Source: Lachnospiraceae bacterium (GTDB taxonomy: Bacteria; Bacillota; Clostridia; Lachnospirales; Lachnospiraceae). From it: a stretch of 64,000 bases of DNA. Positions 1 to 64,000 of the stretch are shown here, one piece after another (positions within the stretch are counted from its first letter, which is position 1; the number at the start of each line of letters is the position of its first letter). The stretch spans positions 16,260 to 80,259 of the forward strand of contig JAILRO010000054.1 of the NCBI GenBank assembly GCA_024698145.1, given 5' to 3'. A program made the translations under genes and the position numbers. The notes below the pieces were generated by a model that did not search any database, was not told the DNA's origin, and saw only the letters and a program-made list of their open reading frames with translations.

Positions 1-1
1 A

Positions 2-1954
2 GAGGAGTATATATACGGTACTATCAATTTGCCTTATGCAGATTACTATTACGGTGAATTGAACGAAGTTGAAGAAAATGCAACTCTTCAACTTGACGTT
101 GCAGATAAGGCAGTATCTCTTCGTGGCGAAGGTGTATTAGATGCTGTTTCAAGTGCAACAAAGAGTAAATGGAAAACATATAGTACTGCTTATTTCGAAC
201 AGCATGATGGTGACGAAGGCGGAAATATATATGGTGTAGGTGCTGTATCCGTTGCAATTCCTAAAGCTTTATATGATGCAGCGAAGGTATATGTTGATGA
301 CAGCATTGCTGATTCAACACAGTGCAATAATCAGTTGTTAAAGTTTGTTAAGGATTTTACGAAAAATGAGGATCAGAGCAAACCGGCTGAATACAAGGTT
401 TTGAATGGTGATGGAACACTTACGGCTGTTAAGGATAGTGCAACAAAGATTATTGTTGATACCACAGCTGAAAATAGTACAGCCACAGCAACAATTTCAA
501 ATTCGAGCAATTACGGACACTATGGAATTAACATTAGTGATAAGGAAAAAGTCGATGGAAAGACGCAGGATAAAGAGTATTTCCCTAAAGGAAGAGACAA
601 TCTCGAAGGTGCATTAATAGAGACATCAGACGGAGCTAAGTATGCGTTATTGCATTTAGATAACCTGTGGTTTAGTGCCGGAAGTATTGCATTTGCTGCA
701 AAAGAAGGATTTACAACGCATGGTAATTCTATAAAATACAAGCAGTTTGAAGATATCCAGGGTAAAACTATTATAAAAGTTACCTACATTATTCGTGGTG
801 GCGCAGATGTAGAGTACAAAACCAATCTTTTATGCAAGAAGTTGTTAAACTCTGATCAGAAGGTATCTGCTCCTGTAGAGGCAGCTGTATTTGCAGACGG
901 TGTTAGCGCTGAGCTTACCAATACATTACCTGCAGATAGTAATTACAGCCTTTTGTCTGTAAAGTATAGAAACAAGGAATTGGTAAAAGGTACTGATTAT
1001 ACCTATGCTGCCAATACACTTACGGTAAAAGCTACAGAGAATACAGGTGTTGGTAAGTACACATTAACATATACCGATGATTCATATGAAAATACATCTG
1101 TACAGGTTAAGTTCCTTTCAACTCTTAAGGCTGAGGATATCAAAATCGAAGCAGGTAAAGTTGTTATAACAGACGCTAATGTGAATATTGCTGATTATGT
1201 AAAGGGCATTGATAGCGTTACGGTAGGTTCTGTTTCAGCAACTTCAGCAAACGGTATTATTGATGAAGAGGGTAACATTAATTTTGAAGCTAAGAAAAGC
1301 GGTAGAGGTAGTTCAACTCCTTTCTTCCCTGAAGAAGGCAAGGAATATGAGATTGTAATAAATGCAACAGGCTATCCTACAGTAACAGGTAAGGTTACAT
1401 CACCTGTTAAAAATGAGTCAAAGGAAGAAGAGTCGAAGAAAGAAGAACCTAAGAAAGAAGAACCTAAGAAAGAAGAGCCTAAGAAGGAAGAGCCTAAGAA
1501 GGAAGAGCAAAAAAAGGAAGAACCTAAACAGGCTACAGAAAATAAAAACAACGAAACAAAACAGACAGCGGAAGCACCTGTAGAAAAAGCACCTGCAGTA
1601 GAAGTTGGAAAAACATATACTAAAAACGGACTTAAGTTTAAAGTACTCAACAATTCTTCAGTAGAGGTTGCCGGAGTAGCAAAGAAGAAAACAAAATCAG
1701 TTACAATTCCTGCAACGGTTAAGATTAACGGAGTGGTTTTGAAGGTTACATCCATTGGTGCAAGTGCATTCAAGGATTGTTCTAACCTTAAGAACATTAA
1801 AATTAAAACGGCAAATCTTAAAAAGGTTGGAGCTGATGCATTTAAGGGAATCAGCAAAAAGGCTAAGATTAAAGTGCCAAAATCAAGATTTGCTGCATAC
1901 AAGAAGTTATTGAAGAAAAAAGGACAGGCCAAGACAGTTAAAATTACAAAGTAA
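2..1954 (+). CDS. Cell-surface protein, C-terminal part, with KKEEP linker and BspA-type leucine-rich repeat
   Basis: The reading frame is already open at base 2, so this is the 3' part of a longer gene; the TTG at 29 is not a convincing start because it has no ribosome site and the frame continues upstream. The first visible residues (YGTINLPYADYYYGE) resemble the N-terminal parts of Lachnospiraceae surface proteins labelled Tp47 penicillin-binding domain; this is family memory, not proof. A region ending in YEIVINATGYPTV resembles the DUF1533/haemoglobin-interacting fold. Then comes a charged Lys-Glu-Pro linker, and the last 80 or so residues carry a BspA-like LRR_5 unit (SIGASAFKDCSNLKNI). 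A displayed, secreted protein is likely. No LPXTG motif is seen at the C-terminus. Confidence 0.7.
   Translation, partial: EEYIYGTINLPYADYYYGELNEVEENATLQLDVADKAVSLRGEGVLDAVSSATKSKWKTYSTAYFEQHDGDEGGNIYGVGAVSVAIPKALYDAAKVYVDDSIADSTQCNNQLLKFVKDFTKNEDQSKPAEYKVLNGDGTLTAVKDSATKIIVDTTAENSTATATISNSSNYGHYGINISDKEKVDGKTQDKEYFPKGRDNLEGALIETSDGAKYALLHLDNLWFSAGSIAFAAKEGFTTHGNSIKYKQFEDIQGKTIIKVTYIIRGGADVEYKTNLLCKKLLNSDQKVSAPVEAAVFADGVSAELTNTLPADSNYSLLSVKYRNKELVKGTDYTYAANTLTVKATENTGVGKYTLTYTDDSYENTSVQVKFLSTLKAEDIKIEAGKVVITDANVNIADYVKGIDSVTVGSVSATSANGIIDEEGNINFEAKKSGRGSSTPFFPEEGKEYEIVINATGYPTVTGKVTSPVKNESKEEESKKEEPKKEEPKKEEPKKEEPKKEEQKKEEPKQATENKNNETKQTAEAPVEKAPAVEVGKTYTKNGLKFKVLNNSSVEVAGVAKKKTKSVTIPATVKINGVVLKVTSIGASAFKDCSNLKNIKIKTANLKKVGADAFKGISKKAKIKVPKSRFAAYKKLLKKKGQAKTVKITK
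1433..1527 (+). repeat. 15-bp in-frame repeat encoding KKEEP units
   Basis: About six tandem 15-bp units of the form AAGAAAGAAGAACCT encode KKEEP/KKEEQ repeats in the surface protein. The units differ mainly at third positions (GAA/GAG, AAA/AAG). The array probably forms an extended charged spacer and is in frame, so unit gain or loss would change only linker length. Confidence 0.85.
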
Positions 1955-1969
1955 ATTTCGTAACGTTTG

Positions 1970-1998
1970 TTGCATAATGATGGAAAATCTGATATATA
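1970..1998 (+). promoter_or_regulatory. Likely promoter of the 74-aa protein
   Basis: TTGCAT at 1970-1975 is followed after 17 bases by TATATA at 1993-1998, overlapping a TATAAT at 1995-2000. It lies in the only gap between the surface protein and the gene at 2047. Confidence 0.5.
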
Positions 1999-2046
1999 AT
2001 AAGGATATTGTGATGCACCAAATGATATGAAAAGAGGTTATACATT

Positions 2047-2271
2047 ATGAATCCTATGGCATTAATGCAAATGAAAGGTCTTTATGACAGATTTAAGAAG
2101 AATCATCCAAAGGTTCCGATGTTTTTCAAGGCGGCCGGAACTAGTATAGGCGAGGGTAGCATAATAGAGATTAGTGTTACCGATCCAGCCGGCAAGAAAA
2201 TGACAACCAACATGAGAGTGTCAGCAGAGGATTTGGAAATGTTTAATCAATTAAAGTCGATGCTTGGATAA
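2047..2271 (+). CDS. Small conserved hypothetical protein (74 aa)
   Basis: ATG at 2047 follows an AAGAGG-type ribosome site, and a strong terminator follows the stop, so this is an independent single-gene unit. The protein starts with a Met-rich amphipathic helix (MNPMALMQMKGLYDRF), then basic residues, then a beta-like segment (GSIIEISVTDPAGKKM) and a final helix. It has no signal peptide and no membrane segment. Small proteins of this build occur in Lachnospiraceae, but I cannot name a function. Confidence 0.75.
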   Translation: MNPMALMQMKGLYDRFKKNHPKVPMFFKAAGTSIGEGSIIEISVTDPAGKKMTTNMRVSAEDLEMFNQLKSMLG

Positions 2272-2279
2272 AAGAAGCT

Positions 2280-2308
2280 CCGCAGGTTTATGACCTGCGG
2301 ATTTTTTC
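2280..2308 (+). terminator. Rho-independent terminator
   Basis: Perfect 8-bp stem CCGCAGGT (2280-2287) / ACCTGCGG (2293-2300) with a 5-base loop and a T-run from 2302. It closes the 74-aa gene and insulates it from the ABC operon. Confidence 0.9.
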
Positions 2309-2311
2309 TTG

Positions 2312-2376
2312 TGTAAGAAATCTGTAAGAATTATTAAGAATTGTGTAAAGATGTCTATGACGATAAGTGTTATAGT
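2312..2376 (+). promoter_or_regulatory. Four phased direct repeats plus -10 box upstream of the ABC/two-component operon
   Basis: TGTAAGAA (2312), TGTAAGAA (2323), ATTAAGAA (2333) and TGTAAAGA (2344) are spaced 11, 10 and 11 bases, one helical turn each. A TATAGT at 2371-2376 could be the -10, with no good -35 hexamer, so activator dependence is likely. This layout is typical of OmpR-family response-regulator targets. The operon encodes an OmpR-type regulator at 7656, the natural candidate to bind here. Confidence 0.6.
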
Positions 2377-2410
2377 GGGCTCATAAGAATAGTGAAGGAG
2401 ACGATAATCT

Positions 2411-3169
2411 ATGGATACTATTTTAAAAACAGAGAAACTTTGCAAGTCATTTTCAAATGCAGGACTTCAACAACATGTAATAAAGAATATGGACCTCGAG
2501 ATTTTTGAAGGTGATTTTACAGTTATCATGGGTTCTTCGGGATCTGGTAAGAGTACATTATTATATGCTCTTTCGGGCATGGATAAACCGACACTTGGAA
2601 AAGTATATTTTGGTGAAGATGAAATATCAGATCTTTCTAATGACCAGCTTGCGGTCTTTAGAAGAAATCATTGTGGATTTGTTTTTCAAAGTATCTACTT
2701 ATTGGATAACATGAATGTACTTGATAACATTTTGACAGGAGCGCTCGTGGTACAGAAAAACACCCCGGAGCTTGTTGAGAATGTAAAAACACTTTTGAAG
2801 AAAGTCGGAATTGAAGAGGATATGTGGAAAAAATATCCGAACCAGTTATCAGGTGGAGAATGTCAGAGAGTTGGAATTGTTAGAGCGGTTATCAACAATC
2901 CCAAGATTCTTTTCGCTGATGAACCGACAGGTGCGCTTAATTCAGCTTCAGGACAGGACGTGCTTGATGTCTTTACCGAACTTCATAAGAAAGGACAGAG
3001 TATTGTGATGGTAACGCATGATTTGAAAACTGCACTTCGCGGCTCAAGGGTTATCTACTTAAGGGACGGTGGCGTTGTCGGAGAACACAGAATGCCGGAT
3101 TATGAAACTGACGATGTGGTAAGACGTAGAGAATCATTACAGAATTTCTTAAATGAGATGGGATGGTAG
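2411..3169 (+). CDS. ABC transporter ATP-binding protein (MacB/BceA/LolD class)
   Basis: The 252-residue ATPase has Walker A GSSGSGKST near residue 39, Q-loop (FVFQSIYLLDNMNV), signature LSGGECQRVGIVRA, Walker B ILFADEPTGAL and H-loop VTHD. The DEPTGALN signature is typical of ATPases paired with FtsX-type permeases that move peptides, antibiotics or lipoproteins. ATG at 2411 is 10 bases after GAAGGAG. The permease starts 3 bases after the stop. Two-component genes further down the same operon suggest induction by an external signal such as a membrane-active peptide; the substrate is inferred. Confidence 0.92.
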   Translation: MDTILKTEKLCKSFSNAGLQQHVIKNMDLEIFEGDFTVIMGSSGSGKSTLLYALSGMDKPTLGKVYFGEDEISDLSNDQLAVFRRNHCGFVFQSIYLLDNMNVLDNILTGALVVQKNTPELVENVKTLLKKVGIEEDMWKKYPNQLSGGECQRVGIVRAVINNPKILFADEPTGALNSASGQDVLDVFTELHKKGQSIVMVTHDLKTALRGSRVIYLRDGGVVGEHRMPDYETDDVVRRRESLQNFLNEMGW

Positions 3170-3172
3170 GTT

Positions 3173-5653
3173 ATGAATAATATCTTGAGATTATCATTTG
3201 CAAATATAAAAAAGCATAAGAAAGAATCAATTCTTTTCATGATTTTAATCACTCTAGGTATGGTGCTTTTGTCTGCATCTGTTTCGTCGGTGATGACTAT
3301 CAAAAAGATAACACCACAAATGGTAAAAGAAAGCGGATGTTTCGAAAACTTCGTGCAGTTTATGCAGAAAGATTATTCGGATCGTTTTCTTAGCTTCCTT
3401 GCCGAAAGCAAAGACGTTGAAAGTTTTGAACACACCAGCGTAGTAACGGATATCATCAATGTTAAGAATTACCAGGGACTTGGAGATGATATGCTCGTTG
3501 ATTTGAGCTTTGTGCCGGTAAGCGGTGAGAAAAAAATGGAAGACTTCAAAACGGACGCTGATTTTTCGTCGGCAGAGCATCCAATCGTGATTGATAATAC
3601 TAAAAAAGCGGATTTTGAAGTATCAAAAGGTGATGAACTTACAATTGTATGGGAAAATAAGGAATTTACATTTACTGTTGTAGGTTTCTATGATGCAGGT
3701 ATTTGGAATCTTGGCTCGAAGGCTATCGTAAGTGAAGAAGATTTTGCATATCTAGAAAACTGCATGAACCGATATGAAATGGTTGGTATCAATACGGTAG
3801 ATGGAGCTGACAACGGCAAAGTGCTTAAGGATTTCAAGGCATTTTGCGAGGACTTATCAATAAATGATATTTCTGAATCTGCATACACGATCGCTTATGA
3901 AGATACGGTTTCGGCAAACAATGTCAATATGTCGCTTTTAAGCATTATCATATTGTTTATGTCGAGTGTAATCGTAATAGCAATCATGATTATGATACGT
4001 TTCAGAATCGTGAGTGATATCAAGGAACAAATAGTGTCAATCGGAGTGCTTGAAGCACTTGGTTATAAATCAAATCAGATAGCAGCTTCTTATATCGCCG
4101 AGTATGTGTTAATTGCGATTATAAGTGCTCTTATCAGCGCGGTTCCTTCGGTATGTATGGCAAAAGGACTTTTGAAAAATGCGGCCGTGTCGATTTGTTA
4201 TTCGGGTCCGGTAGAAGTTACTGCTATTCCGGTGTTTGTATGCATCCTTGCAATCATTTTGTTTGTGGGCGGTATCGCGTGTACCAAAGCGGTTTCGGTT
4301 AGAAAGTACCCGCCTGTTTTGGCGTTTAGAAAAGGTATCGACACTCACAATTTTAAGAAAACTATCCTGCCTCTTGAAAAGGCCGGAGGCAATGTTCATA
4401 TAAGACTTGCACTTAAAGACCTTTACCGGGGCGCAAAGGATCATATTGGACTTTCGGTTTGTATTATGGCTTGTACGGTTATGGTACTTCTTGGATTCAT
4501 GATAGGAAGTTTCTTTGGAAACTCAAATAGGATACTTAATGCAGTTTGCGGACATGAGTTATGTGATATAAGAATTGAAACTGCATGCGATATGGAGCCG
4601 GAAGTTTTTGCTAACGAACTTGAAAGCATGCCGGAAGTAGAAAAGGTTCTGTTGCCTGCGATTGATTTGGGTGTAAAGTTAGGCAATGATTCTGCAACGT
4701 TGGAAGTCTATGAAGATTATTCAAAAACAACAACAATCATCATGACAGAAGGCAGACTTCCTGAACATGAAAATGAAGTCGCTTTCACGGTTCAGCAGCT
4801 TAAGAACTCGGACGTAAGTGTTGGTGAAACCGTTACTCTTGATTATGGAAAAGTCAAGAAAGATTACATTATAACAGGTGTTGTTAACTCGGCTGTAGAT
4901 CCCAAAGCGGTTTATCTTACAATACAAGGTTTTAAGCGCATGTATCCGCCATATACACCGTCAACTTTTGACATTTATTTAAATGAGGATGTTAATAAGG
5001 ATGATTTCGCCAATCTTTTGAGAGAGCGTTACGGAAAAGAGATGGCGGAGTATAAAGATGATGACGCAGCGGGAGATACATTAGAAGACAGGATTAGAAA
5101 TCTTGCGAATAAAAAGATGGCTGAGGCGATGACTGATAAAGGTGTCAGTTACATGGAGTACGCGATACAAGTAGGCGATAAGATCATTACCGGCAGTACT
5201 TCGCTTATGAAGATTAAAAATATTACATTTGTAAGACGGGAAAGTGAAGAGATAGCTCATATGCTCTGTGTATCATTTGCCGGTATAGCAGTTATACTTA
5301 CCATTGTATCTGCTGTTGTAGTTATACTTATACTTTCAATTCTTATGGCATCGACAATCAGGAAACAGTACAGAGAACTCGGAATCATGAAAGGCATGGG
5401 TTACACTTCAAGAGAGCTTAAGTTCCAGATGGCATTTAAGATTGTGCCGGTTGCTGTTTTGGGAGTGATTGTTGGAACGATTCTATCGATGCTGTTGCTT
5501 AATATTGTTAATGTATATGTTGCAAAGATTACCGTATCGGCGCTTCAGATTCTGCTAATGGATGTTGCAATTCTTGCTTATTGTTTCATCTGCGCATATG
5601 TAAGTGCAAGAAGAATCAAGAAGATTTCGGTATATGAATTAATTTCTGAATAA
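3173..5653 (+). CDS. FtsX-family ABC transporter permease (826 aa)
   Basis: An N-terminal membrane segment (about residues 18-40) is followed by a roughly 200-residue extracellular region, three membrane segments (about 255-380), a second extracellular stretch (about 440-690) and three C-terminal membrane segments. This is the duplicated FtsX/MacB_PCD layout, with two FtsX domains. The gene sits 3 bases after its ATPase and shares its operon. Having two extracellular blocks sets it apart from classic BceB, which has one. Likely role: mechanotransmission or export coupled to the serine hydrolase and sensor kinase downstream. Confidence 0.9.
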   Translation: MNNILRLSFANIKKHKKESILFMILITLGMVLLSASVSSVMTIKKITPQMVKESGCFENFVQFMQKDYSDRFLSFLAESKDVESFEHTSVVTDIINVKNYQGLGDDMLVDLSFVPVSGEKKMEDFKTDADFSSAEHPIVIDNTKKADFEVSKGDELTIVWENKEFTFTVVGFYDAGIWNLGSKAIVSEEDFAYLENCMNRYEMVGINTVDGADNGKVLKDFKAFCEDLSINDISESAYTIAYEDTVSANNVNMSLLSIIILFMSSVIVIAIMIMIRFRIVSDIKEQIVSIGVLEALGYKSNQIAASYIAEYVLIAIISALISAVPSVCMAKGLLKNAAVSICYSGPVEVTAIPVFVCILAIILFVGGIACTKAVSVRKYPPVLAFRKGIDTHNFKKTILPLEKAGGNVHIRLALKDLYRGAKDHIGLSVCIMACTVMVLLGFMIGSFFGNSNRILNAVCGHELCDIRIETACDMEPEVFANELESMPEVEKVLLPAIDLGVKLGNDSATLEVYEDYSKTTTIIMTEGRLPEHENEVAFTVQQLKNSDVSVGETVTLDYGKVKKDYIITGVVNSAVDPKAVYLTIQGFKRMYPPYTPSTFDIYLNEDVNKDDFANLLRERYGKEMAEYKDDDAAGDTLEDRIRNLANKKMAEAMTDKGVSYMEYAIQVGDKIITGSTSLMKIKNITFVRRESEEIAHMLCVSFAGIAVILTIVSAVVVILILSILMASTIRKQYRELGIMKGMGYTSRELKFQMAFKIVPVAVLGVIVGTILSMLLLNIVNVYVAKITVSALQILLMDVAILAYCFICAYVSARRIKKISVYELISE

Positions 5654-5696
5654 GAGATTACGGAGCGATTGAGACATTGTTTGAGAGGTGAAATAA

Positions 5697-7637
5697 ATGA
5701 TAGGGAAGAATAAAAAGAACAGATCAACAATATATCTTGGAATCGGTATGTGTGTGGTTATTTCTTCGGGAGTATTCCTTGCAAATGCCGGCAATAACAA
5801 AAATGCAATTATACCTGCGGCAGTTAGAGCAGAAAGCGTGAAAAACAATGAGTCTGAAACAGCAGATGAGACCGGAATCCTTAATGTTGCCTCTGTAAGC
5901 AAAATGTATGTTGTAACGGCAGTAATGCAGCTTGTTGATCAAGGAAGGGTTGAACTTGATGCGCCTGTAACAGATTACATTCCTGATTTTGAGATGGCGG
6001 ATGAACGATATAAGGACATCACGGTTAAAATGCTCATGAATCATACATCAGGACTTATGGGCTCGGTTTATGAAGGATGTCTGCTTTTTGATGAAAAGAG
6101 TACAGATTACCATGATACATTTTTAAGTAAGTTAAAAAAAGAACACTTAAAAGCCAATCCCGGAGAGTTTAACTGTTATTGTAACGACGGTTTTACTTTG
6201 CTTGAGATTTTGGTTGAGCGTGTGAAAGGTAAGAGTTTTACAGATTATCTCAAAGAGAATATAAGCAAACCACTTTCGTTGGGTGACACGGGAACAATGT
6301 GGGATTCGGATTTTGATAGGCAGATTCCTGTTTATATTAATGAAAAAGAAAAACTTGCCAATCAGATTCCGCAGCTTATTGGTGCAGGTGGAATCATGTC
6401 GGATGCAAAGGATGTTTGCAGATTCGGAACAGCATTTTTTGCCGGAGATAATTCGTTGTTGTCTGAAAACGCAAAGAAAGAAATGGCCAATAATAACAAA
6501 GTCGGAGATTGTGCGGAATCATTTGGACTTGGCTGGGATACGGTAGAGAAAGAGGACTATGAAAAGGCGGGGATTAAAGTTCTTTCAAAAGGTGGAGACA
6601 CCAGTCAGCATGCAAATCTTCTTGTCGCACCTGATGAGAAGATAAGCGTGGCAGTTCTTTCGTCAGGCGGAAGCAGTACTAACTGTGAGGAGATATGTTT
6701 AGACCTTTTAGATGAGGCTCTTGCATCAAAAGGAATCACGGTTGAGCATCCGGAGAAGGAAGTGGCAGAGCAAATCGATGTTCCTGACAAGCTTCTTAAA
6801 TACGAGGGTGTGTATGCCACTACAGATAAAACATTTTGCGTAAGTTTTCCTGATAAGAAGTATATGAAGATTGTTTCCGTAACTTCAGAGGATAATTTTG
6901 AATACCAGTATATATATACAAAAGATGAAGTGTTTGTAGCTGTTAGCGGAGATGTTGCGTCGGGAAATGCAATACCTGATAAGCCTGTGCAGGAAATGAT
7001 ATTTGAAGAAAAGAACGGACAGGAATATCTTTCTGATTGCGAGGCGGGCTTCCAGGCTTATAAAGTTCCTGAAAATAAGGTGAGTGAAAAAGTTCAGAAG
7101 GCGTGGGATGAGCGAGATGGTGCATACTATTATCTCGTTTCCGGAAAATGTTCGGACACCGGTTATACCGATAACAACCGTATGATGATAAAAACCAGTG
7201 ACAAGGCACCGGGATACGTGAACGGTTATGCAATGAGAGACGAAAACAATGCAGGTTATGATGTTATTATCCCGGGCACTGCGTCAAGAGATATCAGTGA
7301 TCTTAGAATGGAAAATGTTGACGGGAAAGAATATATTTGTCTGGATGCACTTGGATTTAGACTAATATCCGAAAAGGACATTCCTGTGTTTGACAGCGGT
7401 GTTACAAGCGTCGAATTAAAGTCCGGCGAAGCAAGCTGGTTCAAGCTTGATGGAATAAAAGATGAAACAATCAGGCTTGATATTCCGGATAATGCATCTG
7501 TGTATGTGTACGATAAGTACATGAATATAAAATATTCCAGCTACATGACGCAATATGGGTATAGCGTTCCGTTGCCAGAATATGGTATGATAGTATTCAT
7601 AGGAGAGACAGGTTCGACAGTAAACATCAGTCAATAG
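5697..7637 (+). CDS. Membrane-linked serine hydrolase, beta-lactamase/CubicO family, shortened N-terminus
   Basis: A signal or anchor segment (about residues 11-31) leads directly to an SxxK box (ASVSKMYV, near residue 66). YCN follows (class C Tyr-x-Asn position) and a late GGDTSQHA resembles the KTG-like HTGG site. The family core thus spans about residues 60-350, and the remaining 300 residues form a C-terminal extension. Family members usually have 40-60 residues of beta-strand between signal and SxxK; here only some 35 low-complexity residues are present, so part of the core sheet looks lost. A good GAGAGGTG ribosome site precedes ATG 5697. Position between an FtsX permease and a two-component system suggests cell-envelope work; substrate unknown. 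Confidence 0.8.
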   Translation: MIGKNKKNRSTIYLGIGMCVVISSGVFLANAGNNKNAIIPAAVRAESVKNNESETADETGILNVASVSKMYVVTAVMQLVDQGRVELDAPVTDYIPDFEMADERYKDITVKMLMNHTSGLMGSVYEGCLLFDEKSTDYHDTFLSKLKKEHLKANPGEFNCYCNDGFTLLEILVERVKGKSFTDYLKENISKPLSLGDTGTMWDSDFDRQIPVYINEKEKLANQIPQLIGAGGIMSDAKDVCRFGTAFFAGDNSLLSENAKKEMANNNKVGDCAESFGLGWDTVEKEDYEKAGIKVLSKGGDTSQHANLLVAPDEKISVAVLSSGGSSTNCEEICLDLLDEALASKGITVEHPEKEVAEQIDVPDKLLKYEGVYATTDKTFCVSFPDKKYMKIVSVTSEDNFEYQYIYTKDEVFVAVSGDVASGNAIPDKPVQEMIFEEKNGQEYLSDCEAGFQAYKVPENKVSEKVQKAWDERDGAYYYLVSGKCSDTGYTDNNRMMIKTSDKAPGYVNGYAMRDENNAGYDVIIPGTASRDISDLRMENVDGKEYICLDALGFRLISEKDIPVFDSGVTSVELKSGEASWFKLDGIKDETIRLDIPDNASVYVYDKYMNIKYSSYMTQYGYSVPLPEYGMIVFIGETGSTVNISQ

Positions 7638-7655
7638 TTCATAGGAGGTTTTTTG

Positions 7656-8390
7656 ATGATTTGTAAATGTCTGATTGTGGATGATGACCTTACAATCGCC
7701 GAGAATACCGCGGAATATTTTAATATATTTGACATACCTACCGCATTTGTAACAAGCTATGATGACGCAGTAAGTTTTCTTGAGAAGAACGAGACGTCGC
7801 TTGTACTTTTGGATATCAATTTGGGTGACAAATCCGGATTTGAACTTTGTAAGAAGATACGTCAGGAATTCGATATGCCTATTTTGTTTGTAAGTGCAAG
7901 GAAAAGTGATGATGATATTCTTACGGCTCTTAATATAGGCGGAGATGATTACATCAGCAAACCTTTTACAATGAGCATACTTCTTGCCAAGGTTAGGGCG
8001 GTTCTTAACCGTTATGAGAAAGCTATCAGCATGGCAAATGCCGGTGCCAATACATCAGTACAATCTGACATGGAAAGTGCGCCTGATAACGATGGTAAGA
8101 TACTTATAACGGACGGCATATTTCTGGATACATCAACTCATAAGCTGTTAAAGAATGGAGAAGAGATAGACTTAAAGATTAGAGAATACAATATGCTTTT
8201 CTATATTCTTAAGAACAGAGGAAGAGTTGTTACGAAGGACGAATTGTTAAAATACGCCTGGGAGGATGAGTATATCGGGGAAGGAACACTTCCGGTTCAT
8301 GCCAGACGTATCAGAGTGAAGCTGGAGGAAGACCCGGACAATCCGCAGATTTTAAAGACTATCTGGGGCGTGGGGTATATGGTTGAATGA
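7656..8390 (+). CDS. OmpR-family response regulator
   Basis: The N-terminal receiver has the acid pair DDD at residues 9-11, a phospho-acceptor Asp in LLDINLGD, and KPF. The C-terminal winged helix ends in the usual TIWGVGYMVE. A serine/asparagine-rich linker of about 35 residues separates the domains. ATG 7656 is preferred over the TTG one codon earlier because AGGAGG at 7643-7648 then lies at good spacing. The stop overlaps the start of the sensor kinase (ATGA). It probably controls its own operon through the repeats at 2312-2351. Confidence 0.92.
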   Translation: MICKCLIVDDDLTIAENTAEYFNIFDIPTAFVTSYDDAVSFLEKNETSLVLLDINLGDKSGFELCKKIRQEFDMPILFVSARKSDDDILTALNIGGDDYISKPFTMSILLAKVRAVLNRYEKAISMANAGANTSVQSDMESAPDNDGKILITDGIFLDTSTHKLLKNGEEIDLKIREYNMLFYILKNRGRVVTKDELLKYAWEDEYIGEGTLPVHARRIRVKLEEDPDNPQILKTIWGVGYMVE

Positions 8391-9664
8391 TGAAAGGTTT
8401 TAAAGGCTTTTTTGTTTATTTGAGAATAGTGCTTATCGTGTCGCTCTTGCTGCTTGTTATGGTAGCGGGAGCGTCTCGTTATGCTGAAATTGACGGTGTG
8501 ATGTTAAATGATATAACCCAGACAGTGAAAGAGAATTGGGATAATATAGATGCGTTAAATGAAGAACGCTTTGACACGGACATCATGGTATTTGACTGCA
8601 ATAACATATGTATATATTCATCGTCAGATACAGCATTTAAAGGCGTTAATGTACCACTTGATGCCACAAGGGAAGGTATGATTACAATGCCGGTTAATGA
8701 GGGCGAAGTGTTTCTTGGTACGGTAGTTTTAACTAATCCGGCAAGGACGACATATCATAAGACAATTACAAAGCTTGTTTTGTTTACGATTGGCATGATT
8801 GTATTGTTATTGGTTTCGTATATGGCATTTTCGTATTACATTAACAGAAGTATCATAAAGCCTTTTAATCGCATGAAGGAATTCGCAACTTTGATTGCCC
8901 GCGGACAGCTCGATGAACCGCTTATTATGGATAAGGATAATATATTCGGAGTGTTTACGGAAAGCTTTGATATTATGAGGGAAGAGCTTAAAGCGGCAAA
9001 ACAAAGAGAGATTGATCTTAAAATGAAAGAGAAGGAGCTTGTAGCATCTCTAAGTCATGATCTCAAAACTCCGGTTACCGGAATAAGAGCGATATGCGGC
9101 GTTCTTTCAGTAAAAATCGAAGATGAATACTTGAAAGCCAAGGTAGAAAAAATCGAGCAGAAAACAAGAGATATCAACACATTGATAAATGATTTGCTGG
9201 CTTCAGCGTTAGATGACCTTGGAGAAATGAATGTATGCATTACGGAAGAAACATCGGATATTTTGAATAAGATTGTAGAAGAATACGATATCTACGGCAA
9301 AGCAAGTCTTTCTACAGTACCGGAATGTATAGTTAAAATCGATACCAATCGTATGTCTCAGGTTATTGGTAATATAATCAACAACTCTTATAAGTATGCT
9401 GATACAAAGATAGATATCAGTTATGGTTTTAATGGAAGTTTGCTTGAGATGAAGATTCGTGATTACGGGGAGGGCGTTGACCCTGAAGAGGTCGATTACC
9501 TGACCAATAAGTTCTATCGCGGCAAGAAGAATACTGCCGGCAAAGAAGGCAGCGGACTCGGTCTCTACATATCCGGTGAACTGATGAAGAAGATGGGTGG
9601 ACAACTCATCTGTATCAGTGATAAAGACGGATTTGAAGTGACACTTATGATTCCGCTGGCATAA
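8387..9664 (+). CDS. Sensor histidine kinase
   Basis: Two membrane segments (about residues 8-28 and 128-152) flank an extracellular sensor of roughly 100 residues. A HAMP-like region follows (KPFNRMKEFATLIARGQLD), then the H box SLSHDLKTPVTG, N box NIINNSYKYAD, G1 DYGEGVD and G2 GSGLGLYISG. All catalytic motifs are intact. The extracellular domain makes it a direct sensor rather than the short intramembrane BceS type. It is translationally coupled to the regulator and completes the five-gene transporter/hydrolase/two-component operon. Confidence 0.92.
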   Translation: MMKGFKGFFVYLRIVLIVSLLLLVMVAGASRYAEIDGVMLNDITQTVKENWDNIDALNEERFDTDIMVFDCNNICIYSSSDTAFKGVNVPLDATREGMITMPVNEGEVFLGTVVLTNPARTTYHKTITKLVLFTIGMIVLLLVSYMAFSYYINRSIIKPFNRMKEFATLIARGQLDEPLIMDKDNIFGVFTESFDIMREELKAAKQREIDLKMKEKELVASLSHDLKTPVTGIRAICGVLSVKIEDEYLKAKVEKIEQKTRDINTLINDLLASALDDLGEMNVCITEETSDILNKIVEEYDIYGKASLSTVPECIVKIDTNRMSQVIGNIINNSYKYADTKIDISYGFNGSLLEMKIRDYGEGVDPEEVDYLTNKFYRGKKNTAGKEGSGLGLYISGELMKKMGGQLICISDKDGFEVTLMIPLA

Positions 9665-9688
9665 TAAACATATTAACCGGAGATAAAA

Positions 9689-9997
9689 TTATTTATCTTC
9701 CATGGAATTGAATTCCTCTTCGTCAAGAAGCTCTTCGAACTTATCTTCAGCAGCTTCTAATTCTTCTTCAGATTCAATATCGCTAAGTTCTACGTTCTCT
9801 CCGTCAGAAGCGTAGCGGTAGAGGAAATACTCGTCCTCTTCGAAACCTTCAATAGGAGTCTGCGGCATGATTGCAATGTAGAATTGCTCTCTAACCGGGA
9901 AGATGGCAAGTATATCACATTCGACTTCTTTGTCGTTCTCTAACACGATAGTGATTGTGTCTTCTGTGTAAGTAATATTGTCTTTTTCCGTACTCAT
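9689..9997 (-). CDS. DUF1292 family protein
   Basis: This 102-residue, very acidic protein begins with a beta-rich DUF1292 core (ITIVLENDKEVECDILAIF ... FYIAIMPQTP ... EYFLYRY) and ends in a Glu/Asp-rich tail. DUF1292 proteins are common small cytoplasmic proteins of Firmicutes, with no defined reaction. Its start follows an AGGAGT site and lies 15 bases after the stop of the GGDEF-EAL gene on the same strand, so the two are probably co-transcribed. Confidence 0.85.
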   Translation of the reverse strand: MSTEKDNITYTEDTITIVLENDKEVECDILAIFPVREQFYIAIMPQTPIEGFEEDEYFLYRYASDGENVELSDIESEEELEAAEDKFEELLDEEEFNSMEDK

Positions 9998-10012
9998 TGT
10001 CTGTTACTCCTT

Positions 10013-12439
10013 TCATTTCTCATTGAGCATTGCAAAAAACTCTTCTTCGTTAAGTGCTTTTGAGAAGAAATATCCTTGGAGTATATCACAAGTTTCTTCT
10101 TTTAACAAATTGAGCTGTTCAATATTCTCAACACCTTCAGCAATAACCGTAATACCAAGCTTGTGAGCAAGGTTGATAATGGTATCTGCAATGTAGGCAT
10201 CTTTCTCATTGTTGTTAATCTTGGCTACAAAACTTCTGTCGATCTTAAGTGTATCGATAGGAATTTTTGTTAGATAGTTAAATGATGAATATCCGGTTCC
10301 AAAATCATCAAGTGCAATACGAACACCGAATCCCTTGAGCTTGTTAATAATCTCGAGATTGTGCTCAAAGTTCTTAAGAAGAACATTCTCTGTAAGTTCA
10401 ATTTCAAGATATTCAAGAGGCATCGCTGTACGCTGTGGTATTGATTTGACAATGTTAAGCAACTTGTCGCCACGAAGCTGTGCAGTTGAAATGTTAACCG
10501 ATATGTTAAGCGGTTTAAAGCCGGCTTCGATTATTCTGTGATTGAAACTGCATGCTTCGATAAGTGCCCATTCACCAAGTTCATCAATAAGTCCTGATTC
10601 TTCCGCAACAGGTATAAACTCATCGGGTGTTACCGTTCCAAGTTCTATGGAATCAAGTCGCATAAGCGCTTCTGCACCTATTATTTCATGATTCTTTGAG
10701 TTAAACTGTGGCTGATATACGAGATGTACATCATGCATTTCAACGGACTCTCTTAATATCTCTATAAGATCATTTCTTCTTCGCACTTCATTCTCCATAT
10801 CGAGATTGAAGAATGTGTAGCTGTTCTTACCACTGTTCTTTGAAGAATACATGGCGATATCCGCTTTCTTCATAAGGTCTGTAAGAGTTGTTCCGTTCTG
10901 TGGATAGACAGCAACTCCGGCGCTGATTGTAACTCTAACTGTCTCGTCACCAAGTACAAAAGGATGACTTGCAATGTTGACAAGTGATGCCATGAAGTTC
11001 TGCAAATCTTTGTCGGTTCCGGTTGAGTTTCTAAGTATTACGAACTCGTCACCACCGTTTCTGGCAAGTATATCATCTGCGGCAACACGTTCAGACAAAT
11101 CTGCCGTAACAGCCTGAAGCAACAAATCACCGTAGTCATGTCCAAGTGTATCGTTGATTGATTTGAATCCGTCAAGGTCGATAAAGATTACCGCATGACG
11201 TTGCTTTGACGATCCCGGTGATGTCAGTATATCGTCTGCAAACTTGAAGAATGCCATACGGTTATACAAACCGGTAAGTGCATCAGTATAAGCGATTCTT
11301 TTGATGTTAAGGTAGTTATCCTTAAGTTCTATCTGGTTCTCTTCAAGCTTCTTGTGAGAAGCGCTGATTTCTTTGTAGTTGGCGAAAATGATATCCATCA
11401 TCTGGTTGAAGTTGTTGGCAAGGTCGCCAAACTCATCGTCCGTATCAACATCACAATGAACATCGAGCTTACCGGCAGCAGCTTCGCGGATATCTTCCTG
11501 CAATTCGAAAATTGGTTTCGTATAACTGTGTGCAAGTCCGTTACTTATTACACTTGAGAAAATGATAACTATTACAAGAAGTACAATAAGTATAAGCGGA
11601 AGACTTGAAACGATGTTAGTGTATCCGGATGTGTCCTGCTTAACAACATATATCCAATCATAAAGCGGGATAGTTGCATAACCGTACAGGTACTCGGTAT
11701 TCTCTGAATAGGCATCATTGACATCGTCCATAACTGCCTTATCGGAAAATGATGCTATAACTTCTTTGATGTAATCATAGAATGGTCCGTCACCTTCATC
11801 TAAAGGATATCCAAACATTGGATTGCCTTCGTTATCCAGAAGAAATGTTCCTCGTTCTTCGGAAAGGAATATTCCAAAATATTCTCTTGAAATATTAGTT
11901 CTCAAAAGTCCGACAATCTGATCCTTGACTGTAACCGGTGCGATTATATCAAGGGTTTCCTGATTGAAGTTGGATTTGGGAAGAATAGTAGTATTGGTAA
12001 ACTCGGAAATAGGTTTATCCATGACTTCCGCCCAATCCGAATTGGAATCGCTGTCGGTAGTTATTGTAAGATAACCGTCAATATCATAGAAGTAGTAGTT
12101 GACGCTATGATCGGCATTGTTGGACAACTGTATTATTGATTCCTTGATACTTTGATATTCAACAGAACTTTTATCCACCAAAGCATCAGGAGAATTAACC
12201 TTCTCCAATAAATAACTTTTGATACTGTTGGTAGAGGCGAGGGCCTCGGTTTCTATTATTTGTGATTCTAATTGTGATACAAGTCCGTAACTGTAATCGG
12301 AAGCAATCTTGGTAGTATTGACTTCGTTGATGCTTGCATACTTTGAAAGTGATACAAAGTATGCAAGTAATGCCATTAATATTACCGGTATGACTGCCAA
12401 AAACAATATCGAACTTTGAAGCGATTTCTTAATTGACAT
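10013..12439 (-). CDS. Membrane GGDEF-EAL cyclic-di-GMP protein with extracellular sensor
   Basis: The 808-residue protein has membrane segments at about 10-30 and 278-300 enclosing a Cache-like sensor. HAMP follows (about 303-355), then GGDEF (motif GGDEF at 462-466) and EAL (EAL at 590-592). The EAL catalytic signature ELTEN, DDFGTGYSS (711-719) and AEGVE is kept, so both synthesis and breakdown of c-di-GMP look possible. The inhibitory RxxD site is absent: the Arg position (453) is Ala. It should respond to an external ligand and set local c-di-GMP levels. The gene is transcribed opposite to the CheX gene from a shared intergenic region. Confidence 0.93.
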   Translation of the reverse strand: MSIKKSLQSSILFLAVIPVILMALLAYFVSLSKYASINEVNTTKIASDYSYGLVSQLESQIIETEALASTNSIKSYLLEKVNSPDALVDKSSVEYQSIKESIIQLSNNADHSVNYYFYDIDGYLTITTDSDSNSDWAEVMDKPISEFTNTTILPKSNFNQETLDIIAPVTVKDQIVGLLRTNISREYFGIFLSEERGTFLLDNEGNPMFGYPLDEGDGPFYDYIKEVIASFSDKAVMDDVNDAYSENTEYLYGYATIPLYDWIYVVKQDTSGYTNIVSSLPLILIVLLVIVIIFSSVISNGLAHSYTKPIFELQEDIREAAAGKLDVHCDVDTDDEFGDLANNFNQMMDIIFANYKEISASHKKLEENQIELKDNYLNIKRIAYTDALTGLYNRMAFFKFADDILTSPGSSKQRHAVIFIDLDGFKSINDTLGHDYGDLLLQAVTADLSERVAADDILARNGGDEFVILRNSTGTDKDLQNFMASLVNIASHPFVLGDETVRVTISAGVAVYPQNGTTLTDLMKKADIAMYSSKNSGKNSYTFFNLDMENEVRRRNDLIEILRESVEMHDVHLVYQPQFNSKNHEIIGAEALMRLDSIELGTVTPDEFIPVAEESGLIDELGEWALIEACSFNHRIIEAGFKPLNISVNISTAQLRGDKLLNIVKSIPQRTAMPLEYLEIELTENVLLKNFEHNLEIINKLKGFGVRIALDDFGTGYSSFNYLTKIPIDTLKIDRSFVAKINNNEKDAYIADTIINLAHKLGITVIAEGVENIEQLNLLKEETCDILQGYFFSKALNEEEFFAMLNEK

Positions 12440-12497
12440 ATGTGTAAGACCCTTTCCGGAAAATTGGTAGTTTCATATTAAAATGATTATCGGTTAC

Positions 12498-12526
12498 ATT
12501 ATATAAAATCAAAAAATATATTTCAA
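12498..12526 (-). promoter_or_regulatory. Promoter of the GGDEF-EAL gene
   Basis: On the minus strand TTGAAA (12526-12521) and TATAAT (12503-12498) are 17 bases apart. The predicted start gives a leader of about 50 bases before the ATG at 12439. Confidence 0.65.
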
Positions 12527-12615
12527 TGTGAAATTTGTAAAAAACGATGTTGTTAAAGTTATATTTTTTATGGCAAAATTTGTACTTAAAATATCAAAAA
12601 TTTACCGTAATTTAT

Positions 12616-12644
12616 TTGCTTTACAACGACGTATGTGATATAAT
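12616..12644 (+). promoter_or_regulatory. Promoter of the CheX-CheY unit
   Basis: TTGCTT (12616-12621), 17 bases, TATAAT (12639-12644). It lies inside the open frame upstream of ATG 12706, which argues that the longer frame beginning at 12547 is not translated from its start. Confidence 0.65.
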
Positions 12645-12705
12645 AATTGTGCGGTTTTATGTAAATAATTGGGGTTATTTTTTATATGGAGAATGGAGAC
12701 TACTT

Positions 12706-13602
12706 ATGTTTGAAGCTTATTTTGGTAAATACCTTGAGAATCAAGGCATAATTACAAAGGAACAGTACAATGAGGTTGTTATAGCCAGCCAGAGTTCAAG
12801 AGTTAAGCTTGGTCTTTTAGCTGTAGCTGAAGGATTCATGACAGAAGAAGAGGCGGAAGAGGTTAACGATGCGCAGCATAGATTGGACAAGCGTTTCGGT
12901 GATATAGCCGTAAGCCGTGGATATCTTACCGAATCTCAGGTTGAGATGCTTCTTGCAAAACAGGGAGACAGTTATCTTCTTTTCGTTCAGGCTATGGTTG
13001 AGCGTAACATACTTACACTAGAAGAGATACAAGAGCATGTTAAGGCTTACAAGACGGCACAGAACTTATCGGATCTCGATGTAGATGCCATTAAGAGTGG
13101 TGACGTTGATAAGATTATTCCTGTACTTCTTAGGGATTGCAACATTTCTCCTGTGGTTAAGGATTATATAGCTCTTACAGCAAGAAATATTGCACGATTC
13201 ATTGACCGACAGTTCAGAATTGAGAAGGTCAAGGTTGTTAATGAAGTATCGGCACCATTTGCTGCAGCACAGGTGCTTGATGGTGATTATAAGATATTTA
13301 CAGGATTTTTCGGAGAGGGTGAAGCGCTTAAGCTGATTGCAGAGGCCTATGCGAAAGAAGAGTTTGAGGTTATTGATATCGATGTTGTCGATGCAACCTG
13401 TGAATTCCTTAATTGTAACAACGGTCTTTTTGCAACAAAACTTAGCAATGAGTATGTCGATATAGATATGCTTCCACCTATACTTAAGGACACCCCTGCC
13501 AAAGTGACAGATGTTAATAATGTGGTTCTTGTTCCCATTTATATAAGAGATCAGCATGTTGACCTTGTAATATGCAGAGAATCAAAATGGCGTTTAGAGT
13601 GA
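12706..13602 (+). CDS. CheX-like phosphatase with N-terminal MshEN/GspE-N-like helical region
   Basis: ATG 12706 has a GGAGA-type site, gives 298 residues and removes an upstream stretch that overlaps the promoter. Residues from about 1 to 110 form short helical repeats (QGIITKEQYNEVV, RGYLTESQVEMLL) like type II secretion ATPase N-terminal or MshEN units. The last 140 residues look like CheX/CheC: the E-x-x-N motif is in TCEFLNCNNGL, and VSAPFAAAQVL opens the domain. CheX proteins dephosphorylate CheY-P. The gene is followed 45 bases later by a stand-alone CheY, its likely substrate. No flagellar or chemoreceptor genes are nearby. Confidence 0.7.
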   Translation: MFEAYFGKYLENQGIITKEQYNEVVIASQSSRVKLGLLAVAEGFMTEEEAEEVNDAQHRLDKRFGDIAVSRGYLTESQVEMLLAKQGDSYLLFVQAMVERNILTLEEIQEHVKAYKTAQNLSDLDVDAIKSGDVDKIIPVLLRDCNISPVVKDYIALTARNIARFIDRQFRIEKVKVVNEVSAPFAAAQVLDGDYKIFTGFFGEGEALKLIAEAYAKEEFEVIDIDVVDATCEFLNCNNGLFATKLSNEYVDIDMLPPILKDTPAKVTDVNNVVLVPIYIRDQHVDLVICRESKWRLE

Positions 13603-13647
13603 TGCATTTGTCACGGGTGTTTTATAGTTGACAGGAAAAGGGGACAT

Positions 13648-14013
13648 ATGATTATGACAACAGTTTTGATTGTTGATGATTCAAGAACTTCCAGGAAGAT
13701 ATTAAGAGGAATACTTGAATCGGAAGGGTATGAAATCGTTGGTGAGGCCACCAATGGATTAGAGGGATATGAGAAATACGGCGAGCTTAAGCCGGATGTT
13801 GTGACTATGGATATTACTATGCCGGTGTTAGATGGCATAGAATCTCTTAAGAAGATTAAGACAGATTATCCTGAAGCCAAGGTGATTATGATTACGGCAG
13901 CGGGACAGAAAACCAAGATGGTTGAGGCTATAAGAAGCGGTGCAAGCGAGTTCATCGCCAAACCTTTTGAGCCGGAGCACCTTAAAACTATTATAGATAA
14001 AGTTACCAAATAG
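13648..14013 (+). CDS. Stand-alone CheY-like receiver protein
   Basis: The 121-residue single receiver domain has DD at 12-13, phospho-Asp in VTMDITMPVLDG, Thr in ITAAG and Lys in AKPF. An AAGGGGA site precedes the start; ATG at 13654 is an alternative. It has no output domain. Together with the preceding CheX-like gene it forms a receiver/phosphatase module. A terminator follows directly. Confidence 0.9.
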   Translation: MIMTTVLIVDDSRTSRKILRGILESEGYEIVGEATNGLEGYEKYGELKPDVVTMDITMPVLDGIESLKKIKTDYPEAKVIMITAAGQKTKMVEAIRSGASEFIAKPFEPEHLKTIIDKVTK

Positions 14014-14022
14014 TCTATGTAT

Positions 14023-14057
14023 AGGAGTAAGAATCGTAAGATTTTTGCTCCTTTTTA
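14023..14057 (+). terminator. Rho-independent terminator after cheY-like gene
   Basis: Thirteen-base arms, AGGAGTAAGAATC (14023-14035) and GATTTTTGCTCCT (14040-14052), pair with two G-T wobbles around a 4-base loop, followed by T-rich sequence. Confidence 0.8.
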
Positions 14058-14107
14058 TGTATATTTTCTGCATGTTATACAATCATTTATTTTATCTGTA
14101 ATACATG

Positions 14108-14136
14108 TTGCAATAACAGAAAAGTTTGATTATAAT
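14108..14136 (+). promoter_or_regulatory. purL promoter
   Basis: TTGCAA (14108-14113), 17 bases, TATAAT (14131-14136), leaving a leader of about 55 bases before ATG 14197. I looked for a purine riboswitch in this leader and saw none. Confidence 0.65.
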
Positions 14137-14196
14137 TACATGGTATCATTTTGGATAAATAATAATCAATGATTATTACAATACAAGGAGGACATT

Positions 14197-17100
14197 ATGA
14201 GCAAGGTAAAGAGAGTTTACGTTGAGAAGAAACCTGATTATGCAGTTAAGGCAAAGGAGCTTTATGAGGAGCTTACCGATTACCTTGACCTTAATATAGA
14301 AAGTGTCAGAGTGCTCGTTCGTTATGATGTTGAGAACGTGTCTGACAAGACTTATGAGAAAGCGTTGAAGACCGTTTTCTCTGAGCCACCTGTAGATTTC
14401 GTTTATGAGAATGAGTTCCCTAAGGATGCCGGAGATAAGGTATTCTCTGTAGAAGCACTTCCGGGACAGTTCGACCAGAGAGCAGACTCGGCTGAACAGT
14501 GTGTTAAGTTGTTAAATGAGAAAGAAGAGCCAATTATTCGTTGTGCTACGACATATATCATCAAGGGTGATGTCAATGATGAGCAGTTTGAGAAGGTTAA
14601 GTCTTACTGTATCAACCCTGTAGATTCAAGAGAAACAGACGATGCGTCTATCCCGGAGACATTAGTTCAGGTATTTGATGAGCCTGATGATGTTGCTCTT
14701 TTTGATGGATTTAAGGATATGGCAGAAGACAAGTTAAAAGAGCTTTATGACAGCTTGGGACTAGCTATGACATTTAAGGATTTCCTTCATATTCAGAATT
14801 ACTTCAAGAATGACGAGAACAGAGATCCTTCCGTTACAGAGATAAGAGTTTTGGATACATACTGGTCAGACCATTGCCGTCATACAACATTTGCAACAGA
14901 GCTTACCAATGTTACATTTGAAGACGGTTACTACAAGAAACCTATCGAGGATACTTACAATTCTTACCTTGCAGATAAAGAAGAACTTTATAAGGGACGC
15001 GACGACAAGTTCACTTGTCTTATGGATATTGCGCTTATGGCTATGAAGAAGCTTCGCTCTGAAGGAAAGTTACAGGAGATGGAAGTTTCTGATGAGATAA
15101 ATGCATGCTCTATTGAAGTTCCTGTTGTAATTGATGGAGAAGAAGTTCCTTATCTTATTCAGTTTAAGAACGAGACACATAACCATCCTACAGAGATTGA
15201 ACCTTTCGGTGGTGCTGCAACATGTCTTGGTGGATGTATCAGAGATCCGCTTTCAGGACGTTCATATGTATACCAGGCAATGCGTGTAACAGGTGCTGCA
15301 GATCCTACAAAGTCACTTTCAGAGACATTGGAAGGTAAGCTTCCACAGAGAAAACTTGTTACTGTTGCTGCACACGGTTACAGCTCATATGGTAACCAGA
15401 TTGGACTTGCAACAGGTCTTGTTAATGAGGTATATCATCCTAACTATGTTGCAAAGAGAATGGAGATTGGTGCGGTTGTAGCTGCTGCCCCTAAGGAGAA
15501 CGTTAAGCGTCTTACATCTGATCCGGGTAATGTAATTATCTTAATCGGTGGAAGAACAGGACGTGACGGAATCGGAGGAGCTACAGGAAGTTCTAAGAAG
15601 CACACAACCCAGTCAATTGATACATGTGGTTCAGAGGTTCAGAAGGGTAATCCTCCTACAGAGAGAAAGATTCAGAGATTGTTCAGAAGAAGCGAGGTTG
15701 CTTCTATTATAAGAAAATGTAACGACTTCGGTGCAGGTGGTGTTTCCGTTGCAATCGGTGAGCTTGCTGACGGACTTACAATCGACCTTGATAAAGTACC
15801 TAAGAAATATGCAGGTCTTGACGGAACAGAAATTGCTATTTCCGAGTCACAGGAAAGAATGGCAGTTGTTGTTGACAAGTCTGACGTAGATAAGATGCTT
15901 GGATATTGTGAAGAAGAGAACCTTGAAGCAATCGTTGTTGCAGAGGTTACAGAAGATCCAAGACTTGTTATGACATGGAGAGGCAAAGAGATAGTTAATC
16001 TTAAGCGCTCATTTATTGATACAAACGGAGCTCATCAGGAGAGCGATGTTACAGTAACAATGCCTGAGAAGAAAGATTACTTTGATGATAACAATAAGGT
16101 TACTGATGTTAAGAAGACATGGCTTGAGACACTTTCAGACCTCAATGTATGTTCACAGAAAGGACTTGTTGAGATGTTCGATAGCTCAATCGGTGCAGCA
16201 ACAGTTGTAATGCCTTACGGTGGTAAGTATCAGCTTTCACCTACACAGACAATGATCGCAAAGCTTCCGCTTGATAAGGGTAAATGCGATACTGTAACAA
16301 TGATGTCTTACGGTCTTGACCCTTACATGATGAGCTGGTCACCATATCATGGTGCAATATATTCAGTAGTTCATTCTGTTGCAAAGATTGTTGCCTCAGG
16401 CGGTGACTGGAAGAAGATTTACTTCACATTCCAGGAGTACTTCAAGCGTCTTGGTAGTGATTCAAAACGTTGGGGCGAGCCAATGTCAGCACTTCTTGGT
16501 GCATATGACGCACAGCTTGGCTTCGGTCTTGCTTCAATCGGAGGTAAGGATTCAATGTCGGGTTCATTTAACGATATTGATGTTCCACCTACACTTTGTT
16601 CATTTGCAATCGACGTGGCAAGAACAGGCGACGTTGTTACACCTGAATTAAAGAGTGCCGGCAACACATTGATTAAGATTGATATTAAGAGAGATGAATA
16701 TGGTCTCCCTGATTACGAGAGCATCAAGGATACTTATTCAGCACTTTACAAAGATATGCAGGAAGGCAAGATTCTTTCAGCGTTTGCAGTATCTTACGGG
16801 GGTATTATCGAGGCTGTTTCTAAGATGGCGTTCGGTAACGGAATCGGTGTAAGCCTTGATAAGACTGTATCAAGACAGGATCTTGTTAAGAAGGATTACG
16901 GTGCAATTATTTGCGAAATCAAAAATGACGACCTCACATCACTTAATGTTGGTGCAACAAGAATCGGTGAGACAATCGAGGAAGAGAAGTTTATTTACGA
17001 TAATGTCAAGATTGCCATGAAGGATGCCGTAAGCGCATGGACAGGCAAGCTTGAGAAAGTATTCCCTACTTCTTCAGGAGTTAAGGAAGAGAAAGTAAGA

Positions 17101-17949
17101 AATGACGTATATAAGGCAGACAGCATATACGTATGTAAGAATAAAGTTGCAAAACCTAAGGTATTCATTCCGGTATTCCCGGGAACTAACTGCGAGTACG
17201 ATTCAAGAAAAGCATTTGAAAGAGCAGGCGCAGAAGTTGAGACTATCGTATTTAAGAATATGACAGAGCAGAATATCCTTGATTCGGTTGATGCATTTGA
17301 AAAGGCAATTAATCAGTCGCAGATAGTAATGATGCCGGGTGGTTTCTCTGCCGGTGATGAGCCGGAAGGTTCAGCTAAGTTCTTCGCAACTGCTTTCCGT
17401 AACGAGAAGCTTAAGGACGAACTTATGAAGCTCTTGAATGAAAGAGACGGTCTTGTACTTGGTATCTGTAACGGCTTCCAGGCTCTTATCAAGCTTGGTC
17501 TCGTACCTTACGGTAAGATTACATCACAGAAAGAGGATTCACCGACACTTACAATGAACAGTATCGGTCGTCATCAGTCTAAGATGGTTTATACAAAGAT
17601 AGTCAGCAATAAGAGCCCATGGCTTGGAAAAGCAACTCTTGGCGAAGTGTACACAGTACCTATTTCACATGGTGAGGGACGATTCGTTGCAGATAAGGAA
17701 TGGCTTGATAAGTTGTTTGAGAACGGCCAGGTTGCTACTCAGTATGTAGACGTTAACGGTGTGCCTACAATGAATGAGGATTACAATGTAAATGGTTCTT
17801 ATGAGGCTATTGAGGGTATCACAAGTCCTGACGGAAGAGTGCTTGGTAAGATGGCTCATTCAGAGAGACGCGATACAGATGTTGCAATCAATATTTTCGG
17901 AGATCAGAATCAGTTGATCTTTGAGAGCGGTGTTGAGTACTTTAAGTAA
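14197..17949 (+). CDS. purL: Phosphoribosylformylglycinamidine synthase, single-chain clostridial type
   Basis: This cytosolic enzyme makes FGAM from FGAR, ATP and glutamine in purine synthesis. At 1250 residues it joins the synthetase and glutaminase in one chain. It carries the synthetase glycine motif (FKNETHNHPTEIEPFGGAAT), second ATP-fold sequences (FGLASIGGKDSMSG), and a C-terminal class I glutaminase with the nucleophile in GICNGFQ and the His/Glu site in ISHGEGRF. This size and order match the TIGR01857 branch found in clostridia. CAAGGAGGACATT precedes ATG. nnr follows 23 bases later, possibly on the same transcript; other pur genes are not adjacent. Confidence 0.97.
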   Translation: MSKVKRVYVEKKPDYAVKAKELYEELTDYLDLNIESVRVLVRYDVENVSDKTYEKALKTVFSEPPVDFVYENEFPKDAGDKVFSVEALPGQFDQRADSAEQCVKLLNEKEEPIIRCATTYIIKGDVNDEQFEKVKSYCINPVDSRETDDASIPETLVQVFDEPDDVALFDGFKDMAEDKLKELYDSLGLAMTFKDFLHIQNYFKNDENRDPSVTEIRVLDTYWSDHCRHTTFATELTNVTFEDGYYKKPIEDTYNSYLADKEELYKGRDDKFTCLMDIALMAMKKLRSEGKLQEMEVSDEINACSIEVPVVIDGEEVPYLIQFKNETHNHPTEIEPFGGAATCLGGCIRDPLSGRSYVYQAMRVTGAADPTKSLSETLEGKLPQRKLVTVAAHGYSSYGNQIGLATGLVNEVYHPNYVAKRMEIGAVVAAAPKENVKRLTSDPGNVIILIGGRTGRDGIGGATGSSKKHTTQSIDTCGSEVQKGNPPTERKIQRLFRRSEVASIIRKCNDFGAGGVSVAIGELADGLTIDLDKVPKKYAGLDGTEIAISESQERMAVVVDKSDVDKMLGYCEEENLEAIVVAEVTEDPRLVMTWRGKEIVNLKRSFIDTNGAHQESDVTVTMPEKKDYFDDNNKVTDVKKTWLETLSDLNVCSQKGLVEMFDSSIGAATVVMPYGGKYQLSPTQTMIAKLPLDKGKCDTVTMMSYGLDPYMMSWSPYHGAIYSVVHSVAKIVASGGDWKKIYFTFQEYFKRLGSDSKRWGEPMSALLGAYDAQLGFGLASIGGKDSMSGSFNDIDVPPTLCSFAIDVARTGDVVTPELKSAGNTLIKIDIKRDEYGLPDYESIKDTYSALYKDMQEGKILSAFAVSYGGIIEAVSKMAFGNGIGVSLDKTVSRQDLVKKDYGAIICEIKNDDLTSLNVGATRIGETIEEEKFIYDNVKIAMKDAVSAWTGKLEKVFPTSSGVKEEKVRNDVYKADSIYVCKNKVAKPKVFIPVFPGTNCEYDSRKAFERAGAEVETIVFKNMTEQNILDSVDAFEKAINQSQIVMMPGGFSAGDEPEGSAKFFATAFRNEKLKDELMKLLNERDGLVLGICNGFQALIKLGLVPYGKITSQKEDSPTLTMNSIGRHQSKMVYTKIVSNKSPWLGKATLGEVYTVPISHGEGRFVADKEWLDKLFENGQVATQYVDVNGVPTMNEDYNVNGSYEAIEGITSPDGRVLGKMAHSERRDTDVAINIFGDQNQLIFESGVEYFK

Positions 17950-17972
17950 TCAATAAGCAAAGGAAATAGCGT

Positions 17973-19469
17973 ATGGAATATATCGTAACCAAGAATGAAA
18001 TGCAGTCGATTGACGCATATACAATTGAAAAGATTGGTATACCACAAGCGGTTTTAATGGAGAGAGCGGCACTTGCTGTTGTCGAAGTCGTTGAGGAAAT
18101 CAATCCTAATAAGGGAAGAGTTCTTGTTGCTGTTGAGGGTGGCAATAACGGTGGTGACGGACTTGCTGTTGCCAGAATTCTTAGTGAAAAGTGTTATCCT
18201 GTAGATGTTTATTATGTAGGTGGAATTAATAAAACTACGGAAATGTTTGAGTGCCAGAAAACGATAGCAAATCAGCTTGGTATTAGGCTTCGTAAGAACA
18301 TTCCAAATAAGGATTTTGCCGTTGTTGTTGACGGTATATTTGGAGTAGGACTTTCAAGAGAAGTTGAGGGTGAACAGAAAAAGGCTATAGATAAACTTAA
18401 TCAAATAAATGCTGTTAAGGTTGCAATCGATGTTCCTTCGGGACTTGATGCAACTACGGGAGATATATTAGGAACAGCATTTCGTGCTGATTACACGGTT
18501 ACATTCGGACTTAAGAAACTTGGAATGTTTTTCTCTGACGGTATTGATTACTGTGGGAAAATCATTTGCAGGAATATAGGTTTTCCGGATAATGCGATAA
18601 GGCAGGCAAAGCCTAAGATATATGCATACGAAGAGAAGGATCTTAGCAGACTTCCGAAGAGATTCAATAATTCCAACAAGGGTAGCTACGGAAGAGTGGC
18701 GGTTATTGCGGGAAGTAAGAACATGTCGGGTGCGGCTTATCTTTGTTCAAAGGCGGCTTATTCGACAGGAGTAGGACTTGTTAAGATATATACACATGAA
18801 AGTAACAGAACGATAATACAGTCTCAGCTTCCTGAGGCTGTTATGATGACATACAACGATTACGAGGGAGCACTTTCCAGCGTGGAGGATGCTATAAAAT
18901 GGGCATCTGTTATTGTTGTGGGTCCTGGACTTGGCGTTGACTCGACATCAGAGCGTATGCTTTATGAACTTCTTCTTAATTCGGAAGTTCCTATGGTACT
19001 TGATGCTGATGCGCTTAACATTCTGTCCAATAATTTAGAGATGATAAGAACGACATCTGTTCCGATAGTTATGACACCACATATGATGGAAATGAGCAGA
19101 CTTATCGGTAAGAAAGTCTCTGTGCTTGCCAAGGACAGATTCAAGATTGCTACAAAGTTTTCGAGAGAGTACGATGTTACGTTGGTACTTAAGGATGCCA
19201 AATCTATTGTTACAGATGGAAGAGAACAGATATACATGAATCTTGCAGGTAATAATGGTATGTCAACCGGAGGCTCGGGAGATGTGCTTGCCGGAATTAT
19301 TGCCGGAATGCTTGCGGGAGGACTTCCGTTATTTGAGGCGGCGCAGATAGGTACTTATGTACATTGTCTTGCCGGCGACAAAGCCGCAGAAAAGAAAGGC
19401 AAATACGCAATGCTTGCTTCTGATATTATTGATGGTATCAGTGAGGTAATGAAAGACGAGTGTTGTTAA
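17973..19469 (+). CDS. nnr: Bifunctional NAD(P)H-hydrate epimerase / ADP-dependent dehydratase
   Basis: This enzyme repairs hydrated NAD(P)H. The N-terminal YjeF epimerase (about residues 1-210) has GGNNGGDGLAVAR and DGIFGVGLSR. The C-terminal carbohydrate-kinase-like dehydratase has GSYGRVAVIAGS, AGNNGMSTGGSGDVLAGIIAG and VGPGLG. At 498 residues it is a normal full-length fusion. AAGGAAA precedes ATG 17973. It opens the conserved nnr-alr-mazF block seen in many Firmicutes. Confidence 0.93.
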   Translation: MEYIVTKNEMQSIDAYTIEKIGIPQAVLMERAALAVVEVVEEINPNKGRVLVAVEGGNNGGDGLAVARILSEKCYPVDVYYVGGINKTTEMFECQKTIANQLGIRLRKNIPNKDFAVVVDGIFGVGLSREVEGEQKKAIDKLNQINAVKVAIDVPSGLDATTGDILGTAFRADYTVTFGLKKLGMFFSDGIDYCGKIICRNIGFPDNAIRQAKPKIYAYEEKDLSRLPKRFNNSNKGSYGRVAVIAGSKNMSGAAYLCSKAAYSTGVGLVKIYTHESNRTIIQSQLPEAVMMTYNDYEGALSSVEDAIKWASVIVVGPGLGVDSTSERMLYELLLNSEVPMVLDADALNILSNNLEMIRTTSVPIVMTPHMMEMSRLIGKKVSVLAKDRFKIATKFSREYDVTLVLKDAKSIVTDGREQIYMNLAGNNGMSTGGSGDVLAGIIAGMLAGGLPLFEAAQIGTYVHCLAGDKAAEKKGKYAMLASDIIDGISEVMKDECC

Positions 19470-19503
19470 TTAAGATGTTTTGCATCTTGGGAGGTTGTAA
19501 ACG

Positions 19504-20667
19504 ATGGGTGAATACTATCGGGTTGAGGCAGATATTGATTTATCTGCCATTAGAAGAAACATTGAAACTATGAAAGGATGTGTTCCCGAAGGGAAAAAGT
19601 TACTTGCTGTAATCAAGGCTAATGCATATGGACATGGTTCTGTGCAGGTTGCAAGGGCATTGGATGATTTGTCCGATTATTACGGTGTTGCTTGTATTGA
19701 AGAGGCTATAGAACTTAGAAAAGCCGGCATTACAAAGCCTATACTTATATTAGGTTATACACATGACAGTCAGTTTGAACAGCTTGTTAATTACGATATA
19801 ACTCAAACTATATACACGTATGTGCAGGCAGCAACCCTTTCAAAGGTGGCAAAACGTATAGGAAAGACCGCCAAGATTCATATTAAACTCGATACCGGTA
19901 TGAACAGAATCGGTTTTAAATGTAACGCAGACAGCGTTTTTGAAATAGTTAAGATAAGCAAATTACCGGGCCTTAATATGGAGGGTGTTTTCACTCACTA
20001 TTTCAAGGCTGACAGTGTTGATAAAACAAGTGCGATGGAACAGTTGGCACGATATACGAAGATGGTTGACTGGTTAGAAGAGGCAGGAATCCATTTTTCT
20101 ATAAGACATATATCAAACAGTGCAGGAATAATGGAGATGCCTAATGATACATATGACATGGTACGTTCGGGAATCTCAACATACGGACTTTATCCGTCAG
20201 AAGAGATGGATAAGGAAGCTTGCGTGCTTTATCCTGCGATGTCTTTTAAGAGTCATGTGTCTCACGTTAAAGTTGTTGAGGCAGGTGAAACTGTCGGATA
20301 CGGCGGAACTTATGAACTTCCTTGTGAGAAACGTATAGCAACGGTTGGTGTCGGTTATGCCGACGGATATCCTAGAGCACTTTCTAACAAGGGAAGAGTT
20401 CTTGTTCGCGGAGAGTTCGCACCAATTGTCGGAAGAGTTTGCATGGATCAGATTATGATAGATGTAAGTGACATTACAGGTGTTACTGTCGGTGATGAGG
20501 TTGTGCTTTTTGGTAAGCAAGGAGGCAAAATGATTCCTGTAGAAGAACCTGCCGATATGTCATCAAGTTTTAATTATGAGTTTGTATGCGATGTCAACAG
20601 ACGTGTACCGAGAGTATTTTTCAAAGACGGACAGCAGGTAGAAGTTGTTAATTACCTTGAAAACTAA
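19504..20667 (+). CDS. alr: Alanine racemase
   Basis: This PLP enzyme converts L-alanine to D-alanine for cell-wall synthesis. The cofactor lysine is in AVIKANAYGHG (near residue 39), and the catalytic tyrosine of the second chain lies in the GYGGTYELP region. GRVCMDQIMIDVS is the family signature. Length (387) and the GGGAGGTTG ribosome site are normal. It lies between nnr and mazF. Confidence 0.96.
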   Translation: MGEYYRVEADIDLSAIRRNIETMKGCVPEGKKLLAVIKANAYGHGSVQVARALDDLSDYYGVACIEEAIELRKAGITKPILILGYTHDSQFEQLVNYDITQTIYTYVQAATLSKVAKRIGKTAKIHIKLDTGMNRIGFKCNADSVFEIVKISKLPGLNMEGVFTHYFKADSVDKTSAMEQLARYTKMVDWLEEAGIHFSIRHISNSAGIMEMPNDTYDMVRSGISTYGLYPSEEMDKEACVLYPAMSFKSHVSHVKVVEAGETVGYGGTYELPCEKRIATVGVGYADGYPRALSNKGRVLVRGEFAPIVGRVCMDQIMIDVSDITGVTVGDEVVLFGKQGGKMIPVEEPADMSSSFNYEFVCDVNRRVPRVFFKDGQQVEVVNYLEN

Positions 20668-20747
20668 CTCATTATTTTTGAATAATACAACAAAACAATG
20701 GTAATACTTTCATTAAAGAATCGATGATTGAATGGAGGTTGATACCA

Positions 20748-21089
20748 TTGCCTGTTACACGGGGAGATATTTTTTATGCAGATTTAAGACCGGTTGTAGG
20801 GTCAGAGCAGGGCGGAGTCCGTCCGGTACTTATAATACAGAATGAGATGGGAAACAAACACAGTTCGACAGTTATATGTGCGGCTATTACAAGTCGTCAG
20901 AACAAGGCGAAGATTCCAACTCATGTAGAGCTTGCAGCGCAGAAATGCAATATTTCAAAGGATTCAGTAGTGCTGCTTGAACAGGTACGAACAATAGATA
21001 AGAAGCGACTTCTTGAGAAAGTCAGTCATTTGGATGACGATGTTATGGGTAATGTTAATCGTGCGCTGATGGTAAGTTTGGCGTTGTAA
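20748..21089 (+). CDS. mazF: MazF/EndoA-type mRNA interferase
   Basis: A TTG start at 20748 is 8 bases after GGAGGT; the ATG at 20724 has no such site. The resulting 113 residues align with Bacillus EndoA from the first residues ([21 protein letters not shown]) to the end ([10 protein letters not shown]), with AITSR and [13 protein letters not shown]. MazF toxins cut RNA at short sequences. The usual EndoAI antitoxin gene, normally between alr and mazF, is absent: the gap is only 80 bases with no plausible coding frame. The antitoxin may lie elsewhere. Confidence 0.9.
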
Positions 21090-21158
21090 ATACACTTGTG
21101 TGCAGAATTTGCATAATATACATGCGATATTCATAGGAAAAGAAAGGAAATATTAAGT

Positions 21159-21992
21159 ATGGGGTCGGGAGGTTTACTCGGACTGTTTGGAAAGAAGACA
21201 AGCGAAGAACAGGCTGAAGCAGTTGAAGAAGAGATTCGTTCGATAATAGAAGAAGGACATGAACAGGGTGCAATTCAGACCGATGAAGCGGAGATGATAA
21301 CCAACGTTTTCGAGTTTGGTGATAAGATTGTACGAGATGTTTGTTGTCCGAGACAGAAGATAGTTGGAATAGAAGCTGGTACGGAAGTAATGGATGCTCT
21401 TAATATCATGTTGGAGAACAGTTATTCAAGATATCCGATATACGAAGAAAACATCGATAATATTGTCGGTGTTTTACATATCAAAGAAGCTGTACTTGCA
21501 TATCTTGACGATGCGAATCAGACAGTACGTGAACTGGGAAGTGAACCATATTACGTACATCCGACACAGAAGATTAGAAAGCTCTTTAACGAGATGCAAA
21601 ACAGCAAGAATCATTTGGCGATTGTTGTCGATGAGTATGGTCAGACAGAGGGACTTATTGCTCTTGAAGATATATTAGAGGTTATTGTTGGTGATATTCT
21701 TGATGAGCATGATGAGAAAGAGATAGACATCATGAAGCTTGCTACCGGTGACGGTTACATAGTTAACGGTACTACGGAGCTTGCAGAACTTGAAGATTTG
21801 TTCGGAATAAAGTTTCCGGATGAGGATATCAACACCGTTAATGGTTTTATGTTATATGAGATTGGCAGTCTTCCGGAGGATATGGAGCACATACAGGTTG
21901 AGTATCAGGGATTTCTGTTTGTTGCTACAAAGTGGGAGGAGCATTCGATAACGAAAGTAAGAATCAGAAAACTGAAGATTAACTCTGATTGA
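21159..21992 (+). CDS. CorC/HlyC-type protein with paired CBS domains
   Basis: The 277-residue soluble protein has two CBS motifs (about residues 60-185; VMDALNIMLENSYSRYPIY and GLIALEDILEVIVGD) and a CorC_HlyC transporter-associated domain (about 200-275). It lacks the CNNM/DUF21 membrane domain seen in full hemolysin-C homologues, as in the short CorC type. CorC-like proteins are linked to divalent-cation homeostasis, but direct evidence here is only domain content. AGGAAA-type site before ATG 21159. Confidence 0.85.
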   Translation: MGSGGLLGLFGKKTSEEQAEAVEEEIRSIIEEGHEQGAIQTDEAEMITNVFEFGDKIVRDVCCPRQKIVGIEAGTEVMDALNIMLENSYSRYPIYEENIDNIVGVLHIKEAVLAYLDDANQTVRELGSEPYYVHPTQKIRKLFNEMQNSKNHLAIVVDEYGQTEGLIALEDILEVIVGDILDEHDEKEIDIMKLATGDGYIVNGTTELAELEDLFGIKFPDEDINTVNGFMLYEIGSLPEDMEHIQVEYQGFLFVATKWEEHSITKVRIRKLKINSD

Positions 21993-22009
21993 ATAGGGAG
22001 GGTGATTAT

Positions 22010-23200
22010 ATGCAGTATAGAAAAGATAAGTATGGAAATGATATTTCGTTGCTGGGTTTTGGTTGTATGAGATTTACCAAAAAGGGTAATTCGATTGACA
22101 TTGATAAAGCAGAGAAGGAAATAATGGCTGCATATAATGCCGGTGTCAATTATTATGATACAGCTTACATATATCCGGGAAGCGAAGTTACAATCGGAGA
22201 GATATTCGAGAGAAACGGTATTCGTGAGAAGATTAAGATTGCCACAAAGCTTCCGCAGTACATGATTAACAACAGAGCAGCGATAGATAAGTATTTTGAC
22301 GAGGAGCTCTCAAGACTTCGAACCGATTATATTGATTATTATCTTATGCATCAGCTTACAGATATCTTCATGTGGGAGAAGCTTAAAGAGGTAGGAATAA
22401 TTGAGTGGATAGCTGACAAGAAGGCTAAGAAGCAGATAAGAAACATCGGTTTTTCATATCATGGAAATACAGAAGGATTTCTTAAGATATTAGAAGACTA
22501 TGATTGGGATTTCTGCCAGATACAGTATAACTATTTGGATGAGAATACTCAGGCAGGAGTTGAAGGCCTTAAGGCTGCAGCAGCAAAGGGCATTCCTGTC
22601 ATTATCATGGAGCCGCTTAGAGGCGGCAAGCTTGTTGACATGCTTCCGGATACTGCGAAGAAGACAATAGCAAATAATGAGCATGGCTGGTCAGCTGCAG
22701 AGTGGGCATTTCGTTGGTTATACAATCAGCCGGAGGTTACGTGCGTATTATCCGGCATGAATTCCATTGAAATGGTAGAAGAGAATTGCAAGATTGCAGA
22801 TGAGTCGGTTGCCGGTCATTTAACAGAGGAGGATTTTGCTGTTATCGATAAGATAACCAAGCAGATTCGAGAGAAAGAAAAGGTTGGATGTACAGGTTGC
22901 AAGTATTGTATGCCTTGTCCGAAAAATGTTGATATTCCGGGAACTTTCCGCTGTTACAATTCTATGTACACGGAAAAGAAGAGCAGTGCAAGATTTGAGT
23001 ATGCACAGACGGTGGGACTTACAAAGGAGCCATCTTTTGCGTCACAGTGTATAGAGTGTGGCAAGTGTGAGAAACATTGTCCTCAGAACATTCCTATTCG
23101 TGAGAAGCTTAAGGAAGCTGACAAGGCGCTTCGTCCATTACCGTATAAGATTGGTATCAACATTGCTAGAAAGTACATGCTTAGAAAAATGAAAAAATAA
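22010..23200 (+). CDS. Aldo/keto reductase with C-terminal 4Fe-4S ferredoxin-like domain
   Basis: ATG 22010 lies 8 bases after GGGAGG; the in-frame ATG at 21989 overlaps the previous stop and lacks a site. The N-terminal TIM barrel has GFGCMRF, YDTAYIYPGSE and the LMHQL region; the C-terminal 100 residues contain CTGCKYCMPCP and CIECGKCEKHCPQ, two cysteine clusters for iron-sulfur binding. This AKR/ferredoxin fusion is common in anaerobic Firmicutes and Bacteroidetes. Its substrate is unknown. Confidence 0.92.
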   Translation: MQYRKDKYGNDISLLGFGCMRFTKKGNSIDIDKAEKEIMAAYNAGVNYYDTAYIYPGSEVTIGEIFERNGIREKIKIATKLPQYMINNRAAIDKYFDEELSRLRTDYIDYYLMHQLTDIFMWEKLKEVGIIEWIADKKAKKQIRNIGFSYHGNTEGFLKILEDYDWDFCQIQYNYLDENTQAGVEGLKAAAAKGIPVIIMEPLRGGKLVDMLPDTAKKTIANNEHGWSAAEWAFRWLYNQPEVTCVLSGMNSIEMVEENCKIADESVAGHLTEEDFAVIDKITKQIREKEKVGCTGCKYCMPCPKNVDIPGTFRCYNSMYTEKKSSARFEYAQTVGLTKEPSFASQCIECGKCEKHCPQNIPIREKLKEADKALRPLPYKIGINIARKYMLRKMKK

Positions 23201-23252
23201 GAGAGTAATCTGCTCATTGCAAATATATTGAACAACTCTAGGAGGAATAACA

Positions 23253-24551
23253 ATGGGTACCATTTATATTACAGGACATAGGAATCCTGATCTTGACAGT
23301 ATATGCAGCGCGTATGGTTATGCTGCACTTATGAATCTGCAGGATCCGGATAATACATATGTGCCTGTTAGGTGCGGTCATTTGACGGATAGTGCAAGGA
23401 AAATATTAGAAGAGCTGGACATAGAGATTCCGGATTATAAGAGGGATGTTTTCCCAAAAGTAAGAGATATTATGTTAACTCCCGATTACAGGATAGATGC
23501 TGATGATCCGCTTACAAGCGTTGCGGCTATTTATGAGAAGAATCATTCGAGTGCTATTCCGGTGTTTGATGACGGAGTTTTTTACGGACTTCTTACAGTG
23601 GATGATATAACCGATTGGACTATGCGTGAGCTTTCAAGAGACAATAAGATAACGGCTATTCCGAAGGTCAGAGATATCATGACCAAGCAGGAGCCGGGAC
23701 TTGATGCGGATGATTTGTTTGATGAGGCAAAGTCGATGCTTCAAAGCTCGGAAAAAAGAGGACTTGCGGTATACGACGAAGATAAGTATGTCGGCTATGT
23801 TACAAGACGATGCTTCCTGAAAGTGCCAAGATGTAACGTGGTTTTGGTCGATCACAACGAATCAAGACAGAGTATTCACGGAATAGAGACTGCCAATATA
23901 ATCGGAATTATCGATCATCACAGATTGGATGCAATCAAGACTGACCAACCTATATTCATATATGCAGAGCCGTTGGGAAGTACTTGTACGCTCATTTATC
24001 AGCAGTACATAAGGAACAATCGTACACCGGACGCTGTTACGGCGAAGGTTTTGCTTACAGGACTTATATCCGATACGTTGATACTTAAGAGCCCGACAAC
24101 AACGGGAGATGATGTCGTTGCTGCTCACGTTCTTGCGTCTATATGCCGAGTTGACCTTGAGGAGTACGGACTTTCAATGTTCTCGAAACTTGAAGGACTC
24201 AAAGACAGAGAACCTAAGGATGCGATTACATCAGATTTCAAGACTTATACCGAGAATGGTATTCGCATTGGAATCGGTCAGTGCGAGGTTACTACGTTAA
24301 ATGATCTTTCGGATTATGCGGATGATTACATGACGGCACTTGAGGAAGTTCGTGCTGCACAGGGACTTGGATGGGCTGTGCTTATGGTGACGGATGTTGT
24401 GCATGAACACAGTGCACTTATTTGTACAGAGCACAGAGGCAACAGGAAACTTCCGTATAAAGCGGTTAGGAAGAATCTTTTTGATATGCCACAGGTAATG
24501 AGCCGTAAGAAACAGCTTCTTCCTGAAATAATTCATGCTGTTGAGGAATAG
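23253..24551 (+). CDS. ppaC: Manganese-dependent inorganic pyrophosphatase with CBS domains
   Basis: The enzyme hydrolyses pyrophosphate. The DHH core has TGHRNPDLDSICSA at the N-terminus and IIDHHRLD later, with DHHA2 at the C-terminus. Between them sit two CBS units (about residues 68-190; VRDIMLTPDYRID and VRDIMTKQEPGLD), the usual site of adenine-nucleotide control. At 432 residues it lacks the DRTGG insert of the longer CBS-PPases. TAGGAGGAAT precedes ATG. larE starts 3 bases after the stop. Confidence 0.94.
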   Translation: MGTIYITGHRNPDLDSICSAYGYAALMNLQDPDNTYVPVRCGHLTDSARKILEELDIEIPDYKRDVFPKVRDIMLTPDYRIDADDPLTSVAAIYEKNHSSAIPVFDDGVFYGLLTVDDITDWTMRELSRDNKITAIPKVRDIMTKQEPGLDADDLFDEAKSMLQSSEKRGLAVYDEDKYVGYVTRRCFLKVPRCNVVLVDHNESRQSIHGIETANIIGIIDHHRLDAIKTDQPIFIYAEPLGSTCTLIYQQYIRNNRTPDAVTAKVLLTGLISDTLILKSPTTTGDDVVAAHVLASICRVDLEEYGLSMFSKLEGLKDREPKDAITSDFKTYTENGIRIGIGQCEVTTLNDLSDYADDYMTALEEVRAAQGLGWAVLMVTDVVHEHSALICTEHRGNRKLPYKAVRKNLFDMPQVMSRKKQLLPEIIHAVEE

Positions 24552-24554
24552 AAT

Positions 24555-25361
24555 ATGACCGAAATATCTGCTAAATATGAACAATTAAAAGATTATCTTA
24601 AGGGATTTGGTAGTGTGGCGATAGCATTTTCAAGCGGTGTAGATTCCACATTTTTGCTATATGCGGCAAAGGAGGCGCTTGGGGATAAGGTGATTGCAGT
24701 TACAGCATCATCGTGTTCATTTCCAAAAAGAGAGTTAAATGAAGCAAAGGAATATTGCGATAAATTAGGTGTAAGACATTTTGTAATCGAATCAGAAGAA
24801 CTTAAGATAGAAGGGTTCTTAAGTAATCCAAAGAATCGCTGTTATCTGTGCAAACGCGAATTGTTTGAAAAGATATGTGCGCTGGCAAAAGAGCAGGGGA
24901 TAAATGAAGTTGCGGAAGGTTCTAATCTTGATGATAACGGTGATTACAGACCGGGACTTATTGCTGTAGATGAGCTTGGCGTCAAGAGTCCACTTCGTCA
25001 TGTTGGATTAACCAAACAGGAAATTAGGAATTTGTCGAAACAACTTGATATTCCTACGTGGGACAAACAATCATTTGCCTGTCTTGCAAGCAGATTTCCG
25101 TATGGTGAGGAGATTAACGAGAAGAAGCTTGGAATGGTTGATAAGGCAGAGCAGTTGTTGCTTGATAAGGGATTTCATCAGTTGCGCGTAAGGATTCACG
25201 GTGATGTGGCAAGAATCGAGTTGATGCCTGAGGAGTTTCCTAAGTTCATGGAGGAAGATACAAGAAAAGAGGTATATGACAAGTTCAAGGAATATGGCTT
25301 TTCATACGTTGCGCTTGACGTTATAGGATATAGAACGGGAAGTATGAACGAAACATTGTAG
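24555..25361 (+). CDS. larE: ATP-dependent sacrificial sulfur transferase LarE
   Basis: LarE adds sulfur to the pyridinium precursor of the nickel-pincer nucleotide cofactor of lactate racemase and related enzymes. The PP-loop is SSGVDSTF (about residues 26-33). The single-cysteine type is indicated by Cys176 in SFACLASR, the same number as the sacrificial Cys176 of Lactobacillus plantarum LarE. The gene is coupled to ppaC and closed by a terminator. No larA, larB or larC is nearby, so it may feed an enzyme encoded elsewhere. Confidence 0.88.
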   Translation: MTEISAKYEQLKDYLKGFGSVAIAFSSGVDSTFLLYAAKEALGDKVIAVTASSCSFPKRELNEAKEYCDKLGVRHFVIESEELKIEGFLSNPKNRCYLCKRELFEKICALAKEQGINEVAEGSNLDDNGDYRPGLIAVDELGVKSPLRHVGLTKQEIRNLSKQLDIPTWDKQSFACLASRFPYGEEINEKKLGMVDKAEQLLLDKGFHQLRVRIHGDVARIELMPEEFPKFMEEDTRKEVYDKFKEYGFSYVALDVIGYRTGSMNETL

Positions 25362-25365
25362 AATA

Positions 25366-25398
25366 AAAACCTGCTGTAGAAAAATACAGCAGGTTTTT
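25366..25398. terminator. Bidirectional terminator between larE and the corrinoid gene
   Basis: Perfect 9-bp stem CCTGCTGTA (25370-25378) / TACAGCAGG (25385-25393), with an A-run before it and a T-run after it, so it can end convergent transcripts from both strands. The stop of the minus-strand gene lies in its tail. Confidence 0.92.
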
Positions 25399-25930
25399 AC
25401 ATTTCAATTCCGAGTCTTTCCCGTACGCCTTTTTGATATGGATGTTTGTGCATGCATACTTCCGAATAGTAATCGGCGCAGTCTTTCATGTAATCAAGAG
25501 GGTCGCGGCCTGTCATAACAAGCTCAATGTTATCCGGAAGGTTATTAAGAATATCCTGTAACAGACTGTCGTCAATCAAGTGCCAGTTGCAGGGATAGGT
25601 TATTTCGTCAAGGACGATGAGTAGTTTGGGAAGGTATTCGTCACAACTGTAATTATTGATTCTTTCTGCGATTTCCTTAAGAATATCATTGTGACACTTT
25701 GTGATATCAACTTTATCTTTGTCGGTCATATTGCCGTAGAAAGGAAAGTTGCGTTCTGCCTTGATGACTTCTACATTATCAAGAGAGCGAAGAATATTAA
25801 GTTCGGAACTTTCGTTACCTTTCATGAACTGGGCAAAGATTACGTGACCGCCGGCGCCTGCCATTCTTATTGACATTCCAACGGCGATGCTTGTCTTTCC
25901 TTTTCCGTCCCCTGTATATAAATGAATCAT
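25397..25930 (-). CDS. Corrinoid adenosyltransferase, CobA/BtuR (P-loop) family
   Basis: Translation begins at the Met of MIHLYTGDGKGKTS (25930); the longer frame overlaps the previous gene. Walker A is GDGKGKT, followed by IFAQFMKG and the acidic site VLDEI, as in CobA/CobO enzymes that transfer the adenosyl group of ATP to cob(I)alamin. At 177 residues it is complete. It lies 19 bases after a Cys-rich gene on the same strand, likely co-transcribed, which suggests a small cobalamin-use operon. Confidence 0.85.
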   Translation of the reverse strand: MIHLYTGDGKGKTSIAVGMSIRMAGAGGHVIFAQFMKGNESSELNILRSLDNVEVIKAERNFPFYGNMTDKDKVDITKCHNDILKEIAERINNYSCDEYLPKLLIVLDEITYPCNWHLIDDSLLQDILNNLPDNIELVMTGRDPLDYMKDCADYYSEVCMHKHPYQKGVRERLGIEM

Positions 25931-25949
25931 AATAATACCAGCCTTTTTA

Positions 25950-26648
25950 TTAGTCAGAATGTTTGCCAAATATCTGTGCGATACCGTACGAATATGCGGC
26001 ATTTTTCTCGTTGATGCTGTAATCGTTTTGCTTACGTTCCTTGCGCTGTACAATATTGCGGAAGCTACATGTTAGGTTACTGCATTGTTCACAGTTGTGA
26101 CAGCCGCTTTCGGAACGTTTTTTGCTATAATCGGCAGTGAAGATAACGCTTTTTAGCGGATTGATCATTCCGTTCTTCCATGTGATATTGAAGCTGTCAT
26201 CGTCACTATCTTTGGATGTCTTGTCACCTGAAAAAGCAGAAGAGAATTCCTTCAAGTAGGTTTCTATATCTTCTAATTCATCATCACCAAGGAAGTGATA
26301 TTCACCCATCCATTTGCCGGTTTCTTCATATACTGTTTCGTTCATTTTCTCATAGGTTCGAGATAAGAATTCCATCGCAAAACATTCCATGCTGTAAGCA
26401 AGTAACAGATGCTTGGAGTCGGCAACCACGTCAAAAAGTCTGTCATAACGCTCGCCAAGCGTAGCAACACACACAACCTTGTCGTCAAAGTAGGCAATTC
26501 CGGCCTCGACCTGATTAAGTTCGGCAAGGAACTTGCCTGTAGCAGACAAAAGATCTCTATCTTCGGTGTTGAAATGATACCTTTTGATGAATTTTTCAAT
26601 GGTTATCATGTTCTGTTCAATTGAATAAGTGTATTTTTTGCATTTCAT
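25950..26648 (-). CDS. Hypothetical protein with C-terminal Cys cluster, possibly corrinoid-linked
   Basis: The 232-residue soluble protein is mostly helical and ends with a compact cluster, CHNCEQCSNLTCSFR. This spacing and the final C-x-FR recall the tail of Clostridial vitamin-B12-dependent methionine-synthase activation proteins, and the next gene is a corrinoid adenosyltransferase, which fits. I do not recognise the N-terminal 190 residues with confidence. A metal or iron-sulfur site is likely at the cluster. ATG 26648 follows CGGAG on the minus strand. Confidence 0.55.
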   Translation of the reverse strand: MKCKKYTYSIEQNMITIEKFIKRYHFNTEDRDLLSATGKFLAELNQVEAGIAYFDDKVVCVATLGERYDRLFDVVADSKHLLLAYSMECFAMEFLSRTYEKMNETVYEETGKWMGEYHFLGDDELEDIETYLKEFSSAFSGDKTSKDSDDDSFNITWKNGMINPLKSVIFTADYSKKRSESGCHNCEQCSNLTCSFRNIVQRKERKQNDYSINEKNAAYSYGIAQIFGKHSD

Positions 26649-26717
26649 GGTGTGACTCCGATTCTTAAAGTTATTTTAATATATCATCTACATACCGGAC
26701 TGTAAAGAGTGGGTGTT

Positions 26718-26776
26718 GATAACATAATACTTGTATAATCACATAAAATATGTTATTGTAAAATAAAAATGTTATC
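26718..26776 (+). promoter_or_regulatory. Promoter with three GATAACAT-type operator half sites
   Basis: GATAACAT at 26718-26725 and its complement-orientation copies ATGTTATT (26750-26757) and ATGTTATC (26769-26776) surround TTGTAT (26731-26736), 17 bases, TATTGT (26754-26759). The copies overlap or flank the promoter and the last lies just before the ribosome site of the winged-helix gene at 26788, consistent with autoregulation. Confidence 0.45.
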
Positions 26777-26787
26777 GAGGTGGTTGG

Positions 26788-27747
26788 ATGCTTGAAAAAA
26801 CATTAAAATCAACATTTGGATTGAACTGTAATATTGAAACGACAAAAATAAAAGGATTGCCATTATACATGATGTCCGGAAGGAAGTTTTACAAGGTTAC
26901 CATGGGGGAGATTTCGTTCGTTGTTGTTGAAATCTCAAACAAAGAGAAGTTCGGAGTGGTTGCTCTTAAGAAGCAACTTGTCCAATATAGCGAACAATCT
27001 AACCTTAATGTGGCATATAATTTTGATGGACTGACAAGGATACAACGTGATTCATTGATTTCGAAGGGAATACCTTTTTTATCGATGCCTGATCAGATAT
27101 ATCTTCCTTTTCTTGGTGTTATGTTGAACAATAATTTTAAGAAAATAATGCAATTCTCAGCTGAACGTATGATGCCTGCAACACAATGTCTTTTTCTGTA
27201 TTTGTTATATCATTACGATTGCGATTTTGTTATAAAAAAACAGGCGGCAGACGAACTCGGTTTAACAAGAACATCAATAACGAGAGCTTCAAAGCAGCTT
27301 AATCAGATGAAATTGATAAATGAAAAAACATACGGTAAGGAAACAAGAATGTATCCAATTGCAAAAGGATTGGAGTTTTACAGAATGGCTAAGGAATATC
27401 TTATCAATCCTGTTCAAAAAGTGATTCATGCGGAAGTTAATGATAACAAAGGTTTGTATATTGCCGGAGAAAGTTCGCTTTCAAAACATAGTATGCTCGC
27501 AAGCCCGCAGGTGGATACCTTGGCTGTTTTCAAGGGAGACAAAACAGCGAGCAGTTTTATTGATATTGATTCAAGATGGAATGAAGATTTAAAACTTTGT
27601 CGCATAGAACTATGGAAATACAATCCTTCACTTTTTTCGAAAAATGGCGAAGTTGACCCGATATCCTTGGCATTGAGTCTTTCTGAAAATGATGACGAAC
27701 GTGTACAGGGTGAATTACAGACGTATTTGGAGGAGTACAAATGGTAG
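26788..27747 (+). CDS. Orphan AbiEi-like winged-helix regulator
   Basis: At 319 residues, it has a winged-helix segment at about residues 125-205 (QAADELGLTRTSITRASKQL) and after it the stretch LYIAGESSLSKHSMLASP, which matches the G-E-S-A-L-x-x-x-S-M-L pattern of AbiEi antitoxins. In AbiE (type IV) systems AbiEi represses its promoter and opposes AbiEii, a nucleotidyltransferase. No such toxin follows here; the next gene is a secreted nuclease 16 bases downstream. It is either an orphan regulator or one reused for another purpose. GAGGTGG precedes ATG 26788. Confidence 0.6.
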   Translation: MLEKTLKSTFGLNCNIETTKIKGLPLYMMSGRKFYKVTMGEISFVVVEISNKEKFGVVALKKQLVQYSEQSNLNVAYNFDGLTRIQRDSLISKGIPFLSMPDQIYLPFLGVMLNNNFKKIMQFSAERMMPATQCLFLYLLYHYDCDFVIKKQAADELGLTRTSITRASKQLNQMKLINEKTYGKETRMYPIAKGLEFYRMAKEYLINPVQKVIHAEVNDNKGLYIAGESSLSKHSMLASPQVDTLAVFKGDKTASSFIDIDSRWNEDLKLCRIELWKYNPSLFSKNGEVDPISLALSLSENDDERVQGELQTYLEEYKW

Positions 27748-27763
27748 AAAGGTAGCGTTTGTT

Positions 27764-28882
27764 ATGAAAAGAAAACTATTAATAATATATTTAGGTATAT
27801 TGGTTTTGCTTACAGGTTGCATACCGCAAGAGTCCGAGTCATATGACAGAAGCATGCCGATTGATGATCCGACCACAGAGGATATTGTAGTAAGCAGCGA
27901 AGTTATTATATCGGAAGAACCTACAACGGAATCCGTTACGACAGAATTATCTACGGAGCCTGTAAGTGAGGATGAAGCTGACAAGGAAATCAAAAACGAA
28001 GAACTTACGAAGGATGATTCGCGGAATATAGATGTAGCGGATATCCCACCATATTCCGGAAAACCTTACATCGAACTGAATAATAACGTTCCGATGTTCA
28101 CAGAAGAGGAAAAGAAATCCACGGAAGCCTTCGAACGCTACAGCAATCTTGACAAACTTGGAAGATGCGGTGTGGCATACGCTAATGTGTGCAAAGAGTT
28201 GATGCCGACAGAAGAGCGCGGAAGCATTGGAAACGTCAGACCATCGGGATGGCACACGGTGAAATATCCGGATGTGATTGAGGACAATTATCTGTACAAC
28301 CGCTCGCACCTCATTGCGTACAGCCTTGCGGGCGAGAATGCTAACGAGAAGAATCTGATAACGGGAACAAGATATCTCAATCACATAACAATGCAGATAT
28401 TTGAAATGCAGGTATTGGATTACGTCAGAGCCAAAGATAATCATGTCCTGTACAGAGTGACACCAGTGTTCGAAAATGACAACCTGCTTGCAACCGGTGT
28501 CATCATGGAGGCGTGGTCGGTTGAGGATGATGGTCGTGGTATATGTTTTAATGTGTTCTGCTACAACGTACAGCCGGGAATCGAGATAGATTATACCACG
28601 GGCGAAAGTAAGAGAGATGAAAGCGTTGCCGGCACAACCACGGAACAAACAACCGAAACCACAACGGAACAAGCAACAACGTCTGATAATGCAGCAACAT
28701 CAGATAGTGATTGGTATAATACAAAGATGACGTTTATATTAAATACTCACACTAAGAAGATACATATGCCTGATTGTCGTGGTGTCAAACAGATGGCTGA
28801 TCGGAATAAGTTGGAGTGTGAGAGTACGATAAATGAGCTTATAAAGCAGGGATATGAACCGTGCAAGATGTGTTTGAAATAA
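27764..28882 (+). CDS. Lipoprotein DNA/RNA non-specific endonuclease (NucA/EndA type)
   Basis: ATG 27764, after AAAGGT, gives an N-terminal signal with lipobox LLTGC (Cys about residue 17). A Thr/Glu-rich spacer leads to the nuclease domain (about residues 95-270) with YNRSHLIAYSL in place of the DRGH site, then GENANEKNLITGTRYLN, the recognised signature of this group. A second Thr-rich spacer joins a C-terminal Cys/His motif (HMPDCRGVKQM ... PCKMC), like Ada-type or micrococcal-nuclease-associated zinc sites. Likely a surface-anchored nuclease for DNA scavenging. It starts 16 bases after the AbiEi-like gene, possibly in one unit. Confidence 0.85.
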   Translation: MKRKLLIIYLGILVLLTGCIPQESESYDRSMPIDDPTTEDIVVSSEVIISEEPTTESVTTELSTEPVSEDEADKEIKNEELTKDDSRNIDVADIPPYSGKPYIELNNNVPMFTEEEKKSTEAFERYSNLDKLGRCGVAYANVCKELMPTEERGSIGNVRPSGWHTVKYPDVIEDNYLYNRSHLIAYSLAGENANEKNLITGTRYLNHITMQIFEMQVLDYVRAKDNHVLYRVTPVFENDNLLATGVIMEAWSVEDDGRGICFNVFCYNVQPGIEIDYTTGESKRDESVAGTTTEQTTETTTEQATTSDNAATSDSDWYNTKMTFILNTHTKKIHMPDCRGVKQMADRNKLECESTINELIKQGYEPCKMCLK

Positions 28883-28890
28883 TTGGACAT

Positions 28891-28959
28891 ACCTCAAAAA
28901 CACACAACAAAATACCTCAAAAACACGCAACAAAACGCCTCAAAAATGCACAATAACAA
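28891..28959 (+). repeat. 23-bp tandem repeat, three copies
   Basis: Units begin at 28891 (ACCTCAAAAACAC...), 28914 and 28937 with exact 23-base period; the first two differ at one or two positions, the third is more diverged. They fill the gap between the nuclease and ATPase genes just upstream of a TTGACA at 28960-28965. Confidence 0.85.
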
Positions 28960-29021
28960 TTGACAAATACATATATTTGGTGTAATTTGATTATAATAAA
29001 GGCATTACGGAGGTGCTTGCA

Positions 29022-30314
29022 ATGAAGGAATATTTGAAAAGAATTGTTGATAGTGAATTGGCACTTAGACTTGATGCTTTTGGGGCTACCTTAATTGAGG
29101 GTCCAAAGTGGTGTGGTAAAACGACTACAGCAGAGCAACAGTCGAAAAGTATATTGAAAATGCAAGATCCTGATATGCGAGAAGCATATATGGCGACTGT
29201 TGGTACAAAACCATCACTTCTGTTAAAAGGTGAGAATCCAAGGTTGATTGATGAATGGCAGGAAGCCCCCGTTTTGTGGGATGCGGTCAGAACGGCTGTA
29301 GATAACAGGCGAGAAGATGGTCTTTTTATCCTAACAGGGTCTACATCTGTGGATGATAGTAAAATACATCATACAGGTACAGGTCGTATTTCAAGGATGA
29401 AAATGTATACGATGAGTCTATACGAATCAAGAGAATCCAATGGACAAATATCGCTTAAGGAATTATTTGATGAACCGAATAAAGACATAGATGGGATTCT
29501 GTCTGATATGAGCGTGGAAGAGATGATTTTTGCTGCGTGTAGAGGTGGCTGGCCGTCGACATTGAATAAAAAAAGTCAGGCTGCACAATTACTTATAGCC
29601 AAAGATTATATACGCAATGTGTGTGAATCAGATGTATCAACGGTTGATGGCGTCTCAAGGAACCCGAGACTTGCTGAATTGATATTGAAATCGTATTCAA
29701 GAAACATTTCAACTTTAGCAAAAAAAAGCAATATTTATAAGGATGTGAGTGCGAATGCAGACAGTATTTCAAAAAATACATTTGACGCTTATATTACTGC
29801 ATTGGAAAGATTGTTTGTAATTGAGGATGTAGAGGCGTGGTGTCCTGCTATACGTTCTGCTACGACAATTCGTTCGGGATTCAAAAGAGAATTGATTGAT
29901 CCGTCGGTTGCCGTTGCGGCATTAGGTCTTACTCCGGAGTATTTGGAAACAGACCTTAAAACATTTGGTTTTATTTTTGAATGTATGTGCATACGAGATT
30001 TGAAAGTTTATTCTCAAGCATTAAATGGAAAATTGTCCTATTATCATGATAGATATGGACTTGAGGCTGATGCGGTGCTGCATATAGATGACGGACGATA
30101 TGCACTTATTGAGTTTAAATTAGGAAGTGCAGAGATTGAGGAAGGCTCAAGACATTTGTTGGAGATTAGTAGCCTTATAGAAAAATACAACGAAAAAGAA
30201 AAACAGGTTCCGCTTAAAGTTCCCGATTTACTAATCGTAATCACAGGTGGTCAGATGGCCTATACACGTGATGATGGAGTGAAAGTTATACCTATAAGTT
30301 GCCTGAGGGACTAA
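29022..30314 (+). CDS. AAA_14/DUF4143 ATP-binding protein
   Basis: The 430-residue protein has Walker A GPKWCGKTTT at about residue 26, an ENPRLIDEWQEAP segment with the acidic pair, FILTGSTS (sensor-like), and a C-terminal DUF4143 region (about 200-400) ending with nuclease-fold-like strands (LEADAVLHIDDGRYALIEFKLG). ATG 29022 has ACGGAGGTG at 7 bases. The ELD...E-x-K arrangement in the C-terminus looks like the PD-(D/E)xK-type tail of this group. Its function is not established. Confidence 0.85.
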   Translation: MKEYLKRIVDSELALRLDAFGATLIEGPKWCGKTTTAEQQSKSILKMQDPDMREAYMATVGTKPSLLLKGENPRLIDEWQEAPVLWDAVRTAVDNRREDGLFILTGSTSVDDSKIHHTGTGRISRMKMYTMSLYESRESNGQISLKELFDEPNKDIDGILSDMSVEEMIFAACRGGWPSTLNKKSQAAQLLIAKDYIRNVCESDVSTVDGVSRNPRLAELILKSYSRNISTLAKKSNIYKDVSANADSISKNTFDAYITALERLFVIEDVEAWCPAIRSATTIRSGFKRELIDPSVAVAALGLTPEYLETDLKTFGFIFECMCIRDLKVYSQALNGKLSYYHDRYGLEADAVLHIDDGRYALIEFKLGSAEIEEGSRHLLEISSLIEKYNEKEKQVPLKVPDLLIVITGGQMAYTRDDGVKVIPISCLRD

Positions 30315-30337
30315 ATAATTCAAAAAGGAGGCTAACC

Positions 30338-30547
30338 ATGGACGAAATGAAGGATATAGACAATATCATCGCGCTGCTTGACGGTAAATGTGAAGCAGGC
30401 GTATCAAGAATCAAAGTCAATGTATCAGAGGAGCAGGAACCAGAAAGTGTGACCGAGCAGTATCATCGCGGAAGATGTGATGTTGGTAGCCCGTGGGCTA
30501 CAGGCAAGGTAAGAAACTTTGACCAGATTGATGGGGAATGTGGTTGA
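30338..30547 (+). CDS. Small hypothetical protein (69 aa), paired with WYL regulator
   Basis: ATG 30338 follows a strong AAAAAGGAGG site. The protein is acidic at its N-terminus (MDEMKDIDNIIALLDGK) and ends in YHRGRCDVGSPWATGK with one Cys and His. The gene sits between the ATPase (23 bases upstream) and the WYL regulator (19 bases downstream), so it probably belongs to a three-gene unit. I do not recognise a family; the motif near the C-terminus could bind a metal. Confidence 0.6.
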   Translation: MDEMKDIDNIIALLDGKCEAGVSRIKVNVSEEQEPESVTEQYHRGRCDVGSPWATGKVRNFDQIDGECG

Positions 30548-30566
30548 AGTAACGGGAGGATGAGTT

Positions 30567-31562
30567 ATGCCAAGAGGAGAGAATCAGAAACTAAAACTGT
30601 TATATCTGCTCGATATTCTCAATGAAAACACAGATGATGAACATACTATTACCATGCAGGAGATTGTAAGTAAACTTTCTGATTGCAGTGTAAATGCTGA
30701 AAGAAAATCAATCTATACTGACATTGAAGAACTTCGTAAGTACGGTGTGGATATTATAGGCGAGAAGGACGGTCAGAGTTACAGTTATCATATAGGTAAT
30801 CGTGAGTTTGAACTTGCAGAACTTAAGCTTCTTGTAGATGCCGTACAGTCATCAAAGTTCATTACAAAGGGAAAGTCGTCACAATTAATCAAGAAGATTG
30901 AGGGCTTGACCAGTAAGTACCACGCAGATGAACTTAATCACCAGGTGTATGTAGCGGGACGTGTTAAGACAATGAATGAGAGCATATACTATAATGTTGA
31001 CCTAATTCATACGGCAATTGCAGACAATGTGAAGATACGTTTTCAATATTTCATGTGGGACGAGAACAAAAAACAAGTACTTCGCCGTGACGGAGCATAT
31101 TACAGTGTATCACCATGGGGATTGACGTGGGATGATGAGAACTATTATTTGATTGGGTATGATGATGATAAGAAAGGCATCCGACATTTTCGCGTAGATA
31201 AGATGAAGAAAATAACACTGACAGACGAGAAACGTGTTGGCAAGTCGAGTTTTAAATCTATGGACATGGCGGCATATTCAAAGAATCGATTCGGTATGTT
31301 TGATGGAAAAGAGACAGAGGTAAAACTTCTTTGCAGAAATGATATGGCAGGAGTTATTATAGACCGTTTCGGAAAGAATACACCATTTATCAAACAAGAT
31401 GATGAATATTTCGTTGCCTATGTATCTGTAGCAGTCAGCATTCAGTTCTTAGGCTGGGTAATGTCGCTTGGTGAGGGCGTGAAGATTATCGGTCCGGATG
31501 AGGTGGTAGGGCAGATGAGAAATGAGGTCGAAAGATTAAAGAATACATATCTTGATAATTAA
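30567..31562 (+). CDS. WYL-domain transcriptional regulator
   Basis: The 331-residue protein has an N-terminal helix-turn-helix (about residues 20-60; MQEIVSKLSDCSVNAERKSI), a linker, and a WYL domain (about 140-230) with SPWGLTWDDENYYLIGYD. The C-terminal WCX-like extension ends at about 325. WYL domains bind nucleic acid or nucleotide ligands and often regulate defence or DNA-repair genes. GGAGGATGAGTT precedes ATG. The first copy of the interspersed terminator repeat closes the operon. Confidence 0.9.
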   Translation: MPRGENQKLKLLYLLDILNENTDDEHTITMQEIVSKLSDCSVNAERKSIYTDIEELRKYGVDIIGEKDGQSYSYHIGNREFELAELKLLVDAVQSSKFITKGKSSQLIKKIEGLTSKYHADELNHQVYVAGRVKTMNESIYYNVDLIHTAIADNVKIRFQYFMWDENKKQVLRRDGAYYSVSPWGLTWDDENYYLIGYDDDKKGIRHFRVDKMKKITLTDEKRVGKSSFKSMDMAAYSKNRFGMFDGKETEVKLLCRNDMAGVIIDRFGKNTPFIKQDDEYFVAYVSVAVSIQFLGWVMSLGEGVKIIGPDEVVGQMRNEVERLKNTYLDN

Positions 31563-31592
31563 GAAAAATAAATAATTGCAATATGTAATGTT

Positions 31593-31637
31593 ATCGCATC
31601 GGAGAAAAATCCGGTGCGATTTTTTGCGTAAATGAGT
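31593..31637 (+). repeat. Interspersed terminator-type repeat, copy 1
   Basis: Stem ATCGCATCGGA (31593-31603) / TCCGGTGCGAT (31610-31620), then a T-run and GCGTAAATGAGTA. It works as the terminator after the WYL gene. Three more copies occur at 34876, 36968 and 37999, all on the plus strand and all at the 3' ends of units. Confidence 0.85.
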
Positions 31638-31761
31638 ACTGATTTTTGGACAGGTCCCTGTGGTAAACTTTGTACATCGAAACAAAAGGAAGGTGTATTA
31701 CGATATCTGCAAATGCGATAGAGTATAAGGAATGATACATCTGCAGGAAGGAGGATGTCCT

Positions 31762-32388
31762 ATGAATGTATGTGTAAGTGCTAATGTTTCCGAGAAAAAA
31801 AGAGTTTATCATAAGCAGGGCTGTATTTATGAAAGAAGAATAAAATATCAGAATAAAATGCAGGTCACAGAAGAAATAGCTATTAAGAACAGGTATCGTG
31901 AATGTAAGTATTGCGCAGGTCTCAAAGGAGAATTAAGGGCATATGCGCATCAGATTGACAAATGGAAGATTAGCGAGCATATCGGTACATCGTATGATGC
32001 TGTGACGGATACTTTATATATCACAACCGATATAGGGGCATGGAAGATATTCATGAATAGAAAAGGTAAATATGTCCTTTTCCATATGAATCAATATTCA
32101 AAAGATATGTCCTTCTATCAGATTAAGAAAGCGGATTATCACTGCCAGAAGGATGTGAAAGCTACAGATTCCTTTGAGAAAATTATGAGGTACATAATTA
32201 ATCATGACAAAGCCAAAGTCATAATCATGGATGATTACAGAAAACTTCCGCGAAGAACTAAAAAGCAGAAAATGTATTATAAAAATGCAGAACAAAAGGC
32301 AAAAAGAAAGCAGAAATATAGAGTATACGAGTTGTTTGCTAGATTGGAAAGAAATGATCCTGAGTTGATAAAGTTGTCGATGTGTTAG
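31762..32388 (+). CDS. Hypothetical protein with Ada-like Cys motif (208 aa)
   Basis: ATG 31762 after GGAGG gives 208 residues. The N-terminus carries H-x3-C-x4-R...RYRECKYC (HKQGCIYERRIK then ECKYC), the same H..C...C..C layout as the C-terminus of the nuclease at 27764. The middle is beta-rich (DTLYITTDIGAWKIF), and the C-terminus is strongly basic (RRTKKQKMYYKNAEQ), suggesting nucleic-acid contact. No family is recognised. It is followed by the HigBA promoter region. Confidence 0.6.
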   Translation: MNVCVSANVSEKKRVYHKQGCIYERRIKYQNKMQVTEEIAIKNRYRECKYCAGLKGELRAYAHQIDKWKISEHIGTSYDAVTDTLYITTDIGAWKIFMNRKGKYVLFHMNQYSKDMSFYQIKKADYHCQKDVKATDSFEKIMRYIINHDKAKVIIMDDYRKLPRRTKKQKMYYKNAEQKAKRKQKYRVYELFARLERNDPELIKLSMC

Positions 32389-32402
32389 ATGGTTGGAATT
32401 AA

Positions 32403-32467
32403 CCTTTGAGGTAAATTTGGATTTGACAAAATGAGAAAGATGGATTATTATGAATTTACCTCAAAGG
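32403..32467 (+). promoter_or_regulatory. higBA promoter framed by a 15-bp inverted operator
   Basis: CCTTTGAGGTAAATT (32403-32417) is perfectly inverted as AATTTACCTCAAAGG (32453-32467). Between them lies TTGACA (32423-32428), 17 bases, TATTAT (32446-32451). The second arm overlaps the -10 and start region. The likely ligand is HigA, as in other HigBA systems. Confidence 0.85.
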
Positions 32468-32488
32468 TAAACTTGAGGAGGCGATAGA

Positions 32489-32785
32489 TTGAATGTTACG
32501 TACAGGAATAAGAAAATCGAGAAGGTGTGTACAAATGCCAAAATGGCAGAGAGAACATACGGGAAAGAGATGGCTGATAAAATACATCAACGTATAGATG
32601 AAATTATTGCGGCGGACACTGTTGAGATGATGGTTCAGTTTCACATTGGAAGATGTCATCCTCTTACACAAAATAGGAAAGGGCAATACGCAGTGGATTT
32701 GATTCATCCTTACAGATTGGTATTTGAAAAGAAGGGTTATGAGATTCAAATAGCAAATATTTTGGAAATAGTTGATTATCATTAG
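32489..32785 (+). CDS. higB: HigB-type RelE/ParE-superfamily toxin
   Basis: The TTG start at 32489 lies 7 bases after AGGAGG. The 98-residue protein ends in the typical beta hairpin (YAVDLIHPYRLVFEKKGYEIQIANILEIVDYH) with RCHPLTQNRKGQY before it, as in HigB/RelE mRNA interferases that cut translated RNA. The order toxin then antitoxin and the spacing (32 bases) are typical of higBA, with the operator described at 32403. Confidence 0.85.
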   Translation: MNVTYRNKKIEKVCTNAKMAERTYGKEMADKIHQRIDEIIAADTVEMMVQFHIGRCHPLTQNRKGQYAVDLIHPYRLVFEKKGYEIQIANILEIVDYH

Positions 32786-32817
32786 TAATCAAGAGGATAA
32801 GTTTGGGAGGTATAAGT

Positions 32818-33864
32818 ATGCGGAAAAGTCGTAGTTATATTGCAACTCCACCTGGGGAAACAATTAAAGAACAACTGAATGATAGAGGTATGAGTCAAAA
32901 GGAGTTTGCAGCTAGGATGGATATGTCGGAGAAACATATCAGCAAACTTATTAATGGTGATGTACAACTTACATCGGAGACTGCAGTTAGATTAGAGATG
33001 GTTTTAGGGGTGCCTGCAAGATTTTGGAATAATCTTGAGGCGATTTACAGAGAGAAGATTATTAAGGTAGAAGCAGAAAACTCAATGGAGACCGATGAAA
33101 AAATAGCAAAACAATTTCCTTATAGCGAGATGGCGAAATTTGGATGGGTTCCGCAGACTAGAAATGTTAAGGAGAAGGTAATTAATCTTAGAAAATATTT
33201 TGAGGTTGTTGAACTTTCGTTGCTTGGTAGTGAGCAGATTACGAGAATTGCATGCAGGCGTCTTGCAATTACGGAAAAAAGTGATTTGGCGTTAATGGCA
33301 TGGGCGCAAGAAGCAAAGATTAAGGCTCGTGATATACAAACTGCTCCAATCAATATAAAAGGTTTGATAGCTGCATTGCCCCAGATAAGAAAGATGACAG
33401 TTCTCAAACCTAAGGAATTCTGTCCGCAAATAAAGAAATGTCTTGAGGAATGTGGTGTGGCTTTGGTTTTTCTACCTCACCTTAAAGGATCCTTTCTTCA
33501 GGGTGCTTCTTTTGTGGACGGTAATAAGATTGTTGTTGGACTTACAGCAAGAGGGAAGGACGCAGACAAGTTTTGGTTTAGTTTGTTCCACGAAATTGCT
33601 CACATTGCACTTGGTCATGTAATGCAGCTTAATGGTACATCAGAAGATGATGAAAAGGAGGCTGATATATGGGCTGGTAATACACTAATTCCTTCTGGGG
33701 ATTTTGAGTCTTTAAAAAAAGAAGGAGATTATTCAGAAAAAAGAGTGATACAATTTGCAAAAAGCCAAGGCATTTCGCCCGGAATAGTGGTTGGTAGACT
33801 GCAGAGAGAAGGAATGATTAAATATAATATGCTTAATAATCTAAAAGAAAAATATGAAATGTAG
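32818..33864 (+). CDS. higA: HigA-type antitoxin fused to ImmA/IrrE-like metallopeptidase domain
   Basis: ATG 32818 follows GGGAGG. The N-terminal XRE helix-turn-helix (about residues 15-70; MSQKEFAARMDMSEKHISKL, VLGVPARFW) is the HigA DNA-binding part. The rest is an IrrE-like zinc peptidase fold with HEIAH at 258-262 and the downstream acidic site EKEADIWAG. Such fusions are known in HigA-type modules; the peptidase could respond to stress by cleaving a partner. A terminator at 33893 ends the operon. Confidence 0.88.
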   Translation: MRKSRSYIATPPGETIKEQLNDRGMSQKEFAARMDMSEKHISKLINGDVQLTSETAVRLEMVLGVPARFWNNLEAIYREKIIKVEAENSMETDEKIAKQFPYSEMAKFGWVPQTRNVKEKVINLRKYFEVVELSLLGSEQITRIACRRLAITEKSDLALMAWAQEAKIKARDIQTAPINIKGLIAALPQIRKMTVLKPKEFCPQIKKCLEECGVALVFLPHLKGSFLQGASFVDGNKIVVGLTARGKDADKFWFSLFHEIAHIALGHVMQLNGTSEDDEKEADIWAGNTLIPSGDFESLKKEGDYSEKRVIQFAKSQGISPGIVVGRLQREGMIKYNMLNNLKEKYEM

Positions 33865-33892
33865 CTTTATCATGTATAAAAGATTATGTGGA

Positions 33893-33921
33893 AATCCTCA
33901 CCGTTTTGGTGGGGGTTTTTC
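33893..33921 (+). terminator. Terminator of the higBA operon
   Basis: CCTCACC (33896-33902) pairs with GGTGGGG (33908-33914) across a GTTTT loop, followed by GTTTTTC. Confidence 0.8.
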
Positions 33922-33967
33922 TTTATATAAAATGTTATCATCAAGAAAAAACGAAAGGGTGATTGAC

Positions 33968-34846
33968 ATGATACAAAAATGTTTTAGGAAAATGAGTGTT
34001 TGTTTTCTTGTCGGATTATCAATTGTCATGCTTACAGCCTGTGGTGGTAATGGCAATTCACAATCTTCAAATAAGTCGTCAAAAGACAAAGGTTACGAAG
34101 AATCGGCCGAGAAAATGGAGCTTAAGATTGAAGATATAGATTGGCAAGTAGAGGAAAGCATACTTGACGGAGAGAAGTTCCTATCACTTAATTATACTAA
34201 TAACAGTGATTATACGATAATGGACGTTGAGATAAAATTTAAGCAAAAAGAAGGAATCACTAAGGAACAGCTTAGTGTATTTGATGAATACAAAGAAACG
34301 TACGATTATTCAGATGAAGAGGTAGCCGAAATCTATATTTTAGGATACAACAGAAAATGCACAAGACCAGGTGAAACAGCCAAAGATTCTCCGTTGGTGT
34401 TAAATGGTACATACTATATGGCGGAAAGCATGGCACAATATGAACTTATGGAACCGGAAACAATAACTGTCGCATTTATAGGTAGTAACGATAAGGGCTA
34501 TATAATGTACTATGATTATAATTCTCAAGTTTATGGAAGCTCAACCCATGATGCAGCCAATATCCATGAGTGGTCCGATAAAGAACTTGCAAAGTTGATT
34601 GATGCTCCTGATTGTGTGGCTATTTCTGTTGATATAGATGATGACGACATCTTCCGGTTCACAGGGTACGGAGTTAAGAAAGAAATGTATAAAAGTTACG
34701 TTGAAGAAATAAAAAGCAAAGGATTTACAGAGGATGCAGATGAGTATGATGATTGGTATGAGGCTAAGAATTCAGACGGCATAAGTTTTGATATAAGATT
34801 TTCTGCAATTGAGGAGTCCATTGATGTGAATGTTTCAAAAGATTGA
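33968..34846 (+). CDS. Lipoprotein with DUF6591-like C-terminus
   Basis: ATG 33968, after AAAGGGTG, gives a signal with lipobox LTACG (Cys about residue 22) and an acidic, Ser/Asn-rich linker. The middle (about 45-190) is beta-rich with LNYTNNSDYTIMDVEIKF, typical of small extracellular FxLYD-like folds. The C-terminal part (YVEEIKSKGFTEDADEYDDW) resembles a DUF6591-type segment of Lachnospiraceae lipoproteins; this is recalled and not searched. A surface protein with unknown ligand. Copy 2 of the interspersed repeat closes it. Confidence 0.7.
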   Translation: MIQKCFRKMSVCFLVGLSIVMLTACGGNGNSQSSNKSSKDKGYEESAEKMELKIEDIDWQVEESILDGEKFLSLNYTNNSDYTIMDVEIKFKQKEGITKEQLSVFDEYKETYDYSDEEVAEIYILGYNRKCTRPGETAKDSPLVLNGTYYMAESMAQYELMEPETITVAFIGSNDKGYIMYYDYNSQVYGSSTHDAANIHEWSDKELAKLIDAPDCVAISVDIDDDDIFRFTGYGVKKEMYKSYVEEIKSKGFTEDADEYDDWYEAKNSDGISFDIRFSAIEESIDVNVSKD

Positions 34847-34875
34847 TGGTAAGATAGATCAATATCATTATTATT

Positions 34876-34920
34876 ATCGCATCGGAGCAAAATTCGGTGC
34901 GATTTTTGTATAAATGAGTA
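34876..34920 (+). repeat. Interspersed terminator-type repeat, copy 2
   Basis: Stem ATCGCATCGGA (34876-34886) / TTCGGTGCGAT (34893-34903), T-run, then GTATAAATGAGTAATA. It ends the lipoprotein unit, and a promoter follows at 34934. Confidence 0.85.
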
Positions 34921-34933
34921 ATAGCAACTATTG

Positions 34934-34962
34934 TTGACGCAAGTATATATAATATCTATAAT
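34934..34962 (+). promoter_or_regulatory. Promoter of the kinase unit
   Basis: TTGACG (34934-34939), 17 bases, TATAAT (34957-34962). Copy 3 of the repeat is followed by a similar TTGACG-17-TATAAT promoter at 37056. Confidence 0.75.
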
Positions 34963-34993
34963 TATAATCATAAAAACGAATGGGGTAGCTAGA

Positions 34994-36031
34994 ATGATTG
35001 ATGGAGTAGAATTCTGTCCGCGTTGTCAGGCAAATCTGACATTACAAAAAGGATTTGATAATACCTTGCCGTATTGGATATGTCGAGGATGTGGAGAAAT
35101 GCTGGTTAACCCCGACGTGGACTTTGAATCGGGTATTGCGTGGATCTGTGATGAATGTAGTGCTATGCTTAACATTCAAACGGGATTTAGTGAGGATTGT
35201 GGTGAGTGGACATGTACAGAATGTGGCTATGTCAATAAGATAAATGCCAAAGAAGTATATGCCTATGAGGATGAATATCAGTCGGATAAATATAACCCAT
35301 ACAGGGGATTGTCGGATGAGGATTTGCTGGAATTATCTACGTATGTAGAGGTAGATTATGTCGAAAATATGGGGGATGTTATACCGGTCAAGAGCCTTGA
35401 AACGGGAAAGATATTCATCAAAAAGATTCTTTATTTTTACGATAAGAATATTTATCAGGCTTTGATTGATGCTCCGGTTGCCCATATGCCACGAATAATA
35501 GGAATGTATGAAGGCGAGAATACCTTAGTCGTAATTGAGGAGTATATTGACGGCAAGACAGTCGAAGCTATGATTGAAGAGAATCTGATAGACCGCCGAC
35601 AGGCTGTTGAAATTACTAAGAAGGTATGCAACATTTTAAAAGAACTGCATAATAGACTGACACCAATCATTCATAGAGATATCAAACCTTCTAATGTCAT
35701 GGTCGATTCAGATGGCGAGGTCTGGCTGATTGATATTAATGTTTCAAAACTCTATCATCCTGGAGAGCAAGAAGGCATGCGATATACAGGTACTTTGAAT
35801 TATGCTGCACCTGAACAGATTGGATTCGGTATTGCAGCATCTACTCCAGGGACTGATATCTATGCGGTCGGAGTGTTATTAAATGTTATGCTGACCGGAC
35901 ATTTACCCCAAGAGAGAAAGGCAAAACAGCCGATGTGGGATATAATTAAGAAGTGTATAAGCCTTGAAGTCGATGACAGATATACTGCGTCAGAACTGAT
36001 TGATGAACTTGAAAGGATAGGAGACGTTTAA
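34994..36031 (+). CDS. Ser/Thr protein kinase with two N-terminal zinc ribbons
   Basis: Starting at ATG 34994, the 345-residue protein has two matching Zn ribbons: CPRC (8-11) with CRGC (30-33), and CDEC (52-55) with CTEC (74-77). The kinase domain follows: HRDIKPSN at 227-234 is intact, but the DFG position reads DIN (247-249), and the glycine-rich loop is not recognisable; the VAIK-type Lys is probably in IFIKKI (about 140-145). APE is present as YAAPEQ. It has no membrane segment, unlike PASTA kinases. The next gene starts 3 bases after the stop, so they are coupled. It is a soluble eukaryotic-type kinase with unknown target. Confidence 0.85.
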   Translation: MIDGVEFCPRCQANLTLQKGFDNTLPYWICRGCGEMLVNPDVDFESGIAWICDECSAMLNIQTGFSEDCGEWTCTECGYVNKINAKEVYAYEDEYQSDKYNPYRGLSDEDLLELSTYVEVDYVENMGDVIPVKSLETGKIFIKKILYFYDKNIYQALIDAPVAHMPRIIGMYEGENTLVVIEEYIDGKTVEAMIEENLIDRRQAVEITKKVCNILKELHNRLTPIIHRDIKPSNVMVDSDGEVWLIDINVSKLYHPGEQEGMRYTGTLNYAAPEQIGFGIAASTPGTDIYAVGVLLNVMLTGHLPQERKAKQPMWDIIKKCISLEVDDRYTASELIDELERIGDV

Positions 36032-36033
36032 TT

Positions 36034-36489
36034 ATGCAGAAAATACCTACCGGTGAACTGAATAAAATGCTTGAAAATACGTCTCCGAATAAACTTGACG
36101 AGTATTTCAAGAAAAACAATAAATATATGGCAGAAGACGGCAAGGCATACTATTATTATATGAAGGATGTGCTTAACGAGAAGAATATCCGTTTGAAAGA
36201 CGTATACATATCTGCCGGTGTTAGCGAGTCGTACGGTAGCAAGATTATTAGCATGGAGAAGCACACTAAGAATCGAGACCTTATCATCAGATTTTGCATT
36301 GCCGGTCATTTTAACTGGGACGAGACGAACAGGGCACTCAAATTATATGGGTTGAATGAATTATATGCGAAGGATGCGCGTGATGCCTGCATAATAGTTG
36401 CAATCAATAACAGAATATTTGATACATCGCAGATTGATGATATATTGGACGAGCATGGATTAAAGCCTTTGTCACAACAGGATGAATGA
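36034..36489 (+). CDS. Small helical, XRE-like protein coupled to the kinase
   Basis: This 151-residue protein starts 3 bases after the kinase stop. Residues about 45-85 (MKDVLNEKNIRLKDVYISAGVSESYGSKII) look like a helix-turn-helix, and the rest is helical, with no signal or membrane segment. The pairing with a kinase suggests it is a substrate, adaptor or DNA-binding output. I cannot name a family. A perfect terminator follows. Confidence 0.6.
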   Translation: MQKIPTGELNKMLENTSPNKLDEYFKKNNKYMAEDGKAYYYYMKDVLNEKNIRLKDVYISAGVSESYGSKIISMEKHTKNRDLIIRFCIAGHFNWDETNRALKLYGLNELYAKDARDACIIVAINNRIFDTSQIDDILDEHGLKPLSQQDE

Positions 36490-36497
36490 TGATTTTT

Positions 36498-36526
36498 GAG
36501 ATGCCAAATTGGCATCTCATTTTTTG
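36498..36526 (+). terminator. Terminator of the kinase operon
   Basis: Perfect 8-bp stem GAGATGCC (36498-36505) / GGCATCTC (36511-36518), 5-base loop, then T-run. Confidence 0.92.
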
Positions 36527-36584
36527 AACTATAATTTAACTGGGCAAAATGGCAATATATCGTAGGATATGTGGTTGTATACTC

Positions 36585-36613
36585 TTGTTTGTATTAATAA
36601 TACATGCTATAAT
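36585..36613 (+). promoter_or_regulatory. Promoter of the toxin-antitoxin-like pair
   Basis: TTGTTT (36585-36590), 17 bases, TATAAT (36608-36613), about 55 bases before ATG 36669. Confidence 0.6.
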
Positions 36614-36668
36614 AACCACGATTATTTATTTTGCAGTATAAAGTTGTTTGGATTTGAAAGGAGCATCC

Positions 36669-36842
36669 ATGGAGTCGATAAAAAATGTTGATGATTTCAA
36701 AAAATTTTTGGAAGCTAATAGAGAACGATTCTATTCAATAGCCGAAAATGCTGATGATATATCTGTGGATGATGAATGGATGCAAGAAAATCAGTGGGAT
36801 GAATTGTATAGGCAGAAGGAGAATCAATATGGGAAAGTATAG
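36669..36842 (+). CDS. Small acidic protein, candidate antitoxin partner (57 aa)
   Basis: ATG 36669 after GAAAGGAG gives an acidic, helical 57-residue protein (MESIKNVDDFKKFLEANRER ...). It overlaps the start of the truncated PemK/MazF-like gene by 14 bases. Its size, charge and position fit an antitoxin, but I see no recognised DNA-binding fold. It may be all that functions of a decayed module. Confidence 0.5.
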   Translation: MESIKNVDDFKKFLEANRERFYSIAENADDISVDDEWMQENQWDELYRQKENQYGKV

Positions 36843-36960
36843 AATTGGTGAAGTGTGGTGGACACAATTCCCGTTTGAGGATATTGATGAAGACAAAAGA
36901 AGACCAGCAATAGTTTTTGATGATAATACAATTGCATTTGTAAAAACTAGGTGTAAATGA
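36829..36960 (+). pseudogene. Truncated PemK/MazF-type toxin
   Basis: The frame begins GKYRIGEVWWTQFPFEDIDE and reads KRRPAIVF, the opening of PemK/MazF-type toxins, but it stops after 43 residues where the family needs about 110. The stop is only 7 bases before the stem of interspersed repeat copy 3. The remaining C-terminal half, including the strand with the conserved Thr/Ser and the last helix, is absent from all frames downstream. It looks like deletion of the 3' end at the repeat junction. Confidence 0.65.
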
Positions 36961-36967
36961 TAAAGTG

Positions 36968-37012
36968 TCGCATCGGAGCAAAATCCGGTGCGATTTTTGT
37001 ATAGACGAGTAA
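36968..37012 (+). repeat. Interspersed terminator-type repeat, copy 3
   Basis: Stem TCGCATCGGA (36968-36977) / TCCGGTGCGA (36984-36993), T-run, GTATAGACGAGTAATA. It sits directly after the truncated toxin. Confidence 0.85.
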
Positions 37013-37055
37013 TATCAACGCATTACTTGTCGGTTTCGTTTCGTAACCACCTCTG

Positions 37056-37084
37056 TTGACGTACATACTCCCCCTTATTATAAT
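37056..37084 (+). promoter_or_regulatory. Promoter of the Lrp/alpha-CTD unit
   Basis: TTGACG (37056-37061), 17 bases, TATAAT (37079-37084). A longer reading frame begins inside this -35 box, so the real start of the regulator is downstream at 37122. Confidence 0.8.
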
Positions 37085-37121
37085 TATTTCATCAGAGTCG
37101 ACACTGATGGGAGTGAAGTCA

Positions 37122-37625
37122 ATGGATAAAACAGATGAGAAAATACTCAATATGCTCAAAGGCAATGCCAGAATGAGTTATCAGGATATAGGTGACGCTA
37201 TCGGTATGTCAAGAGTTGCTGCCAAGAAACGAGTGCAGAAGCTGGAAAAAGAAGGCATAATACGTGGCTATAATACCTGTATCTATAAGCCGGGAGAAGT
37301 GACGGTATTTATTGATATTGTGACAGCGCCGGATAAATATGATGACGTGCTTGAATACGTATCTACAAGAACGGCGTACATACGTCAGATATTCAAAACT
37401 TTAAAGGATAACCATATTCACATGGTTGCTACATCTGATTCTGTTGACGAGCTCAAGTATCTAATCAAAATGATCCAAAAGAAATGTGGAGATGATATAC
37501 AAGAACTGCATTGTAATGCGGTCAAAGAGGTCATCAAAGATGTGTATGGAGGTATAAGATATGAGCAACGATCAGAGTCGAACAGTAATGCAGGTAATGA
37601 ACGAGATAGAAGGAGTAAGACTTAA
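37122..37625 (+). CDS. Lrp/AsnC-family regulator
   Basis: ATG 37122 after GGGAGTG gives 167 residues. The N-terminal winged helix (MDKTDEKILNMLKGNARMSY, IGDAIGMSRVAAKKRVQKL) and a RAM-like C-terminal domain are the standard layout of Lrp/AsnC, which sense amino acids. The C-terminal 20 residues are charged and overlap the next gene by 65 bases, unusual for the family. The overlap suggests translational coupling to the alpha-CTD-like protein. See the separate finding. Confidence 0.85.
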   Translation: MDKTDEKILNMLKGNARMSYQDIGDAIGMSRVAAKKRVQKLEKEGIIRGYNTCIYKPGEVTVFIDIVTAPDKYDDVLEYVSTRTAYIRQIFKTLKDNHIHMVATSDSVDELKYLIKMIQKKCGDDIQELHCNAVKEVIKDVYGGIRYEQRSESNSNAGNERDRRSKT

Positions 37626-37950
37626 AGAGAAACACGGAGGAAAGTTTCATTTTCGATTCCATATGACAGAGAAAATGAGCGAATTGCCAATAGAGGTACT
37701 TGATCTTAGCACAAGGGCACATAACGGTATAAAGAGACGTGGATTTAACACGATTGGAGATCTTGTGAATTCAATAGCTGCAGGAAATGATATAAGACAA
37801 ACAAGAAGTCTTGGTCCAAAATCAGCAAGAGAGATTATGGAGAAGCTTTTCTTGTTCCAGTATGATTTGTTATCAGATAGAAAGAGAGAAGACTTTCTTG
37901 CAGAAGTGTTGTTGATTAATTGCCGACAGTTACTTCAGGACGGGGAATGA
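37561..37950 (+). CDS. Free-standing RNA polymerase alpha-CTD-like protein
   Basis: The 129-residue protein contains LDLSTRAHNGIKRRGFNT, IGDLVNSI, and LGPKSAREIMEKLF, the helix-hairpin-helix signature of the RNA polymerase alpha subunit C-terminal domain. It lacks the alpha N-terminal domain. The start lies inside the 3' end of the Lrp gene (65-base overlap) in another frame, so both come from one mRNA. An Lrp-type regulator plus a separate alpha-CTD could bring the holoenzyme contact to a promoter or act as a competitor of the normal alpha. Copy 4 of the repeat ends the unit. Confidence 0.75.
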   Translation: MSNDQSRTVMQVMNEIEGVRLKEKHGGKFHFRFHMTEKMSELPIEVLDLSTRAHNGIKRRGFNTIGDLVNSIAAGNDIRQTRSLGPKSAREIMEKLFLFQYDLLSDRKREDFLAEVLLINCRQLLQDGE

Positions 37951-37998
37951 GCTATAGAAATGCCAAAGCCAATTAGATAATAGAATGTGTTGAACGTT

Positions 37999-38040
37999 AT
38001 CGCATCGGAATAAAATCCGGTGCGATATTTGTATATATGG
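37999..38040 (+). repeat. Interspersed terminator-type repeat, copy 4
   Basis: Stem ATCGCATCGGA (37999-38009) / TCCGGTGCGAT (38016-38026), then ATTTGTATATATGGG. The T-run is interrupted by one A, so this copy is the weakest terminator. It separates the Lrp unit from the restriction system. Further on, TAACGC (38130-38135) and GCGTTA (38142-38147) form a small inverted repeat before hsdM. Confidence 0.8.
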
Positions 38041-38195
38041 GCTAAAAAACACGTGATAAATTCAACTAAAAAAATAGCTGGAAATTTTCTCGGAAATCTG
38101 TATTTATTGTCGAAAGTATGGTAAAATAATAACGCATTAAAGCGTTAAAATATTAAAAATATAATTACAACTATTGGTGTTTGGAGGATAAGTAA

Positions 38196-39704
38196 ATGGC
38201 ATCAAAGACTAATGCTAACATAGGATTTGAAAAACAGTTATGGGATGCGGCGTGTGTATTGTGGGGACACATTCCAGCGGCTGAGTATCGTAAGGTTATT
38301 ATCGGATTGATATTCCTTCGTTATATTTCAGCGGCTTTTGATAGAAGATATCAAGAACTCGTTGATGAGGGTGATGGATTTGAAGATGACATTGATGCAT
38401 ATACAATGGAGAATGTTTTCTTCGTTCCGGAAGAAGCTAGATGGAATACAATTGCATCAGCCGCTCATACCCCTGAGATTGGTACGGTGATTGATAATGC
38501 AATGCGTGCTATTGAAGCAGATAATAAAGTTCTTAAGAATGTACTTCCTAAGAATTATGCAAGCCCAGACCTCGATAAGAGAGTATTGGGTGAAGTCGTA
38601 GATATCTTTACCAACAATATCGATATGAGTGACACTGAGGCGAGTGAAGATCTCCTCGGTCGTACTTATGAATATTGTATTGCTCAGTTCGCGGAAAAGG
38701 AAGGTGTAGGTGGTGGAGAATTCTATACACCGTCAAGCGTAGTAAAGACATTGGTTTCTATTCTTAGACCGTTTGAAAATTGTCGTGTGTATGATTGCTG
38801 CTGTGGTTCTGGTGGTATGTTTGTTCAGAGTGCTAAGTTTATTGAAGCTCATTCCGGCAACAGAGGGGCTATTTCTGTATATGGTCAAGAGGCAAATGCA
38901 GATACATGGAAGATGGCAAAAATCAATATGGCTATCCGTGGTATTGATGCGGACTTTGGGCCTTATCAGGCAGATACATTCACAAATGATTTACACCCAA
39001 CTTTAAAGGCAGATTTCATTCTTGCAAATCCCCCATTTAACTATCATCCGTGGAATCAGGATAAATTGGTCGATGATGTTAGATGGAAATATGGTTTACC
39101 GCCAGCAGGAAATGCCAACTATGCTTGGATTCAGCACATGATTCATCATCTTGCTCCTAACGGAAAGATAGGATTGGTCTTAGCGAATGGTGCGCTTTCA
39201 ACACAGACTAGTGGTGAAGGAGATATTAGAAAAAATATTATAGAGGACGACTTGGTTGAAGGTATTATCGCAATGCCTACACAGCTTTTTTACAGCGTAA
39301 CAATTCCGGTAACACTTTGGTTTATTACTAAGAATAAAAAGCAGACTGGTAAGACGTTATTCATTGATGCAAGAAACATGGGACACATGGTTGACCGTAA
39401 GCATCGTGACTTTGATGATAAAGATATCCAGAAGCTCGCAGATACATTTGAAGCATTCCAAAATGGAACACTTGAGGATGTAAAGGGATTCTGTAAGGTT
39501 GCTGCAACAGAAGAGATAGAGAAACAGGATTATATCCTTACTCCAGGTAGATATGTTGGTATTGAAGAGCAGGAAGATGATGGCGAACCATTTGAAGAAA
39601 AAATGGGAAGATTAACATCAGAGCTTTCTGAAATGTTTGCAAAATCTCATGAACTCGAAGCTGAGATTAGAAGAAAGTTGGGGGCTATTGGATATGAAAT
39701 CTAA
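38196..39704 (+). CDS. hsdM: Type I restriction-modification methyltransferase subunit HsdM
   Basis: The N6-adenine methyltransferase of a type I system. Motif I is DCCCGSGGM at 200-208, motif IV NPPF at 278-281, and the signature GEFYTPSSVVKTL lies just before motif I. Full length is 502 residues, normal. GGAGG before ATG 38196. Its last codons overlap the start of hsdS1, which begins 11 bases before the stop. It pairs with HsdS to form the methylase and with HsdR at 44534 to form the nuclease. Confidence 0.96.
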   Translation: MASKTNANIGFEKQLWDAACVLWGHIPAAEYRKVIIGLIFLRYISAAFDRRYQELVDEGDGFEDDIDAYTMENVFFVPEEARWNTIASAAHTPEIGTVIDNAMRAIEADNKVLKNVLPKNYASPDLDKRVLGEVVDIFTNNIDMSDTEASEDLLGRTYEYCIAQFAEKEGVGGGEFYTPSSVVKTLVSILRPFENCRVYDCCCGSGGMFVQSAKFIEAHSGNRGAISVYGQEANADTWKMAKINMAIRGIDADFGPYQADTFTNDLHPTLKADFILANPPFNYHPWNQDKLVDDVRWKYGLPPAGNANYAWIQHMIHHLAPNGKIGLVLANGALSTQTSGEGDIRKNIIEDDLVEGIIAMPTQLFYSVTIPVTLWFITKNKKQTGKTLFIDARNMGHMVDRKHRDFDDKDIQKLADTFEAFQNGTLEDVKGFCKVAATEEIEKQDYILTPGRYVGIEEQEDDGEPFEEKMGRLTSELSEMFAKSHELEAEIRRKLGAIGYEI

Positions 39705-40254
39705 TTGGAAAGAATATTGTTTGGGAGATATAGTTTCATTAGTAATTGATCATAGAGGCTTAACCCCTAAAAAGCTAGGTGGAGATTGGGCTAACGAAGG
39801 ATATAGAGCGCTATCGGCAAAAAATGTTAAAACAGGAAGAATTGTGCAACCAAATAGTATTAGATATGTGGACGATGAGATGTATCATCGATGGATGCCT
39901 GATGAGATAGAACGTGGAGATATTTTAGTTACATCAGAAGCCCCTTTTGGAGAAGTTCTTCAGTGGAATTCTGATGAAAAAATTATATTAAGTCAAAGAT
40001 TGTTTGGTTTAAGAATATCAGAAGAATTTAATTCGGATTACGTATATCACTATATGACAACTACAGCGTTCTTAGCAGAAATGCATTCAAGAGCGACTGG
40101 AACTACTGTTATTGGTTTAAGACAGCCTGAATTATTAAAATGCAAGCTTTTTTGTCCTGATATCGAAACGCAGAACAAAATAGCGTCTTTGTTAAATGGA
40201 TTAGATAGGAAAATAGAATTAAATGAACGTATAAACGATAATTTAGCAGCTTAG
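39694..40254 (+). CDS. hsdS: HsdS1, truncated at an inversion site (one target-recognition domain)
   Basis: ATG 39694 overlaps the hsdM stop. The 186 residues hold one target-recognition domain and the conserved helix LDRKIELNERINDNLAA; translation ends just after inversion site A. Full HsdS needs two domains (about 400 residues, like HsdS2). The rest of this protein lies inverted in 40251-40880. An inversion between sites A and B would join NERINDNLA to EQARIMFKQRL in frame and restore a complete subunit. The 186-residue form might still dimerise to read a symmetric target, as shown for some truncated HsdS proteins. Confidence 0.9.
   Translation: MKSNWKEYCLGDIVSLVIDHRGLTPKKLGGDWANEGYRALSAKNVKTGRIVQPNSIRYVDDEMYHRWMPDEIERGDILVTSEAPFGEVLQWNSDEKIILSQRLFGLRISEEFNSDYVYHYMTTTAFLAEMHSRATGTTVIGLRQPELLKCKLFCPDIETQNKIASLLNGLDRKIELNERINDNLAA
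40231..40254 (+). repeat. Inversion site A
   Basis: ATAAACGATAATTTAGCAGC begins here at the end of hsdS1. The core AAACGATAATTTAGC (40233-40247) is found inverted at 40897-40911 (perfect 15 bases) and at 43714-43728. With site D the match extends over 23 of 24 bases. Confidence 0.9.
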
Positions 40255-40880
40255 ATGTCGAGGTTGGAAACATCCAGTTCACCGGACATTAGCCGAGGCA
40301 GCAATGTGTCACGTAACTCGGCAAGCCGTCGATTTTCCTCGTTATTGGAGGCGATACTATCGAAAATCGTTATTATTGCATTAGTGAAATCCGTATCGTC
40401 TTGCTGCGGTTCAGGAATAACACATGCATTCAAATCAAGTGGCTTAATTGACGGATACGTGGATACACTTTGTTCTGCCAGCTGATGCATTTTCTCCACA
40501 AAAGTTGGATCAGTTAGTGCAAGGTATATAATTTCATTCGGAATAGTCTTTCTTTTGCTACGGATCACGGCGAACCCAGTTGAGCCGAGCATATTCGGCA
40601 ATGGATTTGAGATAATACCGTAATGTAACTGGTTAGGTCGCACTGTGGAATATACAATATCGTTTTTGCGGAGTATCCTGCGAGCTCGACTTGGAAGTTT
40701 TTCTTGAGATGGTTGAATACACTGAACCTCTGCAATAGTACCATTTGTGATGTTACTGGTATCGAGATAATTAACAAATTCCCAATTATCTTTTGTTGAA
40801 TAGGTTTCCGGGTTAATATCAGCAATCTCTGCAAGATGGCACAAAGACCCTGTAGCATCTGTAAGCCGTTGTTTGAACAT
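40251..40880 (-). CDS. Inverted HsdS C-terminal half cassette (silent)
   Basis: Read on the minus strand, the frame runs through site B (…NDNLAEQARI) into MFKQRLTDATGS and a second target-recognition domain, ending LMSGELDVSNLDI. It has no promoter or ribosome site of its own: the internal Met at 40880 is only the first Met after the repeat. It is the C-terminal half that hsdS1 lacks, parked in reverse. Its base composition looks richer in G+C than hsdS1, hinting at separate ancestry. Confidence 0.85.
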   Translation of the reverse strand: MFKQRLTDATGSLCHLAEIADINPETYSTKDNWEFVNYLDTSNITNGTIAEVQCIQPSQEKLPSRARRILRKNDIVYSTVRPNQLHYGIISNPLPNMLGSTGFAVIRSKRKTIPNEIIYLALTDPTFVEKMHQLAEQSVSTYPSIKPLDLNACVIPEPQQDDTDFTNAIITIFDSIASNNEENRRLAELRDTLLPRLMSGELDVSNLDI

Positions 40881-40896
40881 TATACGAGCTTGCTCA

Positions 40897-40913
40897 GCTA
40901 AATTATCGTTTGT
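40897..40913 (-). repeat. Inversion site B
   Basis: GCTAAATTATCGTTTGT on the plus strand, the complement of AAACGATAATTTAGC. It lies at the 5' end of the inverted half cassette, in frame with its reading frame. Confidence 0.9.
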
Positions 40914-40943
40914 AGAAACTATTAATAAACAGGAGAAGGAAAA

Positions 40944-41273
40944 ATGACAATAGAAGAGACTGCAGAAAAATTACGTGTAAATAAAAAAACAGTTGAAAAA
41001 TGGTGTGAGAAGAAATGGATTAGAGGTGTAAAAAAGGAGAAAAACGGAATGTATAATATTCCACAAAGTGTAAAAAGACCTTATTTTAAAAGAAGAGCGA
41101 AAGGTGATTCTATTTATACTAGTATTGTGAAGGCGGTTTTGGAGGGGTGTGACACTTCAGCTGCACTCTATGGTTTAAGTGACGATGAATATGAAAAATA
41201 CATTTGTCAACTGAAAGATGCAGGAGTGATTGATTCGTATGTTGATTCGTTTACGGGAATTAGTTATTTATGA
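40944..41273 (+). CDS. Small HTH protein, candidate recombination-directionality factor (109 aa)
   Basis: A winged-helix/MerR-like helix-turn-helix (MTIEETAEKLRVNKKTVEKWCEKKWIRG) is followed by a basic stretch (KRPYFKRRAKG) and a helical C-terminus. AGGAGAAGG before ATG. Its position between site B and the recombinase, size and basic nature fit an excisionase-type protein that steers inversion. A plain transcription regulator is the alternative. Confidence 0.65.
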   Translation: MTIEETAEKLRVNKKTVEKWCEKKWIRGVKKEKNGMYNIPQSVKRPYFKRRAKGDSIYTSIVKAVLEGCDTSAALYGLSDDEYEKYICQLKDAGVIDSYVDSFTGISYL

Positions 41274-41399
41274 ATGACACCCCAAAGTAGTGATTTTTCA
41301 AAACTTAGCGTGAATAGGATAAAGAGTTTTCTTAAAGATGCAAAGATGAATATAAGTGTGAATGTAGGAATTAATATAATGTAGGTTTAGACAATTCTC

Positions 41400-41438
41400 A
41401 TCAACGGCGAGAATAAAGCCAACAGAACAGCCGTTGAT
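41400..41438 (+). other. Hairpin in the leader of the recombinase gene
   Basis: ATCAACGGC (41400-41408) pairs perfectly with GCCGTTGAT (41430-41438) around a 21-base loop, 35 bases before ATG 41473 in the 199-base gap after the HTH gene. There is no T-run, so it is not a simple terminator. It may affect translation of the recombinase. Confidence 0.5.
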
Positions 41439-41472
41439 ATCGTTCTCTGGAAAGAAATGAAGGAGATACGAT

Positions 41473-42459
41473 ATGAAAGATGAATTAATAACAGAAGTAA
41501 TGCAGAGGATGTTGCCATACTTAGATAACGCTCAATTAAAGAGGTTGAAAATAGTTATGAGTCAGACGTTCTCTGATTATAAGGTAAAGAATGTAGAAGA
41601 TAAGTTGGAAAAGGACGATAATGGTGAAATTATAACAATGTTTATATCTTCTAAAAGAGTTGAAGGATGCTCTGAAAAAACCTTGAAGTATTATCGTAAT
41701 ACAATTGATGATATGATTTCAGTAATTAACAAGAATGTTCGTCACATACTCACCGAGGATTTGAGAAAATATTTAACCGATTATCAAACTAAAAATCAGA
41801 CAAGTCGGGTAACAATAGATAATATTCGTCGGATTTTGTCTAGTTTTTTTTCATGGCTAGAGGATGAGGATTATATTATCAAGAGTCCCGTACGACGTAT
41901 TCATAAGATCAAGACGTCAAGTTGTATAAAAGAGACATATTCGGATGAAGATTTGGAAAAGTTGCGTGACAATTGTGATGAGTTGAGAGATTTAGCAATG
42001 ATTGATTTGCTTGTATCAACAGGAATGCGTGTTGGAGAAATGGTGATTTTAAACCGTGGTGATATTAATTTTACAGAAAGAGAGTGCATTGTGTTTGGTA
42101 AAGGAAATAAAGAGCGGATAGTGTATTTTGATGCCAGAACGAAGTTGCACTTAAAGAAGTACCTTGATAGTCGCACAGACGATAACCCTGCTCTTTTTGT
42201 AACGCTTCGTGCACCATACAAACGTTTACAAATCGGTGGTGTGGAGTGTAGACTTAGAGAACTCGGGAGAAGAATGAGTATTGTTAAAGTTCATCCACAT
42301 AAATTTAGACGAACACTTGCTACAATGGCAATTGATAAGGGTATGCCTATAGAACAGTTACAGAGACTTTTGGGGCATCAAAGAATAGATACGACATTGC
42401 AGTATGCGATGGTTAAACAGTGTAATGTAAAAAATGCACATAGAAAATATATAAGTTAG
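41473..42459 (+). CDS. Tyrosine recombinase of the hsdS inversion system
   Basis: The 328-residue integrase has the full catalytic set: Arg186 (STGMRVGEM), Lys210, His276-x-x-Arg279 (HKFRR), His302 (LLGHQ) and Tyr311 (LQYA). The N-terminal SAM-like domain covers about 45-150. AAGGAG precedes ATG, and hsdS2 starts 9 bases after the stop. It should act at sites A-D. No attachment sites or tRNA ends for chromosomal integration are seen nearby, which supports a local invertase role. Confidence 0.93.
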   Translation: MKDELITEVMQRMLPYLDNAQLKRLKIVMSQTFSDYKVKNVEDKLEKDDNGEIITMFISSKRVEGCSEKTLKYYRNTIDDMISVINKNVRHILTEDLRKYLTDYQTKNQTSRVTIDNIRRILSSFFSWLEDEDYIIKSPVRRIHKIKTSSCIKETYSDEDLEKLRDNCDELRDLAMIDLLVSTGMRVGEMVILNRGDINFTERECIVFGKGNKERIVYFDARTKLHLKKYLDSRTDDNPALFVTLRAPYKRLQIGGVECRLRELGRRMSIVKVHPHKFRRTLATMAIDKGMPIEQLQRLLGHQRIDTTLQYAMVKQCNVKNAHRKYIS

Positions 42460-42468
42460 GATGGTGAA

Positions 42469-43710
42469 ATGATGGATAATTGGAAAAAGGTTATACTATC
42501 CGATGTACTAAAGGAAAAGGGATATATTCGAGGACCTTTTGGGTCAGCATTAAAACGAGCAGAATTGTTATCAGAGGGAATTCCTGTATATGAGCAACAG
42601 CACGCTATATATAACAGTCGTGATTTTCGCTTTTATATAGATGAAAAAAAACTCGTGGAAATGAAACGATTTCAAGTGAAAACAAATGATTTGATTATAA
42701 GTTGTTCGGGTACGGTCGGTAAGGTGTCAATTATTGAGGATGACGCCCCTAAAGGAATTATTAGTCAAGCATTATTGCTTTTGCGAGTTAATGAAGATGT
42801 TATCTTGCCGTTATATTTGAAGTATTTTTTTACATCACGAGAGGGATATAACGCAATAGTGTCTCGGTCAAGTGGATCTGTTCAGATAAATATATCGAGG
42901 CGAAATGTGATTGAAAACATTCCATTATACCTACCGTCGCTTGATATCCAGCAAAAGATTGTAGGAATATTATCCAGTGTTGATGAAAAAATACGAAAGA
43001 ATAATGAAATAAACGATAATTTAGAGGAGCAAGCGTTAGCCCTTTTCCGTCATTACTTCATGGATTTTGCACCATATGGCGGTGTTGCTCCTTCTAACTG
43101 GAAAGAAGTATCGCTAGATGATGTATGTACCCGGATAACTGACGGATCGCACTATAGTCCCGCAGATGCTCCTGAATCTCCATACCCTATGTATTCCGTC
43201 AAGGATATGGAAACTTATGGTTTCAACTCTTCGTCCTGTAAGCACATCTCCGAGGAAGATTTCCGAAAAATGCAAAAAGGCGACTGTGTTCCTCTGCTTA
43301 ATGACATCTTGGTCGCTAAGGATGGCAGTTATCTGAAAGCGATATTCATCTGTTCCGAAGAGAAAGAAGAAGCAATACTTTCATCCATCGCTATTTTTAG
43401 ACCAGATACAAATATCATAATTCCAGAGATTCTCCTATACCTCCTTAAGCAGCCTTCCGTTCGAAAAGATGTAGGCGATAACTATGTTTCTGGCTCAGCA
43501 TTACCAAGAATAGTCCTTAAAGACTTCAAGAAATACCGTTTTATGCTTCCACCAATGGATGAACAGCTGAAAATTGGTTCTGTACTTCATACAATTAGGA
43601 TGCAAACCAAGGCAAAGATCGACGAAATACAGTGCTTGTCATCCACGAGAGATGCACTCTTACCAAAGTTGATGTCTGGTGTGCTGGATGTCTCTGATAT
43701 TGACCTCTAA
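42469..43710 (+). CDS. hsdS: HsdS2, full-length specificity subunit
   Basis: The 413 residues carry two target-recognition domains (about 1-190 and 200-413), with the conserved spacer helix INDNLEEQALALFRHY between them and LMSGVLDVSDIDL at the end. Site C lies inside the codons for the central helix, and site D lies after the stop. Its C-terminal half can thus be swapped with the inverted cassette or removed. As read, it is the only complete specificity subunit in the locus. It starts 9 bases after the recombinase stop, with GATGGTG as a weak ribosome site. Confidence 0.92.
   Translation: MMDNWKKVILSDVLKEKGYIRGPFGSALKRAELLSEGIPVYEQQHAIYNSRDFRFYIDEKKLVEMKRFQVKTNDLIISCSGTVGKVSIIEDDAPKGIISQALLLLRVNEDVILPLYLKYFFTSREGYNAIVSRSSGSVQINISRRNVIENIPLYLPSLDIQQKIVGILSSVDEKIRKNNEINDNLEEQALALFRHYFMDFAPYGGVAPSNWKEVSLDDVCTRITDGSHYSPADAPESPYPMYSVKDMETYGFNSSSCKHISEEDFRKMQKGDCVPLLNDILVAKDGSYLKAIFICSEEKEEAILSSIAIFRPDTNIIIPEILLYLLKQPSVRKDVGDNYVSGSALPRIVLKDFKKYRFMLPPMDEQLKIGSVLHTIRMQTKAKIDEIQCLSSTRDALLPKLMSGVLDVSDIDL
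43011..43024 (+). repeat. Inversion site C
   Basis: AAACGATAATTTAG inside hsdS2, encoding the NDNL of the central helix, in the same orientation as site A. The next bases (AGGAGCAAGCG) match the site-B flank GAGCAAGC. Confidence 0.9.
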
Positions 43711-43730
43711 GCCGCTAAATTATCGTTTAT
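43707..43730 (-). repeat. Inversion site D
   Basis: CTAAGCCGCTAAATTATCGT begins here, running from the hsdS2 stop outward. On the minus strand it reads almost exactly as site A, with one difference in 24 bases. Confidence 0.9.
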
Positions 43731-43741
43731 AGGGGGAGAAT

Positions 43742-44524
43742 ATGAATTTATTTGATGATGAAAATAAAATAATAGAACATTTTCAACGTATACAGGATAA
43801 AGAAGTTTTCTTTCCAAGCTTAGATGATGAAATTGAGTCCCTTTATAGATCAATACATGAGACAGCAGAGTGGACTAATTGGACTTACAGTGCAGGTAAA
43901 GATGATCCGCCTCCGGATTATTACAACGATGTTATATCGGTAATGATGGATGTGATGCGTGTTGATGATCATGCATTTTTAAGTAAAAAAGGAAAAGTTA
44001 TTAATCCAACGAATGCTGGAGAAAGCAAGCTTAGAAAAGAATTGGATGAGAGTGGAATCTTAGAACTCTTTCCTAATTGCAAAGAAGTATTTATTAATGC
44101 AAAGACTCTACTGCCGACGGAAGAGGATCACAATTACACATTTTATAAAGAGAACTTTGCACGTGTAGTTCGTGAACATGCAAAGAAGATAGAGTTATAT
44201 AAGCAGAATCATCCGGGTTACAAAACAGTTTTCTTTGTAATGGATGAGTCCTCAGCATATTTTCGTATATACGATAAGTCAATAAAAATTGAAGAAGGAA
44301 AAGGTGTTAAAGGCGCACCACATTTATTCTTTTTTGATAAATCCTTTGTAGATGTGATGCAAGATGCACAAATTGATTATTTGATATGGTATGCGCCATT
44401 CAAATTACTAAGAACAAAAGATGGGATTTTTACAATGCCACAAGCAGTTATTTACAATATTCACGAAATTGATTTCGAAGATATTGAGTACGATCAATCT
44501 GAAATGCGTAGTAGTGAAGTATAG
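43742..44524 (+). CDS. Unknown protein inside the type I operon (260 aa)
   Basis: The 260-residue soluble protein lies between hsdS2 and hsdR, with AGGGGGAGAA before ATG and 9 bases to hsdR. It is acidic with segments such as KVFINAKTLLPT and GYKTVFFVMDESSAYFRIYD; the last has beta strands with a D-E-S pattern that could be a nuclease-like or nucleotide site, but I do not recognise a family. It lies downstream of site D, outside the invertible segment, and is presumably co-expressed with hsdR. Confidence 0.7.
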   Translation: MNLFDDENKIIEHFQRIQDKEVFFPSLDDEIESLYRSIHETAEWTNWTYSAGKDDPPPDYYNDVISVMMDVMRVDDHAFLSKKGKVINPTNAGESKLRKELDESGILELFPNCKEVFINAKTLLPTEEDHNYTFYKENFARVVREHAKKIELYKQNHPGYKTVFFVMDESSAYFRIYDKSIKIEEGKGVKGAPHLFFFDKSFVDVMQDAQIDYLIWYAPFKLLRTKDGIFTMPQAVIYNIHEIDFEDIEYDQSEMRSSEV

Positions 44525-44533
44525 GAGGAAGGT

Positions 44534-47500
44534 ATGACGTCATTATACACGGAAGCTGATTATGAAAACTCAATAATAGAGCTATTTCAAGAAATGGGAT
44601 ATCAGCATATATATGGACCTGATGTTGAGAGAGATTTTACTAATCCTTTATTTGAATCAGAATTACTAGCTGCGTTATCAAGGATTAATCCAGATATGCC
44701 TTCCGATGCGATTTCAGATGCATTATTCAAACTTAAGAATTTTGAAAATGCTGATTTAGTACAGAAGAATGCTGTGTTTATGGATTATTTGCAAAATGGT
44801 ATCGAAGTGCGTTATTTAGTAAAGGGTGAAGAACACTCAGGACTGGTATATCTAATTGACTATAAAAATCCGTCTAATAATTCTTTCGTAGTAGCTAATC
44901 AATGGACGTTTGTTGAAAACAGTAACAAACGTCCGGATGTTTTGCTATTAATAAATGGATTGCCACTTGTATTAATTGAATTAAAATCCCCATCTAGAGA
45001 AGAAACAGATGCATCTGAAGCATATATGCAGATTCGTAATTATATGCACGAAATTCCTTCAATGTTTATCTACAACTGTATTTGTGTAATGAGTGATCAC
45101 CTTACATCAAAAGCAGGTACCATAACATCTGGCGAAGACAGATTTATGGAGTGGAAGACCAAGGATGGTAATTATGAGAATACGCAATATGCTCAGTTTG
45201 ATACTTTCTTCGAAGGTATTTTTGGCAAAGAGAGATTTCTGGATATCATAAAGAATTTTATCTGCTTTTCGAATGAGGGCATTAAAAAAGTAAAAATTTT
45301 AGCTGGATACCATCAGTATTTTGCTGTAAATAAGGCTGTGATATCAACTAAAAATGCGACAGAGACAGACGGTAAGGGTGGTGTTTTTTGGCATACACAA
45401 GGTAGTGGTAAATCCTTATCTATGGTTTTCTATGCTCATTTGCTTCAGGATGCTTTAGAGAGTCCTACAATTGTTGTTATTACAGATAGGAATGATTTGG
45501 ATGACCAGCTTTTTGGACAGTTTGCAAAGTGCAAAGATTTCTTGCGTCAGGAACCGATACATGCCGAGAGTAGAGAACACCTTAAAACATTATTAGATGG
45601 TCGTAAAGCAAATGGAATCATTTTTACTACGATGCAAAAGTTTGAAGAATCAGATGAGCCGTTATCAGAGAGAAGAAACATTGTTGTGATGGCTGATGAA
45701 GCACATCGTGGTCAGTATGGTTTAAAAGAAAAGGTTGATGCTAAAACAGGTGAGATAAAAATTGGTACAGCAAGAGTAATCAGAAATAGTCTGCCAAATG
45801 CTACATATATCGGCTTTACAGGTACTCCGATTTCTATGAAGGATAGAAGTACAAGAGAAGTATTTGGTGACTATATTGATGTTTATGATATGACACAGGC
45901 CGTTGAAGATGGGGCTACACGTCCTGTTTATTATGAGAGTCGTGTAATTAAGCTTAAACTGGATCAGGATACACTAAAGCTTATAGATGCAGAGTATGAC
46001 ATTATGGCAAATAATGCTGATCCTGAAGTTATCGAGAAAAGTAAGAAGGAACTCGGCCAGATGGAAGCAATACTCGGAAATGATGAAACGATTGCTTCTT
46101 TAGTAGATGATATCTTAGATCATTATGAGAATAACCGTGAAAATCTTTTGACTGGAAAAGCTATGATTGTAGCCTATTCTCGTGCAATTGCATTAAAAAT
46201 CTATCGTCGAATATTAGAGATTCGTCCAGGATGGGAAGAAAAAGTTGCTGTAGTAATGACGGAGAGTAATAAAGATCCGGAAGATTGGCGAGGAATTATT
46301 GGAAATAAACGACATAGAGATGAATTGGCGAAAGAGTTTAAAGATAATGAAAGTCCTTTGAAAATAGCGATAGTTGTAGATATGTGGCTCACGGGATTTG
46401 ATGTGCCATCTCTTGCGACAATGTACGTGTACAAGCCTATGCAGGGATATAATTTGATGCAGGCTATCGCTCGTGTTAATAGAGTATTCGAAGACAAAGA
46501 AGGTGGGCTTGTCGTTGATTATGTAGGTATTGCATCTGCTCTTAAGCAGGCGATGAATGATTACACAATAAGAGATAAAAAGAACTATGGTGATACAGAT
46601 ATTGCAACGGTAGCATATCCAAAATTCTTGGAAAAACTTTCTGTGTGTCGAGATTTATTCCATGGTTATGATTATTCAAAATTTACCAATGGTATAAATC
46701 TTGAAAGATCAAAAGCCATTAGTGGAGCTGTAAACTTTATTGTTGATGTGAATAGAGAAAAGGAACGGGAGGATTTCTTAAAAGAGGCATTATTACTACG
46801 TCAAGCATTGTCATTGTGCTCCTCTCTTGCAGAAGAAGAACTTCGAATTGAAGCAGCGTTCTTTGAGTCTGTTCGCGTTCTTGTAATGCGAATTATGAAT
46901 AAAGGTGAAGGGAAGAAGATTTCTTTGCCGGAAATGAATGCAAGGGTTAACGCTCTGTTGGAACAGAGTATCAAGAGTACAGGAGTTATTAATTTATTCT
47001 CTGATGTTAATGGAGATTTCTCTTTATTTGATCCAAAATTCTTAGAGGAAATTGGTAAAATGAAAGAGAAAAACCTTGCAGTTGAGTTGTTGAAAAAACT
47101 GATTTCAGAGCAAGTTATTATTTACAAACGTACCAACGTTGTTAAGTCTGAAAAATTTAGTGAAATTATTCAGCAGGCAATGAACAGATATCTTAATGGA
47201 ATGCTTACCAATGAGCAAGTTATTGAAGAATTACTTAATCTTGCCAATCAAATTCAGGCTGCTCAACAAGAAGGACAGAAACTGGGACTCACAGCAGATG
47301 AATTGGCGTTTTATGATGCGTTAACGAAACCACAAGCTATAAAGGATTTTTATGAGAATGAAGAACTAATAGCTATCACTAAGGAATTGGCTGATGCATT
47401 AAGAAAGAATAAGACGATAGATTGGCAGAAACGTGATTCCGCTAGAGCGAAAATGCGTATGCTTATTAAGAAACTTTTGAAGAAACATAAGTATCCGCCA

Positions 47501-47635
47501 GAGGGCATGGATGATGCAGTTCAGACAGTTATGCTTCAGTGTGAACTTTGGACGGATAATAATGATATGATGGAAAAAAGAGTGATAAAATACGCTTCTA
47601 GAATGGGGGAGTATGTTTCCGAAATCAATAAATAG
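44534..47635 (+). CDS. hsdR: Type I restriction endonuclease subunit HsdR
   Basis: The 1033-residue DNA translocase-nuclease has the nuclease site RPDV (Asp135), then IELKSP (Glu149, Lys151), Walker A TQGSGKS at 288-294, DEAH in MADEAHRGQYG, and later helicase motifs (TGTPIS, VDMWLTGFD, MQAIARVNR). All are intact, so the protein looks active. AGGAGGAAGG before ATG. Together with hsdM and either hsdS it completes the restriction system. Confidence 0.96.
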   Translation: MTSLYTEADYENSIIELFQEMGYQHIYGPDVERDFTNPLFESELLAALSRINPDMPSDAISDALFKLKNFENADLVQKNAVFMDYLQNGIEVRYLVKGEEHSGLVYLIDYKNPSNNSFVVANQWTFVENSNKRPDVLLLINGLPLVLIELKSPSREETDASEAYMQIRNYMHEIPSMFIYNCICVMSDHLTSKAGTITSGEDRFMEWKTKDGNYENTQYAQFDTFFEGIFGKERFLDIIKNFICFSNEGIKKVKILAGYHQYFAVNKAVISTKNATETDGKGGVFWHTQGSGKSLSMVFYAHLLQDALESPTIVVITDRNDLDDQLFGQFAKCKDFLRQEPIHAESREHLKTLLDGRKANGIIFTTMQKFEESDEPLSERRNIVVMADEAHRGQYGLKEKVDAKTGEIKIGTARVIRNSLPNATYIGFTGTPISMKDRSTREVFGDYIDVYDMTQAVEDGATRPVYYESRVIKLKLDQDTLKLIDAEYDIMANNADPEVIEKSKKELGQMEAILGNDETIASLVDDILDHYENNRENLLTGKAMIVAYSRAIALKIYRRILEIRPGWEEKVAVVMTESNKDPEDWRGIIGNKRHRDELAKEFKDNESPLKIAIVVDMWLTGFDVPSLATMYVYKPMQGYNLMQAIARVNRVFEDKEGGLVVDYVGIASALKQAMNDYTIRDKKNYGDTDIATVAYPKFLEKLSVCRDLFHGYDYSKFTNGINLERSKAISGAVNFIVDVNREKEREDFLKEALLLRQALSLCSSLAEEELRIEAAFFESVRVLVMRIMNKGEGKKISLPEMNARVNALLEQSIKSTGVINLFSDVNGDFSLFDPKFLEEIGKMKEKNLAVELLKKLISEQVIIYKRTNVVKSEKFSEIIQQAMNRYLNGMLTNEQVIEELLNLANQIQAAQQEGQKLGLTADELAFYDALTKPQAIKDFYENEELIAITKELADALRKNKTIDWQKRDSARAKMRMLIKKLLKKHKYPPEGMDDAVQTVMLQCELWTDNNDMMEKRVIKYASRMGEYVSEINK

Positions 47636-47691
47636 TAAGCTGTTAAGCTAGTTTATATATAATTAAGATTTAGGAAGAAGATACTGTAATT

Positions 47692-47884
47692 GTGGAACAA
47701 TTCAAATGGGATAACTTTTATGAGGAGTTTGCGTCAAAGTTTCTTGAGTATAAGAATGATAGAAAAGATTTTTTTTGATAAGTTAGTAAAAACTTATGGT
47801 AACATTGGCATAAAACTTCTTATATTTGAAGCAAACAGCACACAGCACAGTCGGAAGGTATGGAACTATTCACTCATTATATAA
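47692..47884 (+). pseudogene. Fragment resembling the start of a McrB-type restriction protein
   Basis: In the 328-base gap after hsdR a GTG at 47692, 11 bases after AGGAAGAAG, opens VEQFKWDNFYEEFASKFLEY and KNDRKDFF, which resembles the first residues of McrB-like proteins in Clostridia. It ends at TGA (47776) right after an 8-T run (47769-47776). One frame over, DKLVKTYGNIGIKLLIFEA continues to 47884. The rest of such a protein (about 400-700 residues) is missing, so this is a remnant. I recall the family from memory only. Confidence 0.4.
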
Positions 47885-47963
47885 GAGTTGTTGATGTATT
47901 AAGTAAAAAAACGAATGCGCTAGGTGTGTGTTGTGTATAAAACTAAATAGGAGGATGTGGTTA

Positions 47964-50102
47964 ATGAAACTAGTCGAAATGAGCATTACGAATTACAGAC
48001 AATTTGAAAAGGCTGATATATCATTTGATGATGGAATAACTGTACTGGCGGGAGCTAATAATAGCGGAAAAACATCGCTTATAACATTAATAAAAAATAT
48101 ATTTAATGATGAAAAAAGCATATATTGTGAATCGGATATTCCTGCAAAGAATATGCAGAATTGGATTGGTCAAGTTTATCCAATATTTGAAACATTTTTT
48201 TTGGGGAATGCTGCTATTGAAAAAATAGAAGAAGATTTGGTTGAGTTTATTCTTTCGAAAGATGAGAAGGCACAGCAAATATGCATAGATACTACCAGAT
48301 TAAGAGTTCACGTATCATATAATCCTGAAATAGATGATATAAAATATTTTGCGGATTATATCATGGATTTGGATGAGGATAAGCATGATTTTTTCTTCGA
48401 ATATTATTATGAGATTAAGAGAACTAAATTTATTAAAGCCATTTCCAAAGAATTTGAGAAGCTAAAAAAGAGATTTGAAGAAATTCAGAACAATAAGGTG
48501 AGATTATCAGACTTTACAGAGGAAAGGGAAAAACATAATATTGAGATTAAAGAACGATATCTAAAGCAGAGATTAGTTGCATTATACGTTAATTCAATTG
48601 TTCCAACATGCTATTTTTGTGATGCAACCTATGAAAATAGGTGTCAGATTGATGATGTAAAGCAATTTAGAAATCTATTTAATTTTTGTTTTATTAAAGC
48701 AAGCAGACCTTTAGATGATGATGCGTCAGATCATTCTCGTTCCATCAGCAAACAAATGATTAAATTGGCCCAATTAGATGGTGAATGGAATGAACTGATA
48801 GATAAGTTACCAGATGATATTTTAAAACCTATTCAAGATAAAGAAATTAGCAAGAAGGTTCAGGAAACGTCTCTAAATTCATTAAAAGAGACAATTACGG
48901 CTGTTGAAGAGACAAATGGTGGGCAATCTGGCGAATTGATGTTGGATATGCTTGTAACAGAAGAGGATATCAGCGATTTACTACAAAGAATCACAACGGC
49001 TACATATTGTGTTGACGGTTATTTCCTTGGTGAAGAATCACAGGGATTAGGTTATAGCAATATGATATATATTCACCTTCAGCTGAACAAATATGAAAAT
49101 AGTAAAGATAGATGCAAGGTAAATGTTTTTTTTGTTGAAGAACCAGAATCTCACATGCATCCTCAAATGCAACAAGTATTTGTAAAATATCTAATTGAGC
49201 ATTACAAAGATGGGATACAGGGTTTGATTACAACGCATTCAAATGAAATGGTGCGTGTGGCAGGGATAACGCATTTACGTGTTATTAGAAGAACAGGTAG
49301 TTTTTTGAGTGAACTCTATGATCCGTCAAAATTGATTAATGGATTACAAGCATCAAATAATCCTGATGATAAGCTGTTAGCAAATTTTTATGATTGGTTT
49401 TTTGAGATTGGCTATTCAGAACTTGTCTTTGCGGATAAAGCTATTTTTTATGAAGGAGATACTGAAAGATTATATATCCGAAAGCTTCTTACATTGGAAA
49501 AATATAAAAAACTTAAGCAGCAGTACATTGCTTACATTCAGGTTGGCGGAGCATATGCAAAGAATTATAGACAAATGATTGAGCTATTAGGTATAAAATC
49601 ATTAATTATTACAGATATAGATTATTCTAAGGATGCAGAAACAGTAAATGAAATAAACGATTCAATAATAACAAATGCAACAATAAAAGAGTTTTATAGG
49701 ATTGATAATCCAGAGAGCACACCAACGGTTAAGGATTTATATGAGTGGAAGGCTTCAAACAAAAATATTATAAGCGATGGCTTGATTTATACATGCTTTC
49801 AAACAAAAGATGATGGGTATGCTAGGACTCTTGAAGAGGCAATGCTTTCACAGTATTTCTCTACGGATGTTACTATGAGTTTTACTAAAAAGGAATGGAT
49901 TAAAAAGAGAGCGGATTCAAGGCTGGAATTTGTTATTCCAACAAAAGGAATAAAAGATGAGGATCCAATTAAATTGCGAGCTATTTTAAAATCGATATCC
50001 GGTTCAAAAACAAACTTTATGTATTCTGTAGTTCTCAATAAAAAAGCAGAAGAAACTGAACCAAATTATATTCGGGGAGGCTTGGAATGGTTGATGGAAT
50101 AG
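47964..50102 (+). CDS. OLD-family ATPase with TOPRIM domain, Gabija GajA-like
   Basis: ATG 47964 lies 9 bases after AGGAGG, giving 712 residues. Walker A is ANNSGKTSL at 31-39, the ABC-type signature region reads EESQGLGYSN, Walker B is FFVEEPE, and a TOPRIM domain follows in the last third (EGDTERLYIRKLL, ITDIDYSKDAE). OLD-type ATPases cut DNA. The UvrD-like helicase gene overlapping its end is the definition of class 2 OLD and of the Gabija defence system. It is longer than GajA (about 580 residues), with extra coiled sequence at about 140-230. Confidence 0.8.
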   Translation: MKLVEMSITNYRQFEKADISFDDGITVLAGANNSGKTSLITLIKNIFNDEKSIYCESDIPAKNMQNWIGQVYPIFETFFLGNAAIEKIEEDLVEFILSKDEKAQQICIDTTRLRVHVSYNPEIDDIKYFADYIMDLDEDKHDFFFEYYYEIKRTKFIKAISKEFEKLKKRFEEIQNNKVRLSDFTEEREKHNIEIKERYLKQRLVALYVNSIVPTCYFCDATYENRCQIDDVKQFRNLFNFCFIKASRPLDDDASDHSRSISKQMIKLAQLDGEWNELIDKLPDDILKPIQDKEISKKVQETSLNSLKETITAVEETNGGQSGELMLDMLVTEEDISDLLQRITTATYCVDGYFLGEESQGLGYSNMIYIHLQLNKYENSKDRCKVNVFFVEEPESHMHPQMQQVFVKYLIEHYKDGIQGLITTHSNEMVRVAGITHLRVIRRTGSFLSELYDPSKLINGLQASNNPDDKLLANFYDWFFEIGYSELVFADKAIFYEGDTERLYIRKLLTLEKYKKLKQQYIAYIQVGGAYAKNYRQMIELLGIKSLIITDIDYSKDAETVNEINDSIITNATIKEFYRIDNPESTPTVKDLYEWKASNKNIISDGLIYTCFQTKDDGYARTLEEAMLSQYFSTDVTMSFTKKEWIKKRADSRLEFVIPTKGIKDEDPIKLRAILKSISGSKTNFMYSVVLNKKAEETEPNYIRGGLEWLME

Positions 50103-52033
50103 AAAATATTTATCTTGTGAATGCACCAGCTGGGAGTGGTAAAACAACATGGATTCGCAAACAGGTTGAAAAACATTTACTTGAAAATGAGAACGATAGT
50201 ATTTTGTGCATAACTTATACAAATCGTGCTGCAGAAGAATTGGGAAAAGATATAGATTCTGAAAGAGTCTTTTTTGGTACAATACACAGCTTCATAAGTA
50301 ATTACATTGGAAGTTTTTTTGAACATAGGGCAATAATTGATTTATATTGGGAATTATACAAAGACGTAATAGAGCAAAGGATAAACAATGTAGAAAATAA
50401 AGTAAATATTGCGGATAGCAATTCAAGATATATAGAAAAATATGGATCATTGAGTCTTGAAACAGTGTATTCGAATTTGAAAAAAATAAGTTATGGAGAA
50501 ACCCAATTTACGTCGTGGTATTATGGATCATTAAGCCATAATGACTTATTATCATTTACCAAGAAAGTTGTCGAGAAATATCCTATTATTCTAAAAAAGA
50601 TTCGTGATAAATATCAGCTTGCTTTTATAGATGAGTATCAGGATACAAATGCAGATGTTCTCAAACTTTTTTGCTCGTCGATGGTATCTAGTACAGGAAA
50701 GCTGTATTTGTTAGGCGATAAGATGCAACAGATATACAAGAATTATGATGGGAGTTTTGAAGATACGTTCAGGTTGTTGAATAAATCTACGCGATTAGAT
50801 GTAAATTATAGAACGACTCCGTATATTGTTAATATACTGAATGCTATATATAATGATGAGACATTACAACAGCATTCTTATGGGGAGAATTCGGATAAGC
50901 AAATGTTGTTTAAGCCTAAAATCATTTTTACAAATGATAGGATTAAGACAGTTAACACATTTACAGAGGAAAATAAAGATGCTTTAGTTTTGTATTTAAC
51001 AAATAAGGATCGTTTTCATGGTATTGGTGTTGGAAGTCTGTATGATGCTTATAGAAAAATACATAAGTATGATTATTCAGGTAAATACGGCGTTGCTGAT
51101 GTACTTACAAAAGAAGAAGTTTGGAGTCAGGATATTCTTTTGAGTGTGATTTTTTCTCTTGTTGATATTTGTGATTTTTATCTGAACGGAAAATTAGGAG
51201 ATGTATTTAAAATTGCACGGAGTAATGAAAAGGTATTTAACAAATATACTTTTCTAATTAGAAATCATGGTGATAAAAAGGTTTTGCGAGATAAGTTAGA
51301 ATGGGTGGTTGTGAATTATCAAAGAAAGGACTCTACTATAGGTTCATTTCTTAAGAGTTGTTGCGATGAAGGCGTTATAGAGGAAGAATATTATGGTGGA
51401 ATTATGGATGAGGAAGACTATGTTCCTGCGCTGGAAGTTGCATTATCTGAAATAATATTATTAAAGAAATACTTAAGTAATCCATATATTTCGACGCAGC
51501 ATGGAGTAAAAGGAGAAAGCCATGATACTGTTTTATTTGTAGCAGAGGATAACTCTAGAAATCCCATTGTAAGCATGAACAAATTTTTCGAGCTATGGAG
51601 CAAGGTAGATGTAATGTTAGGTTCTTTTGATGATTTTTATTATGCTTATTTAAAATTGATTAAGAGTATTGAGAAAGAATGTAGCATTAAAATTTCAGAG
51701 ATGAAAGCGGATGATTATAATCAAAATGAAGAGTTTATTTTAAAAAAAATAACGGAATTCAGTGATGTGTATTGTGATAATGATTATTATATCGAGCTTT
51801 TAAAAGAAGCGTTTGACGCATATATGGAAAAGAAGAATAAAGGAAAGGCACAATCGTGCTTGAAAGAAAATTCTGTTTATGGGGTATTGGCAGCTTATCG
51901 ACTTTTTTACGTTGGGTGTTCTAGAGCACGTAAAAATCTGGCAATAGTTATTGATAATTCGGATGTGGCTGCTTTTAAAGAACGATTAAAGACCAAGTTT
52001 AAAGATGTTGGTTTTGAAATCGAGGAGAGTTAA
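50087..52033 (+). CDS. UvrD/Rep-like helicase, Gabija GajB-like
   Basis: The start overlaps the ATPase gene by 16 bases with GGGGAGG upstream. Walker A is NAPAGSGKTT at about residues 12-21, TYTNRAAEEL and GTIHSF follow, motif II is FIDEYQDTNAD, motif III/IV LLGDKMQQIY and VNYRTTPYIVN, motif VI FYVGCSRARKNL. All core motifs are kept. At 648 residues it is longer than GajB (about 490). In Gabija the helicase works with GajA against phage DNA; this inference depends on the pairing. Confidence 0.8.
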   Translation: MVDGIENIYLVNAPAGSGKTTWIRKQVEKHLLENENDSILCITYTNRAAEELGKDIDSERVFFGTIHSFISNYIGSFFEHRAIIDLYWELYKDVIEQRINNVENKVNIADSNSRYIEKYGSLSLETVYSNLKKISYGETQFTSWYYGSLSHNDLLSFTKKVVEKYPIILKKIRDKYQLAFIDEYQDTNADVLKLFCSSMVSSTGKLYLLGDKMQQIYKNYDGSFEDTFRLLNKSTRLDVNYRTTPYIVNILNAIYNDETLQQHSYGENSDKQMLFKPKIIFTNDRIKTVNTFTEENKDALVLYLTNKDRFHGIGVGSLYDAYRKIHKYDYSGKYGVADVLTKEEVWSQDILLSVIFSLVDICDFYLNGKLGDVFKIARSNEKVFNKYTFLIRNHGDKKVLRDKLEWVVVNYQRKDSTIGSFLKSCCDEGVIEEEYYGGIMDEEDYVPALEVALSEIILLKKYLSNPYISTQHGVKGESHDTVLFVAEDNSRNPIVSMNKFFELWSKVDVMLGSFDDFYYAYLKLIKSIEKECSIKISEMKADDYNQNEEFILKKITEFSDVYCDNDYYIELLKEAFDAYMEKKNKGKAQSCLKENSVYGVLAAYRLFYVGCSRARKNLAIVIDNSDVAAFKERLKTKFKDVGFEIEES

Positions 52034-52203
52034 TGGGAAAATGGTAAAGAAGGCATATCCAATGATTGGGCGAGGAAAAAACACAGCACCAATGTGTAAA
52101 TATTGGAACTGCTTGGATACGATATAGATCTGAGCTATGTCAAAAGATAAAACGTAAAGATTACAAACTCTATTATAGAAATAATACGAAAGGATTATTT
52201 GAT

Positions 52204-53226
52204 ATGGCAGAAGATACAATTGTAATTTCCGAGACTGATATTGAAATAATTGATAACTCTGAATATAAAGAAGAACTATCACAGCACTTTAATCAGATGC
52301 CGGAAGTAGCCAAACCTCTTTTGGATAAAGCAAGGCTATCCCTCTCAAAGATTGAGAAAACTCTTTATACAACACCTGCATTTATTAATGCTGTAAGGGC
52401 TGCCGTTCCTGATGTGACCTTGCAAGCGGTGTTGACGGATGAGCAGAAGCAACAGGTTGCAAAAGGGGCTCTCAAGCTCATGACTAAAAAAGACGGTTCC
52501 TTAATGGCGAATCTTATAAATCCGGAAACAAAGAAAATAGTCACAACAATCCCACTTAAATCTGTACAGATGACGCCGAAAATGACTCAGGCCATGACGA
52601 GTTTTTCTACGCAAATGCAGATGGCACAGATTGCTGAGCAGATCCAAGCAGTACAGATTGCTGTTGAAGAAGTACGGATGGGTCAGGAGTATGACCGTTT
52701 AGCTACGGCGTATAGTTGTCAACAGAAGCTTTTGCAAGCGATGGAAATCAAGAATCCTGCACTTAAAGAGATGGCTCTCATGCAGTTGGTGGCATCTGCA
52801 GAGGAGAGTAGGAATCTGTTGATGCTTAGTCAAAAGAGCAATGTGAAATTTATCATGGAACAGCCGGAAAATTTTATTCAAAAGGTTATATCAGGCTCGA
52901 CTCCTGAGAAGATTAACGGAAGAATGAGCGAAATTCGTGAAAGCTTGTGTGCGGTTAACATGGTGTCCTTTGTGGAGGCTATGGCATACCAGGAACTTGG
53001 CGAGCAGGAGGCAGCAAGAAAGAGTCTTACGTATTATGCAGGGTTTATTGAAGATACATATGTTTCTGTTCCTGACCTTGTTAAAAGGCTTGATATGATT
53101 GACCCTTCACCTGAAAACTACTGGTCTAAGACACTACCTGATATTGAAAAAAAGATAAAAGTGCTTTCATGTGTGCCAAAAACAAAATTATTAGAAATCA
53201 AAAGAAGCCGGAGGAAAAGAAAATGA
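52204..53226 (+). CDS. Unknown Met/Gln-rich helical protein (340 aa)
   Basis: ATG 52204 follows GAAAGGA at 9 bases. The protein is soluble and strongly helical, with a coiled region from about 160 to 220 (MAQIAEQIQAVQIAVEEVR) and a basic tail RSRRKRK. Its stop overlaps the next gene (ATGA). I do not recognise a family. It stands between the Gabija-like pair and the DUF262 pair; the upstream gap 52034-52203 has no other convincing gene. Confidence 0.65.
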   Translation: MAEDTIVISETDIEIIDNSEYKEELSQHFNQMPEVAKPLLDKARLSLSKIEKTLYTTPAFINAVRAAVPDVTLQAVLTDEQKQQVAKGALKLMTKKDGSLMANLINPETKKIVTTIPLKSVQMTPKMTQAMTSFSTQMQMAQIAEQIQAVQIAVEEVRMGQEYDRLATAYSCQQKLLQAMEIKNPALKEMALMQLVASAEESRNLLMLSQKSNVKFIMEQPENFIQKVISGSTPEKINGRMSEIRESLCAVNMVSFVEAMAYQELGEQEAARKSLTYYAGFIEDTYVSVPDLVKRLDMIDPSPENYWSKTLPDIEKKIKVLSCVPKTKLLEIKRSRRKRK

Positions 53227-53414
53227 AAAATGATTCAGAAGTAAGAGTTTGCAAAAATAAGAAGTGTAAGAAGATACTCCCTGTTAGCTATAATCATAAA
53301 TATTGTGAAGCTTGCCGAAATCAACATGCTCAGACGGTAAAAAAAGGTATTAAAATAATTGGATTATTTGCGGCGGTTGTTCTTTCTAGCGAAAAGATAA
53401 ATCATAAGAAGTAA
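53223..53414 (+). CDS. Tiny Zn-finger and membrane protein (63 aa)
   Basis: ATG 53223 overlaps the previous stop. Residues 9-33 hold Cys residues in CKNKKCKKIL and YCEAC, a typical short Zn ribbon; residues about 44-57 (GIKIIGLFAAVVL) are a single hydrophobic span. The protein should sit in the membrane with a cytosolic metal site. Coupling to the 340-residue gene suggests that they work together. Confidence 0.6.
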   Translation: MKNDSEVRVCKNKKCKKILPVSYNHKYCEACRNQHAQTVKKGIKIIGLFAAVVLSSEKINHKK

Positions 53415-53440
53415 GATTGGTGTAAAGGGAGTGAACTTAC

Positions 53441-55156
53441 ATGAATAGTGAGATTAAACTCGACACAAAATTGGTCGGGGATATAAAAGGCGATTTCTAT
53501 GTTCCATCATATCAGCGTGGATATAGGTGGGGAGAGACAGAGGTAGTTCGTTTGCTGGATGATATTTATTCTACTGAAGGCAAAAGGAACTACTGTCTTC
53601 AGCCAGTGGTAGTAAGAAAAAATGGTGACAGATATGAACTGATAGATGGTCAGCAGCGGTTAACAACAATCTACCTTATCTACCGCTTTATGAATGAAGA
53701 GAGCTTTGGCTTTATAGATGAGCCGAGATTTACATTATCTTATGAAACCAGAGAGAAGTCTGAGGACTTCTTGAAATCAATTGACGAATCCCGTAAAGAG
53801 GAGAACATTGACTTCTGGTTCCTTTGTGCTGCTTATGAGAGTATCAAAAAATGGTTTTATGGAAGAGATAGAAAATCAACGCTTACAAATGTGAACAAGT
53901 ACTTTGATGAAATTGTGAAAATCATCTGGTATGAAGTAGGCGAATCTGAAGATGCCATTGGTCTTTTTACTCGTCTGAACATTGGTAAGATTCCACTTAC
54001 CAATGCTGAACTTGTAAAAGCTATGTTCCTTAGTAAAGATACAGATGAAAATGTTGATAAGAAAAAACAGGAAGAGATATCTCTTCAGTGGGATAATATG
54101 GAGAAGGAACTGCACAACAACTCATTGTGGTATTTCCTGACGAATAAGACAAATGCTGACTACCAGACAAGAATTGATCTCGTGCTGGACCTTATTTCTG
54201 GTAAGCCTGCTGACAATAGAGAAAAGTATTATACGTTCTTCAAATTTGATAAGATGCGCCAGGTCAATACACTGGATAGTATTTGGCGGAGCATTCAGCA
54301 GACATTTTTAGTGTTGAAGGATTGGCATGGTAACCATGAACTATATCATAAGATTGGTTATATTATCGCTTCTGACACGCTTACACTTCAGAATATATTT
54401 GAACTGTCCAAGGATAGGACAAAGGATGACTTCAGGAATTCTCTGGATAGCTTTATTCGAGACAGTATTAAAATTAAAGGTAACTATTCAGATCTAAGTT
54501 ACGAAAAGCCTATGGATCAGAAGAGGATTACAAAATTGCTCCTCTTGTTTAATGTCGAATCTGTTCGAAGAAACGGTGAACACTCGCAGTGGTTTCCGTT
54601 TGATAAATACAAATTTGGTAAGGGCGGCAAAGTCGTCTGGAGTCTTGAACATATCCATGCTCAGCAGTCAGAAGGCCTAAGAACGCAGGAAATGTGGAAA
54701 GAATGGCTCAAACTCCACATTCCGTCTGTTAAATCAGTAAGCTATGATTCGGATGAATTAATAAAACTCATGGACGGCGCAATCGCAAAGGATAAGTTGG
54801 AACGTCAAGAATTCGATGCAATACAGCAGAAGGTTGTAGACTTGCTTTCTGTAAAGGGTAATACAGAATATATGCATTCTATTGCGAATATGGCTTTGCT
54901 TAGTTCGACGGACAATGCCGCATTGAATAACTCGACTTTTGATGTTAAGAGAAATGAAATTATCAAGATGGATAAGGCTGGTCAGTATATTCCGTTTTGT
55001 ACAAGGATGGTCTTCTTGAAATACTATACACCGTCTTCTGATAACCAACTTCATTTCTGGGGACATGCAGATAGGGTTGCCTATGTTGATGCTATTAATA
55101 CGGTATTGGTAAATTATCTCGAAGAGCCCATTGTTCTGGAAAAGGAGGAAGAATAA
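53441..55156 (+). CDS. DUF262/DUF1524 protein, GmrSD-like, first of a tandem pair
   Basis: At 571 residues it has the DUF262 N-terminus with the ParB-like site YQRGYRWGE and ELIDGQQRLTTIYL, and the C-terminal DUF1524 HNH-like region with SLEHIHAQQSEG. This arrangement is that of GmrSD-type modification-dependent restriction proteins and related defence nucleases (SspE and others). AAAGGGAGTG precedes ATG. The second DUF262 gene starts one base after its stop. Confidence 0.85.
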   Translation: MNSEIKLDTKLVGDIKGDFYVPSYQRGYRWGETEVVRLLDDIYSTEGKRNYCLQPVVVRKNGDRYELIDGQQRLTTIYLIYRFMNEESFGFIDEPRFTLSYETREKSEDFLKSIDESRKEENIDFWFLCAAYESIKKWFYGRDRKSTLTNVNKYFDEIVKIIWYEVGESEDAIGLFTRLNIGKIPLTNAELVKAMFLSKDTDENVDKKKQEEISLQWDNMEKELHNNSLWYFLTNKTNADYQTRIDLVLDLISGKPADNREKYYTFFKFDKMRQVNTLDSIWRSIQQTFLVLKDWHGNHELYHKIGYIIASDTLTLQNIFELSKDRTKDDFRNSLDSFIRDSIKIKGNYSDLSYEKPMDQKRITKLLLLFNVESVRRNGEHSQWFPFDKYKFGKGGKVVWSLEHIHAQQSEGLRTQEMWKEWLKLHIPSVKSVSYDSDELIKLMDGAIAKDKLERQEFDAIQQKVVDLLSVKGNTEYMHSIANMALLSSTDNAALNNSTFDVKRNEIIKMDKAGQYIPFCTRMVFLKYYTPSSDNQLHFWGHADRVAYVDAINTVLVNYLEEPIVLEKEEE

Positions 55157-55157
55157 T

Positions 55158-57341
55158 ATGGCGACAACATTGCACTCCTTTATGGATATTTTTGATACAA
55201 AATTTGGAGAAAGTCCGGAAGCAGTACAACTTAAGAAAATTATTATTCCGATCATTCAAAGAGATTATGCGCAGGGTAGAAAAAGATCTGATGTAACGCG
55301 TGTGAGAGATAGATTCATTGAATCCTTATATAATGCAGTGACAGAAAAGCCAATTACACTAGATTTCGTTTATGGCGACATCGACGATGAAGGAAACATG
55401 ACACCGCTTGATGGACAGCAGCGTCTTACCACATTATTCCTTTTACACTGGTATGCGGCTAAAAAGGGGAACGTTCCGGAAGGAGACTATGCTTTTCTTA
55501 AGAAGTTCAGCTATGAAACCAGATACAGCGCGAGATATTTCTGTATCGATCTGGTTGACTATGCACCTGAGTTCAAAACAGCAATCTCAAAAGAAATAGT
55601 GAATCAGGCATGGTTCCCGCTTGATTGGGAGAATGATCCTACAATCAGTTCGATGTTAGTTATGCTTGATGCAATCGATAATAAATTCAAGAATGTAACA
55701 GATCTCTGGGAGAAACTCAAAGGAAACTGCATCACATTTTACTTCCTTCCTATCAAGGATGTGGGATTGACTGATGAGCTCTATATAAAGATGAACTCCC
55801 GTGGGAAACCATTGACATTATTTGAGCATTTCAAAGCGGAACTTGAACGAGAAATCCGTAGTATGGATGAAAACTTGGCAAATCGAATCATGGGTAAGAT
55901 TGATCGTGATTGGACAGACCTTTTATGGGAATATCGTAATAGTGGTAGTGGTTCTTCTGATGATAACATTATTGACGATGAATTCCTTCGTTACTTCAAG
56001 TTCATCTGTGATGTGATTTGCTATCGTGAGGGGAAATCACCTCTTGGCAGAAGCAACGATGAGTTTGACCTTTTGCAGCAGTACTTCTCTGCTAAGTGTC
56101 CTGATGCTATTAAAAATATAGAAACAATGGAACGCTTTTTGGATTGTTGGTGCAATATTCCGGGATATAATTCGCCAACAGACTTTTTAAAGTCTTTTAT
56201 GGCAAATAAACATGAGACTGGGAAAATTTTGGTAGAACCCAGGTTTAATCTGAATATTTTTGAAGACTGTTTACATGCATATTCTGATAAGATCGGTCGT
56301 ATCAGACAGTTCCCATTGAATAGAATTGTACTCTTATATGCGATTACTACATATTTACAGAACCTTGATGAGATTGCTGAAGATGACTTCAGAAGAAGAA
56401 TCCGTATTGTAAATAACTTGATACAGAATTCTGATGACGAGGTTTCTGATAGAACAGATCGAAACAGAATACCAGCTATTTTGGCTGAAACAGACGCTAT
56501 TGTTCTGACAGGTGCTATCGATGATTCTATCGAGAATAACTTTAATGTAAGTCAGCTCTCTGAAGAAAAAGAAAAGATTATATTCCTTGGTGATAACCAT
56601 GATATGGCAGACACACTGTTTGAGTTGGAAGATCACTTTTTACTAAATGGTCAGATTAGTATTGTGGGACTGGAGAACCTTGCTTACACGAAGAGATTTG
56701 AATCGCTGTTCAAGTGCAGTTTTGATATGATTGACTGCGCGATGATGGCGATTGGGGATTATGGTCAAGTTGAGAGAAACAAGTGGCGTTATCAGTACGG
56801 CTCAACATATCAGTTTGCGTGGAACGAGTTGTTTCATAAGAGTGCGAACTCTGGATTTGAAAACACGAAGAATATTCTTGTCTCGTTGTTGGCAACAAAT
56901 GAAGAATTTTCTGACGAAATTTTGAAGAATATAGTGGATAATTATATACAGGAATGCGAAAACAATAGTCTGTACCCGTTTAGATACTATTACATTAAGT
57001 ACCGAGAATACCGGCCTGGGGCATATGGAAAAATGCATAACAATTCAGCTGTGGAAAATCCGTATATGTTCTTGGTTATGCAGACAAAAAGTCAGTTGTC
57101 ACAGAGTTCGTATTATCCTTATTTGAAAGTTGTGTCAGATACGCATCTTTCCAAAGATGATATGGGTCGGCGATTAGTCTTTGGTGGTGAGCATATTATC
57201 TGTACAAACAATTCGTATTTAAGAAGAAAAAATGAGAGTAATGAATTGGTTGAAAAAATAAGTATTGCTCAGAATGACGAAGGTGTTGATATTGAAGACA
57301 GAATCGATGTTCTGAAGAACTACATCAAAGCAAATTTCTAA
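55158..57341 (+). CDS. DUF262-family protein, second of a tandem pair (727 aa)
   Basis: ATG 55158 after AAAGGAGG. The N-terminus has the DUF262 core (IPIIQRDYAQGRK, PLDGQQRLTTLFLLHWYA), and the remaining 550 residues are mostly helical. I do not see a clear HNH motif near the C-terminus, in contrast to the first protein, so the pair looks asymmetric: one protein with DUF1524, one without. Pairs of DUF262 proteins occur in defence islands. The targets are unknown. Confidence 0.8.
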   Translation: MATTLHSFMDIFDTKFGESPEAVQLKKIIIPIIQRDYAQGRKRSDVTRVRDRFIESLYNAVTEKPITLDFVYGDIDDEGNMTPLDGQQRLTTLFLLHWYAAKKGNVPEGDYAFLKKFSYETRYSARYFCIDLVDYAPEFKTAISKEIVNQAWFPLDWENDPTISSMLVMLDAIDNKFKNVTDLWEKLKGNCITFYFLPIKDVGLTDELYIKMNSRGKPLTLFEHFKAELEREIRSMDENLANRIMGKIDRDWTDLLWEYRNSGSGSSDDNIIDDEFLRYFKFICDVICYREGKSPLGRSNDEFDLLQQYFSAKCPDAIKNIETMERFLDCWCNIPGYNSPTDFLKSFMANKHETGKILVEPRFNLNIFEDCLHAYSDKIGRIRQFPLNRIVLLYAITTYLQNLDEIAEDDFRRRIRIVNNLIQNSDDEVSDRTDRNRIPAILAETDAIVLTGAIDDSIENNFNVSQLSEEKEKIIFLGDNHDMADTLFELEDHFLLNGQISIVGLENLAYTKRFESLFKCSFDMIDCAMMAIGDYGQVERNKWRYQYGSTYQFAWNELFHKSANSGFENTKNILVSLLATNEEFSDEILKNIVDNYIQECENNSLYPFRYYYIKYREYRPGAYGKMHNNSAVENPYMFLVMQTKSQLSQSSYYPYLKVVSDTHLSKDDMGRRLVFGGEHIICTNNSYLRRKNESNELVEKISIAQNDEGVDIEDRIDVLKNYIKANF

Positions 57342-57396
57342 TTTACAAGGAAAAGAAGTGAGAAATATAGTACATAGAGATTTAATTATAGGTTGA

Positions 57397-57555
57397 ATTA
57401 CAAATGATGGTTCAGTAGAGTGCATATCAATTAATGGTGATGAAAAATATGATGATAAACTTTTTTTTATAACTGATGTTGAAATAGTCGTAACGTGCAT
57501 GCATATAAGGAATAATAAGCTTTTATCCTATTTCGCGAATTATATGGAGAAATAA
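57397..57555 (+). other. Open frame without start, possible gene remnant
   Basis: After a TGA at 57394, a frame reads ITNDGSVECISINGDEKYDD and runs to TAA at 57553. It has no ribosome site or convincing start codon at its head, and only 52 codons. The beta-strand-like sequence could be the tail of a lost gene. The gap 57342-57556 holds nothing else that I can support. Confidence 0.25.
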
Positions 57556-57556
57556 A

Positions 57557-58135
57557 ATGGGAGATTTATTAACAAAGTATCTTTTGGTTATTAATATAAT
57601 TGGCTTTTTTGTTTTCTTGCTGAATAAATATTTGTATGATAATACTCCGGAAGGAAATGTAGACAAGTTATTGACGATTGTCTCACTGCTGGGTGGTTCG
57701 TTAGGAATTATCTTATCCATTTTGATATTTGATAGAAAAGCAGAAAAAGGCAACATGATGTCAAGGGTGTTTGTTATTTGCATTTTTATTATACAAGTTG
57801 TATTGTTTCTGACTGTTCGGGGATATCACATTGGTAATTACACTCAGAAAGTGATTAATTTTCTTAATGATAACAATATAATTATTTTATATTTGATTGT
57901 TATTAACGCTATTACATTCGTGCTTTATGGGATTGATAAAAAAAGAGCAAAAGAAGGACGATGGAGAATACGAATTGTAACTTTATTGGGTTTTGCTTTT
58001 GCTGGAGGCTCAATAGGCGCGTTGTTGGGAATGAAGGTTTTTAATCATAAAATACATGTGGATTACTTTACTGTAGGTATTCCGTTAATTATTATAGCGC
58101 ACTTGTTCTTGGTTTTTTATTTTTTGAATCCGTGA
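57557..58135 (+). CDS. Membrane protein with two DUF1294-like halves
   Basis: The 192-residue protein has five to six membrane segments. The C-terminal half (about 105-190) is a normal DUF1294 domain (INAITFVLYGIDKKRAKEGR, GGSIGALLGMKVFNHK). The N-terminal half (about 8-75) repeats the pattern in a weaker form (INIIGFFVFLLNKYLYD, GGSLGIILSILIFDRKAEK). A solitary DUF1294 protein is about 90 residues, so this is an internal duplication. Function unknown. Confidence 0.8.
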   Translation: MGDLLTKYLLVINIIGFFVFLLNKYLYDNTPEGNVDKLLTIVSLLGGSLGIILSILIFDRKAEKGNMMSRVFVICIFIIQVVLFLTVRGYHIGNYTQKVINFLNDNNIIILYLIVINAITFVLYGIDKKRAKEGRWRIRIVTLLGFAFAGGSIGALLGMKVFNHKIHVDYFTVGIPLIIIAHLFLVFYFLNP

Positions 58136-58265
58136 TAATTAAAAATTATTTAAATTGTATTGTGGGAAATTGTGCTGTCCATGCATATAACCAAGAATGT
58201 AAAAAGTCGTATATAGCGCAAGCATTTTCTGAATCATTTAACCAAAAAAAGGACTGGGGTTATAA

Positions 58266-58754
58266 ATGAACGTATACGTTGATGCCGATGCCTGTCCGGT
58301 AGTTTCTATCGTTGAGCAGGTTGCAAAACAATATAATATTCCTGTGACGCTTTTGTGCGACACCAATCATGTGATAAGTTCTGATTACAGTGAGGTAAAG
58401 GTTATCGGAGCGGGAGCTGATGCGGTTGATTTTGCTCTGATTGGTATGCTTAAGAAGGATGCGAATGATATCGTTGTTACTCAGGATTATGGTGTTGCTG
58501 CCATGGCTCTTGGTAAGAATGCATTTGTAATACATCAATCCGGGAAGTGGTATACGAACGACACCATTGATATGATGCTGATGGAACGGCATTTAAACAA
58601 GAAAGCAAGAAGAGGCAAGTCGAAGAATCATTTAAAAGGCCCGAAGAAACGTACCGAACTTGATGACTTACACTTTAGGGAGAGTTTTGAGAGAATGGTG
58701 CGGAAGGCTATTAGCAATTGTCATAATGACATTGACAAACATATGTTCGATTGA
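58266..58754 (+). CDS. DUF188 (YaiI/YqxD) family protein
   Basis: The 162-residue protein begins with MNVYVDADACPV and contains DIVVTQDYGVAAMAL and the basic KKARRGKSKNHLKGPKKR; these are the family signatures. DUF188 proteins have a PIN-like fold with an acidic site (D6, D8 and the DYG region). No reaction is settled. A consensus promoter lies in the 3' end of the gene and reads downstream. Confidence 0.93.
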   Translation: MNVYVDADACPVVSIVEQVAKQYNIPVTLLCDTNHVISSDYSEVKVIGAGADAVDFALIGMLKKDANDIVVTQDYGVAAMALGKNAFVIHQSGKWYTNDTIDMMLMERHLNKKARRGKSKNHLKGPKKRTELDDLHFRESFERMVRKAISNCHNDIDKHMFD

Positions 58755-58760
58755 TATAAT
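58732..58760 (+). promoter_or_regulatory. Consensus promoter at the 3' end of the DUF188 gene
   Basis: TTGACA (58732-58737), 17 bases, TATAAT (58755-58760), an exact consensus. It faces the decayed LPD3-like fragment. A short stem TATGGG / CCCATA lies just downstream in the leader. Confidence 0.75.
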
Positions 58761-58867
58761 GATTATGGGCGTAGAGATTACCCATATACGAATATTTAAC
58801 AAGAGAGTAAAGAGCATTTTTGAGTCGTTTATAAGCAGTGTGATAAATAGAGAGAAGAGAATTAGTT

Positions 58868-59163
58868 ATGACATATGCGGTAGTAAAAAACATTATTTTT
58901 ACGAATAAACAAAACATTCCATGGAATGACGTAGAAGATTATTTAAAGGATTTTATCGGAAAAGAAGTTACTGTGAAGGAAATGACAAAGAAGCAAACGG
59001 TGGTTGGTATAGATACGATGTGTGGTTTATTATTCCTGTAGAGCGTAATGGTATTATGACACAGAATAAATATTCTGCTACGGCAGCGGTAAGGATTAAA
59101 GATGAAAAACTGTATTTGTATGATGTAATAAACATAAAAAAAGAAGCGAGTACGCCGCTTTAG
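58868..59163 (+). pseudogene. Frameshifted LPD3-like fragment from a mobile element
   Basis: ATG 58868 gives VVKNIIFTNKQNIPWNDVED, then KDFIGKEV; the frame is lost near 58990-59000 and closes at a TAG in the ORF about 59041. In another frame the text resumes as NGGWYRYDVWFIIPVERNG and ends LYLYDVINIKKEASTPL at 59163. The joined sequence resembles the LPD3 domain of phage-like MuF/polyvalent proteins, known from Lachnospiraceae. One indel explains the break. The rest of the 555-base gap 58755-59309 holds AGAAGCG and CGCTTCT arms near 59142-59196 and no other gene. Confidence 0.55.
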
Positions 59164-59309
59164 CCCGAAGACCGTACGGTAGAAAACCGCTTCTCTTTAA
59201 ATGTATATTAGTACATCATATCATTGTTGTCAAGGGGGAATTGGGTGTATGAGATGTAAGGGCGGAAAAAAATTTTTTAGTAGATAGAATTGGTTGAGGT
59301 ATGGTGAGT

Positions 59310-59882
59310 ATGATGACAGATAAAATACAACTATATGAAGAACAGCACATAAGAACTGCGTGGGTTGAAGATGAAGAAGAATGGTATTTTTCTATAGTTG
59401 ATGTGGTTGGAGTTTTAACAGAACAGCCAGATATAGACGGTGCCAGAAATTATTGGAAGGTTCTAAAAATACGTTTAAAGGAAGAAGGAAATCAGTTGGT
59501 TACAAATTGTAACCAACTGAAAATGAAATCTCCTAAAGATGGGAAAAGATATAAAACTGATGTTGCAAATACAGAACAGTTACTGCGTATCATTCAATCG
59601 ATTCCATCTAAAAAAGCTGAACCATTTAAGATGTGGTTAGCACAAGTTGGACGAGAAAGGATAGAAGAGACTATAGATCCGGAATTTACAAAGGTAGAAA
59701 ATCCTATTGGGGTCGATGAGAATCGCAAAGTTGCAAGGGAAGGTGGTGCTATCGCCGGGAATGCTCGAAAAGAAATAGAAGATAGAACCGGGCAACCTGT
59801 AATCACATCTCAAAATGCAAAACAATTACAAAATCTTGTGACGGGATTGATTGAAAGTGTAGTTGATGATGAAGGAATATGA
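59310..59882 (+). CDS. BRO-family protein, internally shortened
   Basis: ATG 59310 lies 9 bases after GAGGT. The first 120 residues are a BRO-N domain (EEWYFSIVDVVGVL, NYWKVLKIRLK, DVANTEQLLRIIQSIPS). The C-terminal part (KVAREGGAIAGNARKEIEDR) is the end of longer BRO-type genes, while the 80-100 residues usually between them are missing, so this looks internally deleted. BRO proteins derive from phage and viral antirepressors. A perfect 13-bp palindrome lies in the gene at 59493. Confidence 0.75.
   Translation: MMTDKIQLYEEQHIRTAWVEDEEEWYFSIVDVVGVLTEQPDIDGARNYWKVLKIRLKEEGNQLVTNCNQLKMKSPKDGKRYKTDVANTEQLLRIIQSIPSKKAEPFKMWLAQVGRERIEETIDPEFTKVENPIGVDENRKVAREGGAIAGNARKEIEDRTGQPVITSQNAKQLQNLVTGLIESVVDDEGI
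59493..59519 (+). repeat. Perfect 27-bp palindrome inside the BRO gene
   Basis: CAGTTGGTTACAA, one A, then TTGTAACCAACTG. It encodes NQLVTNCNQL of the protein. It can form a strong hairpin or act as a protein-binding site. Confidence 0.85.
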
Positions 59883-59970
59883 GGGTATTGGTCATTGTGC
59901 ACTTGGTTATGCTAAAGAATCGGCTAATGCTCCGGCACCTAGAAAAGAAGATTATGTGTATTATATTTAA
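59881..59970 (+). pseudogene. C-terminal remnant of a nitroreductase-family gene
   Basis: In frame after the BRO stop region the text reads EGIGHCALGYAKESANAPAP and RKEDYVYYI then TAA at 59968. The tail ALGYA...PRKEDYVYY is typical of nitroreductase-family C-termini. No upstream part of such a gene exists in any frame, so only the 3' end remains, apparently fused by an earlier insertion of the BRO gene. Confidence 0.5.
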
Positions 59971-60065
59971 TATGCATCAACTTGAAGAATGAAAGGACAT
60001 ATAAATAAATCAGCGTGGGCAAAATTTGCCTACACTACAAATACAGAACAACCAAGGAGGACATT

Positions 60066-60659
60066 ATGATTACAAGAGAGGAAGCATTTGATTTATTAAA
60101 GAAGTATAATAAGGATCCATTTCATATTCAGCACGCATTAACGGTGGAAGCCGTTATGAAATGGTATGCAAATGAACTTGGATATGGCGATGAGGCTGAT
60201 TATTGGGGAATAGTCGGACTTTTGCATGATATTGATTTTGAACTATACCCGGAAGAGCATTGTCTAAAGGCACCGGAGCTTCTCAAAGATGGTGGTGTTA
60301 GTGATGATATTATTCACTCTGTATGTTCACATGGTTATGGTATAACTGTAGGTTGTGGTGTGACGATTGATGTCGAGCCGGTTCATGAGATGGAAAAGGT
60401 TCTTTTTGCTGCCGATGAACTAACAGGTCTTATATGGGCTGCAGCTCTTATGAGACCATCCAAGAGCACGAAAGACATGGAACTGAAATCTCTTAAAAAG
60501 AAATACAAGAGCAAAGGCTTTGCGGCAAGTTGTTCAAGAGAGGTAATAGAACGCGGAGCAACTCAGCTTGGTTGGGAACTTGAAAAACTTCTTACAATGA
60601 CATTACAGGCTATGGCAGAGAATGAAGATTTGATAAATGATGAGATGAATGAAGTATGA
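60066..60659 (+). CDS. HD-domain phosphohydrolase-type protein
   Basis: ATG 60066 after AAGGAGGACATT (197 residues). The metal site is HIQHALTVEAVMKW...GLLHDIDFE, with a later H at SHGYG and D in AADELTG, the HD layout. No other domain is joined. Such proteins cleave phosphate esters of nucleotides or second messengers; the substrate is unknown. The next gene overlaps its end by 4 bases (ATGA). Confidence 0.88.
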   Translation: MITREEAFDLLKKYNKDPFHIQHALTVEAVMKWYANELGYGDEADYWGIVGLLHDIDFELYPEEHCLKAPELLKDGGVSDDIIHSVCSHGYGITVGCGVTIDVEPVHEMEKVLFAADELTGLIWAAALMRPSKSTKDMELKSLKKKYKSKGFAASCSREVIERGATQLGWELEKLLTMTLQAMAENEDLINDEMNEV

Positions 60660-61273
60660 TTGTATATGAATATGGCAATAAGAATTCAAAGAATATACTG
60701 ATTCAGACAATCGGTAATCATGAGTTGAATATAATTGAATCTGAAGTGCAGGCGATTAATGATTTTTCGGTTGATTATCATTTACTTGCTGTAAAAGTTG
60801 AAGACTGGAACGAGGAACTTTCGCCTTGGGAGGCGGATGCTGTATTCGGGGATAAAGGTTTCGGAGCAGGGGCTTCAGATACACTTGCGGAGATTATCGG
60901 ATTGTGCACAGATAAGTCTAGGGATTATTATATAGGCGGATATTCGCTGGCAGGCTTGTTCGCTTTGTGGTCAGCATATCAGACAGATGTTTTCAGAGGT
61001 GTTGCGGCTGTGTCGCCATCTATATGGTTTCCGAGATTTCTCGATTATATAAAAGCTAATACGATTAAGACCGGTAATGTGTATTTAAGTCTTGGTGACA
61101 AGGAAGCAAAAACAAGAAATCAGATAATGTCTAAAGTGTCTGACAGGATTGAAGAAGCTTATGAGTTGTTGAGAAATCGGCAAGTTAACACAGTACTTGA
61201 ATGGAATAAAGGGAATCATTTTGCACAGCCTGAGGTGAGAATGGCGAAGGGATTTGCGTGGGTTCTTAAGTGA
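60656..61273 (+). CDS. Small alpha/beta hydrolase-like protein
   Basis: The 205-residue protein has the nucleophile elbow GGYSLAGLFALW (Ser near residue 102), preceded by a beta-rich part and followed by VSPSIWFP and NHFA at the C-terminus (candidate His). It is translationally coupled to the HD gene. It is related to esterase-like proteins, with unknown substrate. No signal peptide. Confidence 0.82.
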   Translation: MIVYEYGNKNSKNILIQTIGNHELNIIESEVQAINDFSVDYHLLAVKVEDWNEELSPWEADAVFGDKGFGAGASDTLAEIIGLCTDKSRDYYIGGYSLAGLFALWSAYQTDVFRGVAAVSPSIWFPRFLDYIKANTIKTGNVYLSLGDKEAKTRNQIMSKVSDRIEEAYELLRNRQVNTVLEWNKGNHFAQPEVRMAKGFAWVLK

Positions 61274-61291
61274 GGAAAGGAAGGTTAAGTT

Positions 61292-61471
61292 ATGTTTGAA
61301 CGAATCGAATATACAGTTGAAAGAATAGATGGAGATTATGCGTATCTCAAGAATGATGCGGAGCCGGACACAGAACTTAAATGTGTGGCAAGAGCTTTGC
61401 TTCCGGACACTATTGCAGAGGGGAGCAGAGTGGCTTATGAGATGTTGGAGTACACAATGATATGTATTTAA
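61292..61471 (+). CDS. DUF3006-like small protein (59 aa)
   Basis: ATG 61292 follows GGAAGG. The sequence IEYTVERIDGDYAYLKNDAE ... LLPDTIAEGSRV has the pattern of DUF3006 domains (small beta barrel, about 60-70 residues). Its last codons overlap the start of the 2H phosphoesterase gene by 10 bases, so the pair is coupled. Confidence 0.65.
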   Translation: MFERIEYTVERIDGDYAYLKNDAEPDTELKCVARALLPDTIAEGSRVAYEMLEYTMICI

Positions 61472-61998
61472 TAACAGCGTATTTTGATGACAGGACTAAT
61501 AAGAATATAAGTAGATGGATTGATGGAATTGCAAAGTGTACCGGCAATCAGTTTATGCTTGAGCATAATGTTCCACCACATTTGACGATAACTGCATTTG
61601 ATTCTAGAGGTGCAGATCATATAATTCCTATCATGGACAGATTGCAGACTAAGCTTAACAGTATTGATGTGGAGTTTGTATCGACCGGAGTTTTTCTTCC
61701 GTATGTGATGTATATTACACCTGTTCTTGATAAGCAACTTCATGAGATGGCAAGTATTATTCATGATGACGTGATTAGTGCCCCGGAAAGTGCCGTTAAC
61801 GGATTACATATCAGTAAGTTCTATCATCCGGACAAATGGTTCCCACACACGACAATAGGGAAGACTCTTGATGAGGAACAACTTCGTCAGGCGTTTGCGT
61901 ATATGCAGAAGTCCTTTGTACCATTTAGCGGAAAGATAGTTGAATTGGGACTTGCAAGGACTAATCCACATGAGGATATTGTACGGTGCGAGATATGA
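61462..61998 (+). CDS. 2H phosphoesterase (2'-5' RNA ligase-like)
   Basis: The 178-residue protein has two H-x-T motifs, HLTI in PPHLTITAF and HTTI in WFPHTTIGKTL, the catalytic pairs of the 2H family. The family includes cyclic phosphodiesterases and RNA-end enzymes. It begins inside the previous gene. No other domains. Confidence 0.88.
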   Translation: MYLITAYFDDRTNKNISRWIDGIAKCTGNQFMLEHNVPPHLTITAFDSRGADHIIPIMDRLQTKLNSIDVEFVSTGVFLPYVMYITPVLDKQLHEMASIIHDDVISAPESAVNGLHISKFYHPDKWFPHTTIGKTLDEEQLRQAFAYMQKSFVPFSGKIVELGLARTNPHEDIVRCEI

Positions 61999-62052
61999 AT
62001 TTCGATGCGTGATGTACGAAAACAAATAATGCTATATAAGGAAGTGCAAAAG

Positions 62053-62943
62053 ATGGTGAGGAATCTGCTCATAGTTATAGTAGTTTTATTGGTGCTTTTT
62101 ACGGCATTTGCATTCTGGCTGCCTTCATATGTAATGACAGGAAAAAGACAGACATTAGATGAGGCTTTTGCTTGGCAGAGTGAACGTTATGATACGTCGT
62201 TTTATGAAAATCTTAGTAAGACTGACTATGTTGTCAAAGGTTATGAGGATTACGAGCTTCATGTTGAACTTTTAGAGAACAGTGTTCCTACTGATAAATA
62301 TATTATCCTGTCGCATGGATATACGGATAATCGAATGGGATCACTCAAATATGTTCAGATGTATCTTGACTTCGGCTTTAACTGTATTATCTATGACCTT
62401 CGTGGACATGGCGAGAATGCATCTGATTTCACAACATACGGAATTAGAGAAGCGCAAGATTTGAAATGTATAATTGATGACACAAGAAAAAGATATGATG
62501 GCATATCGGTTTTAGGACTTCACGGAGAATCGTTAGGTGCGGCAACGACACTTACTTCGCTTAAGTATAAACCGGAGGTTGATTTTGTTGTGGCAGACTG
62601 TGGTTTCTCGGATATAGATAATGTACTTCGGGAGGGTTATAGAAATGCTCATGTGCCTGTTTTTTTAGTTGATGTTGCGGATTTTACAGGGAAGATACGC
62701 TATGGGTATTCGCTTAAAGAAATGCGCCCTATAGATTCTTTGGATGATAATCAGGTGCCGATTCTGTTTATTCATGGAGCTGCGGATAACTTAATTCTTC
62801 CAAATAATTCTGCGGATATGGCTAATAGAACAGCCGGATATTCGGAGATTTATTTTATCGAAAAGGCCGGACATGCTGAGTCGATTTTGACTGCACCGGA
62901 AGAATATAATGAGCGTGTTGGAAAGTTTTTGGAGAATTACTAG
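62053..62943 (+). CDS. Membrane-anchored alpha/beta hydrolase
   Basis: ATG 62053 has AAGGAAG at 8 bases; the ATG at 62005 has no site. An N-terminal membrane segment (about residues 3-24) precedes the hydrolase core with ILSHGYTDN, GHG, the nucleophile HGESLGAATT (Ser about 175), and a late HGAADNLI and AGHAES with the acid and His. The fold is that of BAAT/DUF type secreted or surface-facing hydrolases in Firmicutes. Substrate unknown. Confidence 0.88.
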   Translation: MVRNLLIVIVVLLVLFTAFAFWLPSYVMTGKRQTLDEAFAWQSERYDTSFYENLSKTDYVVKGYEDYELHVELLENSVPTDKYIILSHGYTDNRMGSLKYVQMYLDFGFNCIIYDLRGHGENASDFTTYGIREAQDLKCIIDDTRKRYDGISVLGLHGESLGAATTLTSLKYKPEVDFVVADCGFSDIDNVLREGYRNAHVPVFLVDVADFTGKIRYGYSLKEMRPIDSLDDNQVPILFIHGAADNLILPNNSADMANRTAGYSEIYFIEKAGHAESILTAPEEYNERVGKFLENY

Positions 62944-62983
62944 AGAAAGTAACTGTATTTATTTATATGTTGGGGGGATGAAT

Positions 62984-63844
62984 GTGAAAGAGATAAAAGG
63001 AAAAGAATATACGAAGTTCGAGGAGATAAAACATATTCGAGATGATGGTTCGGAATATTGGTATGCAAGGGAATTGGCAATCACTTTGAACTATACTGAA
63101 TGGAGAAACTTCAATAATGTTATTAATCGCGCGATGATTGCTTGCGATAATAGCGGACATATTGTTTCAGACGATTTTGTTGAGGTCAACAAAATCGTGG
63201 AAGCAGGTGTGACAAGGAAGCCTATGAAAGATTATGAACTTTCTAGATATGCCTGTTATCTGATTGTGCAGAACGGTGACCCGAGAAAAGAAGTTATTGC
63301 CCTTGGACAGACGTATTTTGCTATTCAAACATATAGACAGGAATTGGCTGATCATTATAATCAACTTGATGAAGATAGGCGAAGACTTGTAGTACGCGGA
63401 GATATTAAACAGTGGAATCAGCTTTTAGCTGAAACAGCTTATGATGCAGGTGTTATTACTAACGAAGAGTTTGCTGTATTTCAAAATGCGGGATACATGG
63501 GTCTGTATGGAGGAATGAGCGTGGACGATATCCATGCGAAGAAAGAATTAGAAGTTGGACAAAAAATCCTTGATTACATGGGAAGTACAGAATTGATTGC
63601 CAATCTCTTTAGAATATCACAAACAGAAGAGAAATTACGAAAAGATAATGTTAAAGGTGCAGATAAGGCTACAAATGTTCATTATAATGTAGGAAAGGAA
63701 GTAAGAACCGCTATAGAAAAAATAGGTGGAACAATGCCTGAGGATTTGCCTACACCTGATAAGAGTATACAACAAATAGAAAAAGAGCAGATGGAACGAC
63801 TTAAAGCTAAGGTAAAGGCGGGAAAAATCATGCTTGATGAATGA
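62984..63844 (+). CDS. dinD: DNA-damage-inducible protein D
   Basis: The GTG at 62984 has a GGGGGG site 6 bases upstream; the ATG at 62978 would touch that site and is less likely. The 286-residue protein carries BRO-N-like residues (YWYARELAITLNYTEWRNF) and the DinD signature (ELSRYACYLIVQNGDPRK, FAIQTYRQE). DinD is an SOS-induced protein. I see no LexA box that I can support in the 40 bases upstream. The frame is intact, unlike the BRO gene at 59310. Confidence 0.88.
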   Translation: MKEIKGKEYTKFEEIKHIRDDGSEYWYARELAITLNYTEWRNFNNVINRAMIACDNSGHIVSDDFVEVNKIVEAGVTRKPMKDYELSRYACYLIVQNGDPRKEVIALGQTYFAIQTYRQELADHYNQLDEDRRRLVVRGDIKQWNQLLAETAYDAGVITNEEFAVFQNAGYMGLYGGMSVDDIHAKKELEVGQKILDYMGSTELIANLFRISQTEEKLRKDNVKGADKATNVHYNVGKEVRTAIEKIGGTMPEDLPTPDKSIQQIEKEQMERLKAKVKAGKIMLDE

Positions 63845-63863
63845 TAGAAAAAGGAGAGAAATA

Positions 63864-64000
63864 ATGGAGAGATTTAAGATTGGAGATACGGTAAAACATT
63901 TTAAGAGAGAATACATTAATGATAATTCTGCGGAATATCTGTACAGGATTCTGGCATTTGCACAGCATACGGAAAATGGAGAGAAGCTTGTAATATATCA
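63864..64000 (+). CDS. DUF1653 family protein, 5' part
   Basis: ATG 63864 after AAAGGAGAG; the frame is open to the window end (45 codons). MERFKIGDTVKHFKREYI and YRILAFAQHTENGEKLVIY match the start of DUF1653, a small (about 65-80 residues) beta-rich protein of unknown function. It may be co-transcribed with dinD. Confidence 0.75.
   Translation, partial: MERFKIGDTVKHFKREYINDNSAEYLYRILAFAQHTENGEKLVIY

What the first reader, a model, noticed from the sequence alone, without database searches (positions are those of the whole stretch)
39694..43730. Type I restriction locus with four inversion sites and two swappable HsdS halves
AAACGATAATTTAG occurs four times: plus at 40233 (A) and 43011 (C), complement at 40898-40911 (B) and 43715-43728 (D). 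Sites A and C lie at the centre of the two hsdS genes or their truncated end, and B and D at the outer ends of two C-terminal half cassettes. A tyrosine recombinase and a small HTH gene lie between them. A-B, C-D, A-D or B-C inversion would give up to four HsdS combinations; A-C or B-D directed repeats could delete the intervening genes. hsdS inversion by recombinases is established elsewhere; the nested four-site layout with the recombinase inside the segment is the point of interest.
Basis: partly seen in the sequence, partly recalled or inferred. Interest (0 to 1): 0.85.

Follow-up and report, generated by a model that had tools for sequence, protein, structure and literature searches.

The report
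One-at-a-time flipping DNA-targeting gene pair
A bacterial DNA-defence operon carries two front halves of a DNA-targeting gene and two reversible back-half cassettes that likely flip and swap places, so that exactly one complete targeting gene exists here and in 86 of 89 other related loci whose cassettes could be read at both ends.

Summary
In detail: four identical 14-bp sites (+ - + -) cut a Type I restriction-modification operon into two hsdS front halves, two C-terminal half cassettes and a middle piece holding a tyrosine recombinase. The layout is not a one-off: of 186 non-duplicate loci with a relative of this recombinase, 125 gave candidate sites and 90, the window included, show all four with clean ends. 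The general site is NAAA-N6-TTTA; its spacer differs between loci but agrees at the two front-half ends in 75 of 77 loci. In 87 of 90 loci the cassettes point in opposite directions, so exactly one hsdS is complete; two have none and one (a 3.2-kb contig) has both. Which gene is complete shows no phylogenetic signal (29 changes; shuffled mean 29.0). Near-identical Lactococcus plasmids carry the same cassettes flipped, swapped or duplicated at 100% identity. Likely mechanism: recombinase-driven shuffling giving four possible specificities, one at a time. What enforces the rule (selection, or recombination geometry) is open. New variant of phase-variable Type I systems.

The parts
38196..39704 (+). 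hsdM, Type I methyltransferase subunit
   Evidence: Pfam N6_Mtase E 1.6e-107 and HsdM_N; PADLOC MTase_I
39694..40254 (+). S1N: front half of hsdS1 (TRD1 plus start of the central region), 186 aa, ending NDNLAA-stop at site A; start codon overlaps the end of hsdM
   Evidence: Pfam Methylase_S on the front half E 2.4e-14; sequence
40232..40245 (+). site A (TAAACGATAATTTA): end of S1N and tail of cassette X
40251..40912 (-). cassette X: C-terminal hsdS half in reverse orientation, from head (site B) to stop codon beside site A
   Evidence: open frame NDNLAEQA...LDVSNLDI; no Pfam hit at E 0.001, but natural full-length HsdS proteins carry it at 55-64% identity
40899..40912 (-). site B: head of cassette X
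40944..41273 (+). small excisionase-type HTH gene, a local addition
   Evidence: HTH_17 E 9.9e-6 and 'excise' E 1.2e-4, both under the curated cut-off; no match in 89 relatives
41473..42459 (+). tyrosine recombinase R (XerA-like), 328 aa
   Evidence: Phage_integrase E 7.3e-31; NF040815 E 5.8e-71, above its cut-off; TGMR at 183, HKFR at 276, GH at 301, QY at 310 (their reading as the catalytic set is recalled)
42469..43710 (+). hsdS2, complete now: S2N (to site C) plus cassette Y, 413 aa
   Evidence: Methylase_S, two stretches, E 3.1e-28
43010..43023 (+). site C: end of S2N and head of cassette Y
43716..43729 (-). site D: tail of cassette Y, just after its stop codon
43742..44524 (+). 260-aa protein of unknown family between hsdS2 and hsdR; rare companion
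   Evidence: no Pfam, NCBIfam or PADLOC hit; 3 of 89 relatives
44534..47635 (+). hsdR, restriction and motor subunit
   Evidence: TIGR00348 E 7.2e-185

Best explanation
This is a Type I restriction-modification operon in which two hsdS front halves and two C-terminal half cassettes, bounded by four identical 14-bp sites, are likely shuffled by the tyrosine recombinase encoded between them, and exactly one hsdS gene is complete here and in 86 of the 89 other four-site loci read. Shown by sequence: the anatomy, the within-locus agreement of the site spacer, the opposite orientation of the cassettes, the lack of phylogenetic signal in which gene is complete, and the same cassettes flipped, moved or swapped between near-identical relatives. 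Inferred: that R makes the cuts at the NAAA-N6-TTTA sites; that each of the four joins (S1N-X, S1N-Y, S2N-X, S2N-Y) gives a working specificity subunit and so a different methylation and restriction target; and that states with two or no complete hsdS arise by single local flips but are short-lived, because cells with one specificity are favoured. In the present state S2N-Y is complete, while S1N is cut short by a stop codon carried in the reversed tail of cassette X.
For: Sites: four exact copies. Family: 90 clean four-site loci among 186 non-duplicate loci; median distances A-B 667, B-C 1631, C-D 673. Spacer: in the 77 of 90 loci where both front-half ends were located separately it is the same in 75, against 14% between loci. 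Rule: 87 of 90 antiparallel, P 1e-22 for independent cassettes; 3 of 46 clusters at 90% R identity hold a parallel member, P 2e-10; an earlier, separately written pass over fewer loci gave 71 of 72. Turnover: class of complete gene 29 changes, shuffled mean 29.0, while the spacer, a heritable trait, gives 27 against 59. Observed rearrangements: L070/L071, about 99.8% identical from R to the right flank, have cassette P inverted in place (99.77%) with both ends at the core sites. Lactococcus plasmids with the same R protein: pJM2A (P+=u, Q-=v), pUCCL627F (P+=v, Q-=u, 100%), pJM1A (P-=u, Q+=u, 100%). Natural HsdS proteins join relatives of S1N to X (16) and S1N to Y (8, one at 91%/90%) among 238 fetched. 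Silent cassettes stay open: 82 of 82 read at least 167 codons (the four-site filter already asked for 100). Precedent: PsrA inverts an hsdS C-half at a 15-bp repeat in vivo and in vitro (PMC4948785 and PMC7096588, passages).
Against: No reads or methylomes: not one inversion was seen within a single culture, and none in the window's own species; an assembly shows one consensus order and can hide a mixture. R's action on these sites is by analogy. Counter-examples to the rule: L060 and L205 (none complete), L223 (both complete, whole contig 3,168 bp); by eye among partial loci, L055 and L019 look like none-complete and L066 like both-complete. L204 does not fit the scheme. In several close pairs the second cassette was replaced by an unrelated one, so gene exchange between lineages also acts. 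L139 (silent) and L088 (active) each hold a cassette with an early stop. The selection step is not tested: M-inverted loci, where the orphan cassette has no effect on the number of complete genes, are also antiparallel (5 of 5, plus L027 by eye), which pure selection does not require. S2N-X was not met among the 238 proteins fetched.
Confidence: 0.72

Rival explanations
1. Recombination geometry, not selection, keeps the cassettes antiparallel. Only the long-range exchanges happen (head with head, tail with tail, giving inversions A-D and B-C, plus excision and reintegration of a circle holding the recombinase), and none of these can make the cassettes parallel; local flips A-B and C-D are rare.
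For: The long inversions and the circle route conserve antiparallel order (derived). Like ends share extra sequence: A/D 60 nt at 82%, B/C 24 nt at 92%. pJM2A to pUCCL627F is exactly the double long-range swap at 100%. L052/L063 and L086/L102 hold one cassette at the other place in the same orientation, as one excision-reintegration would give. M-inverted loci are antiparallel 5 of 5. Excision-reintegration of hsdS pieces by a tyrosine recombinase is shown at the pneumococcal tvr locus (PMC6265443, abstract and one section).
Against: In-place flips are seen: L070/L071, L102/L134, pJM2A/pJM1A; three exchanges each would be needed under this model. Parallel loci exist (3 of 90). If long inversions were frequent, the middle piece should be inverted in half of the loci; it is in 5 of 89 with known orientation.
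Confidence: 0.3
2. The rearrangements are made by general homologous recombination between conserved head, tail and front-half sequences, and the recombinase plays little part.
For: Conserved head and tail stretches exist; some rearrangements at pneumococcal hsdS loci persist without the local recombinase (PMC6265443 section; PMC6620402, title in a listing only).
Against: Spacers differ between loci but agree within a locus, also at D, which lies outside any gene; breakpoints fall at the 14-bp cores; a possible start of the second hsdS lies 4-17 nt behind the stop of R in 83 of the 84 loci where one was found, so the two genes are a fixed pair.
Confidence: 0.1
3. The switch is dead or very slow; the different orders are old, fixed differences between lineages.
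For: No within-culture data; several near relatives keep the same order (L053/L054, L074/L079/L103/L105).
Against: No phylogenetic signal in the class; different orders in plasmids with the same R protein and identical cassettes; silent cassettes remain open.
Confidence: 0.06

Closest known systems
Pneumococcal cod / SpnIII locus with PsrA (PMC4948785, PMC7096588: passages)
   Same: Type I locus with a tyrosine recombinase gene inside; a 15-bp repeat exchanges the C-terminal TRD of hsdS by inversion; one working hsdS.
   Different: [quoted passage not shown] three repeat classes of 15, 298 and 85 bp. Here both hsdS front halves read in the operon direction, one class of four sites is used, and silence comes from a truncated gene.
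Listeria monocytogenes ST8 and CC4 inverting hsd loci (PMC4783014, PMC7662400: passages)
   Same: Two hsdS genes flanking an integrase or recombinase, four TRD combinations, shuffling evident between close isolates.
   Different: The two hsdS genes are oppositely oriented, with two repeat classes (5' end and centre) (ST8); the second hsdS lacks a proper start and a promoter (CC4).
Lactobacillus reuteri LreRMII with lsrA (PMC6122466: passages)
   Same: hsdR, two hsdS, a recombinase between them, hsdM; TRDs seen in different arrangements among laboratory derivatives.
   Different: Both genes are described as having two TRDs; no half cassettes or one-complete rule described in the passages read.
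Pneumococcal tvr (SpnIV) locus with TvrR (PMC6265443: abstract and one section)
   Same: A tyrosine recombinase shuffles hsdS pieces and itself lies in the moving segment.
   Different: Direct repeats and circular intermediates; no four-site + - + - layout described in what was read.
Gut inverton group 145 overlapping restriction subunit S genes (PMC11892184: passages)
   Same: Invertons that overlap hsdS genes, in a group also enriched for tyrosine-type recombinase genes, in a defined gut community.
   Different: No description of the four-site architecture or the orientation rule in the passages read; whether it is the same family was not tested.

Membership tests
Type I restriction-modification system | hsdR, hsdM and hsdS together | tested here: met
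Phase-variable (inverting) Type I system | more than one hsdS or hsdS part with inverted repeats inside the gene | tested here: met
Phase-variable (inverting) Type I system | recombinase gene in the locus | tested here: met
Phase-variable (inverting) Type I system | different orders of the same cassettes in near-identical relatives | tested here: met
   relatives, not the window's species:
Phase-variable (inverting) Type I system | switching within one clone, with changed methylation | not testable with these tools
   no reads or methylomes
cod/Listeria layout (one expressed hsdS, second hsdS in opposite orientation) | silent second hsdS on the opposite strand without its own start | tested here: not met
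   S2N has an ATG on the operon strand 9 nt behind the stop of R; hsdM lies on the same strand as R and S2N in all 81 M+ relatives in which it was matched
tvr excision-reintegration | circular intermediates between direct repeats | not testable with these tools
   A/C and B/D are direct copies, but no circle can be detected from sequence
Tyrosine recombinase, XerA-like | score above curated cut-off | tested here: met
   NF040815 239.1 bits, cut-off 220

The most novel reading that the evidence does not exclude
A DNA-recombination form of allelic exclusion: the recombinase and its four sites keep two half cassettes antiparallel by the geometry of the exchange itself, so that switching between four specificities never passes through two complete genes. 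The truncated front half left behind, closed by a two-way stop at a fixed place, would be a product in its own right: a half-HsdS that pairs with itself to read a palindromic target, adding up to two more specificities.
Probability: 0.2. Interest if true: 0.85.

Novelty: new variant of a known kind. Interest (0 to 1): 0.62.

Why it matters
Known phase-variable Type I systems hold to one specificity per cell by keeping silent hsdS copies away from a promoter or start. Here both genes face the operon direction, and exclusivity is written in the relative direction of two cassettes. With 90 loci in one frame, the question of what prevents two specificities in one cell becomes directly testable with a four-site plasmid. 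The site rule (NAAA-N6-TTTA, spacer matched within a locus) also gives a simple way to find and read the state of such switches in genome data, where lone half hsdS genes are annotated as separate subunits (for example).

Tried and rejected
Deletion by A-C or B-D: no evidence, but the survey was keyed on R and would miss loci that lost it. HTH gene as a conserved directionality factor: rejected for the family (no match in 89). Half-HsdS as a working product: kept only as a novel reading. [quoted passage not shown] and pneumococcal deleted or truncated hsdS alleles gave no methylation signal (PMC4948785, passages). Like-end-only recombination as the sole rule: not adopted because in-place flips are seen. 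Promoter scan: 20 promoter-like sites against 25.5 in shuffles, uninformative. lines for X and Y are void (wrong reading frame in my script); redone. One search picked the wrong strand of the near-palindromic core for some loci and was replaced. Rows dropped before the counts: loci under L018 (among them L016, a fragment), L152, L153, L209-L211, duplicates L097, L099, L100, L129 (R DNA identical to L110), L135, L136, L217, L218, L220, L222, and L214 (same order as L207, 99.85% identical); L194-L201 had no R match at the threshold. Of the 186, 61 gave no sites, most of them with R under about 66% identity (one search lists 56 of that kind). Literature: no description of the layout or rule was found in searches (held open-access library only; listings, and passages of the papers named).
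Full report
Observation. They cut the operon hsdM, hsdS1, recombinase, hsdS2, hsdR into five pieces: S1N (front half of hsdS1), cassette X (C-terminal half, reversed), a middle piece M (HTH gene, recombinase R, S2N), cassette Y (C-terminal half, forward) and the downstream part (orf260, hsdR). Each cassette has a head (reads NDNL, then xEQA...) and a tail (its stop codon followed by a site). Read the other way, the tail gives NDNL-AA-stop, so a front half facing a reversed cassette is closed two codons after the site. Now S2N-Y is complete (413 aa), while S1N stops at 186 aa. X and Y are clearly different recognition halves: the best local match is 37% over 52 residues.

How common is it. Genome searches gave matches in 8 of 26 genomes of the genus (E 1e-60), 26 of 397 of the family (1e-110), 21 of 393 of the class (1e-100), 20 of 206 of another family (1e-100), 6 of 398 of the phylum (1e-100) and 17 of 392 of the order (1e-135); these sets overlap. 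Four small families gave 2 of 17, 2 of 13, 1 of 12 and 1 of 18, seeds included. IMG/VR gave 31 loci, plasmids 13 records and phage records 4; I fetched 11 of the 13 plasmid records and 1 of the 4 phage records. After removing duplicates, 186 loci were examined: 125 gave candidate sites of the form NAAA-N6-TTTA, and 90 show all four, two on each side of R as the search design asks, with one head and one tail per cassette. Organisms named in the listings run from Lachnospiraceae and Ruminococcus to Listeria, Streptococcus, Enterococcus and Lactococcus, and include MAGs labelled Succinivibrionaceae and Spirochaetia.

The site. In the 90 loci 13 different six-base spacers occur (CAATAA 22, CAAGAA 16, CGATAA 15, TGATAA 12, CGAGAA 8, TCATCA 5, seven others 12 in all). 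One search looks for copies within one mismatch of a locus's own core, so agreement there is partly built in. The separate test is: the end of S1N and the end of S2N were located by open frame and loose pattern alone, which worked in 77 of the 90 loci; the spacer is the same in 75, against 14% for ends from different loci. The two exceptions (L079, L084) are other, nearby matches to the loose pattern; both loci carry the CAATAA spacer at all four sites. A conserved pair of short arms around a variable stretch that must match between partners is what the known chemistry of tyrosine recombinases would ask for (recalled). Part of this is protein constraint (N-x-N-L), but copies at D, outside any gene, follow the same spacer.

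The rule. In 87 of the 90 loci X and Y point in opposite directions: 82 with M in the operon direction (44 with the second gene complete, 38 with the first) and 5 with M inverted, where hsdM lies on the other strand. Three are parallel: L060 and L205 (none complete) and L223 (both complete, on a contig of 3,168 bp). Independent cassettes would give half; P is 1e-22 for all loci, and 2e-10 when loci are clustered at 90% recombinase identity and a cluster counts as parallel if any member is (3 of 46). An earlier pass with separate code over fewer loci gave 71 of 72. Among the 35 loci with sites but incomplete calls, 11 more with M direct or unknown read as antiparallel by eye (L170, L225, L139, L088, L107, L128, L096, L056, L045, L093, L042), as does L027 with M inverted; L055 and L019 look like none-complete and L066 like both-complete, each at or near a contig end (L019 also has a different spacer at C); L204 is rearranged, L113 has Ns and L216 has one cassette. 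The remaining partial loci show too little. With M inverted the two front halves face each other across one cassette, so exactly one is complete whatever the other cassette does; the orphan cassette is still antiparallel in 5 of 5.

It turns over. On a tree of the 90 recombinases (quick method) the class (first or second gene complete, 87 loci) needs 29 changes, the same as shuffled labels (mean 29.0, sd 2.4, 300 shuffles), while the spacer needs 27 against 59. Of 11 clusters with several members, 8 hold both classes. Close pairs show the steps. L070 and L071 (about 99.8% from R to the right flank, 97% to the left) have P inverted in place, 99.77%, with ends at the cores, and unrelated Q cassettes; L102 and L134 have Q inverted in place, 99.3%. 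Lactococcus plasmids pJM2A, pUCCL627F and pJM1A carry the same recombinase protein, WP_081196211.1; pUC073A is 99.85% identical to pJM2A over 12.9 kb. pJM2A and pUC073A carry u forward at P and v reversed at Q; pUCCL627F carries v forward at P and u reversed at Q; pJM1A carries u at both places with the second gene complete. Over 16 cassette pairs between loci at 95% or more, 3 are in the same place and orientation, 4 same place flipped, 4 moved in the same orientation, 5 moved and inverted; 6 of the 16 come from the Lactococcus plasmids. Four Ligilactobacillus salivarius plasmids give second-on, second-on, none, and one (L204) that does not fit the scheme.

Products. Two protein searches (queries S2 and the predicted S1N-X, so the sample is biased; 3704 and 7467 hits, best 120 of each listed) gave 238 proteins. 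At 55% or more in both halves, 16 join relatives of S1N and X, 8 S1N and Y (P0024: 91% and 90%), 4 S2N and Y including the window's own, none S2N and X. So three of the four joins are met as natural relatives.

Mechanism. R is a XerA-like tyrosine recombinase. A possible start of the second hsdS lies 4-17 nt behind the stop of R in 83 of the 84 loci where one was found, so its expression is probably tied to that of R. I commit to: R recombines the four sites, local and long-range, and the order with exactly one complete hsdS is the one that lasts. The first part is well supported by pattern and precedent (PsrA; passages); the second is inference. The rival, that the exchange itself keeps the cassettes antiparallel, explains the M-inverted loci and the swap pUCCL627F/pJM2A well, but not in-place flips without extra steps. 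The first part does not depend on which is right.

Half products. 157 of 180 tails stop the incoming front half at the same codon, and 174 within 12 codons. This may only reflect common descent of the tails. A working half-HsdS is possible in principle (engineered M-half-S is active, passages of PMC6158711), but pneumococcal deleted or truncated alleles gave no methylation (passages of PMC4948785).

Novelty. Inverting hsdS genes are well known. In the papers seen, the second hsdS is a silent copy in the opposite orientation or the layout is otherwise different; the four-site layout with two front halves in one direction and the one-complete rule were not found in eight searches of a held open-access library, of which I read listings and passages. 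Subscription journals are mostly absent, so it may be described elsewhere.

Noticed in passing
47958-52033: Directly after hsdR lies a GajA-type ATPase/TOPRIM gene (PADLOC GajA E 1.2e-255) followed by a 648-aa protein that looks like a UvrD-type helicase (50087-52033, by eye), so probably a Gabija system; two proteins that look like DUF262 family members (by eye) follow at 53441-57341. A defence island.
   Followed up: partly
L107 (G000 contig 56, 4,556 bp): The same genome holds a second locus of the kind: recombinase 68% identical, spacer TGATAA instead of CGATAA, cassettes antiparallel from three sites, contig too short to show hsdM.
   Followed up: partly
L216, L. sakei plasmid pRV500: A one-cassette version: two front halves face each other across a single cassette, so a single flip would move it from one gene to the other.
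   Followed up: no
L212: pJM1A carries the same cassette u at both places, 100% identical, so copies can be duplicated as well as moved.
   Followed up: no
L086: One locus has six sites and three cassettes, two of them with the same head peptide.
   Followed up: no
40912-41473: The stretch from site B to the recombinase start is 58-116 nt in 61 M+ relatives and 318-990 nt in 22; the window (574 nt) is of the longer kind and holds an excisionase-like HTH gene with no match in 89 relatives.
   Followed up: partly
L171-L189, L202-L208, L212-L214: Relatives of the locus occur on IMG/VR contigs and on plasmids, one typed as conjugative, so the system probably moves between hosts.
   Followed up: no
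36968-37003 and 38000-38035: Two copies (92%) of a 36-nt hairpin-like repeat, TCGCATCGGA..TCCGGTGCGAT, the second one terminator-like upstream of hsdM.
   Followed up: no
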